Shown: positions 1 through 29,297 of the stretch, piece after piece
Position numbering within the stretch: the first letter of the stretch is position 1
How the letters are laid out: every line of letters starts with the position of its first letter
Source of the DNA: a virus
Strand: one strand, 5' to 3'
DNA: 29,297 nt
Virus record (IMG/VR): IMGVR_UViG_3300036884_000003
Coordinates: 1-29,297 of that record
Program-made: the position numbers and the translations under genes
The notes under the pieces: model-generated
What the model was told of the DNA's origin: nothing
What the model saw: only the letters and a program-made list of their open reading frames with translations
The model's database searches: none

Positions 1-413
1 TTTCAAAAAATCAAATAATATGGGGGGGGAATTATTTTGCGGATTTATTATCACCAAGCATGGGATGGTTGGTATGGGATAAGGGACAGCGGGATTTTTC
101 CCTAGCCGATGGCGAGTTGGCATGGACATCTTTTGATAAGGCTTTAAGAATATTCACTTATGCCAGGGCCTCAGCACTACAAGACGGTAAGGAGCATCCC
201 ACGCAGAAGGCACTCGCTCTTATGGAGTGGTGCTTAAATCTTAGGGCGAGTAAATCTGATATAATATTTGACCCTTTCCTCGGCTCCGGCACAACCGCCC
301 TAGCCTCCGAGCGTTTAGGCCGTCGCTGGATAGGCATAGAAAAGGAACCGAAGTATTGCGCCATAGCACAAAAGCGAATTGACGCTGAACGGGCGCAAGG
401 CAAACTATGGTAG
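1..413 (+). CDS. DNA adenine/cytosine-N4 methyltransferase, C-terminal part (5' end outside window)
   Basis: The reading frame is open from base 3 to the stop, so the gene begins before the window; the first in-window ATG at 60 is internal. The translation upstream of that ATG (segments QIIWGGNYF and LLSPS) runs smoothly into the rest. The protein would transfer a methyl group from S-adenosylmethionine to an exocyclic amino group in DNA. Visible family marks are an HPTQK segment followed by FDPFLGSGTTALA (from about base 267), which is the FxGxG SAM-binding motif, and then the RWIGIE segment typical of this fold. The DPPY catalytic motif should lie upstream, which is the order of beta-class N4/N6 enzymes. 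In phages such genes usually protect DNA from restriction. The target sequence cannot be read from this fragment. Confidence 0.9.
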   Translation, partial: SKNQIIWGGNYFADLLSPSMGWLVWDKGQRDFSLADGELAWTSFDKALRIFTYARASALQDGKEHPTQKALALMEWCLNLRASKSDIIFDPFLGSGTTALASERLGRRWIGIEKEPKYCAIAQKRIDAERAQGKLW

Positions 414-442
414 TTGTAATAGATGTTTTCTTTTAGTATAAT
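414..442 (+). promoter_or_regulatory. Candidate sigma70 promoter upstream of the replication gene
   Basis: A -35 element TTGTAA (414-419) and a perfect -10 element TATAAT (437-442) are separated by exactly 17 bases. Transcription would begin near base 449, a few bases before the paired hairpins at 458-508, so the RNA would start with those structures. The -35 matches consensus at four of six positions. The promoter assignment is an inference from sequence only. Confidence 0.55.
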
Positions 443-457
443 TGTGGTAGTGGAAAG

Positions 458-516
458 GCCGACCATGACCGGCGAATAATTTAGGGCTTCTCGTCATGGG
501 GAAGCCCTGTTGTTTT
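458..516 (+). ncRNA. Two adjacent hairpins with complementary loops (possible kissing-loop leader RNA or attenuator)
   Basis: Hairpin 1 has stem GCCG (458-461) with CGGC (470-473) and loop 462-469. Hairpin 2 has the 8-bp stem AGGGCTTC (483-490) with GAAGCCCT (501-508) and loop 491-500. The loops contain the exact complements CCATGAC (463-469) and GTCATGG (493-499), so seven loop-loop pairs are possible. A U-rich stretch (TGTTGTTTT, 509-517) follows hairpin 2, which could therefore act as a terminator or attenuator. The structure starts about 10 bases after the predicted transcription start and ends just before the ribosome binding site of the O-like gene. I do not recognise it as a named RNA family. 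It may be only a terminator with chance loop complementarity. Confidence 0.45.
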
Positions 517-530
517 ATGGAGGATAATTA

Positions 531-1250
531 ATGGCATGGATTAAATTATATGGCGAAGTTTCAGAAAGCGCAAAGCTGATAGAATTTTCGGAGTCTCTAA
601 AAATATCAGAAGCTACAGCATTAGGTCATTTGGTTTTCCTTTGGATGTTTACGGAACGGAACGCCTGGAGAGATGGAAACTTGGAAAAATGGGGAGCGCG
701 GGGAATTGCGCGGGCGGCTGGCTGGACTGGACAAGCTGAAGATTTTTTAACAGGGGCGCAATCTTCCGGATGGATAGATGGTTGGCAGATTCACGACTGG
801 CGCGAACATCAGGCGGGTATGATTCACGACAGAGAACGGAGAAATCCCCGCGAAATCCCCGCGAAATCCCCGCCTAGAGTAGATAAGATAAGAGTAGATA
901 AGATAAGAGTAGAAACGGATAACGTGCCGCAAGCGGCGGTAACCTTGCCAGATTGTCCGCATCAGGGCATAATAAACATCTACCATGAGGAATTGCCAAC
1001 CATGCCTAGGGTTGTGGAATGGACACCGGCACGTAGGGCGTTTTTATCGGCTCGGTGGAAAGAAAAGACTGAACGCCAAAATATTGAATGGTGGCGGAAG
1101 TTTTTTGCGTATATTGCAAAAAGCGATTTTCTCACTGGCAAGACAAAAAATCCGTTCATGGGTTGTAATTTGGAATGGATTATTCGCCCGTCAAATTTTG
1201 TAAAAATAATAGAGGGTAATTATGAAAACGAAAAACGGAGGTCAAACTAA
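531..1250 (+). CDS. Lambda O-like phage replication initiator
   Basis: A 239-residue protein with the two-part layout of phage replication initiators. Residues 1 to about 105 resemble a winged-helix DNA-binding region (a KLIEF...LGHLVFLWMF helix pair, then GWIDGWQIHDW). Residues about 106-135 form a charged linker containing RVDKIRVDKIRVE. Residues about 140-239 are the C-terminal region common in phage replication proteins: YHEELPTMP, then WW..FF, SDFLTGK and NFVKIIEGNY. By analogy with lambda O it would bind origin repeats and load host or phage helicase. A GGAGG box (520-524) precedes the start. The stop overlaps the next start as TAATG. The linker DNA holds two tandem repeat sets, a likely origin. 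The family call is by pattern recognition. Confidence 0.78.
   Translation: MAWIKLYGEVSESAKLIEFSESLKISEATALGHLVFLWMFTERNAWRDGNLEKWGARGIARAAGWTGQAEDFLTGAQSSGWIDGWQIHDWREHQAGMIHDRERRNPREIPAKSPPRVDKIRVDKIRVETDNVPQAAVTLPDCPHQGIINIYHEELPTMPRVVEWTPARRAFLSARWKEKTERQNIEWWRKFFAYIAKSDFLTGKTKNPFMGCNLEWIIRPSNFVKIIEGNYENEKRRSN
841..873 (+). repeat. Three perfect 11-bp tandem repeats in the replication gene
   Basis: The unit GAAATCCCCGC occurs at 841-851, 852-862 and 863-873 with no spacer and no mismatch. Eleven is not a multiple of three, so each copy is translated in a different frame; conservation is therefore at the DNA level. The position, in the linker of a lambda O-like gene, fits initiator-binding iterons. 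One turn of helix per unit would place bound protein on one face. Confidence 0.85.
876..912 (+). repeat. Two and a half 15-bp tandem repeats in the replication gene
   Basis: The unit AGAGTAGATAAGATA occurs at 876-890 and 891-905, followed by a partial copy AGAGTAG (906-912). It encodes the repeated VDKIR in the linker. Together with the 11-bp repeats two bases upstream it makes a compact 72-bp repeat cluster, the best candidate for the phage origin. These could be initiator sites or an easily melted, A+T-rich element next to them. Confidence 0.8.
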
Positions 1251-1660
1251 TGGCATTTGAAAAAGACGATATGTCCAGCAATCCAGGCGCAAAACAGCGT
1301 GAGGAGTGGTTTTCTCGGTGCGTTAATTGCTTTTACGATGGTGACCGGATGGAATATGGACAGAAAATATCCGGCAATAAGACGGCGGGGACACTATTAT
1401 CATCTCTGCCAGTTATTTTAGACGGAGAGGAAGTCGCCCGCGCCGGATGGTGTATGTTATGCAAAACTTATTACGGGCTTTCTCGCACAGACAAGGGCCG
1501 GGAATTGCAATTAAACCCCAGGCAATTATCCGAAATGGTAAAACATGGCGGCGCGACCGTAACAGAATATACACAGGGCGACTACGATTCAGCCAGGCGC
1601 AATCTTTTTGCTGAAACGCCCAATGCTCCCAACTGGCAGGAATCCTGCGAGGTGGCATGA
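1250..1660 (+). CDS. Hypothetical phage protein with two CxxC pairs
   Basis: A 136-residue protein I cannot assign. It has a CVNC pair near residue 25 and a CMLC pair near residue 70, which together could bind one zinc ion. The rest is polar and lacks membrane segments or a signal peptide. Its start is coupled to the replication gene (TAATG), with the GGAGG box (1237-1241) lying inside that gene, and its stop overlaps an in-frame alternative start of the next gene. Its place after the O-like gene suggests an early function. Nucleic-acid binding is a guess based only on the cysteine pairs. Confidence 0.75.
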   Translation: MAFEKDDMSSNPGAKQREEWFSRCVNCFYDGDRMEYGQKISGNKTAGTLLSSLPVILDGEEVARAGWCMLCKTYYGLSRTDKGRELQLNPRQLSEMVKHGGATVTEYTQGDYDSARRNLFAETPNAPNWQESCEVA

Positions 1661-1695
1661 TTATGGATAAAATCAAACAGGAACGGAGGTGGGAA

Positions 1696-1944
1696 ATGAG
1701 CGATAAAATAGAAATAAAGATAGAAAAAATTACCACATACTCGATAGCGATTTACAATGCAGATAATTTGCGCTGTCATCCTGATTGCCAGTATTGCTAT
1801 AAAGATGACGGGCAATATCAATGTGCTAAGTATAAAATTTGTGTAGATAATGGGGATTTTGAAGATACGAAAGATATGTATGGATTTAAGCGTTGCGATA
1901 AATGCCTATCTGAATTTGGAACGGAGCCAACCAATGTTAAATAG
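1696..1944 (+). CDS. Small cysteine-rich hypothetical protein
   Basis: An 82-residue protein. The ATG at 1696 is chosen over one at 1657 because a strong GGAGGT box (1686-1691) sits five bases before it. Eight cysteines cluster in the middle and C-terminal part, including CHPDCQYC and a CDKC pair near the end, suggesting a zinc-binding fold. No family is recognised. It overlaps the following gene by 11 bases in another frame. Confidence 0.7.
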   Translation: MSDKIEIKIEKITTYSIAIYNADNLRCHPDCQYCYKDDGQYQCAKYKICVDNGDFEDTKDMYGFKRCDKCLSEFGTEPTNVK

Positions 1945-2329
1945 CTTAGTCGTATCTTTGGAGACTGCGAAATTTCTAAAGGAAAAGGGGTGGAGTAAGC
2001 CGACGGCGTTTGTGCAAGTAAAACATTCTAATAAAATTTATGAGTTACGCGCACATTCAACATCAATGGATACATATAAGGTTCCATATTTACCCGCCCC
2101 GACCGCCGAGGAGATTTTGCGGGAGTTGCCGGAAAGCATTAAAATAAAGAGAAAGCCCCTATGGTTATCCATACATAAAGATGCCGATATTGTAGGGTTT
2201 TTTTTATCATATCTTTCCGGTGATAATGTTGATATGGTGGTAATGCCGTCTAATAAATCCCTCTCCGAAGCCGCCGCGCAGATGTGGATATGGTGTAAGG
2301 AAAATAATTATTTGGAGGGGAAGAAATGA
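1934..2329 (+). CDS. Hypothetical phage protein
   Basis: A 131-residue protein. The start at 1934 has a GGAG box (1923-1926) seven bases upstream; a longer in-frame extension to 1850 overlaps the previous gene and lacks a good ribosome site. The N-terminus (SLETAKFLKEKGW), the middle (PAPTAEEILRELP) and the C-terminus (LSEAAAQMWIWCKENNYL) look like a conserved protein frequent in phage early regions, whose function I do not know. No catalytic motif, membrane segment or signal peptide is visible. The stop overlaps the next start (ATGA). Confidence 0.75.
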   Translation: MLNSLVVSLETAKFLKEKGWSKPTAFVQVKHSNKIYELRAHSTSMDTYKVPYLPAPTAEEILRELPESIKIKRKPLWLSIHKDADIVGFFLSYLSGDNVDMVVMPSNKSLSEAAAQMWIWCKENNYLEGKK

Positions 2330-2511
2330 AAATATTAGTAGCCTGCGAGGAGAGCCAAGCGGTTTGTAAAGAGTTTAGAGCGTTAGGACACGAAGCATAC
2401 TCATGTGATTTATATCCGTGTTCTGGCGGACAAGAGGAACGCGCAAAAGCTAGAAGTAAAACCTTCCCCGGAATTGCAAAGGCAATGGCGGCCCAATGGG
2501 GGAATTTATGA
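2326..2511 (+). pseudogene. Internally deleted remnant of a phage DNA methylase-like gene
   Basis: The 61-residue product begins exactly like a common phage protein usually annotated as a cytosine methyltransferase (MKILVACEESQAV, then GHEAYSCDLYPCSGG) and ends exactly like its C-terminus (EERAKARSKTFPGIAKAMA). In full-length relatives, as I recall them, these ends are separated by about 150 or more residues that carry an HPPC motif and the rest of the catalytic fold. Here they are joined in frame at about residue 36. The frame is intact, with a strong GGAGGGG box upstream and ATGA overlaps at both ends, so a short protein is probably made, but it cannot be an active methylase. Calling it a pseudogene rests on memory of the family, not on a search. 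Confidence 0.75.
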
Positions 2512-2687
2512 AATTATGCGAACACGCCCTAGTATGCTCTGCCTCCGATTGTTGTGGTTATGGCGAACCGCACGAAACGCAAAAGGCGAAAGCTATTTGC
2601 GGATATGCGAAAAAATACTTTCGGTCTGGCGAGATAATTCTAGTTGAGGTTAACTACGGTAAAAAAAAGATTGACAATTCTAAATAA
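2508..2687 (+). CDS. Small cysteine-rich hypothetical protein
   Basis: A 59-residue protein starting at the ATGA overlap with the preceding gene, with a GGGGGA box (2498-2503) upstream. An ATG 12 bases earlier is possible but has no ribosome site. Five cysteines (C4, C10, C15, C16 and C31) occur in the first half, and the C-terminus is lysine-rich. Not recognised. Its last codons contain the -35 element of a promoter for the next gene. Confidence 0.6.
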   Translation: MKLCEHALVCSASDCCGYGEPHETQKAKAICGYAKKYFRSGEIILVEVNYGKKKIDNSK

Positions 2688-2699
2688 ATTGCGTAATAT
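2671..2699 (+). promoter_or_regulatory. Sigma70 promoter, near-consensus (copy 1)
   Basis: A perfect -35 TTGACA (2671-2676) and -10 TAATAT (2694-2699) are separated by 17 bases. The 18 bases around the -10 (2686-2703) recur with one mismatch at 2969-2986 in a second promoter of identical geometry. It lies across the end of one small gene and just before the gene at 2719. Confidence 0.75.
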
Positions 2700-2718
2700 T
2701 TGGCCTTGAGGTAAAAAT

Positions 2719-2979
2719 ATGGCTATGAATTGCAAACAATGCGGTATGCAAACGGAATATCGAGACTACTACGGTAATCCAATCTGTCAACCATGTGCTG
2801 AGAAAGCCGGGGCTATTTATTCATCGAAATCCGAACCGAAGAATAACTGGAACAATTACAACAAAATGATTGCTGAACCTTTTGTTCCATCTATAGAGGA
2901 CGCAATTGAATCTGCATTGGATGAGCTTTGGAACTCTGACGGAGAAAAAGATGTTGACACCGTTCGGGAAATTGGGTAA
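2719..2979 (+). CDS. Hypothetical zinc-ribbon protein
   Basis: An 86-residue protein with an N-terminal zinc ribbon: CKQCG at residues 5-9 and CQPC near residue 23, so four cysteines can coordinate one zinc. The rest is acidic and probably helical. A GAGGT box (2708-2712) precedes the ATG; a second ATG at 2725 is also possible. It is the first gene after promoter copy 1 and its end carries promoter copy 2. Role unknown. Confidence 0.7.
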   Translation: MAMNCKQCGMQTEYRDYYGNPICQPCAEKAGAIYSSKSEPKNNWNNYNKMIAEPFVPSIEDAIESALDELWNSDGEKDVDTVREIG

Positions 2980-2982
2980 TAT
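2954..2982 (+). promoter_or_regulatory. Sigma70 promoter, near-consensus (copy 2)
   Basis: TTGACA (2954-2959) and TAATAT (2977-2982) with a 17-base spacer. The 18-base block at 2969-2986 matches 2686-2703 at 17 positions. The -35 and spacer lie within the end of the zinc-ribbon gene; the promoter would serve the gene at 3015 and those after it. Confidence 0.75.
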
Positions 2983-3014
2983 TTGGTATGGAGTTAAATT
3001 AAACGGAGGTAGTA

Positions 3015-3347
3015 ATGAAACCTGAAACAATAAAGATAGACGGGGTGGAATATGTCGGGAAGGACGCACAAAAGACACCGGAATATTCTGGAAGTCTTAA
3101 AATAGTAATACTTCAGCGTGGATGGGTAATGGTAGGAAGATTAGAAAAAAACGGTAACGATTGCAAATTACATAACGCTCACGTCATCAGATGTTGGGGA
3201 ACAACAAAAGGATTAGGAGAATTAGCCGAAAAAGGGCCTCTACAAAATACCAAACTTGATAAATGTTATGGGATTGTTGAGTTTGATAATTTGACAATCG
3301 TTGCAACCGTTTCCATAAAAGAGGAAATATGGAAAACCGTAATATAA
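3015..3347 (+). CDS. DUF6948-like hypothetical phage protein
   Basis: A 110-residue protein resembling a conserved phage family I recall as DUF6948. The recognisable core is IVILQRGWVMVGRLEKNG, then HVIRCWGTTKGLGELA, GPLQNTKLD and an IKEEIW end. No enzymatic role is established to my knowledge. A strong GGAGGT box (3005-3010) lies four bases before the ATG, and promoter copy 2 is directly upstream. Its last 19 bases overlap the next gene in another frame. Confidence 0.75.
   Translation: MKPETIKIDGVEYVGKDAQKTPEYSGSLKIVILQRGWVMVGRLEKNGNDCKLHNAHVIRCWGTTKGLGELAEKGPLQNTKLDKCYGIVEFDNLTIVATVSIKEEIWKTVI
3291..3319 (+). promoter_or_regulatory. Weak promoter candidate before the Gly-rich repeat gene
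   Basis: A perfect TTGACA (3291-3296) is followed after 17 bases by CATAAA (3314-3319), four of six -10 positions. It is inside the end of the DUF6948-like gene, ten bases before the repeat gene. The third TTGACA in about 0.6 kb makes it worth listing, but it may be chance. Confidence 0.3.
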
Positions 3348-3625
3348 ATTTTGACGAAAATCAAAATTCCGGCTCCGGCTACGGCTCCAGCTACGGCGAC
3401 GGCTACGGCTCCGGCTACGGCGACGGCTCCGGCTACGGCTCCGGCTACGGCTACGGCTACGGCTCCGGCTCCGGCTACGGCTCCGGCGACGGCTCCGGCT
3501 CCGGCTACGGCTACGGCTCCGGCGACGGCTACGGCTACGGCTCCGGCTACGGCTCCGGCGACGGCTCCGGCTACGGCTCCGGCTACGGCTCCGGCTCCGG
3601 CTCCGGCTACGGCTCCGGCTATTAA
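3329..3625 (+). CDS. Gly-Ser/Tyr/Asp dipeptide-repeat protein
   Basis: A 98-residue protein. A short polar head (MENRNINFDENQNS) is followed by about 84 residues of alternating glycine with serine, tyrosine or aspartate. A GAGG box (3320-3323) precedes the ATG. Such a chain should be disordered and flexible; tyrosine-glycine repeats can be sticky and phase-separating in other proteins, but that is only analogy. Short phage proteins with similar GYGSGDG runs exist in my memory, with no known role. Almost every glycine is GGC, serine TCC, tyrosine TAC and aspartate GAC, unlike the varied codons of neighbours, so the array has grown at the DNA level. It is followed by a terminator-like hairpin. 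Confidence 0.65.
   Translation: MENRNINFDENQNSGSGYGSSYGDGYGSGYGDGSGYGSGYGYGYGSGSGYGSGDGSGSGYGYGSGDGYGYGSGYGSGDGSGYGSGYGSGSGSGYGSGY
3371..3622 (+). repeat. Hexanucleotide repeat array (GGCTAC / GGCTCC / GGCGAC)
   Basis: About 42 tandem 6-bp units, each GGC plus TAC, TCC or GAC, run almost without interruption through the preceding gene (one AGCTAC unit near 3389, last unit GGCTAT). All three forward frames are open across it; the alternative frames give Ala-Pro/Thr and Leu-Arg runs. It is much richer in G+C than its surroundings and should be prone to slippage and length change. Confidence 0.9.
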
Positions 3626-3633
3626 AAATGTGG

Positions 3634-3692
3634 CGTAGTCATTCTACGATAAGGCCGGAAGCCCCACGGGATAAACGGCCCGTCCATTTTTT
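3634..3692 (+). terminator. Terminator-like hairpin after the repeat gene
   Basis: A small hairpin CGTAG/CTACG (3634-3638 with 3644-3648) is followed by ACGGG (3666-3670) pairing with CCCGT (3679-3683) and then, three bases later, six T (3687-3692). An alternative pairing GGCCG (3653-3657) with CGGCC (3676-3680) is possible. The stems are only five pairs, so the terminator would be modest. Confidence 0.45.
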
Positions 3693-3703
3693 ATAGAGGT
3701 GAT

Positions 3704-3862
3704 ATGGCGAAATTATTAGAGCGTAGTCAATGGGTAAAAAACAGAGCAAGGCGCAAGGGTAAAAAGATTCTAAAGTTTCGATTACGTCAAACGGAAACGG
3801 ACATAAAAACTTTAGCAACGGAGGATATATGGCAAATGTTGGAAATACGAAGCCAGTTATAA
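3704..3862 (+). CDS. Small basic hypothetical protein
   Basis: A 52-residue ORF starting MAKLLERSQWVKNRARRKGK, with a good GAGGT box (3696-3700) three bases before the ATG. The first 30 residues are strongly basic, the C-terminal part is mixed and probably helical. It is the first gene after the terminator-like hairpin and overlaps the next gene by 34 bases in another frame, with that gene's ribosome site inside it. Nucleic-acid binding would fit the charge but is not shown. Confidence 0.55.
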   Translation: MAKLLERSQWVKNRARRKGKKILKFRLRQTETDIKTLATEDIWQMLEIRSQL

Positions 3863-4068
3863 AGATTATCACAAGCAAGACGGCTTGCACGATTGTTAGA
3901 TTAGGAACTACTTTCGCAAATTGGTGTGACCGTTGCGACTACAAGTGCATAATAGACTGGCCTGACGTAGAATTTCAATACACAAACGACGCTATGCTTT
4001 ACGCAATAGCGTTAACAAAATCGGAGCAATTCAAAGGGTGCGAGATTGTGATGGAGATAAAGAAATGA
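3829..4068 (+). CDS. Small hypothetical protein
   Basis: A 79-residue protein with a CDRCDYKC cysteine cluster in its middle and no recognised family. A GGAGG box (3820-3824) precedes the ATG. The stop overlaps the start of the next gene (ATGA). The composition, with alternating hydrophobic and polar residues near the N-terminus, suggests a small beta-rich fold. Confidence 0.6.
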   Translation: MANVGNTKPVIKIITSKTACTIVRLGTTFANWCDRCDYKCIIDWPDVEFQYTNDAMLYAIALTKSEQFKGCEIVMEIKK

Positions 4069-4262
4069 AAAAGCTGATACTGTTGTGCGCGGTGGGGTTG
4101 ATGTGCGGATGTGAGCGCGTAGACCAAGTAAACGGATATCAGAAGGCTAAATCCGAAAATCTTCTCGCGTATGTTAAAGCCTGCACGGATAGAGGCGGTA
4201 TTATACGTGAATCCATAGCAAAAGGAGTTGCGTGCGAAGAAGTACGGGAGGCCACGAAATGA
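4065..4262 (+). CDS. Small probable lipoprotein
   Basis: A 65-residue protein starting MKKLILLCAVGLMCGC, a short basic end followed by a hydrophobic core and then MCGC, a non-canonical but plausible lipobox with the second cysteine as the lipidated residue. The mature part would be about 50 polar residues outside the cytoplasmic membrane. The start at 4065 is the ATGA overlap with the preceding stop; an upstream ATG at 4038 would bury the signal. Phage lipoproteins act in lysis (Rz1-type spanins), exclusion or cell-surface change; none can be chosen here. Its site in a block of small genes, away from any lysis cassette, is unusual. Confidence 0.55.
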   Translation: MKKLILLCAVGLMCGCERVDQVNGYQKAKSENLLAYVKACTDRGGIIRESIAKGVACEEVREATK

Positions 4263-4567
4263 AAGCGTTTAGAGAGTTGGTGTTGGCATTAAAGGGTCTT
4301 AATAGGGAAAGGGAAGGTAATCCGTTCTGCTGTTGCGATTGTGCCATAGACAACCCAAACATGCATGGAGAGCATTCGTCGCACTGTAAATATATCCGCC
4401 AATTAATTACATCTTCCGAATCCGAGCTTGCGCGTATGGAGAACGCAATATCTAGCGAGGGCGTTTTTTATGGGAATGAAGATGAGGCCATAAAACTAAC
4501 GGCTCTATTTTCGACAAGAATGTTAAAAGGCAAGCGCGTCAAAATCATGATTATGGAGGTGGAATAG
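4259..4567 (+). CDS. Hypothetical protein with a cysteine/histidine cluster
   Basis: A 102-residue protein starting at the ATGA overlap, with GGAGG (4246-4250) upstream. Residues about 23-43 contain CCCDC, then H..HSSHC, enough cysteine and histidine to bind zinc. The flanking parts look helical (MKAFRELVLALKGL at the start). No family recognised. Confidence 0.6.
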   Translation: MKAFRELVLALKGLNREREGNPFCCCDCAIDNPNMHGEHSSHCKYIRQLITSSESELARMENAISSEGVFYGNEDEAIKLTALFSTRMLKGKRVKIMIMEVE

Positions 4568-4568
4568 G

Positions 4569-4709
4569 ATGGAAAAATTGATAGAAGAGTTTCAAAATTT
4601 TCTAGCCGGAAGAACTAATCCCGATATGATGAGCCAATCGGAATACCGGGAGTTTCTGAAGGAAATAATCGAAGAGTGCAATCTACGTCTATCCACAATG
4701 GGAGAATGA
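4569..4709 (+). CDS. Very small acidic hypothetical protein
   Basis: A 46-residue ORF, MEKLIEEFQNFLAG to the end, acidic and probably all helical. It starts two bases after the previous stop and ends in an ATGA overlap with the next gene. The GGAGG of the ribosome site lies at 4556-4560, inside the preceding gene's last codons. Supported mainly by its fit in the chain of coupled genes. Confidence 0.5.
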   Translation: MEKLIEEFQNFLAGRTNPDMMSQSEYREFLKEIIEECNLRLSTMGE

Positions 4710-5056
4710 CCAGGCCGAATAACGACTGGCGGGATTCATGTGAAAATAAAAATCGGTTTAGTCGGGATTTGGAAGAGGGGAAATCGGCCTATGTCTCATG
4801 TAAGAGGGTCGATACTTGCTCAGTTTTTAAAAATGGGAAATGTAATTTAGCCGCAAAAATAATAGACGCAATTAATTGCTCTATAGAAATCGAGGCCGCG
4901 ATGAAAGAAGAAAAAGAGAAGGCGCAGAGGCTGGCTGATGCGGCACGAGAATTTTGCGGAGAAACAGATATGTGCCTTCACGGTGGAAGGAGCTGTGTTG
5001 CAACCGCAATACTCAACATTCAGTCCGCGCTCAAGGAATACGAGGAGGGGAAATGA
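4706..5056 (+). CDS. Cysteine-rich hypothetical protein with a helical C-terminal half
   Basis: A 116-residue protein. The start at 4706 (ATGA overlap) is preferred to an ATG at 4676 that lies deep in the previous gene. Cysteines occur at CENKN, SCKRVDTC, GKCN and later in the MCLHGGRSC segment; a segment of about 25 residues rich in E, K and A lies between. No family recognised. The stop overlaps the next start. Confidence 0.6.
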   Translation: MTRPNNDWRDSCENKNRFSRDLEEGKSAYVSCKRVDTCSVFKNGKCNLAAKIIDAINCSIEIEAAMKEEKEKAQRLADAAREFCGETDMCLHGGRSCVATAILNIQSALKEYEEGK

Positions 5057-5247
5057 ACAAGGATAGAAATTGGGCCATAACGTGGTTTACGACGTGCTGG
5101 ATATTGATTATTGCGGTATTTTACGCCGGGGCTAAGATACATCAGCAACAGCGCGAGATTGAAAACCTGACGAATAGTAATACGGTTTTGATTAGCCAAT
5201 GCGCGAACGCAAGTAAGATTATGGAGTTTAAGGCGGCACATAAATGA
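5053..5247 (+). CDS. Small membrane protein with a C-terminal coiled-coil-like segment
   Basis: A 64-residue protein. After a short polar end (MNKDRNW) residues about 8-28 form one hydrophobic membrane segment (including WILIIAVFYAGA), followed by a polar stretch IHQQQREIENLTNSNTVL with a heptad-like pattern. The layout, N-terminal anchor and short coiled coil, resembles small inner-membrane spanin subunits or other phage membrane proteins. It could pair with the lipoprotein 0.8 kb upstream, but spanin genes normally overlap or adjoin, so this is weak. Start chosen by the ATGA overlap and GGAGGGG box (5042-5048). Confidence 0.55.
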   Translation: MNKDRNWAITWFTTCWILIIAVFYAGAKIHQQQREIENLTNSNTVLISQCANASKIMEFKAAHK

Positions 5248-5393
5248 ACGTCCGCTGCCAACACGCTGACGATTGCCCCTGTGGCCTCTATTGTATACTT
5301 GCCAAGGCACATGATACAATAAGACCATTAACGCGCACTTGTGATGATACCAAACGGCGCATTTTATTAATCGAGGTTGAGGAGAAGAAATGA
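5244..5393 (+). CDS. Very small cysteine-rich hypothetical protein
   Basis: A 49-residue ORF that starts in an ATGA overlap and ends in another. Its cysteines (NVRCQHADDCPCGLYC, then TC) suggest a small zinc-binding knuckle. The first histidine and the cysteine spacing resemble other tiny proteins of this block. Not recognised. Confidence 0.5.
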   Translation: MNVRCQHADDCPCGLYCILAKAHDTIRPLTRTCDDTKRRILLIEVEEKK

Positions 5394-5644
5394 AAAAAAT
5401 GATAAAAGGTTGGTTCAGTAAATCTATTGAGTTGCCCCCCATAACTTTTACTGTTCCAGAGCAGGAAACGGAAAAAGTATTAATTATGATAGATGAGTTG
5501 TATAAATGTGGAGAGGCAAATAACCTGGCAAGGTATCGGCTATGGATATACTTGCAATCTCTTTTCCCGCCAATCAGGGAGGGAAATTGGTCATGGGATA
5601 TCATTAAATCCAGAAAGATTATTATAACGGAGAATATAGAATAA
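5390..5644 (+). CDS. Small hypothetical protein
   Basis: An 84-residue protein starting MKKMIKGWFSKSIELPP, with GAGGAG (5379-5384) ahead of the ATG. It looks like a small mixed alpha/beta protein without cysteine clusters, signal peptide or membrane segment. Overlaps neighbours at both ends (ATGA and TAATG). No function can be read. Confidence 0.6.
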   Translation: MKKMIKGWFSKSIELPPITFTVPEQETEKVLIMIDELYKCGEANNLARYRLWIYLQSLFPPIREGNWSWDIIKSRKIIITENIE

Positions 5645-5841
5645 TGCCATTCAAAAATGAATCAGACCGAAAGAAATACGCTAAGATGTATCGGGCGAAA
5701 TATCATACAGCCGGGTATTATTCTAAGCAGGATAAATTACAGGAGGCTAGGGCGGATAAACTCGCCGCGAAGGTAAAGACATTCGCTGAAATTGTGCGCG
5801 ACGGAACGGAAGAAGCTACGCTGAATGGGGGCGGGAGATAA
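5644..5841 (+). CDS. Small basic hypothetical protein
   Basis: A 65-residue protein starting MPFKNESDRKKYAKMYRAKY, lysine- and tyrosine-rich in the first half and probably helical throughout. It starts in a TAATG overlap with GGAG (5631-5634) upstream and ends in another TAATG. The beginning resembles the lead-in of some phage HNH or ribbon proteins, but no such domain follows. Function unknown. Confidence 0.6.
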   Translation: MPFKNESDRKKYAKMYRAKYHTAGYYSKQDKLQEARADKLAAKVKTFAEIVRDGTEEATLNGGGR

Positions 5842-6197
5842 TGGCGTTTCTGTATCTGGCGGCGGAATATCAAATACGATTAATTGTTAAACCCAAAAAA
5901 TATAAGAATAGCCGGATGTGGAAAGGTGTAATATGGGGCGCATATAATACAGATACGGGGCTGTTCGCGCCAGGATTAGGCAAGGAGGCTGTAGGCGATA
6001 TGACTGATACCTGTGGTGTGTATTGGGAAAAATTGAGCGAGAGTGAGATGCCGGGAAAAGAGTATTTTGTTTTGAAATTTAATAAATATCTAAAGGGGAA
6101 AAATAATGCGGGTTTTACAGACACCAACGAAAAAGAAACTAAAAGAATTACGAACCCTAGAATGTCCAAAGTGCGAAAAGATGTTGTGCCGGTTTGA
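5841..6197 (+). CDS. Hypothetical protein overlapping the next gene by 92 bases
   Basis: A 118-residue protein starting in a TAATG overlap with GGGAG upstream. Residues 1-90 look like a compact beta-rich domain. The last 30 residues are coded by the same DNA as the start of the next gene in another frame and are polar and low in hydrophobics. No family recognised. Either the tail is a genuine overprinted sequence, or the ancestral gene ended near 6106 and read on after a stop was lost. Confidence 0.55.
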   Translation: MAFLYLAAEYQIRLIVKPKKYKNSRMWKGVIWGAYNTDTGLFAPGLGKEAVGDMTDTCGVYWEKLSESEMPGKEYFVLKFNKYLKGKNNAGFTDTNEKETKRITNPRMSKVRKDVVPV

Positions 6198-6288
6198 TAG
6201 TAAGTTGCGCGACGATTACCATTACTGCGAGTTTTGCGGGCATGAGTTTATTGTAGACGATATGGCGCATAAAAATGTGAGGTATTAA
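6106..6288 (+). CDS. Small zinc-ribbon protein
   Basis: A 60-residue protein with a clear zinc ribbon: CPKCEKMLC around residue 20 and CEFCGHEF around residue 41. The N-terminal 18 residues are basic. An AAGGGGAA box (6093-6100) precedes the ATG. The domain layout is that of Com-like or generic zinc-ribbon phage proteins; the precise role cannot be assigned. It overlaps the preceding gene by 92 bases. Confidence 0.65.
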   Translation: MRVLQTPTKKKLKELRTLECPKCEKMLCRFDSKLRDDYHYCEFCGHEFIVDDMAHKNVRY

Positions 6289-6289
6289 A

Positions 6290-6655
6290 ATGTTCTATAT
6301 ATCCCAATCCCAAAAAGATGATTGGATGTTTGAACTTGAGCGGAAAAAAGGGAAATACTGCAAATTATGTGGGCGGAAATTGGATATAGAAATAAATTAC
6401 ACAACAAATGAGAAAATTTATACGGATACTTGCATAAAGTGCCTATCTAAAAATACATCAAATATTCCAAGCTCATGGAAAAACTATCAAAAAAAACCAC
6501 AATACCAGACCGATGAATATGAGGAATTTATGCACAGGCGTAGCTCCCGGTTAATTGATTGGAAGGATTACCGGATAAAAAAGACTATTGCATTAAATAG
6601 CAACTGCTACTATAATATATTTGCGGCACAGTGGGCGTTCTCAATTATCCAATAG
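6290..6655 (+). CDS. Hypothetical protein with two CxxC pairs
   Basis: A 121-residue protein with CKLCGRK near residue 24 and CIKCLSK near residue 48, a probable zinc finger, followed by a basic, aromatic C-terminal half (EEFMHRRSSRLIDW). A GAGGT box (6280-6284) lies upstream. It is the last gene of the early block; a 132-base gap follows before the terminase genes. No family recognised. Confidence 0.6.
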   Translation: MFYISQSQKDDWMFELERKKGKYCKLCGRKLDIEINYTTNEKIYTDTCIKCLSKNTSNIPSSWKNYQKKPQYQTDEYEEFMHRRSSRLIDWKDYRIKKTIALNSNCYYNIFAAQWAFSIIQ

Positions 6656-6776
6656 ACGCGACTTGTAGCCGCAACAATTTAACAGTCCGCCATAAGCCTC
6701 TTAACAATGCTCAAATCTTGGCGGCATAAATTTGGTGTCGAGGCAAATACGCATGACGCACCCGCCAGCCATTACG

Positions 6777-6834
6777 AGAGGCACTAGATGCCCAAATGTA
6801 ATAGAGGCCCAGAGAACCAAGAGTTCCAAGAGGC
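6777..6834 (+). repeat. Three AGAGGC repeats spaced 26 bp apart at the start of the terminase gene
   Basis: AGAGGC begins at 6777, 6803 and 6829, exactly 26 bases apart; the last two are followed by CC. The first copy contributes to the ribosome binding site of the small terminase gene and the others lie in its first codons. An inverted repeat CCGCCAGC (6762-6769) / GCTGGCGG (6839-6846) brackets them. Phage packaging sites often lie in or by this gene, so this is a pac candidate, without further support. Confidence 0.4.
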
Positions 6835-7306
6835 CCGCGCTGGCGGAAAATTTAATATGAATAAACTAACACCACGGCAAGAGCGATTCTGTCAGGAATA
6901 TATTAAAGACCTGAACGGTAAACAGGCTGCTATCCGCGCCGGATACACAGCAAAAAGCGCAGAGGTAACGGCATCAAAAATGCTAAGCATTGCAAAGGTT
7001 TCTGCTAGAGTGGTTGAACTTACCGCGCCCGCTGCTAAAGCCGCAGGACTTACCAAAGAATATGTATTGGAAGGATTGAAAGAAGTTGCGGAGCGTTGTC
7101 GCCAAGGTGTGCCGGTGATGATTAAAGATGAAAATGGGAAAATGATTCAGTCCGGGGAATGGAAATTTGATAGTGCTGGCGCAAACCGTGCGCTTGAATT
7201 GCTGGGCAAGCACCTTGCGATATTTACCGATAAGGTTGAGCATAGCGGCGGTCTTACCCTTGAGCAGCTTGTCGCGGGGTCTATGAAGCCGGAAGATAAA
7301 CAATGA
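6788..7306 (+). CDS. terS: Terminase small subunit
   Basis: A 172-residue protein of the Terminase_2 type. The hallmark is the N-terminal helix-turn-helix region LTPRQERFCQEYIKDLNGKQ, AAIRAGYTAKSA and ASKML, residues about 26-60. The C-terminal half (ANRALELLGKHLAIF, then LTLEQLV) is also typical. It would recognise the packaging site and present DNA to the large subunit. The start at 6788 has GAGAGG (6776-6781) at good spacing; an internal ATG at 6857, where similarity begins, is the alternative. The stop overlaps the next small gene (ATGA). Confidence 0.88.
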   Translation: MPKCNRGPENQEFQEARAGGKFNMNKLTPRQERFCQEYIKDLNGKQAAIRAGYTAKSAEVTASKMLSIAKVSARVVELTAPAAKAAGLTKEYVLEGLKEVAERCRQGVPVMIKDENGKMIQSGEWKFDSAGANRALELLGKHLAIFTDKVEHSGGLTLEQLVAGSMKPEDKQ

Positions 7307-7470
7307 ACATGGCGCGATGTTTCAAATGCGGCTTAAAGATACCGGGACGTTGGAAAAATGGCGTTCCTAAATCATGTCCTGTTTGTGGATTCAATGGCTC
7401 TGCGGAAATGGCAAAGCAAGCGGTTAAGGCTAAACTGGAAAAGATAAAGAATGACCCCAGCCGAGAATAA
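7303..7470 (+). CDS. Small zinc-ribbon protein between the terminase subunits
   Basis: A 55-residue ORF starting in an ATGA overlap with the small terminase gene and overlapping the large terminase gene by 20 bases. It carries CFKCG near residue 6 and CPVCG near residue 25, a four-cysteine zinc ribbon, then a lysine-rich helix. It could be a DNA-binding accessory of packaging, but no such role is established and its call rests on gene coupling and the cysteine pattern. Confidence 0.6.
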   Translation: MNMARCFKCGLKIPGRWKNGVPKSCPVCGFNGSAEMAKQAVKAKLEKIKNDPSRE

Positions 7471-8947
7471 TATAAAACAGTGGCGATTGAATCCCGCGCA
7501 ATTCGTGCAGGAGCAATTTCAAACCGAGCCAGATAGATGGCAGTTGTCCGCCCTAGAATCCTTCGCGCAACAAGATAATGTTAAGCTACGACTTGCCCTC
7601 AAAGCCTGTGCTGGCCCAGGCAAGACCGCAGTATTGGCATGGATAGGTTGGAATTTCTTACTCTGCTATGGCGGCGTAGGTCAACACCCAAAAGGTGCTT
7701 GCGTTTCAATAACCAAAGACAATTTAATGGACAACCTGTGGCCCGAATTCTCTAAGTGGCAACAGCGCAGTCCGATATTGCTTGAAGCCTTTACGTGGAC
7801 AGGCTCGCGTATATTCGCAAAAGACCATCCCGAAACATGGTTTATGTCGGCGCGTAGTTGGCCTAAGACCGCGAATGAAGACGAGCAGGGGCGCACGTTG
7901 TCCGGCTTACATAGCGAATACGTGCTATATCTCATAGACGAATCTGGCGATATTCCTCTGCCGGTGCTTAAAAGCGCAGAGCAAGGACTATCTAATTGCA
8001 AATTTGGGCGCATAATCCAGGCGGGGAATCCTACGAGTATGAGTGGAATGTTATATGCGGCAGGAACAGCCCTAGCCGACAAATGGCAGACCATTACAAT
8101 CACTGGCGACCCGGACGATGTAAACCGTTCGCCGCGTATCGACAAAGATTGGGCGATTGAGCAGATAAAAACTTATGGGCGCGATGACCCGTGGGTAATG
8201 GCTTATATCTTAGGCAAGTTCCCGCCACAGGCAATCAATGCGCTTATCGGCCCGGAAGAAATAGACGCGGCAATGAGACGGATTATAACCGAGCATGATA
8301 TATCATTCGCTGAAAAGCGTATAGGCGTTGACTGTGCGCGATTTGGCGATGACCGCACCGTAATTGCACGTAGGCAAGGCATAGCGGCATTTCCTGCCAT
8401 ATCAATACGCAATGCCCGGAGTGAGGATATAGCGGCCCGCGTTGGCAACGTGGACAATGATTGGGGCGGTAGTGATATGATATTCATTGACGCGACCGGC
8501 GGCTATGGCGCGGGGCCGGAGGATGCGCTTAGACTGGCGGGCTATAGGACAGTCCCTGTCAATTTTTCAAGTCCTGCTACTAATCCCAAGTATTTCAATA
8601 AGCGCAGTGAAATGCTTTGCGAGTTTGCGGAATGGGTTAAGCGGGGCGGTGGGTTGCCTAATTCCCCGCAACTGAAAAAAGAATTATCAGCGCATACGTA
8701 TTTCTTTGCAAACGGGAAAATCCGAGTAACGGAAAAAGATGCTATCAAGAAGCTGATAAAATGCTCACCAGATGAGGTTGACGCTTATGCGCTTACTTTT
8801 GCAATGCCGGACAAGCCGAGAGGTAATGCAGATTTGGGTAGAAATTCCAAGAGGGGCAAACCGGAGATGTCTCACGGCGAATATAACCCTTTAGATGGCA
8901 TAGAAGAAAAACCCTTGCAAAGCGATAGCAAGTCGCTATACTATTAA
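7451..8947 (+). CDS. terL: Terminase large subunit (packaging ATPase and nuclease)
   Basis: A 498-residue protein. The ATPase half has a Walker A-like segment KACAGPGKT (residues 51-59) and Walker B LIDE (161-164), followed by AGNP (191-194), the motif coupling ATP hydrolysis to movement. The C-terminal RNase H-like nuclease has its acidic residues in IGVDCARFGDD (D294), FIDATGG (D347) and SPDEVDAYA (D441/D444). It drives genome packaging at the portal and cuts the concatemer. Length is normal for the family. The ATG at 7451 lies inside the preceding small gene; no strong ribosome box is seen, so translation is probably coupled. The gene points to a tailed phage with a separate small subunit. 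Confidence 0.95.
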   Translation: MTPAENNIKQWRLNPAQFVQEQFQTEPDRWQLSALESFAQQDNVKLRLALKACAGPGKTAVLAWIGWNFLLCYGGVGQHPKGACVSITKDNLMDNLWPEFSKWQQRSPILLEAFTWTGSRIFAKDHPETWFMSARSWPKTANEDEQGRTLSGLHSEYVLYLIDESGDIPLPVLKSAEQGLSNCKFGRIIQAGNPTSMSGMLYAAGTALADKWQTITITGDPDDVNRSPRIDKDWAIEQIKTYGRDDPWVMAYILGKFPPQAINALIGPEEIDAAMRRIITEHDISFAEKRIGVDCARFGDDRTVIARRQGIAAFPAISIRNARSEDIAARVGNVDNDWGGSDMIFIDATGGYGAGPEDALRLAGYRTVPVNFSSPATNPKYFNKRSEMLCEFAEWVKRGGGLPNSPQLKKELSAHTYFFANGKIRVTEKDAIKKLIKCSPDEVDAYALTFAMPDKPRGNADLGRNSKRGKPEMSHGEYNPLDGIEEKPLQSDSKSLYY

Positions 8948-8962
8948 TTGGAGCGTGAAATT

Positions 8963-9271
8963 ATGGGTGGAGCAGAGTTTTTTGACCCGATAGGAATAAC
9001 GAATTCAGTTTCAAGTTGGTGGAATCATGCTACCGCCGCGCCTAGCAATCCGCTTGAGGGACAACTTAAAGCCCAGGCTGAGCAATCCGCCGCGTTGCAA
9101 AAACAAATATTATCGCAACCAAAACAAGTTGCCTCCGATAATTTCCTTTCCACGAAAAACGCACAGATGAATAAACTCAGAATGGGCCTAGGCTCGACTA
9201 TTACTGGTGCAGGACTATCTACTCCGACGCTGCTTGGCGGTAGCGGCGGTAAAACAAAGTTGGGCGCATAG
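8963..9271 (+). CDS. Small structural-region hypothetical protein
   Basis: A 102-residue protein. A TTG at 8948 would extend it, but the ATG at 8963 has GGAG (8950-8953) upstream. The middle is glutamine- and alanine-rich and helical (LKAQAEQSAALQKQ), the end glycine-rich (LGSTITGAGLSTPTLLGGSG). Small proteins of this look sit between terminase and portal in several podovirus genomes; their role is not known to me. The stop overlaps a GTG start (TAGTG). Confidence 0.6.
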   Translation: MGGAEFFDPIGITNSVSSWWNHATAAPSNPLEGQLKAQAEQSAALQKQILSQPKQVASDNFLSTKNAQMNKLRMGLGSTITGAGLSTPTLLGGSGGKTKLGA

Positions 9272-9414
9272 TGCCGATAGAAGAAATTATAAACTCTGCG
9301 GCATTTCAGTTAGTAATGCAATCCGTAGGAAAGTTGATAGGCTGGGGAAGTATAACCATAAATTTTCAAGGCGGAAAAATTACGACTAAAAGCATAAATA
9401 TTGTAGTGAAGTAA
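9271..9414 (+). CDS. Small DUF2292-like protein (GTG start)
   Basis: A 47-residue ORF beginning at GTG in a TAGTG overlap with the previous stop. The C-terminal half, GWGSITINFQGGKITTKSIN, resembles the short DUF2292/YezD-type pattern in which a YGS-[IV]-T-[IV]-x-x-x-x-GK segment is preceded by an amphipathic helix. No clear ribosome site is seen, so coupled translation is likely. It is the last gene before the strong terminator at 9439. Confidence 0.5.
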   Translation: MPIEEIINSAAFQLVMQSVGKLIGWGSITINFQGGKITTKSINIVVK

Positions 9415-9438
9415 ACTCGGCGAGTCGGACAACGATAG

Positions 9439-9478
9439 CCACCTTTCAAGATTAAATAAATCTTGGGGTGGTTTTTTT
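9439..9478 (+). terminator. Strong intrinsic terminator before the portal gene
   Basis: Stem CCACC (9439-9443) with GGTGG (9467-9471), continued by CAAGATT (9447-9453) with AATCTTG (9459-9465), a loop of five bases, then seven T (9472-9478). It separates terminase-side transcription from the portal gene, although no strong promoter is visible between it and 9490, so read-through or antitermination may be needed. Confidence 0.88.
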
Positions 9479-9489
9479 ATTGAGGAAAA

Positions 9490-11247
9490 ATGATAGTTAC
9501 AAACGAAACCCCAAATTCGAGATATAATAATGCCCGCGTTGGAGCACCTAAAGACGATATACCTTTGGCCCCCGATATGGATTTGGGGCCGCTTATCCAG
9601 CGGTGGAAACTGATGAGGCTGGAAGCAATGAGCAAATGGTATCGTCAATGGCGCGACCTTTCCCGCTTTATAAATCCCTCACGTGGATTCTTTGAAGGGA
9701 TGATGCCCAATTACAATCAGCAATTTGATTACATTGCGAACATGGATGCTTCACCGGCGCAGAACGCCCGTATCCTTGCGGCTGGCATGACCTCTGGGCT
9801 GACTTCTCCCTCCCGGCCTTGGTTCCGCCTTGCCTTAGAAAACGAAGCCTTTAGCGATGACGGCAACGTCAAGATGTGGCTTGAAATTGTCGAGAAGGTT
9901 ATTTATGGCATTTTCGCCAAGTCAAATATCTATGAGGCATTCCAGCATACCTATGAAGAATTGGGCGAATTCGGCACGGGCGCATTTGGAATATTTGAGG
10001 ATTACAATAGCGTCATTCGCGCCCGGTCTTATACGATAGGCGAATACTATTTAAGCATTGATGCTGCCGGTAGGGTGAATGGCTTTGCTCGTCAATACTG
10101 GATGACTGCCGCGCAGATTGTAGAGGAGTTCGGCTGGAAGAATTGTAGCGCGAATATCCAAAATGCCTATACCGCCAGTATCCGCGACCAATATTTTCTC
10201 GTCTATGAATTGATAGAAAAGAATGACGCGGTTATCGAAGGCATGGCTAATTTCAAGGGCAAGAAATTCCGCTCTGCTAAATGGGAAGCGACCGCACCGC
10301 AGAACAAAGCATTAAAGATATCCGGCTATAACGAATTCCCGATTATGGCTCCGAGATGGGAAACCACAACGACCGCCGATATTTACGGACGCGGGCCCGG
10401 TTGGTATGCGCTAGGCGATATTAAGTCCATGTATCGCATGAAAAAAGATTTATTCCTGACAACCAATAAGATAGCCGACCCGCCGATGGAAGCTGGCCCC
10501 GGTATGGAAACGATTAATACATTGCCTGGCGGCCTATCCCGGCGCGGTGCTGGCTTAGATAGCGGATTGCGCCCGGCATGGCAACCGTCCGGCGACCCCG
10601 TATCTCCTTTACGTCTTTTGATTCAGGAAATGAAACAGTCTATTGCCAGCAACTTCTACGCCGATTTATTCATGATGATGATTAATTCACCCGATGGCGA
10701 TAAGACGGCGAGAGAGATTGTAGAGCGTCATGATGAGAAAATGCTTATGCTCGGCCCGGTGCTTTCCCGTGTTGAGCAGGATATGCTTGGCCCCGCTATA
10801 ACCCGAACCTTTGAGATAGCATTTCGGGCAAAACTTATACCTCCGCCTCCGCCAGAGATACAAGGCCAGCCGATTAAAATTGAGTATATCAGCATTTTGG
10901 CCCAAGCGCAGAAGATGCTGGGCGCGTCGATAATAGAGGGTGAGATGGCCTTTGTCAGTAATCTTATGCAAGCGTTCCCGCAGATGGCGGATGTTTTAGA
11001 CGCTGACGAAGCCCTGCGCGAACACGCTGAGATAAACGGCGCACCCCGCCGAATTATACGACCGCCGGAGATTGTCGCGCAGATACGCCAGCAACGCGCA
11101 CAAGCGCAACAGGCTCAGGCACAGCAGGAGCAAATGGCACAGGCCGCGCAGACTGCTCAAACGCTTTCAAAAACGCAGGTAGGCGACCGTTCGGCCTTAG
11201 ACCATATCGCAGGAACCGAACCTTCAGCAGATGGAGTTCAGCAATGA
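9490..11247 (+). CDS. Portal / head-to-tail connector protein (T7 gp8-type)
   Basis: A 585-residue protein of the podovirus head-tail connector family. Recognisable features are the N-terminal IQRWKLMRLEAMSKWYRQW, then FINPSRGFF, ARILAAGMTSGLTSPSRPWF, EELGEFGTGAFGIFED, and the later APRWETTTTADIYGRGPG and TAREIVERHDEKMLMLGPVL. The last 60 residues are glutamine- and alanine-rich and probably helical or disordered. Twelve copies would form the ring at one capsid vertex through which DNA passes. A GAGG box (9482-9485) precedes the ATG just after the terminator. The stop overlaps the next start (ATGA). Confidence 0.93.
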   Translation: MIVTNETPNSRYNNARVGAPKDDIPLAPDMDLGPLIQRWKLMRLEAMSKWYRQWRDLSRFINPSRGFFEGMMPNYNQQFDYIANMDASPAQNARILAAGMTSGLTSPSRPWFRLALENEAFSDDGNVKMWLEIVEKVIYGIFAKSNIYEAFQHTYEELGEFGTGAFGIFEDYNSVIRARSYTIGEYYLSIDAAGRVNGFARQYWMTAAQIVEEFGWKNCSANIQNAYTASIRDQYFLVYELIEKNDAVIEGMANFKGKKFRSAKWEATAPQNKALKISGYNEFPIMAPRWETTTTADIYGRGPGWYALGDIKSMYRMKKDLFLTTNKIADPPMEAGPGMETINTLPGGLSRRGAGLDSGLRPAWQPSGDPVSPLRLLIQEMKQSIASNFYADLFMMMINSPDGDKTAREIVERHDEKMLMLGPVLSRVEQDMLGPAITRTFEIAFRAKLIPPPPPEIQGQPIKIEYISILAQAQKMLGASIIEGEMAFVSNLMQAFPQMADVLDADEALREHAEINGAPRRIIRPPEIVAQIRQQRAQAQQAQAQQEQMAQAAQTAQTLSKTQVGDRSALDHIAGTEPSADGVQQ

Positions 11248-11678
11248 ACGAAAAAGATAGCGCAATCAATATAGACGAAGCCACTAAGTTGGCTATGACG
11301 GCTAATGCTCAATGGGAAAAGGATATCGGTAAAGATTTTATTGATTTGGCGAAGGATAAGCAAGTCAAAGAACGCGAGCATATTCTAGCCAAGCACCGCA
11401 ATGATTTACAGCAGACTTTGAAGTCGCCGGAAGGTAGGCGCACAATCTGGCGCATTTTGGAAATGTGCGGGCCATATCGTCTTTCATTTGACGCGACAAG
11501 CGCACGTTCTACAGATTACAACGAAGGCCAGCGCAGCATAGGAATAGCTATCCTAGAAATGCTGATGGACGCTGACGACATGGTTTATACTCGGATGATG
11601 AATGAAGCTAAGTCCGATATTAAAACTGCGGCAGAGCGCAGAAAAAAAGAGATGGAGGATATGCAAAATGGCAGATGA
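11244..11678 (+). CDS. Bbp19-like phage protein
   Basis: A 144-residue protein whose core (NDLQQTLKSPEGRRTIWRIL, then YNEGQRSIGIAILEML and YTRMMNEA) matches the Bbp19-type domain known from Bordetella phage BPP-1 and relatives, found between portal and scaffold or capsid genes. Function is not established; it is sometimes annotated as an endopeptidase without proof. The GRR and EGQR motifs are the best marks. It starts in an ATGA overlap and overlaps the scaffold-like gene by 11 bases. Confidence 0.72.
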   Translation: MNEKDSAINIDEATKLAMTANAQWEKDIGKDFIDLAKDKQVKEREHILAKHRNDLQQTLKSPEGRRTIWRILEMCGPYRLSFDATSARSTDYNEGQRSIGIAILEMLMDADDMVYTRMMNEAKSDIKTAAERRKKEMEDMQNGR

Positions 11679-12351
11679 ACCCAAGGCAGTTATACCCGCA
11701 GTAGCCCCGGCTATTCCGGCAGTTTCAATCCCGTCATCCCCTGCGGCAAGCCCCGCGCCAGTAGCGGTAGAACCCGCTAAACCGGCGGAAGGCGCACCGG
11801 CGGCAACACCTCCGGCAGATAAACCAGATGAATCAACACTTTTGGGCGGTAAACCCAAAGACGCAAAATCAGTAGAAGGCGCACCTCAAGCCGCGCCTGA
11901 AAAGTATACCGACTTCACCCTGCCGGATGGCTCAGTCCTTGATAAAGGGATACAGGAAAAAATATCGCCTTTATTCAAAGAAATGGGCATCTCGCAGGAG
12001 AACGGACAGAAGTTGGTTGCATTACAGGCAGAGCAAGCCAAGGCACAATATGATGCGGCGGTATCCGAACGTAATCAGGAATTAGCTAAATGGCGCGAAG
12101 AAAATAAAACATTCTTAGGCGCAGAATCGGAGAAACTAATATCAGTTGCGGCGAAGGCTCTAGATAGATTTGGAAGTCCTGAGTTGCGCTCCTTCCTGAA
12201 TCAGACCGGGCTGGGAGATAATCCTCATCTTGTGAAATTCGTTGTTGCCATTGGCAAAGCGATAATCGAAGACCAGCCCCCGACGGGTGAGAAAAGCGGA
12301 AGCGGCACAGATAATATACTGGCTACTCGCTACCCGTCCATGAATAAGTAA
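11668..12351 (+). CDS. Probable capsid scaffolding protein
   Basis: A 227-residue protein. The start at 11668 has GGAGG (11654-11658) upstream; an in-frame ATG at 11602 lies deep in the preceding gene. The first 75 residues are rich in proline and alanine and disordered. From about 90 the pattern YTDFTLPDGSVLD, then MGISQENGQKLVALQAEQA and a long charged helix is that of scaffold-like proteins directly before podovirus capsid genes. It would guide capsid assembly and leave. The name follows position and composition; no protease domain is visible. Confidence 0.72.
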   Translation: MADEPKAVIPAVAPAIPAVSIPSSPAASPAPVAVEPAKPAEGAPAATPPADKPDESTLLGGKPKDAKSVEGAPQAAPEKYTDFTLPDGSVLDKGIQEKISPLFKEMGISQENGQKLVALQAEQAKAQYDAAVSERNQELAKWREENKTFLGAESEKLISVAAKALDRFGSPELRSFLNQTGLGDNPHLVKFVVAIGKAIIEDQPPTGEKSGSGTDNILATRYPSMNK

Positions 12352-12363
12352 GGAGATGCTATT

Positions 12364-13440
12364 ATGGCAGCTATAGGAAATAGTTATTTGACCCTCCTAG
12401 ACTTTGCGAAACTGACCGACCCGTCGGGCAATCTCGCTTTAGTTGTGGAGCAGATGAACCGCGTTACTTCCATACTGGAAGACGCTTACATGATTGAAGG
12501 TAATCTGGACAAGGGCCATGAAACCACCCTTAGAACCGGACTGCCTACTCCGTCATGGAGAATCATAAACCAAGGTACGATACGCAGTAAATCGTCATCT
12601 AAAAAGATGGCGGTTGCTTCTGCTACGCTTGAAGCCGTCTCGGCGGTTGATTCTCTGCTTGTGGATAGCCAGAAAAACGGACAAGCGATTCGTATGTCGG
12701 AAGCCTCCCCGTTCCTGATGTCCATGGGTCTTACCCTTGCCAACCAGTGCATTTATGGCGATGTCCGCCGGAATCCCGACCGATTCACCGGACTTGCGGC
12801 CTATTACGCCCAGCTCAATGCCGCGTATCAGGCGAACCCGGACGCGCTTGTCAATCCTTCGCTGACCCTGCCGGATTCGGGCCGCAATGTGTTTGACTGC
12901 TCGGAAGGCGGAAAATACGGAACTCCCGGCAATGGCACGAATACTTCCATGTGGCTGACCGTTTGGGGGCCGAACTCGTCCCATCTGTTCTTCCCTAAAG
13001 GCGCGAAAGCCGGTATCGTGCAAGAAGATATGGGCAAGGTTCCCTTGGACGACGGTCGTGGTATTGGCGCAATTATGTTCCAGTATGTTGAACTTTTCCG
13101 CGCCTCCATGGGCCTTTGCGTCCGCGATTGGCGGCAGAACGTGCGTCTTGCCAACATTGACACGACCGCGCTCATGACTGCCGGTGGCGACCAGGATAAT
13201 TGCGCCCAGCTTGTCAGCCAGGCCATCAATGCCATGAACTTTGTCCATGACATCAATGACGGTAAGGCTGTCTGGTATTGCAATCGCCTCGTTAAAACCG
13301 CGCTCGAAAAGAAAGCGACGTATCAGCATAACGCGGTGCTTAACTCGGCAATCGAAGATGGTGTGCTTGTTACCCGCCTTATGGGTATACCGATACACCG
13401 TTGCGATGCGCTTATGAATACCGAAGCGGCGGTGAGCTAA
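12364..13440 (+). CDS. Major capsid protein (BPP-1 Bbp17-like)
   Basis: A 358-residue protein directly after the scaffold-like gene. Segments such as LTLLDFAKLTDPSG, GHETTLRTGLPTPSWR, the NPDRFTGLAAYYAQLNA stretch and LFRASMGLCVRDWR are those of the capsid family seen in BPP-1-like podoviruses; the fold is expected to be HK97-type. A GGAG box lies in the 12-base gap upstream. Codon choice is shifted to C-ending codons (GCC, GGC, TTC, AAC) compared with neighbouring genes, as expected for the most highly expressed product. The bias also leaves long open antisense frames, which are not genes. Confidence 0.9.
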   Translation: MAAIGNSYLTLLDFAKLTDPSGNLALVVEQMNRVTSILEDAYMIEGNLDKGHETTLRTGLPTPSWRIINQGTIRSKSSSKKMAVASATLEAVSAVDSLLVDSQKNGQAIRMSEASPFLMSMGLTLANQCIYGDVRRNPDRFTGLAAYYAQLNAAYQANPDALVNPSLTLPDSGRNVFDCSEGGKYGTPGNGTNTSMWLTVWGPNSSHLFFPKGAKAGIVQEDMGKVPLDDGRGIGAIMFQYVELFRASMGLCVRDWRQNVRLANIDTTALMTAGGDQDNCAQLVSQAINAMNFVHDINDGKAVWYCNRLVKTALEKKATYQHNAVLNSAIEDGVLVTRLMGIPIHRCDALMNTEAAVS

Positions 13441-13442
13441 CC

Positions 13443-13751
13443 ATGGCTCTCTATCATTCCGGTTTCGTTACTGGCGGGCAGTTTGGTCATAACGGAATAC
13501 ATGGATATCTTGGTGCGCATTTCCGTGGATGGGGGACGGCGACGGTTATAAGTGGACAGACCACAATCGCTGTTGCCGATACGGATATTGCGGCTACGGA
13601 TATCATCATTGCTTCCGTTGCAACCAAAGGCACTAATGCCTGCTATGTCGCTGGCTATACAATAGTCGCGGCGACATCGTTCACCTTTACGGTGAACACA
13701 GACCCTGGCTCAGGTGGTGCGGTAATAGCTTACTACATCATCAGGCCGTAA
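13443..13751 (+). CDS. Small capsid-region protein, possibly decoration or head protein
   Basis: A 102-residue protein. The ATG at 13443 follows the capsid stop by two bases with GGTGAG (13431-13436) upstream; an in-frame ATG at 13401 is inside the capsid gene. From residue about 35 it consists of short beta strands (TTIAVADTDIAATDIIIASV, later TSFTFTVNTDPGSGGAVIAYY), a pattern I associate with small capsid decoration or ancillary proteins. The N-terminus is glycine- and histidine-rich. Role inferred from position. Confidence 0.6.
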   Translation: MALYHSGFVTGGQFGHNGIHGYLGAHFRGWGTATVISGQTTIAVADTDIAATDIIIASVATKGTNACYVAGYTIVAATSFTFTVNTDPGSGGAVIAYYIIRP

Positions 13752-13765
13752 TAGGAGAAATTCAA

Positions 13766-14350
13766 ATGCAGAGAGATAAAGGCTTAATATTCAGCAGCGT
13801 ATCGGCGGGCGATTTAGGGACGGCTTTCACTAGCGCAACCGACTTCCCGTCTACCAATTACATAGACCAGGGTGTCTATGGCAGTTCCAACTACAACCCC
13901 GTATCGGGTGCAGGTGTCGGCAAAAACGCGCTTTGGTTTGTTGCGCGTGTTAATACTGCCTGCACTTCGTCTGGTAATACCTCTACGTTGCAGGCCGTGT
14001 TGCAGGAATCGTCCGATACCACGACTGGAAGCGACGGGACTTGGACTGACCTTGTAGCTGGCCCGGTGTATATGTCGTCTGGCGGCACTGCTACCGGTTC
14101 AATGGCTGGCACGCTTATCGCCAGTCTGGTAATTGCGAAATTCCGTATGCCTAAATGCTCAAAGCAGTTTTTGAGATGTTGCTGGCGGGCCGGAGTTGGC
14201 GCGTTCACGGGCGGAAAGGTTGAGGCGTTCCTTGTGCCGGAAGTGGACTTGCAGGATTATTCCGACCAGGTTACCACGACCGTTACCGCACAACCGACCG
14301 GCGCGTTTGACCAGACCCAGACTGCGGCTGTTAGTCAGGTGTTGAGCTAA
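13766..14350 (+). CDS. Bbp16-like capsid cement protein
   Basis: A 194-residue, beta-rich protein in the position of Bbp16, the cement protein of BPP-1, two genes after the capsid protein. Segments ATDFPSTNYIDQG, ALWFVARVNTACTSSG, STLQAVLQESSD and GAFTGGKVEAFLVPEVDLQD fit that family (an early iDxG segment, then a strand-rich jelly-roll). It would clamp capsomers on the outside of the head. A GGAG box precedes the start. The assignment rests on gene order and remembered motifs. Its end contains a -35 element. Confidence 0.65.
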   Translation: MQRDKGLIFSSVSAGDLGTAFTSATDFPSTNYIDQGVYGSSNYNPVSGAGVGKNALWFVARVNTACTSSGNTSTLQAVLQESSDTTTGSDGTWTDLVAGPVYMSSGGTATGSMAGTLIASLVIAKFRMPKCSKQFLRCCWRAGVGAFTGGKVEAFLVPEVDLQDYSDQVTTTVTAQPTGAFDQTQTAAVSQVLS

Positions 14351-14370
14351 GAGGTGTAGGTTTCTATAAT
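14342..14370 (+). promoter_or_regulatory. Candidate sigma70 promoter after the head genes
   Basis: TTGAGC (14342-14347, four of six -35 positions) and perfect TATAAT (14365-14370) are 17 bases apart; a second overlapping TATAAT occupies 14370-14375. Transcription would start near 14377-14382, inside the 5' arm of the hairpin that follows, toward the genes from 14430 on. Confidence 0.5.
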
Positions 14371-14412
14371 ATAATCTCCCTAGCCTCTGAAATATGGGGC
14401 TAGGGGAATTAT
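14371..14412 (+). terminator. Long hairpin after the head genes (terminator, processing site or mRNA-stabilising stem)
   Basis: Bases 14371-14387 pair with 14396-14412: 17 pairs with one C-A mismatch, core CCCTAGCC / GGGCTAGGG, loop of eight. It is followed by A-rich rather than T-rich sequence, so it is not a standard intrinsic terminator. It could stabilise or process the abundant capsid mRNA, or form the 5' end of RNA from the overlapping promoter. Confidence 0.7.
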
Positions 14413-14429
14413 AAAAAAGGAGATAACAA

Positions 14430-14798
14430 ATGGGATTCACAAAAGAGCAGAGGGCGGCGAAGGCCGCAGCGGTTGCCGGAACAACTCCGGAGAATACTGA
14501 AACGGAACCAATCACAGAAAAATCAAGTGTTTGCGAAATGCCTACGGACTGTCTTTTCAAAACCAAAATAGAGGTTTACGTCGAGAATGTGCAGATACCC
14601 GGCGATTCAAAAATAAAGCTTTCACCTGCCGCGTCATGGCGACAGCGCAAGAATAGGAATCTTATATTGCTTGAAGGGAAATCAGGGCAGGGTCTTTCCG
14701 TAGCGGAGGTAAACGCTTTGGAAGAAAAAGACCTTGAAATAATCGAAGAAGGAGCTACTCCAAAACGTGCGCCGATAACATCGGCTGGGAAATTATAA
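14430..14798 (+). CDS. Hypothetical protein of the structural region
   Basis: A 122-residue protein with a strong AAGGAG box (14417-14422). The first 45 residues are polar and alanine/lysine-rich, then a short ordered part (CLFKTKIEVYVENVQI, PAASWRQRKNR) and an acidic end with LEEKDLEIIEEG. It lies between head genes and the signal-peptide proteins. Small proteins of this composition are seen at this place in related podoviruses, without known function. Confidence 0.6.
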   Translation: MGFTKEQRAAKAAAVAGTTPENTETEPITEKSSVCEMPTDCLFKTKIEVYVENVQIPGDSKIKLSPAASWRQRKNRNLILLEGKSGQGLSVAEVNALEEKDLEIIEEGATPKRAPITSAGKL

Positions 14799-14802
14799 AC
14801 TT

Positions 14803-15825
14803 ATGAAAAAACTACTGACGGGAATCCTTGCAGTATGCGCATTTACGGTATGCGCTTATGCCGATTATCTTACCAAAACCAGCATAGGCTCGTATGTAGG
14901 TTTGTTAGCCAATGAGACCGGGCTTACCTACAGCAACACATACGTCCTTGACTTGTCCGTATATAATGCTGCGAGGGTTTCCGCTCAGGTAGATTATACT
15001 TCTGCGACGTTTGCCGCTTCGACGTTTACGGACGGCTCGAAAAGCACTGGTAGCGTTACCGTTGTGTCAACGACTGGATTGTCTGGCGTGATACTTAAAA
15101 TAAACCAGATACCGATAGTCGCTGGGACGGACTATGTTATTGACGTGCCAACACAAACAGCAACCAATCTGGCGGCCTTGATAAATTCAATGCCGGATTT
15201 GAGTGCGTTCATAACTGCTCATGCAGATAGTTCGGTTGTAACTTCTACATCGGTGTCGGTTGGCGGGAATTATCCGATGACGACTTCCGATGCAACAAAG
15301 CTCTCGGTATCCCATGCAAATATGACGGGTGGAGTATCGGCGGGGTATAATGCGGCTGATGATAGAATAATAATCCCGGCCCACGGTTTCCCGCTCGGAT
15401 TAGCTGTGGCATATAGCACGGGTTCAGCATCAGGCACAATCGGAGGGCTTACGGCTGGAACCGTGTATTACGTTATTCCTGTTGACGTTAATACGATTAG
15501 GCTTTCGACGACATCTGCCCGTGCGATTGCCGGATTATACATAAATCTTACCGGACAAAATGCAAGCACGACCGCATACACATATACGCTTACGCCTTCC
15601 GCAATATCAGGAACACCTGGTTTTTACTGGCAGGTATCCAATGACGGCGTTGATTATTCAAGCTTCATAAGTGGGTCAAGCGAAACAATCAGTGGCTATA
15701 CCGCACCGTATGCGACGGCGTTCTATGATTTCTCGAATGTCAACTATCGCTATCTTAGGCTCAATGTTGCGGGGCCGACGACTGGCGGAATATTACTTAA
15801 AGCTACCGTAAACGTGAAGGAATAG
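14803..15825 (+). CDS. Beta-rich phage protein with an N-terminal signal peptide
   Basis: A 340-residue protein. Residues 1-20 (MKKLLTGILAVCAFTVCAYA) form a standard Sec signal peptide with a probable cut after AYA. The rest is threonine/serine-rich and made of beta repeats. A segment around residue 194 (HGFPLGLAVAY, then GTVYYVIPVDVNTIRLS) is a small module that also occurs near residue 376 of the gp12-like protein at 17216. The end (YRYLRLNV, GGILLKATV) is common in virion surface proteins. It would be a structural or receptor-side protein by position, yet it carries an export signal, which virion proteins normally lack. Shine-Dalgarno sequence is weak. Confidence 0.7.
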   Translation: MKKLLTGILAVCAFTVCAYADYLTKTSIGSYVGLLANETGLTYSNTYVLDLSVYNAARVSAQVDYTSATFAASTFTDGSKSTGSVTVVSTTGLSGVILKINQIPIVAGTDYVIDVPTQTATNLAALINSMPDLSAFITAHADSSVVTSTSVSVGGNYPMTTSDATKLSVSHANMTGGVSAGYNAADDRIIIPAHGFPLGLAVAYSTGSASGTIGGLTAGTVYYVIPVDVNTIRLSTTSARAIAGLYINLTGQNASTTAYTYTLTPSAISGTPGFYWQVSNDGVDYSSFISGSSETISGYTAPYATAFYDFSNVNYRYLRLNVAGPTTGGILLKATVNVKE

Positions 15826-15836
15826 TAGAATAAATT

Positions 15837-16472
15837 ATGAAAAAAATATTGATTGCTTTGATGTTGGGAATACCGATGTTGTCGGTAGCTGGCGAGGGCG
15901 TTTCATATTATACCACGAATCGCGGCGGTGGTGGCTATCTTATGAATTCCTACGGCTCGTATTATGGCTGGATGGGAAATAAAGTTGCTGGCTCGGATAC
16001 GTGGTGTCTTGGATATTCGGCTGATATGTTCGGTTCTACTGGCACTTGCGTATTAACGTGGACGACCGCAGGTATTTCAGGAACATTAACTGGTAATGCG
16101 GCTACAGCGTCCTCATTGGCGACCGCAGGAAGTTCCGCCGCGTCCGGGTATCTATGCCGCGGTATAGACGCTTCGGGTAATTGCCTATCTGCTATTGTGG
16201 ATTCTGCCGCCGTGTCCAGCTCTACCAGTCCGGTTCAATCCGGTGGGATGTATACCGCGCTTGCTGGCAAACTACCTATTGACGGTTCATCCGCAATGAC
16301 TGGTGGATTTCGCCCTTATCCCAGGACTACGGCACAGTTGGCGGTATCAACTCCGTCAGTGGTAGGACAACAGGTTTTCAATACAGACATTAAAGCCTAT
16401 TGTCAGGGTAACGGGACTACAAATGCTGGTGATTGGAAACTAGTATCGTCAACTAATACCGCTTGTCAATAG
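15837..16472 (+). CDS. Tail-fibre-like protein with an N-terminal signal peptide
   Basis: A 211-residue protein starting MKKILIALMLGIPMLSVAGE, a second predicted Sec signal with a likely cut after SVA. Residues about 20-70 are glycine/tyrosine-rich with four cysteines in the whole mature protein's first half and end. The middle has fibre-like marks: GTLTGNAATASSLA and SPVQSGGMYTALAGKLP, as in phage tail fibres. The end (TPSVVGQQVFNTD, then YCQGNGTT) also resembles fibre tips. It directly follows another signal-bearing gene and precedes the tail tube gene. An exported fibre-like protein is unusual. Confidence 0.65.
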   Translation: MKKILIALMLGIPMLSVAGEGVSYYTTNRGGGGYLMNSYGSYYGWMGNKVAGSDTWCLGYSADMFGSTGTCVLTWTTAGISGTLTGNAATASSLATAGSSAASGYLCRGIDASGNCLSAIVDSAAVSSSTSPVQSGGMYTALAGKLPIDGSSAMTGGFRPYPRTTAQLAVSTPSVVGQQVFNTDIKAYCQGNGTTNAGDWKLVSSTNTACQ

Positions 16473-16481
16473 GGGGCTTTT

Positions 16482-17216
16482 ATGGACGCGGGCAATACCA
16501 AAATCAGCATAATTAATAAAAGTTTAAGCCATATCAAGGTTCAAACCATAACTGCGCTTACCGACCAGAGCGAGCCTGCGCGAAAGGCTAACCTGTTCTA
16601 CGACTGTGCGCGTAAATCGCTACTGCGCGAATGTGATTGGCAATGGGCTAGGGTTAAGAAGCAATTAAATCTGATAGGCAGTATTGAAGACGCTATCGCT
16701 TACCCCACTGATATAAGTAAGCAAGATATAATCCGGCCTTGGATATATACATACGGCTATCCGGCAGAATGCGTTCGGTTGCATAAATTATTTAATCCCG
16801 AAATGCCCGGCATATCAATACCGTTCTATCTTCCGCATAGCAATGATGGAAGCGATCTCGACAATGTAACCAAATACGAAATAGGACGCTCACCGATAAC
16901 CAATATAATCGCAATCGGCGTAAATATGCAGAATGCTTGGGCTGAATTTACATATAACATCACTGACGAAAGCCAGTTTGATGATATGTTTCAGGACGCG
17001 CTCGCTTGGGTTTTGGCGGCTGAACTGGCAATGCCGCTATGTTGCGATAAAGAACTGGCGCAAATGGTGGACGCTCGGGCAAAGGAATCCGTATCGGAAG
17101 CTAAGCGTAAGAATGGCGGAGAGGCCCCGGAATTTCTACCGCGTGTCTGCGATTATGAACGTGCCCGAACAATCGGCGGATATGGTGTAAATTATCCCTG
17201 GGGAGATGACCGCTAA
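16482..17216 (+). CDS. Tail tubular protein A-like (T7 gp11-type adaptor)
   Basis: A 244-residue protein matching the gatekeeper/adaptor family that sits under the portal. Typical segments are SIINKSLSHIKVQTITAL, SEPARKANLFYDCARKSLL, CDWQWARV, and YGYPAECVRL; the C-terminal helix region (DALAWVLAAELAMPL) is also characteristic. It joins the portal to the nozzle protein coded by the next gene. A GGGGG box precedes the ATG, and the stop overlaps the next start as TAATG. Confidence 0.9.
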   Translation: MDAGNTKISIINKSLSHIKVQTITALTDQSEPARKANLFYDCARKSLLRECDWQWARVKKQLNLIGSIEDAIAYPTDISKQDIIRPWIYTYGYPAECVRLHKLFNPEMPGISIPFYLPHSNDGSDLDNVTKYEIGRSPITNIIAIGVNMQNAWAEFTYNITDESQFDDMFQDALAWVLAAELAMPLCCDKELAQMVDARAKESVSEAKRKNGGEAPEFLPRVCDYERARTIGGYGVNYPWGDDR

Positions 17217-20200
17217 TGCCGCAAGAACCGCAGTGGCCTGTCCATGAGATAAAGGCTAGTTTTGCTGGTGGAGAATTCACGCCTGCACTAGCGGCTCGCG
17301 TGGATATAGCCAAATACTCAACTGGCCTTAAAACTGCGCGTAATGTCAATATTATGCCACAGGGGGGCGTCAGGAACAGGCCCGGAACTTACTTTGTGGC
17401 GGCGGCGGGAGATTCGGCTCATGCGGTTAGAATTATTCCGTTCGTATATGCAACCGGTGATGCCTATATCTTAGAGTTTGGGCAGTATTATATCCGTATG
17501 TTTAAGGATGGCGAAAGGGTTATAGTTGACCCGGCTGACGTGGACAATTTTGACCCGACCGAAACATATCCGCGTAATTCCATTGTCAAAGTTGGTAGCT
17601 ATGTCGCTATTTATTGGAACGGTGTTTCGGAGAAATATTTGACCGCCTATGCGCCGTATGGAACGGACATAACGGACTACGCGGCGGATGTTGATGTTTC
17701 TGGCGGCGCAGATTGTGCGGTTACTGTAACATCTGGCAATAAATATTTACATTTTAGGATAGGTTCAACTGCCGCTAATAACTCGGCGGCTAATTTCCAA
17801 ACCAAACTACGCGCCCTCGGAGGCACTTTTGCTAATTGGTTTGTAGTTGAAAATTCGCTATATGCTGCTGCTAGACCTACAACTATAACCGCAGGGTTCA
17901 CAACCTTTTATGAAAATAATACGCTTTGGGTAAATGGTGTAAATGTTATAACCGGAACATCCGGGGTAAGTATTTTTCCGTTAAAAATGACTTTTGCGGA
18001 ATCCTTATCTTGGCAGGCATGGTCTGACCAGATTACTACGACATATACCGGTGCGGAATTAAAAGATTTGAAGGTTACGCAGTCGGCGGATTATCTATAT
18101 ATCTGCCATCCCGACCATGCGCCAGCACAGTTTATTAGATTGGCTAATATGGTGTGGACAATAGAGCCATTCCCTTACGTCAACGGCCCGTTCATGTTGC
18201 AAAATACTGATTCAACAAAAACACTATCGTCCAATAGCATGACACCAGGCTCCATTACCCAGACAATAAGCCAAGTTGTAGCACGTCCCGACTGGCTTAT
18301 GACAGGATATAACGGCATTGATTTAGTTACCGCTTCGGCCCATGGATTGTCAACGGGGAATATCGTTACAGTATCATCTTTGGATGGAGCGTTGGCGGCT
18401 ACATTGAATGGGAATAGTTATACAATTACTGTGGTTAATTCCACGCGGTTTAGTTTGGGTATTAGCCATTCCACATTCTCGACATATACTCCGGGGGCTG
18501 GAACAATATCAACCGATGGCCCGGTAACCATAACGGCTAATTTCGATATTTTCGACGCCTCCCATGTTGGAGCCTTGTTCCAATTAGTCGAAACATTACC
18601 GGCGCAATCAATATCGGAGGCTCCTGCCTCTACCGTAGCCACATCTTCAATCCAGTGCGGTCATACTTGGCGTATTATCACAAATGGAAATAGCTGGACG
18701 GGCGTAATAAAAATATATGCCTCTGTTGATGGCGGCACTACATGGAATCTGCTTAGAACTTTACAGGGGAATGCGGGTGCAGGATATGCGGAAAATTTTG
18801 ATACTTCAGGAGATACTGGATATTCACAATGCTTAATACGAGCTATAGGGACATATTCGGCATCAACGGCAACTATAACCCTTTCATCTGACACATTTGA
18901 TTGGGTGGGAATTATTAAGATTGATACCGTGTCTAGCCCAACAAGCGCAACAGCAACTATATTGACGCAAAATAATGTAGGAATAGGACTTGCCAGCACA
19001 AATGCTACATATCAATGGGCCGAGGGCTCATGGTCTAATTATCGCGGATGGCCTACGGTTTGCACGTTCTTTCAGGATAGACTTGCTTTCGCGTCAACGG
19101 TATCTGAACCGCAGACTGTCTGGTTTAGTCAGACCGGAGACTATTCAAATTTTGGCGTGAGTTACCCTATAATTGACAGCGACGCTCTTAGTATTTTATT
19201 GCCGTCTCGCACGGTCAATATTGTGAAAAACATGTCATCACTATCTGCAATGGTGGTGCTTACGTCTGATTCGGATTTCAGTATAGACACGGGACAAAGC
19301 GGCACATTATCCCCGACCTCGGTGTCCGTTATCTGCCATGGACACCGAGGGGCCTCGGAAGTTACCCCAGCGGTTGTCGGTAATGAGTTGATTCTTGTGC
19401 AGCAGATGGGAACGATTATCCGAAACCTAATTTATCAATTCGCGGTAAGCGGATATATGGGCGACAATATTAGTGTCGTTTCTCAACACTTATTCACGGG
19501 CTATCAGATTGTTGAAATGGCATATCAGCAGGAACCAGATAGCATAGTTTGGGCGGTTCGTAATGACGGAACTTTGCTTTCACTAACCTATATGCGCGAA
19601 CAGGAAGTAATCGCCTGGACGCACCACGACACGCAAGGAACATTTGAAAGCGTCGCCTCTATTCCAAATAGCACTCTTGGTATAAATGAAATATGGTTTG
19701 TCGTAAATAGAACCGTGGGCGGAAATACAGTGCGATATATCGAACGTCTTGCGCCCCGAGATATGGGAATGGACGCGGAAGATTACATGATGCTGGATTC
19801 AGCCGTTACGCAGGATAACGGTTCATCTCCGAGCGTTACCGTTACTGGATTGTCGCATTTGAATGGTAAAACTGTAAATGCTCTAGCAGATGGTAATGTC
19901 GTAATTGGCCTTACGGTGGCGAATGGTAGCGTAACCTTGCCCGTAGCGGCCTCTTTAGTTCATGTCGGACTATCTTATATCTCCGATGTTGAAACCCTAC
20001 GTATTGAATCGCCAGATACGGCGGGAACATTGCAGGGCCGAAGGGTTGCAATCCCCCGCGTTACCTTGCGCTTTTGGAATTCTCGTGGTGGACATATCGG
20101 GATAACCAATCAGAATACGTCCATAGCCTCAACCGGGACAACTGGCCTTGATGAAATTATCCAGCGCGAACCTGGCGAGCGTTACGATGCGGCAATCCCG

Positions 20201-20335
20201 CTCAAAACACAGGATTATTTATTTGTCCCTAATGGCGGATACGACTTTGGCACGAGCGTATTTTATCGGCAGACCGACCCGTTGCCGTTCTGTTTGCTTG
20301 CCATAATCCCTCAAATTGTTAGAGGTGAGAATTAA
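17216..20335 (+). CDS. Tail tubular protein B-like (T7 gp12-type nozzle protein)
   Basis: A 1039-residue protein, longer than T7 gp12. The start is diagnostic: IKASFAGGEFTPALAARVDI, then YSTGLKTARNVNIMPQGGV and RNRPGTYFVA, the N-terminal region of podovirus nozzle proteins. Midway are WPTVCTFFQDRLAFAST and VWFSQTGDYSNF, also conserved, and later HGHRGASEVTPAVV and ILVQQMGTIIRNL. Residues about 366-430 insert a small beta module with HGLSTGNIV, shared with the signal-peptide protein at 14803. It forms the tail end through which DNA leaves. Starts and ends in TAATG overlaps. Confidence 0.92.
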   Translation: MPQEPQWPVHEIKASFAGGEFTPALAARVDIAKYSTGLKTARNVNIMPQGGVRNRPGTYFVAAAGDSAHAVRIIPFVYATGDAYILEFGQYYIRMFKDGERVIVDPADVDNFDPTETYPRNSIVKVGSYVAIYWNGVSEKYLTAYAPYGTDITDYAADVDVSGGADCAVTVTSGNKYLHFRIGSTAANNSAANFQTKLRALGGTFANWFVVENSLYAAARPTTITAGFTTFYENNTLWVNGVNVITGTSGVSIFPLKMTFAESLSWQAWSDQITTTYTGAELKDLKVTQSADYLYICHPDHAPAQFIRLANMVWTIEPFPYVNGPFMLQNTDSTKTLSSNSMTPGSITQTISQVVARPDWLMTGYNGIDLVTASAHGLSTGNIVTVSSLDGALAATLNGNSYTITVVNSTRFSLGISHSTFSTYTPGAGTISTDGPVTITANFDIFDASHVGALFQLVETLPAQSISEAPASTVATSSIQCGHTWRIITNGNSWTGVIKIYASVDGGTTWNLLRTLQGNAGAGYAENFDTSGDTGYSQCLIRAIGTYSASTATITLSSDTFDWVGIIKIDTVSSPTSATATILTQNNVGIGLASTNATYQWAEGSWSNYRGWPTVCTFFQDRLAFASTVSEPQTVWFSQTGDYSNFGVSYPIIDSDALSILLPSRTVNIVKNMSSLSAMVVLTSDSDFSIDTGQSGTLSPTSVSVICHGHRGASEVTPAVVGNELILVQQMGTIIRNLIYQFAVSGYMGDNISVVSQHLFTGYQIVEMAYQQEPDSIVWAVRNDGTLLSLTYMREQEVIAWTHHDTQGTFESVASIPNSTLGINEIWFVVNRTVGGNTVRYIERLAPRDMGMDAEDYMMLDSAVTQDNGSSPSVTVTGLSHLNGKTVNALADGNVVIGLTVANGSVTLPVAASLVHVGLSYISDVETLRIESPDTAGTLQGRRVAIPRVTLRFWNSRGGHIGITNQNTSIASTGTTGLDEIIQREPGERYDAAIPLKTQDYLFVPNGGYDFGTSVFYRQTDPLPFCLLAIIPQIVRGEN

Positions 20336-20787
20336 TGAAAATCACGATTGAGAAAACAAAACTCGACGATATAAAAAAGGTTGCGGCGGCATTGCGAGAT
20401 GAGGATTTTTGCGAGGCGATGGCGCAACATGGCGACGCAATGATGGCACTTTCTGTATCAGCCGAAAAATCGGACGTGTGTTGCACTCTGTTTGTTGATA
20501 ATATTCCTTGCGCTATTTATGGCAGAGTTGCCGCCAGTATTTTAGGAGATTCGGCTAATATCTGGTTGCTTGGAACACCGGAACTTAATAAAATAAAAAA
20601 GAGCTTTATGCGTATTAGTAAACATGTTATTAATGATTGGTTGAAAGAATATCCGGTTTTGTGGGCGCAGGTTGACGGCAGATATGGCAAAACACATCGC
20701 TGGCTTAAATGGCTAGGATTTCAGAAGTTCCCAGGATATGAATTGCATGGCGTTGAGTTTAATAATTTTATGATTAGGAGGGCTTAA
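20335..20787 (+). CDS. T7 gp13-like protein (GNAT-fold-like)
   Basis: A 150-residue protein in the gp13 place between nozzle and internal virion proteins. The pattern DIKKVAAALRDEDFCEAMA, then WLLGTPELNKIKKSFMRISK, WAQVDGRYGKTHRWLKWLGF is that of T7 gp13-type phage proteins, which resemble acetyltransferases; the last segment corresponds to the acceptor-side end of such folds. In T7 the product is needed for normal virion assembly. Catalysis is not shown. Starts in TAATG. Confidence 0.82.
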   Translation: MKITIEKTKLDDIKKVAAALRDEDFCEAMAQHGDAMMALSVSAEKSDVCCTLFVDNIPCAIYGRVAASILGDSANIWLLGTPELNKIKKSFMRISKHVINDWLKEYPVLWAQVDGRYGKTHRWLKWLGFQKFPGYELHGVEFNNFMIRRA

Positions 20788-20788
20788 T

Positions 20789-21355
20789 ATGGGCGCGGCG
20801 GCGGCAATGGGAGCAATGGGTGCAGGTGGAGCAGTATCAGCATACGGCGCGATATCTGGCGGCAATGCTTCAAATGATTACTATAAATATTTGTCTGGCA
20901 TATCAGCACAAAACGCGGAACTTGCCAAAGCCTCCGGCGAAATGGAGACTTACAATCTTGGAACTCAAGAAGAACAGGGTGTTAAAAATATTTGGAATAA
21001 GGAACGCGGAACTGTCGGGGCGCAGACGACAGCACTTGCCGCAGGTGGCGCGGGCGTAGGCTCAAAGACCGCAGAGCAATTGGTCAGCAATACCGCGAAT
21101 ATGGCAAATATGGACGAAATGGCACTCCGGTATAACGCAGATTTGAAGATGAAAAATGCACGTCTTGGCGCACAAAATCAGGCACTTAATTATGAATCGC
21201 AAGCCGCCGGATATAATGCGGCAGGTTCTAATGCGCAACACGCCGCAATGCTTAGCGCAATGGGTTCTATTCTTGGCGGTGCTGGACAAGTATCGGCAAT
21301 GGGAATAAATAATTCCGGTGTTTCCCCCAGAGGTTCTAGTTATGGAGGATATTAA
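20789..21355 (+). CDS. Internal virion protein, T7 gp14-like position
   Basis: A 188-residue protein with a strong GGAGGG box (20777-20782). The first 30 residues are alanine/glycine-rich and hydrophobic enough to insert in a membrane (MGAAAAMGAMGAGGAVSAYG). The rest is helical and glutamine/asparagine-rich (ALAAGGAGVGSKTAEQLVSN). This is the composition of gp14-like ejection proteins, which form the outer-membrane part of the channel used for DNA entry. Position before two large internal proteins supports this. Stop overlaps the next start (TAATG). Confidence 0.75.
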   Translation: MGAAAAMGAMGAGGAVSAYGAISGGNASNDYYKYLSGISAQNAELAKASGEMETYNLGTQEEQGVKNIWNKERGTVGAQTTALAAGGAGVGSKTAEQLVSNTANMANMDEMALRYNADLKMKNARLGAQNQALNYESQAAGYNAAGSNAQHAAMLSAMGSILGGAGQVSAMGINNSGVSPRGSSYGGY

Positions 21356-23133
21356 TGAACGTCCCAATGTATGAACCCTCTGTAGGAATTGAAGCCCCGC
21401 AAGTCCCCGATTTACGTATACAGCCAGTTACTTCTGCGGCAAGTGGTGAAGATGTCGCGCAGTCTATGCGGGGTCTAGGTCAGCATATTGAGCAAGGTGC
21501 TGGACAAATTGCAGAACATTTAATCCAACAGGAAAAATTACGGGCACGGGAAGATGCCTCCAATGCCTCCGCTAACTTCGCTCAGGGGATTCAAAATCTC
21601 CATGCCAATCTCGTAACCAATACCGGAGTAAATGCGGATTGGATTTTACATGGCAAACCCGTTCCGCTTCCACAAGGAATGACCAAACTGGATATGCCAG
21701 TATCTGCCCCGATACCTAAAGTAGACCCTAACAGCTATGAAGGGAAAGCTTCGGCATTAATGGCTGATGCGCTGAACGGATTAACCCCTCGCGCCGCGCA
21801 AATAGCGCAAGCATCCATGAATCGGATTTATGATAGTGGCAGGGAAATGATTATCAGCCACCAGTTGCAACAGAAACAAATAGCAGAAAAACAAGCCGAT
21901 GCGGCATCAATGGTAAATAATGCCCAAATTTACGCGGTTACTCTGAACGGAAGTGCTACCGCGACGGGAGAGGCAAAGACTAATCTTGCCAACAATGCGG
22001 AAGCTACATACCAAGAACAGATGAAAGCCATTGCCGAGCAAGGCTCGGAACGTGGCGAATTACAGCCCGTCATTGATAAGAATAAGCGCGACTTTGCGGA
22101 TTATGTGGCAAAAACAGTTTCCGAGAGTGGAAATGTTGTGGCGGTTAAGAACCTACTCTCGGCGCATAAAGCTGATTTTTCAGAGGAAGGTAAGGCATTG
22201 CTTAATGGCAGGATGGTTCATATCGGCGTTCAGGAAATACGCAATTCGCAGACAATAGCGGCAGAGCATTTACTAAATCCAGACCAGACCTATAGCGAAC
22301 AACAGGTATCTAGCTTCGCCAACAAGTTTGCAGATGATAATAATTTTTCGCCAGAGCAGAGAACGCAATTATTGAATGAATCACGCGCGGATGCCGGACG
22401 ACAAAACGGTGCATTAATGCAGACCAGGCAACAGAATTTGGAAACTTGGCATAATGGCGTTATTCAGGATTACAACGCACTTATTAAAAAGAATCCTGCT
22501 ATTGCGTCCGACGCACTAATGTCTAAATATGTAATGAACGACAAGACCGATTTCACAGGATATTCAGCATCGGATATGCAAAAAAAAAGCGATTTTATTA
22601 ACCAACTTTTTGATGATAGACAGAAGGCTATCAGTAAGGCGATGGAATATCTCAACCCTGAACAGCAAGGCGCAGTATATCTGGCGAAACTTTTGATTGA
22701 AGCCAGGACGGGCAATACGCAAAAAATAAGTATTCCCAGTTATGGCGATATTGACGCGAAGGGATATTACGAACATTTGCTTGAAAGCAAAGTTGCGGGC
22801 AGTAATATGACGTCTACGCAGATTATTGATTACACGAATGGCATAATAAAAGATTTCCCAGTATCAAGTGGTATTTTTGGTGCACAAATATCTACTGGCG
22901 GAGCCGAACAATTGAGAAGCGATGCTTTTAATCTTAATGCTCTCGCTAATATCGAAAAAACTCCCGGTGGATATGCGCTTATTAAACAGTTGCATAATAT
23001 CGGGATTACGCAATCCGAAGCGGAGATGGAGTATATGCGCCGCTTAGAAGAAAAACAAAAGATGGCTGACGAACAGAAAAACATTAAAAAACTACCTGAA
23101 AATATTGGGAAATATAAGCGGGGTGAATTTTAA
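21355..23133 (+). CDS. Internal virion protein, T7 gp15-like position
   Basis: A 592-residue, almost wholly helical protein rich in glutamine, alanine and asparagine. The start (VPDLRIQPVTSAASG, then RGLGQHIEQGAGQIAEHLIQ) is like other podovirus internal proteins, which begin with a short extended part and then a long helix. No catalytic motif is seen. By position it corresponds to gp15, a core protein ejected into the periplasm with the DNA. Ribosome site GGAGG (21343-21347) in the previous gene's end; TAATG overlaps at both ends. Confidence 0.75.
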   Translation: MNVPMYEPSVGIEAPQVPDLRIQPVTSAASGEDVAQSMRGLGQHIEQGAGQIAEHLIQQEKLRAREDASNASANFAQGIQNLHANLVTNTGVNADWILHGKPVPLPQGMTKLDMPVSAPIPKVDPNSYEGKASALMADALNGLTPRAAQIAQASMNRIYDSGREMIISHQLQQKQIAEKQADAASMVNNAQIYAVTLNGSATATGEAKTNLANNAEATYQEQMKAIAEQGSERGELQPVIDKNKRDFADYVAKTVSESGNVVAVKNLLSAHKADFSEEGKALLNGRMVHIGVQEIRNSQTIAAEHLLNPDQTYSEQQVSSFANKFADDNNFSPEQRTQLLNESRADAGRQNGALMQTRQQNLETWHNGVIQDYNALIKKNPAIASDALMSKYVMNDKTDFTGYSASDMQKKSDFINQLFDDRQKAISKAMEYLNPEQQGAVYLAKLLIEARTGNTQKISIPSYGDIDAKGYYEHLLESKVAGSNMTSTQIIDYTNGIIKDFPVSSGIFGAQISTGGAEQLRSDAFNLNALANIEKTPGGYALIKQLHNIGITQSEAEMEYMRRLEEKQKMADEQKNIKKLPENIGKYKRGEF

Positions 23134-26100
23134 TGGATTTAGAAAATCAGGAGATACCCAATACCGATAATTCTAATATACTCAATGGCATAGATGTTTC
23201 AGACTTAAAAGATTCATCTACACTTAAAAGCAATTATGATTTTGTTGCTTCGCAGAACCCGAATGATGTTGCTGATACGGTAAAACTTGCAAAGCAGTTT
23301 GATGAATCGCCTATTTTCATATCCGCTAATCTTAAAAAAGCGCGGGAAGCTGCTGCCGCGCCAGATTTCGATGCTATTTCTAAATTATTCCCCCATACTG
23401 CTAAATTTTTTTTAGACCAAGAGAAAATGGCACAAGCGTATGATGATTCTGCCAGTTTAATGAAACTTGAAGCCGCCGGACAGGTACATAATGCGATAAT
23501 GGATGGGTCGCCAGTTGCCGCAAATAGTATGCTTACCGCTTTCGGCGGAGGTCTTGAACATTCGGTCATCGGTCTTATGTATGGCAGGCCAGATGTTGAA
23601 TTGCCAGAAAATGCGCCCTTCCAGCAGAAATTAGCCTATACCGTGGGGAATCTTATACCCGATTTGCCTGTTATGACTGCTGGTAGTTTTTTGGCGGCTC
23701 CCGCTGGGCCTATTGCAGCCACAGCAGGAGCATTTGCATTACCCACAGCAATTCGGCAGACCATACTTGAACATTATAAAAACGGCGATATAAACGATAC
23801 CGGCGAACTCATGCGCCGGATATTCGCCATTGGCAAGGAAACGGCCAAGAGTGCCGCTATTGGCGCAGCTACGGCAGGTGCTGGCATAGTGGCTCAAAAG
23901 GGCGTAGAAGCTGCCGCAGGCGTGGCAAGCGATGCTTTAGGAACAGGCGTAGAATATGCCGCCAAAGTAGGCGCAGTAAACACCGCCAAGACTGCTGGAG
24001 AACTTGCCGGAATGACGGCGGCGGGCGCAGCAGTTGAAGGCAAAGGCACATCTTGGGAAGATTTAGCCCTCAACTCCATAGTTATAGGCTTGATGCACGG
24101 CACAGGGTTATTGCGTGGAAAAGCGCAAGATATGCGGGCCGAGGCCATTAAAGCCGAAACCACGAAAGCCGCATATATGAAAATGGCGGAAGTGGTAGAC
24201 CAGTCCCCGCTTAAAACGCGCAATCCTGAATTACTTGCAGATCATGTAGACAATGTTATGCTTCCCGCCATGATGCGAGTTGGAGATTGGGATACCTTTT
24301 TCCAAAGTCAGGGTTTAGACCCTGCCAAAATTGCCGCCAAATTCGGGCAGGATGTTAAAGATTCATACGACGCCGCCAAATCAACAGGAACAGGCGATGT
24401 AATCATTCCCGCCAGCGTGGTAACCAGCGAGAATATGAAGCCGTACATATCTGGTCTTTCCGATAATATCAGGACTGAACAAAACGGGATGTCGCTTAAT
24501 GATTTCCAGAAGCAACAGGAAATTTTGAAAGCCGCAAAAACTCGATCTGATAAGTTGGTAAAAGACAACGCTGATATCAAACTGGCACGCGAACAGATTT
24601 TACAGGATGTAAACCAGAATATGTCCGGCGCAATGGAAAAATCTATCGGCGCAGGCGCAAAGGAAAGTACAGCAGATGTGGCGCAAATGTTTACCAATAT
24701 TATAATTTCACAGGCAGACGCGCGAGGTTATAAAAGCCCGATGGTGTTTTACAACGAGATTAAGCGGAATAACCCGGATTTGTTTAGAGTTGGGGAAGCC
24801 GCCGCTTCTGTCCATAGTGAGATGTATGACTTGGCAAAAGACGCGCTTGGGGTTGAACGTGAAGCGATTAAACCATCTCCCGAAATTTTACAGGCAAAGA
24901 ACGCGGTATTTGAAGATGTAAAAGGACGGCTTTTAGAAATAGGACGTGATGAATCTAACGCGGACGCGGAAGCTTCTTTGTGGGCTTCTCATGTGATAGC
25001 GGAAAGCCAGAGGCGTGGTATTGACCCAATGGAGCTTTATACCCAAAGCAAACTTAAACCACGCGCAGGAATTGCGCCGGAAGGAACAGAGTTGATGCAG
25101 GGTGGCGGAAAAGATTATGAGAAAACATATCCATCGGCAAGCGATATAGTGTCTGGGCTTAAAGTTAGAAAACATATACCAAACCAATCATCAATTGAAG
25201 CATCCATAAGCCACCCTGAATATCTTAATGGAGTGCGAGAAGTGCCGCTATCCATGTTTCCTGAACCACCCACAATCAATGAAAGAACAAAAGCACTTGC
25301 AGAAGCTATAAAAAAATCCGGCGAAATAAATCCTTTAATTGTTGGGGTGGATTCAAAAGGGCCTTATATTATAGAGGGCGCACATAGATATGATGCGCTT
25401 AAAATATTGGGGGTTAAATCCATTCCGGCTCAAGTAATTATTGATACCGAAAACCCCCTTTCCCAATCCCCCGCAGAATCATTCTATCAATCCGCATGGC
25501 ATGGTTCGCCGCATGATTTTGATAAATTCTCATTGCATAAAATAGGCACTGGTGAGGGAGCGCAGGCTTATGGTTGGGGGCTTTATTTTGCTGGGGATAA
25601 AAATGTTGCGGAGTATTATAGGCAAAAACTTGTAGGAGCAAATTTCCCCCCGCCGCGCCCGGATATGTTTACCGTGGATGGAAAATCTTATGCGAAAGAA
25701 AATGGTAAATTTCTTTTTATTTTGGGGCTTCCCCCTGGCGACGGAAGTGAAATCACCAAGGCCGAATATTCTAAAGCCTTTAGGGCCGCCCAATCAGAAT
25801 ATGAAGCCAAATCAAAATCAGGCAAACTCTACGAAGTTGACATTCCCGAATCAGACAAATTGCTGGATTGGGATAAGCCGCTTTCGGAACAGAGCGAGTA
25901 TGTTAAAGAAAAATTAAAAGATATTGAAAAAAATAATGCAAACTTTAGTATAGAACCGCGTGGCAAGAAATTTGCCGTAGTTATGGAGAACAATGAATAT
26001 GGAACATATAACGAGGAAATACAAGCTAAGCGGAGGCTTGAATACTTAAATAAGGCATATAATGATGAAAATGGTTCATTGATATATTCAAGACTAACAC

Positions 26101-28718
26101 ACTCGCAACCTGAGAATAAATTAATTCCAAAATTAGCAGAATTTCAAACAACCGCAAATGGAGAGGAAGCGGCAAGCCGTTATTTAAACAGCATGGGCAT
26201 ACAGGGCCTTAAATATCTTGACGCAACCAGTCGCGGTAAAGGCGAAGGTTCTCGCAACTACGTTATCTTTGACGATAAGGCAGTTGATATAATCAACAAG
26301 CATTATCAGGGCGGAAGCAAAGAGCCTCGCGCTTCTTACACGAACGCGCCGGAAGGCAAGTTTATTTCAATGTTCAAAAATTCCGACGCGACAAGCCTGC
26401 TCCATGAAATGCAGCATTTCTGGCTAGACAATATCCATGAATATGTGCAATCTGGCAAAGCCGACGAAGCATACATGAAGGACTGGAATACGATTGAGGA
26501 TTATCTAGGACATAAGACCGGAGAAAAATTTACCCGAGAGCAACAGGAGAAATGGGCTGAATCCTTTGAGCGTTACATCATGGACGGAAAGGCCCCTAAG
26601 CCCGAACTTGAGCCAGCCTTTGCCCGCATGAAAGATTGGTTTATCAAAATCTATGACGGCGCGAAGAAGAAACTAGGCATTGATAAAATACCGCCGGAAA
26701 TACGCCAAGTGTTTGACCGCATGGTAGGCGGCAAACCTGATTTTGACAATTTCAAATATGTGCATTTGCCTGACCTTGACTGGCGTTTCGGCGCGACGCC
26801 AAAAGAAACTGGAAAGAAAATACGCGAGAGTTTCACCAGTGAAAAAAATCCGCAGATAGGGAGAGGCAATAACCTAGCTGACGAAATAACACGCGGGACA
26901 ACGGAAGCCGAACGGCAGGGCATGTTCTGGTATGAGGGCGCAAAGGGCAATATAGACACGCTCAAACAATGGGCGAATGACGAAGGGCTTGAAAAGTACA
27001 AAGACCAGATAAATGCCGCAATCAATCTTTCTGATAAGGCCAAAGACCTGTTAAGTAAAGGCCGTCAGTATTATTACGAACAGGGGCAAGTCAGCAAAGA
27101 TGTAGGCTCTATCCATAATATTATAGAAGATTATGGAAGCAACAGAATTTACAAGGAAAAAGAGGGCGGCATAAGCACGAAGACTGGCGCAAACCTTAAA
27201 CAGACAACCGGACATGGGAAGGCGAGATTTTTTGAGAATCCGGCGGATGCGGCTAGGATTGGGGAACAGGTTGATGATGGGGTTATACGCGGAAATAAAG
27301 ATTTTGCTACGACAGATTATGCCATAGCCTTGCGACTACACAATGAGGAAATGGCGCGGGTAAACACTTCGCGGGCATTGGCAGAGAATATGCGGGATGT
27401 GGGATTGGCGCAATGGCGCGTTCCTAGCCAAGTTCCCGATGGTTGGAAAGCCGTAGGTCGGTTATCAAAGCAAAGACCGTTTATAGACAAGGACGGCAAC
27501 CCGCAGATAGTAACTTATCAACTCACTGCGCCGGAAGGCATAGCGGACGCACTAAAAGCCATATCAGACCCCGACTATGCAAAGTGGATTGACGGCGTTC
27601 GCGGTGTTCAGAAATATCAGGGTCTTGTGAAAACTTTTGACCTGTCACTTTCGCTATTTCATCATTTCACGTTTTTGATGACTGCGCTTTATTCCGGTGG
27701 CATACGGACTTTGCTTGAATTTCCGCACATGGAAGAAATGCTTAAATCCGATGACTTCCTAAAGCAAGAGGAAGATTTCCTGGGACATACCGGAATTACC
27801 GCAAACGTGGACGCGAATCAGGATTACTTGCGTGACCTGATGGGAAAGAATAAGGACTTTTTTGGAACACTTACTGAATTGCCCGTCGTAAAACAGGGCC
27901 TTGAAATCACAAATAAAAGCTCAAATTTCCTGTTTGGAAAAGCGCAACGATACTTAAAGGTTATGAACTACGCCGAGAATTGCTCCAAGTGGTTATCAGA
28001 CAATCCAAATGCTACAGCAGATGAAATATTGGAAGCCAAGAACGGATTTGCCAAAGCCGAAAACGCTAAATACGGCGGTTTAAATTGGGAGGCAATGGGA
28101 ATACAGAAATCCCACCTAAGCATAGCGCGGCTGATACTGCTTGCGCCAGATTACACGACGGCAAACGCTATGCTATTTGGATATGCTTTCAGCAAAGGCA
28201 CGGCGGGAAATGTCGCTAGGAAGCAGATACTTACATCCATGTTGGCCGGAATGGTTTTAACCGAAGGCATAAACTATATGCTTACTGGGCATTACACGGA
28301 TGAAAACGAAAAGGGGCATTTTCTTGAAATACAAATAGCCCCGGGCGTTTATATTTCCTTGCTTCGTGGCGGAGTGGGTGATATTGCAAAAGCGGCATCA
28401 ATGATTATACAAAATGGCGCAATGGGGATACCACAATTTTTGCAAGGTAAAACTTCGCCATTCACTAGGACAGCAACGGGGCTTTTAAGTAATACTCAAT
28501 ACACTGGCGTTCCGATAACAAAACGCAATGATGATGCCATAAAGCAGACATATAAGGCATTGAAGTTTACTCTAGCTAACACCACGCCTGCGCCATTCTC
28601 TGCGACAAACGCATGGCAATATTTGCATAATGAAGATTTTACTGTGCCGGGAGCGATAGCCGTTGGAACAGGGCTTGGAAGATTTGCAAAATCAAGGGGT
28701 GCCGGTGAAGTTAGATAA
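23133..28718 (+). CDS. Giant internal virion polyvalent protein with ParB-like, ADP-ribosyltransferase-like and metallopeptidase-like domains
   Basis: An 1861-residue protein in the gp16 place. Residues 1-160 are helical; 168-305 are hydrophobic and alanine/glycine-rich, possibly membrane-inserting. Residues about 700-770 look like a ParB N-terminal domain (PLSMFPEPPTI, EGAHRYDALKILGV). About 787-1055 match the ADP-ribosyltransferase of polyvalent proteins (HGSPHDFDKF at 790, GTGEGAQAYGWGLYFA, then GIQGLKYLDATSRGKGEG). About 1070-1185 match the polyvalent-protein metallopeptidase: HEMQH at 1091-1095, a likely third ligand E1146 in ESFERYIMDGKAP. The remaining 670 residues are helical with hydrophobic patches near 1508 and 1702. 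No lytic transglycosylase motif is seen, unlike T7 gp16. The domains are known from phage polyvalent proteins thought to be delivered with DNA; activity here is inferred. Confidence 0.85.
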   Translation: MDLENQEIPNTDNSNILNGIDVSDLKDSSTLKSNYDFVASQNPNDVADTVKLAKQFDESPIFISANLKKAREAAAAPDFDAISKLFPHTAKFFLDQEKMAQAYDDSASLMKLEAAGQVHNAIMDGSPVAANSMLTAFGGGLEHSVIGLMYGRPDVELPENAPFQQKLAYTVGNLIPDLPVMTAGSFLAAPAGPIAATAGAFALPTAIRQTILEHYKNGDINDTGELMRRIFAIGKETAKSAAIGAATAGAGIVAQKGVEAAAGVASDALGTGVEYAAKVGAVNTAKTAGELAGMTAAGAAVEGKGTSWEDLALNSIVIGLMHGTGLLRGKAQDMRAEAIKAETTKAAYMKMAEVVDQSPLKTRNPELLADHVDNVMLPAMMRVGDWDTFFQSQGLDPAKIAAKFGQDVKDSYDAAKSTGTGDVIIPASVVTSENMKPYISGLSDNIRTEQNGMSLNDFQKQQEILKAAKTRSDKLVKDNADIKLAREQILQDVNQNMSGAMEKSIGAGAKESTADVAQMFTNIIISQADARGYKSPMVFYNEIKRNNPDLFRVGEAAASVHSEMYDLAKDALGVEREAIKPSPEILQAKNAVFEDVKGRLLEIGRDESNADAEASLWASHVIAESQRRGIDPMELYTQSKLKPRAGIAPEGTELMQGGGKDYEKTYPSASDIVSGLKVRKHIPNQSSIEASISHPEYLNGVREVPLSMFPEPPTINERTKALAEAIKKSGEINPLIVGVDSKGPYIIEGAHRYDALKILGVKSIPAQVIIDTENPLSQSPAESFYQSAWHGSPHDFDKFSLHKIGTGEGAQAYGWGLYFAGDKNVAEYYRQKLVGANFPPPRPDMFTVDGKSYAKENGKFLFILGLPPGDGSEITKAEYSKAFRAAQSEYEAKSKSGKLYEVDIPESDKLLDWDKPLSEQSEYVKEKLKDIEKNNANFSIEPRGKKFAVVMENNEYGTYNEEIQAKRRLEYLNKAYNDENGSLIYSRLTHSQPENKLIPKLAEFQTTANGEEAASRYLNSMGIQGLKYLDATSRGKGEGSRNYVIFDDKAVDIINKHYQGGSKEPRASYTNAPEGKFISMFKNSDATSLLHEMQHFWLDNIHEYVQSGKADEAYMKDWNTIEDYLGHKTGEKFTREQQEKWAESFERYIMDGKAPKPELEPAFARMKDWFIKIYDGAKKKLGIDKIPPEIRQVFDRMVGGKPDFDNFKYVHLPDLDWRFGATPKETGKKIRESFTSEKNPQIGRGNNLADEITRGTTEAERQGMFWYEGAKGNIDTLKQWANDEGLEKYKDQINAAINLSDKAKDLLSKGRQYYYEQGQVSKDVGSIHNIIEDYGSNRIYKEKEGGISTKTGANLKQTTGHGKARFFENPADAARIGEQVDDGVIRGNKDFATTDYAIALRLHNEEMARVNTSRALAENMRDVGLAQWRVPSQVPDGWKAVGRLSKQRPFIDKDGNPQIVTYQLTAPEGIADALKAISDPDYAKWIDGVRGVQKYQGLVKTFDLSLSLFHHFTFLMTALYSGGIRTLLEFPHMEEMLKSDDFLKQEEDFLGHTGITANVDANQDYLRDLMGKNKDFFGTLTELPVVKQGLEITNKSSNFLFGKAQRYLKVMNYAENCSKWLSDNPNATADEILEAKNGFAKAENAKYGGLNWEAMGIQKSHLSIARLILLAPDYTTANAMLFGYAFSKGTAGNVARKQILTSMLAGMVLTEGINYMLTGHYTDENEKGHFLEIQIAPGVYISLLRGGVGDIAKAASMIIQNGAMGIPQFLQGKTSPFTRTATGLLSNTQYTGVPITKRNDDAIKQTYKALKFTLANTTPAPFSATNAWQYLHNEDFTVPGAIAVGTGLGRFAKSRGAGEVR

Positions 28719-28728
28719 GTTATGGAAA

Positions 28729-28756
28729 TTCAAAGATTCATGCTGTAAACTATAAA
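28729..28756 (+). promoter_or_regulatory. Weak promoter candidate before the tail fibre gene
   Basis: TTCAAA (28729-28734, four of six) and TATAAA (28751-28756, five of six) are 16 bases apart in the 59-base gap before the fibre gene. The geometry is acceptable but the match is modest. Confidence 0.3.
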
Positions 28757-28777
28757 TGTGAATATAGGAGAATAACA

Positions 28778-29297
28778 ATGTCACTTTCAGATTCAACCAC
28801 AAAAGTAATTTACGCCGGAGATGCGAACGGTGGCACAAATACCGCAGGTCAAACTTTTGATATAACCTTTGCATTGCCGGATGATAGCACTGGAACGGAC
28901 GTGGCTGTTTATGTTGTTGATGATTTGGGCGCAGTTACGCTTCTTACGGCAAACTATAGCGTTGATGTTACTGCGCTTCATGTGATATATCCTACGGTGG
29001 GCGCGGTCGCTCCTCTTTTAACTGGTGTTAATGCTGTGCCAGTTGGATGGGAATTGGTTATCGCAAGAGTTGAACCGCTTACGCAAACAGTGGCACTTAC
29101 TAATCAGGGTGTATTTGACGCTACGGCTATTGAAGCCGAGTTTGACAAAATAACCATGATATGCCAGCAGTTGCAGGAGCAAATTAACCGTTGCTATAAG
29201 GCTCCAATAAATTTGCCATACAATATCACGGCTCCCGTTGTGCCTCCGACGACAACCATATTATCTTATGTCCAAGATACTCTTGCGAACTTGGTTA
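28778..29297 (+). CDS. Tail fibre protein, N-terminal part (3' end outside window)
   Basis: At least 173 residues, open to the window end. The ATG at 28778 has AGGAG (28767-28771) upstream. The N-terminal region (TFDITFALPDDSTGTDVAVY, then a strand-rich domain to about residue 100) and the segment EAEFDKITMICQQLQEQINR with a basic end are the typical virion-attachment part of podovirus tail fibres (T7 gp17-type N-terminal layout). The following proline/threonine stretch leads into the shaft. The receptor-binding end lies outside, so host range cannot be judged. Confidence 0.82.
   Translation, partial: MSLSDSTTKVIYAGDANGGTNTAGQTFDITFALPDDSTGTDVAVYVVDDLGAVTLLTANYSVDVTALHVIYPTVGAVAPLLTGVNAVPVGWELVIARVEPLTQTVALTNQGVFDATAIEAEFDKITMICQQLQEQINRCYKAPINLPYNITAPVVPPTTTILSYVQDTLANLV

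Follow-up and report, generated by a model that had tools for sequence, protein, structure and literature searches.

What two adjacent hairpins with complementary loops do in front of a phage replication gene is the question raised by this locus. The hairpins lie in an IMG/VR virus record of 29,297 bases, the whole of which was analyzed and is referred to as the window. A sequence-only reading had placed a promoter-like site before the hairpins, had proposed that their loops pair by kissing rather than as an H-type pseudoknot, and had suggested a short RNA or attenuator controlling the replication initiator. The features concerned are the following.

414-442, plus strand: promoter-like site TTGTAA-17-TATAAT (TTGTAA at 414-419, TATAAT at 437-442)
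458-473, plus strand: hairpin 1, made of GCCG (458-461), the 8-base loop ACCATGAC (462-469) and CGGC (470-473)
463-469, plus strand: kissing bases of loop 1, CCATGAC, with two-sided changes at 5 of 7 positions in the four copies
474-483, plus strand: A-rich linker ending in two bases able to pair at the foot of hairpin 2
482-509, plus strand: hairpin 2, terminator-like, with 482-492 paired with 499-509 and the loop at 493-498
493-499, plus strand: kissing bases of loop 2, GTCATGG; kissing frees G499 from the pair that closes the loop
510-516, plus strand: T-rich run TTGTTTT, directly after hairpin 2
519-524, plus strand: ribosome-binding site GGAGGA, read from the sequence and unpaired with the element
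531-1250, plus strand: replication initiation protein gene (phrog_5810, 8.5e-24), for which no Pfam match was found

Analysis of the window confirmed two hairpins with perfectly complementary loops. The kissing-hairpin element spans positions 458-509, and CCATGAC and GTCATGG are exact complements over 7 bases. Hairpin 2 was found to extend over 482-509 rather than 483-508, as first described; its loop is GTCATG, which becomes GTCATGG when kissing. The energy of hairpin 1 is -6.7 kcal/mol (z -2.0) and that of hairpin 2 is -19.2 kcal/mol (z -5.8), the latter being classed as terminator-like by a terminator scan. The chance level was estimated with 150 dinucleotide-preserving shuffles of the whole window, plus strand, using a descriptor for adjacent hairpins with at least 6 complementary loop bases. 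This gave 0.067 matches per shuffle, and 0.007 when at least 7 bases and a stem 2 of at least 8 pairs were demanded; the real plus strand contains one match under strict settings.

Two other IMG/VR virus records contain three further copies, giving four copies in three records. A search of 2.9 million virus contigs with the initiator protein yielded three loci, two of which carry the element. The first of these (L004) is the end of a 5,873-base record that is also present as L009, with the copy at L009:5746-5795. It is identical to the window over the first 57 bases of the coding sequence and over the 20 bases preceding the ATG, and in 42 of 51 aligned columns of the element. The second, L002, is a 30,922-base record whose initiator is 71% identical to that of the window in the C-terminal part. 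The third (L003) had no match to the strict descriptor. A descriptor scan located another copy at L009:3400-3450, 5′ of a helicase gene that matches Helicase_C and DEAD. All four copies are on the sense strand directly 5′ of an early gene: outside the window two precede a replication gene and one the helicase gene. In the window the gene starts at 531, and a leader RNA of the replication gene, as had been proposed, is supported; the supposed specificity for the initiator is unsupported, given the helicase copy. Across copies the element measures about 52-61 nt.

Some neighbouring features of these records were recorded. The end of a DNA N6/N4 methylase gene (window 60-413) precedes the element, and methylase genes also lie 5′ of the initiator copy in L009 and, by sequence only, in L002. 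Positions 3-914 (plus strand) of L002 hold an open frame of near-identical repeats of about 10 residues (GGTVHAI, GGTVNDI and the like). Upstream of L009:3400, a stretch of 140 nt looks structured by eye, yet its fold is no better than that of shuffles (z -0.29).

The most constant parts of the element are GCSGAC...CSGC and the A-rich linker. The stem of hairpin 1 is identical in the L009 copies and has one compensated pair in L002; the first loop base of hairpin 1 (A) is constant and unpaired. The loops behave differently: the kissing pairs are CCATGAC/GTCATGG in the window, CTGCGAC/GTCGCAG and CGCGAC/GTCGCG in L009, and CCGCCAG/CTGGCGG in L002. No homologue was found to keep the stems without loop complementarity, the pattern that the sequence-only reading had named as refuting it, since both stems and the loop pairing are retained in all four copies despite the altered letters. 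All 27 loop-loop pairs are standard, 5 of the 7 positions are changed on both sides, and in each copy complementarity ends at the loop edges.

For the three close copies the full structure has 59 of 59 cells paired, with 6 pairs showing two-sided changes, a result equalled by 1 of 500 shuffles. When the partner was slid by 1-3 columns the paired cells dropped to 29-44%. Only 2 of 24 partner assignments paired fully, namely the true one and the swap of the two L009 copies (the permutation skips the gapped position). The L002 copy was found by a covariance model that was based on the three close copies, L002 being excluded, and that treated the loops as unpaired (32.0 bits, E = 1.6e-6 over 70,874 bases). 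As L002 was joined to the family by stems and linker, its loop pairing is a largely separate test. Four copies with shared ancestry are few, and the covariation evidence is therefore good, not overwhelming. G.U pairs occur in stem 2 of the window element (two) and of both L009 copies (one each) and are absent from L002, which fits an RNA of the plus strand. Judging from the sequences compared, the two-hairpin feature is real and its kissing complementarity is maintained by selection on structure; covariation across the four copies likewise bears out the preference for kissing over an H-type pseudoknot.

Kissing in cis is also geometrically feasible. The linkers are 10, 9, 11 and 10 nt long, the shortest being in the copy with the 6-pair kiss. 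By a rough coaxial A-form estimate 51-55 Å must be spanned, and the linkers reach 59-71 Å at 5.9 Å per step. Secondary structure was predicted with ViennaRNA, which gives kissing no score. When 446-530 was folded, hairpin 1 was absent from both the MFE and the centroid structure and the MFE paired 446-448 instead; when 450-518 was folded, hairpin 1 was present in both. Its formation thus depends on the transcription start. In the MFE structures of the window and L009:5746-5795 the A-rich linker pairs with the T-run instead, and this predicted pairing is a possible competing state.

The promoter that had been read as TTGTAA-17-TATAAT is present and agrees with the consensus in 10 of 12 letters. 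However, such sites are common in the window (22 in 1-9000, against 18.1 ± 4.7 in shuffles), so that the site alone is weak evidence, and it is not conserved in L009. The L002 copy has a promoter-like TTGACA-17-TATGAT. The consensus scan found no promoter-like site near L009:3400-3450; at L009:5746-5795 it gave only a site inside the element, with an extended -10 seen by eye just upstream. In the window and L002 the start is predicted to lie near hairpin 1. Over the 60 nt that precede hairpin 1, window and L009 are identical in 31 of 63 positions, the random median being 48%, and by this alignment the putative promoter lies outside the homology. The homology starts at hairpin 1 itself (window 458, L009 5746) and the sequences upstream are unrelated, as if the leader were a joint of module exchange.

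Hairpin 2, flanked by A-rich sequence and followed by the T-run, is terminator-like in all four copies, each having a run of at least 4 T after the hairpin; in L002 and L009:5746-5795 the run is set off from the stem. Terminator scores were 25.6, 15.6, 6.4 and 4.1 for the four copies, which is weak to moderate. By the same formula four of five bacterial terminators used for comparison scored 40-65, well above the element; for the fifth (L150, -31) the script chose a poor hairpin. In 369 bacterial genomes the best matches of the covariance model were plain terminators of the same build.

The position before the ribosome-binding site, the weak termination and the tertiary contact with the terminator loop lead us to propose, tentatively and as the most likely reading, that the element attenuates transcription in cis from within the leader of early phage genes. 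Attenuation, one of the roles suggested earlier, is supported as a possibility. The structure of the element is well supported; its function and the direction of its effect we infer, including termination in vivo, the influence of kissing on it and the sign of that influence. Transcription would start just 5′ of hairpin 1, and RNA polymerase would make both hairpins. Hairpin 2 and the T-run would form a weak intrinsic terminator before the ribosome-binding site, some transcripts ending as an RNA of about 65 nt and others reading through into the gene. The hairpin 1 loop would kiss the hairpin 2 loop through 6-7 pairs, with the A-rich linker bridging the stacked helices. Loop 2 would emerge from the polymerase ahead of the 3′ arm of hairpin 2, so that hairpin 1 could seize it first, and such early capture should shift the balance between termination and read-through. 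It is somewhat more likely that kissing favours read-through, by hindering nucleation of the terminator. An extended antiterminator helix was considered and rejected: in all four copies the longest perfect complementarity comprises exactly the loop bases, and this confinement to the loop edges argues against it. No regulator, ligand or leader peptide using the switch was identified.

The main rival to the attenuator is an antiterminator of the put type, in which a two-hairpin RNA binds elongating RNA polymerase and later terminators are ignored. The HK022 putRNA is a cis-acting phage RNA of about 70 nt with two stem-loops, present in two copies per genome, one of them near its promoter; it folds into a V shape, has an RNA triplex in stem I and binds RNA polymerase (PMC9378689, in the text available). 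The element resembles it in having two hairpins within about 60 nt near an early transcript start, as seen in the window (for L009:3400-3450 no promoter was found), and in occurring twice in one genome, L009, as do putL and putR. However, putRNA is described as two long stem-loops with a triplex, and the available text of PMC9378689 mentions neither kissing loops or a pseudoknot nor a T-run after hairpin 2. In the present element the loop sequences differ freely from copy to copy, and the T-run behind hairpin 2 suggests termination. We consider a put-like role unlikely.

The same freedom of loop sequence within a conserved structure, together with the predicted start near hairpin 1 in the window and L002, could be expected of a compact kissing fold that guards the 5′ end of the mRNA from ribonucleases or serves in processing. 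A single hairpin would suffice for that, the conserved A-rich linker and the T-run would have no explanation, and L009:3400-3450 has no nearby promoter; such a shield seems rather improbable.

It is a shade less probable still that the leader, once terminated at about 65 nt, acts in trans through its loops on other copies carried by the same genome or by a co-infecting phage, giving type-specific control. The loops do differ between phages: those of the window and L002 match foreign partners over at most 4 contiguous bases, and the two L009 copies cross-pair over 5. By the partner permutation the loops of different phages are private, with cross-pairing possible within L009. Against action in trans, the two loops that would pair are suitably spaced on a single transcript, and cis pairing should win. 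The loop 7-mers show no marked excess elsewhere in the window (CCATGAC in 2 places, GTCATGG in 4). The consensus scan found no opposite-strand promoter-like site near the window element (414-530) and no minus-strand one near the other three copies.

These observations also bear on the comparison with plasmid copy-control RNAs. In the ColE1 RNAI/RNAII system loop-loop contact takes place between two opposite-strand transcripts. The 6-7 pair contacts are alike, and this part of the comparison stands; it fails in that both loops of the element are on one predicted transcript, separated by a linker of 9-11 nt, with no antisense promoter-like site. Rep attenuators of the pT181 and pIP501 type use a counter-transcribed antisense RNA and alternative long helices. 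A terminator-like hairpin between promoter and rep gene is present here too, with weak scores; the complementary loops, however, are in cis and the pairing is loop-confined. Since the element also occurs before a helicase gene and an antisense partner was not seen, a copy-control RNA of the plasmid type is unsupported.

The constancy of GCSGAC...CSGC and of the linker could point to a protein-binding site, in RNA or as nested inverted repeats in DNA, through which early genes autoregulate. This we regard as improbable: a DNA operator needs no compensatory changes confined to two loops, the G.U pairs of stem 2 are mismatches on the other strand, and no protein partner was identified. A reading in DNA only, as a cruciform or operator, is disfavoured by the same plus-strand G.U pairs and by the hairpin 2 fold (-19.2 kcal/mol on the plus strand against -13.2 kcal/mol). 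Chance, or ordinary back-to-back hairpins without functional loop pairing, gains something from the small number of copies (four, three of them close relatives) but is very improbable, as two 8-base loops share at least 6 complementary bases with a per-copy probability of 0.008 and at least 7 with 0.001, the pairing recurs in L002, which was linked by stems and linker, and the covariation disfavours it.

No named RNA family matched, in agreement with the sequence-only reading. Rfam 15 gave no match at the window element at the gathering cut-off or up to E 5 and none at the L009 and L002 elements at E up to 0.5; the full L009 and L002 records had none at gathering. A literature search, mostly of sources short of full texts, found no description of such an element. 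ANTAR dual-hairpin leaders, whose hexaloops need A at position 1 and G at position 4, likewise have a pair of leader hairpins, of which the second is close to a terminator, and are repeated before several genes. The element differs in that the A1/G4 rule fails (hairpin 2 loops as compared start with C or T, their 6-base versions with G), hairpin 1 loops are of 7-8 nt and the two loops pair with each other. The guanidine-II (mini-ykkC) riboswitch has conserved ACGR tetraloops and a ligand. It shares with the element two short hairpins in loop-loop contact, whereas the element has loops of 7-8 bases that vary in sequence, and Rfam gave no match for it.

The element is rare, being present in three virus records only with the searches made. 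DNA-pattern searches of virus contigs returned 0, 14, 20 and 4 stretches, among which the real ones were L009 only in the 14 and in the 20, and L009 and the L002 record (as L140) in the 4. The protein-based sets comprised 3 loci for the initiator, 14 for an initiator alignment, 80 kept of 104 for the helicase, 1 for a second gene and 1 of genome contigs. The 14 initiator relatives (two being the L002 and L003 records again) and the 79 helicase relatives besides L009 had no further copy, and the loop-pairing descriptor found no further real copy on the pattern- and protein-found loci. Descriptor matches that arose (3 in 565 kb, 4 on three loci, 4 on L014 and 1 on L032) were judged to be chance because they are GC-rich, apparently within genes, or without a T-run, some of them having been inspected base by base. 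Absence elsewhere holds within the limits set by incomplete records and by search patterns that demanded the known stem letters.

A phage database gave three weak BLAST matches (E about 10) and otherwise nothing useful. Acetobacter phage phiAP1 (L143 3001-3024) has hairpin 1 and the linker, 92% over 25 bases in an intergenic gap, with no hairpin 2; at E about 10 this is probably chance. In the model search, 7 of the 369 bacterial genomes had a match at E ≤ 0.01, and inspection showed every such match to be a plain terminator; one of them, L153, has two hairpins with 5 complementary bases partly in the stem. A Herbaspirillum match is also a terminator.

If the attenuator proposed here is true, a protein-free switch of about 60 nt would place an intrinsic terminator under a loop-loop contact within one nascent RNA. 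It would offer a directly testable model of tertiary contacts acting on termination. Its interchangeable loop codes would supply orthogonal parts, and the early replication genes of uncultivated phages would gain a further point of control. A bolder and unlikely extension is that this kissing terminator is a new class of phage leader RNA, in which the upstream hairpin grips the terminator loop of the same nascent transcript and sets read-through, the loop pairs being freely re-coded and private to each phage. The terminated leader could then give type-specific control between co-infecting phages.

Two other features of the window were observed. An abiF RNA (RF03085, 44 bits, cut-off 37) lies at 6687-6725, plus strand, just before the terminase small subunit gene; it is present in a single copy, and the Abi_2 protein was not found in the record. 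The related RNA of C. difficile is an antitoxin and carries two motifs of this kind, according to the available text of PMC12373285, and by this analogy the window RNA may be a phage-borne orphan antitoxin. Positions 23133-28718 (plus strand) contain an open frame of 1861 residues with an LPD22 polyvalent-protein domain in its first part (23133-25200 scanned).

Follow-up and report, generated by a model that had tools for sequence, protein, structure and literature searches.

A giant polyvalent protein in the gp16 position of a podovirus and the cargo slot it shares with its relatives

The gene preceding the tail fibre in the window, a linear virus record of 29,297 bases, encodes a single intact reading frame of 1861 residues. 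It occupies the place that phage T7 fills with gp16, and it carries motifs of several enzymes. This raises the question of whether such a protein serves to deliver DNA, to attack the host or both, and of whether its enzymes stand in for a cell-wall-degrading domain. On balance, we consider that it belongs to a podovirus of the BPP-1/epsilon15 type, is packaged in the virion as an ejection protein and also carries effectors, with a zincin that is probably self-processing. It is one more member of the class of polyvalent proteins, defined in 2017 by Iyer et al. (PMC5512222), within which its ParB-ADP-ribosyltransferase (ART) pair is unusual and its C terminus an orphan. The new part is the pattern of a cargo slot found across its family.

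Gene position and domain layout

The virion genes around the giant are as follows.

17216..20335, + strand: tail nozzle (tail tubular protein B), 1039 residues; phrog_376, 3e-194
20335..20787, + strand: gp14-like internal virion protein; phrog_308, 9e-29
20789..21355, + strand: internal virion protein; phrog_418, 8e-14
21355..23133, + strand: protein in the gp15 position, 592 residues, without a detected peptidoglycan-hydrolase domain
23133..28718, + strand: giant polyvalent protein, 1861 residues, gp16 position; phrog_9880, 7e-42; synteny with BPP-1, vir555, AF, Jess A and others
28778..29296, + strand: tail fibre N terminus, truncated by the end of the record; phrog_1640, 3e-12

The order tail tube A (phrog_394), nozzle (phrog_376), phrog_308, phrog_418, 592-residue gene, giant and fibre matches the gp11-gp12-gp14-gp15-gp16-gp17 order of T7. 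Synteny thus agrees with the gp16 position that a sequence-only reading had assigned to the protein, with the gp14-like, internal virion and gp15-position genes before it and the fibre after it. The start codon, an ATG, overlaps the stop codon of the upstream gene as TAATG. T7 gp16 has an N-terminal transglycosylase and shares with the giant its place between the equivalents of gp15 and gp17; the giant, in contrast, has no transglycosylase, and no sequence similarity between the two was detected. In the strict sense the phage is no relative of T7, because its portal is nearest to those of epsilon15-like Salmonella phages, at ~38% identity.

Two neighbours deserve mention in their own right. 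The nozzle is unusually long and has a Pfam match to E1_FCCH; the records matching most of it are Pelagibacter HTVC010P-type phages, and as a single query it found no match in IMG/VR, in a scan that depends on short exact peptides and excludes close relatives only. Between the capsid-side and tail tube genes, positions 14803-15825 encode a 340-residue protein with weak matches to an endosialidase beta-barrel (Pfam, 0.0044) and to a family of tail fibres (phrog_38233, 9e-9); it may serve in receptor binding or as a decoration protein.

Within the giant, the following parts can be told apart.

23241..23483, + strand: LPD22, conserved N-terminal domain, residues 37-117; Pfam PF18834, 8.2e-11, above cut-off
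24279..25109, + strand: remainder of the conserved N-terminal scaffold, residues 383-659; helical block, seen twice; in-house HMM
25119..25451, + strand: predicted ParB/sulfiredoxin-fold module with an EGxHR motif, residues ~663-773; ParB_N and PDB profile matches
25482..26306, + strand: predicted ART domain, residues 784-1058; AF2 model and PDB fold matches; H790, Y818 and D1030 conserved
26358..26762, + strand: zincin-like metallopeptidase domain, residues 1076-1210; HEMQH 1091-1095, E1139 and E1146; AF2 model pLDDT 87
26775..28715, + strand: C-terminal 647 residues, 1215-1861; no relatives found

The motifs on which the sequence-only reading had relied are all present (EGAHRYDAL at 748-756, HGSPHDFDKF at 790-799, GTGEGAQAYGWGLYFA at 805-820, HEMQH at 1091-1095 and E1146) and, judged from sequence, exceed chance; for a protein as long as this and with its composition, chance alone would yield 0.04 HEXXH motifs. 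Its description of a polyvalent protein with ParB-like, ART-like and zincin-like domains was borne out by Pfam and PDB profiles, the ART model and invariant residues. LPD22, which it had overlooked, is also N-terminal in the proteins of BPP-1, AF, Jess A, Carin1, DC33 and CP2; none was found in that of vir555. The in-house scaffold HMM matches 46 of 52 family proteins, including the window protein.

Unrelated biochemistries (ParB/sulfiredoxin, ART, zincin and LPD22) are thus combined in one polypeptide, and the gene lies among late virion genes, with internal virion proteins on one side and the tail fibre on the other. With the proteins of Iyer et al. 2017 (PMC5512222) it shares large size and a late gene, LPD22, an HYD-type ART, a zincin and predicted injection with DNA; it differs from them in a ParB module that is ParB_N-like rather than ddrB-ParB, and in a C terminus without relatives. 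The closest named family is that of BPP-1 Bbp10 (phrog_9880; PMC3650047), which has LPD22, cargo, zincin and gene order in common with the window protein. Bbp10, however, carries a PBECR1 RNase as cargo and the usual core, 1255 residues after its HEXXH, whereas in the window protein the cargo is ParB with ART and 770 residues follow the HEXXH, most of them without detectable similarity to the Bbp10 core.

The ParB/sulfiredoxin and ART modules

The first module is assigned to the ParB/sulfiredoxin superfamily because of its matches to ParB_N and to PDB profiles of ParB, SbnI and sulfiredoxin. ParB_N reaches 7e-5 when the full protein is scanned, just below the Pfam cut-off, and 4.5e-6, above it, for the module alone; a profile of ten modules finds ParB chains in the PDB at 1.1e-6, SbnI kinase at 1.2e-4 and sulfiredoxin at 0.02. 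E748, G749, H751 and R752 are invariant across the ten. DdrB-like ParB (PF18763) matches neither the window protein nor the 10 module relatives, and matches the family member L101 at 9.8e-35. The nearest modules, those of L178 and L175 (60-62% identity), lie in unrelated giant phage proteins. The module, recognisable by VPNxxSIxAS ... EGxHR, turns up again in unrelated phage proteins (L175, L176, L178 and L180-L187) at 44-62% identity, one recurrence lying on a 455-kb contig.

Membership of this superfamily does not by itself reveal an activity. The window's EGxHR is, as we take it, closer to the GxHR of SbnI/SerK kinases and sulfiredoxin than to ParB box II, which together with the SbnI match would suit a nucleotide-using enzyme, such as an SbnI- or SerK-like kinase, and no DNase. 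The profile match to free serine kinase is not significant (0.75), ParB chains score better than SbnI, and the ParB domains of polyvalent proteins are predicted DNases (PMC5512222); we regard the nucleotide-using enzyme as somewhat unlikely.

The ART domain has more than 584 relatives in IMG/VR. Its score against ART-PolyVal (PF18760; 1e-3) is 20.2 bits, below the cut-off of 31.2, so we class it as an ART-fold relative rather than a Pfam member; other ART relatives, such as the Jess A protein, exceed that cut-off. H790, G791, P793, G807, E808, Q811 and Y818 are invariant in 57/57 relatives, and D1030 is kept in 53 of them, with D1047 as an alternative catalytic aspartate. The arrangement is that of an H-Y-D site, with histidine on strand 1, tyrosine on strand 2 and aspartate on strand 5.

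An AlphaFold model of residues 775-1215 (pLDDT 82), from which the ParB part was omitted because MAFFT had placed ART fragments on ParB columns, aligns with the ART-fold proteins that top its VIA-align list. These are the cyanophage A4 pre-ejectosome (Z 9.4), diphtheria toxin (7.5), MbcT and ParT (7.1) and PARP14 (6.7); a Z below 8 is weak by itself, and nearly all top rows here are ART-fold proteins. Foldseek found no significant match to the model in the PDB, the matches coming from VIA-align as a second look. As modelled, residues 784-1058 have an ART fold, with ADP-ribosyl transfer as the predicted activity. Short PDB sequence matches of the ART profile to gp41 constructs were judged to be chance.

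The best of these fold matches leads into a virion. The sequence of chain B in PDB 9k3a (the A4 structure paper, cited in PMC12810830, is doi 10.1073/pnas.2423403122) and that of ORF27 from Anabaena phage A-4L are identical. ORF27 is flanked by an M23-peptidase gene and the tail fibre, the same position as that of the window giant, and the aligned part has an HGT motif and a GxGxYF motif. In the solved virion core of cyanophage A4, a protein of the gp16 position therefore has an ART-fold part. The two proteins have in common the gp16 position and an ART-fold domain with HG and GxYF motifs. The A4 protein is packaged in the virion by experiment, whereas packaging of the window protein would follow by analogy. 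The link to it is at fold level only, because sequence profiles do not reach the A4 protein (hhalign p 0.007) and there is no significant match between the two sequences; ORF27 matches neither LPD22 nor any other Pfam family, and its sequence has no HEXXH motif. Directly before the ART-fold part of ORF27 (L191:20116-25269, - strand), a ParB-looking stretch at ~1340-1410 was seen by eye, unconfirmed by Pfam, phmmer and hhalign; if true, it would repeat the ParB-ART order.

A known precedent for early action is T4 Alt, an injected ART that acts at the start of infection (PMC5512222). The window protein may share this role of an injected, early-acting ART, but Alt has an R-S-E active site whereas the window ART is of H-Y-D type and sits within a multidomain protein. 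Two observations on other ARTs may be recorded here. In L143:9320-9934, the ART reads YYGT where relatives read YHG, placing a tyrosine at the position of the catalytic histidine, and judged by this residue it may be inactive. In Sulfitobacter phage phiGT1, a 387-residue protein encoded two genes after the portal (L005:4918-6081) has Pfam matches only to an ART of the same type and DUF3990.

The cargo slot and its flanks

Across 46 family proteins, the window protein included, the N-terminal scaffold and the stretch that follows the zincin are of nearly constant length, at 471 (sd 45) and 1102 (sd 75) residues, while the slot between scaffold and zincin averages 554 (sd 430), ranging from ~0 to 1546 residues. 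Pfam matches between LPD22 and zincin in 44 members comprise ART (20), PBECR RNases (7), GNAT (3), zeta toxin (2), MuF-C (2), ddrB-ParB (1), ParB_N (1, the window protein) and a single methylase, GGDEF and RadC. From these comparisons, we read the region as a fixed cargo slot in which related phages exchange effector enzymes. In one pair, L143 and L149, identity is 94% for residues 1-801 and 95% for the stretch that begins with the zincin and runs to the end, but the cargo cannot be aligned, being one ART (205 residues) in one and a different ART with GNAT (464 residues) in the other. The breakpoint in the DNA is sharp. The pair thus records a recent change of cargo and shows that cargo can be exchanged on its own. 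The modules of the window protein likewise differ in their nearest relatives: L104 for the N terminus, L178/L175 for the ParB module, vir555 for the ART (47%, among four compared), L095 for the zincin (44%) and none for the C terminus. A fixed slot with swaps appears undescribed in Iyer et al. 2017, since the words swap, shuffle and modular are absent from its main text (PMC5512222). The constancy of the zincin is partly a matter of selection, because most family members were found through it; it is nonetheless present in 6/6 LPD22 proteins found by ART alone.

The zincin has an HEXXH followed by a glutamate on the subsequent helix, and all 48 of 48 relatives keep H1091, E1092 and H1095. E1146, which the sequence-only reading had listed beside HEMQH, is near-invariant (46/48); as the third zinc ligand E1139, in an ExxA motif kept in 48/48, is at least an equally good candidate. 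Modelled alone, the domain gave no match by Foldseek against the PDB, and its best VIA-align matches were lethal-factor catalytic domains (Z 5.1-4.1) and M1 aminopeptidases (2.1-2.7). These fold matches are weak, yet consistent with the published profile comparison that links polyvalent zincins to lethal factor (PMC5512222) and with the CLCA_X zincin family, which has Bbp10 among its seeds (PMC3650047).

Self-processing by the zincin is, in our judgement, likelier than cleavage of a host protein because the zincin is constant while the neighbouring cargo changes; the same general proposal was made by Iyer et al. 2017 (PMC5512222). We saw no cleavage site in the window protein. The sequence-only reading had the zincin itself as an effector, cutting a host protein after injection beside ADP-ribosylation and attack on DNA. 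Iyer et al. left this open (PMC5512222), and the nearest solved fold is the catalytic domain of lethal factor, a host-cleaving protease. A target-specific effector would, however, be expected to vary too, and the zincin sequence is conserved while the adjoining cargo differs between near-identical phages, which makes a host-directed zincin unlikely.

The further proposal that effector domains replace the cell-wall domain of gp16 found no support. Cargo does not displace a wall enzyme, because in relatives the preceding gene bears SLT or M23 alongside the giant's cargo. Seven cultured relatives (BPP-1, AF, Jess A, Carin1, CP2, Ab9 and ctEw122) have SLT or M23 in that gene, and an in-house count found such domains in 23/82 genes before giants against 1/82 giants. 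In some relatives, a cell-wall domain was detected neither in the giant nor in the preceding gene. No peptidoglycan-hydrolase domain was detected in the 592-residue protein of the window, nor likewise in vir555, DC33 and LS06, and a Pfam scan found no SLT or lysozyme domain in the window giant. As the record is a 29-kb fragment, we do not describe the phage as being without a cell-wall enzyme. Database names for the giants at L002:5715-11873, L009:5661-11780 and L013:3375-11753 are 'lysis protein' (Jess A) and 'crystallin beta/gamma motif-containing protein' (BPP-1 RefSeq record, ctEw122). In the Bbp10 and Jess A giants, Pfam finds only LPD22 with PBECR1 or ART, SLT/M23 being in the neighbouring gene.

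The C-terminal 647 residues match nothing in phages, IMG/VR, GTDB contigs or PHROGs, the single-sequence IMG/VR and GTDB contig scans depending on short exact peptides and excluding close relatives only; the whole protein as a single query against IMG/VR likewise gave no match in such a scan. The 770 residues after HEXXH compare with 1229 (sd 38) in 46 relatives, and the Bbp10-family (phrog_9880) core of ~1230 residues is not found here, hhalign being not significant. MAFFT did align the C terminus with the family core, but homology is not claimed because hhalign, and hmmsearch against shuffles, gave nothing. The family-core profile also matched nothing in the PDB, T7 gp16 included. The C terminus may be a replaced core or a strongly diverged and shortened one.

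Delivery and the meaning of the slot

Since the C terminus has no similarity to the family core, the case by homology for delivery rests on the N terminus, the zincin and synteny. We infer packaging, ejection and all of the enzymatic activities of the window protein. The LPD22-bearing scaffold would put it among the proteins of the internal core, beside those in the gp14 and gp15 positions, as synteny and the A4 pre-ejectosome suggest, and it would enter the cell with the DNA, the A4 pre-ejectosome protein being the nearest experimental evidence. The slot between scaffold and zincin holds the ParB/sulfiredoxin module and the ART, as sequence shows for both and the fold for the ART as well. Once inside, the ART would most likely ADP-ribosylate a host macromolecule early, like T4 Alt; the ParB/sulfiredoxin module would most likely nick or bind DNA or hydrolyse a nucleotide; and the zincin would most likely cut the window protein itself, freeing the cargo in the virion or the cell.

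A purely structural role, in which ART, ParB and zincin are retained folds that help in assembling the core or in contacting DNA and do not act early on as enzymes, would accord with the ART-fold part of 9k3a as an ordered element of the A4 virion core and with the tyrosine at the histidine position of the L143 ART, but is distinctly improbable given catalytic-site residues invariant in ART (57/57) and zincin (48/48) relatives and a slot holding unrelated enzymes, which are hard to fit to one structural role.

Beyond the reading of the window protein as an ejection protein and effector carrier, we put forward tentatively, as something possible rather than probable, that podoviral ejection proteins of this type are carriers of exchangeable warheads, with a fixed packaging scaffold, a slot of host-acting enzymes filled by recombination and a resident zincin that frees the cargo; the window protein would be a hybrid whose C-terminal core has also been exchanged. 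Effectors injected by phages are known mostly from T4, P1 and N4. If true, such carriers would parallel polymorphic toxins, with injection as their route of entry. Through its match to a virion core observed by experiment, that of A4, the packaging of the ART can be put to the test. What may be of use to a specialist is the slot pattern of the family: if the slot is a general cargo bay, its contents would provide a ready-made list of weapons turned on host defence in the first minutes.
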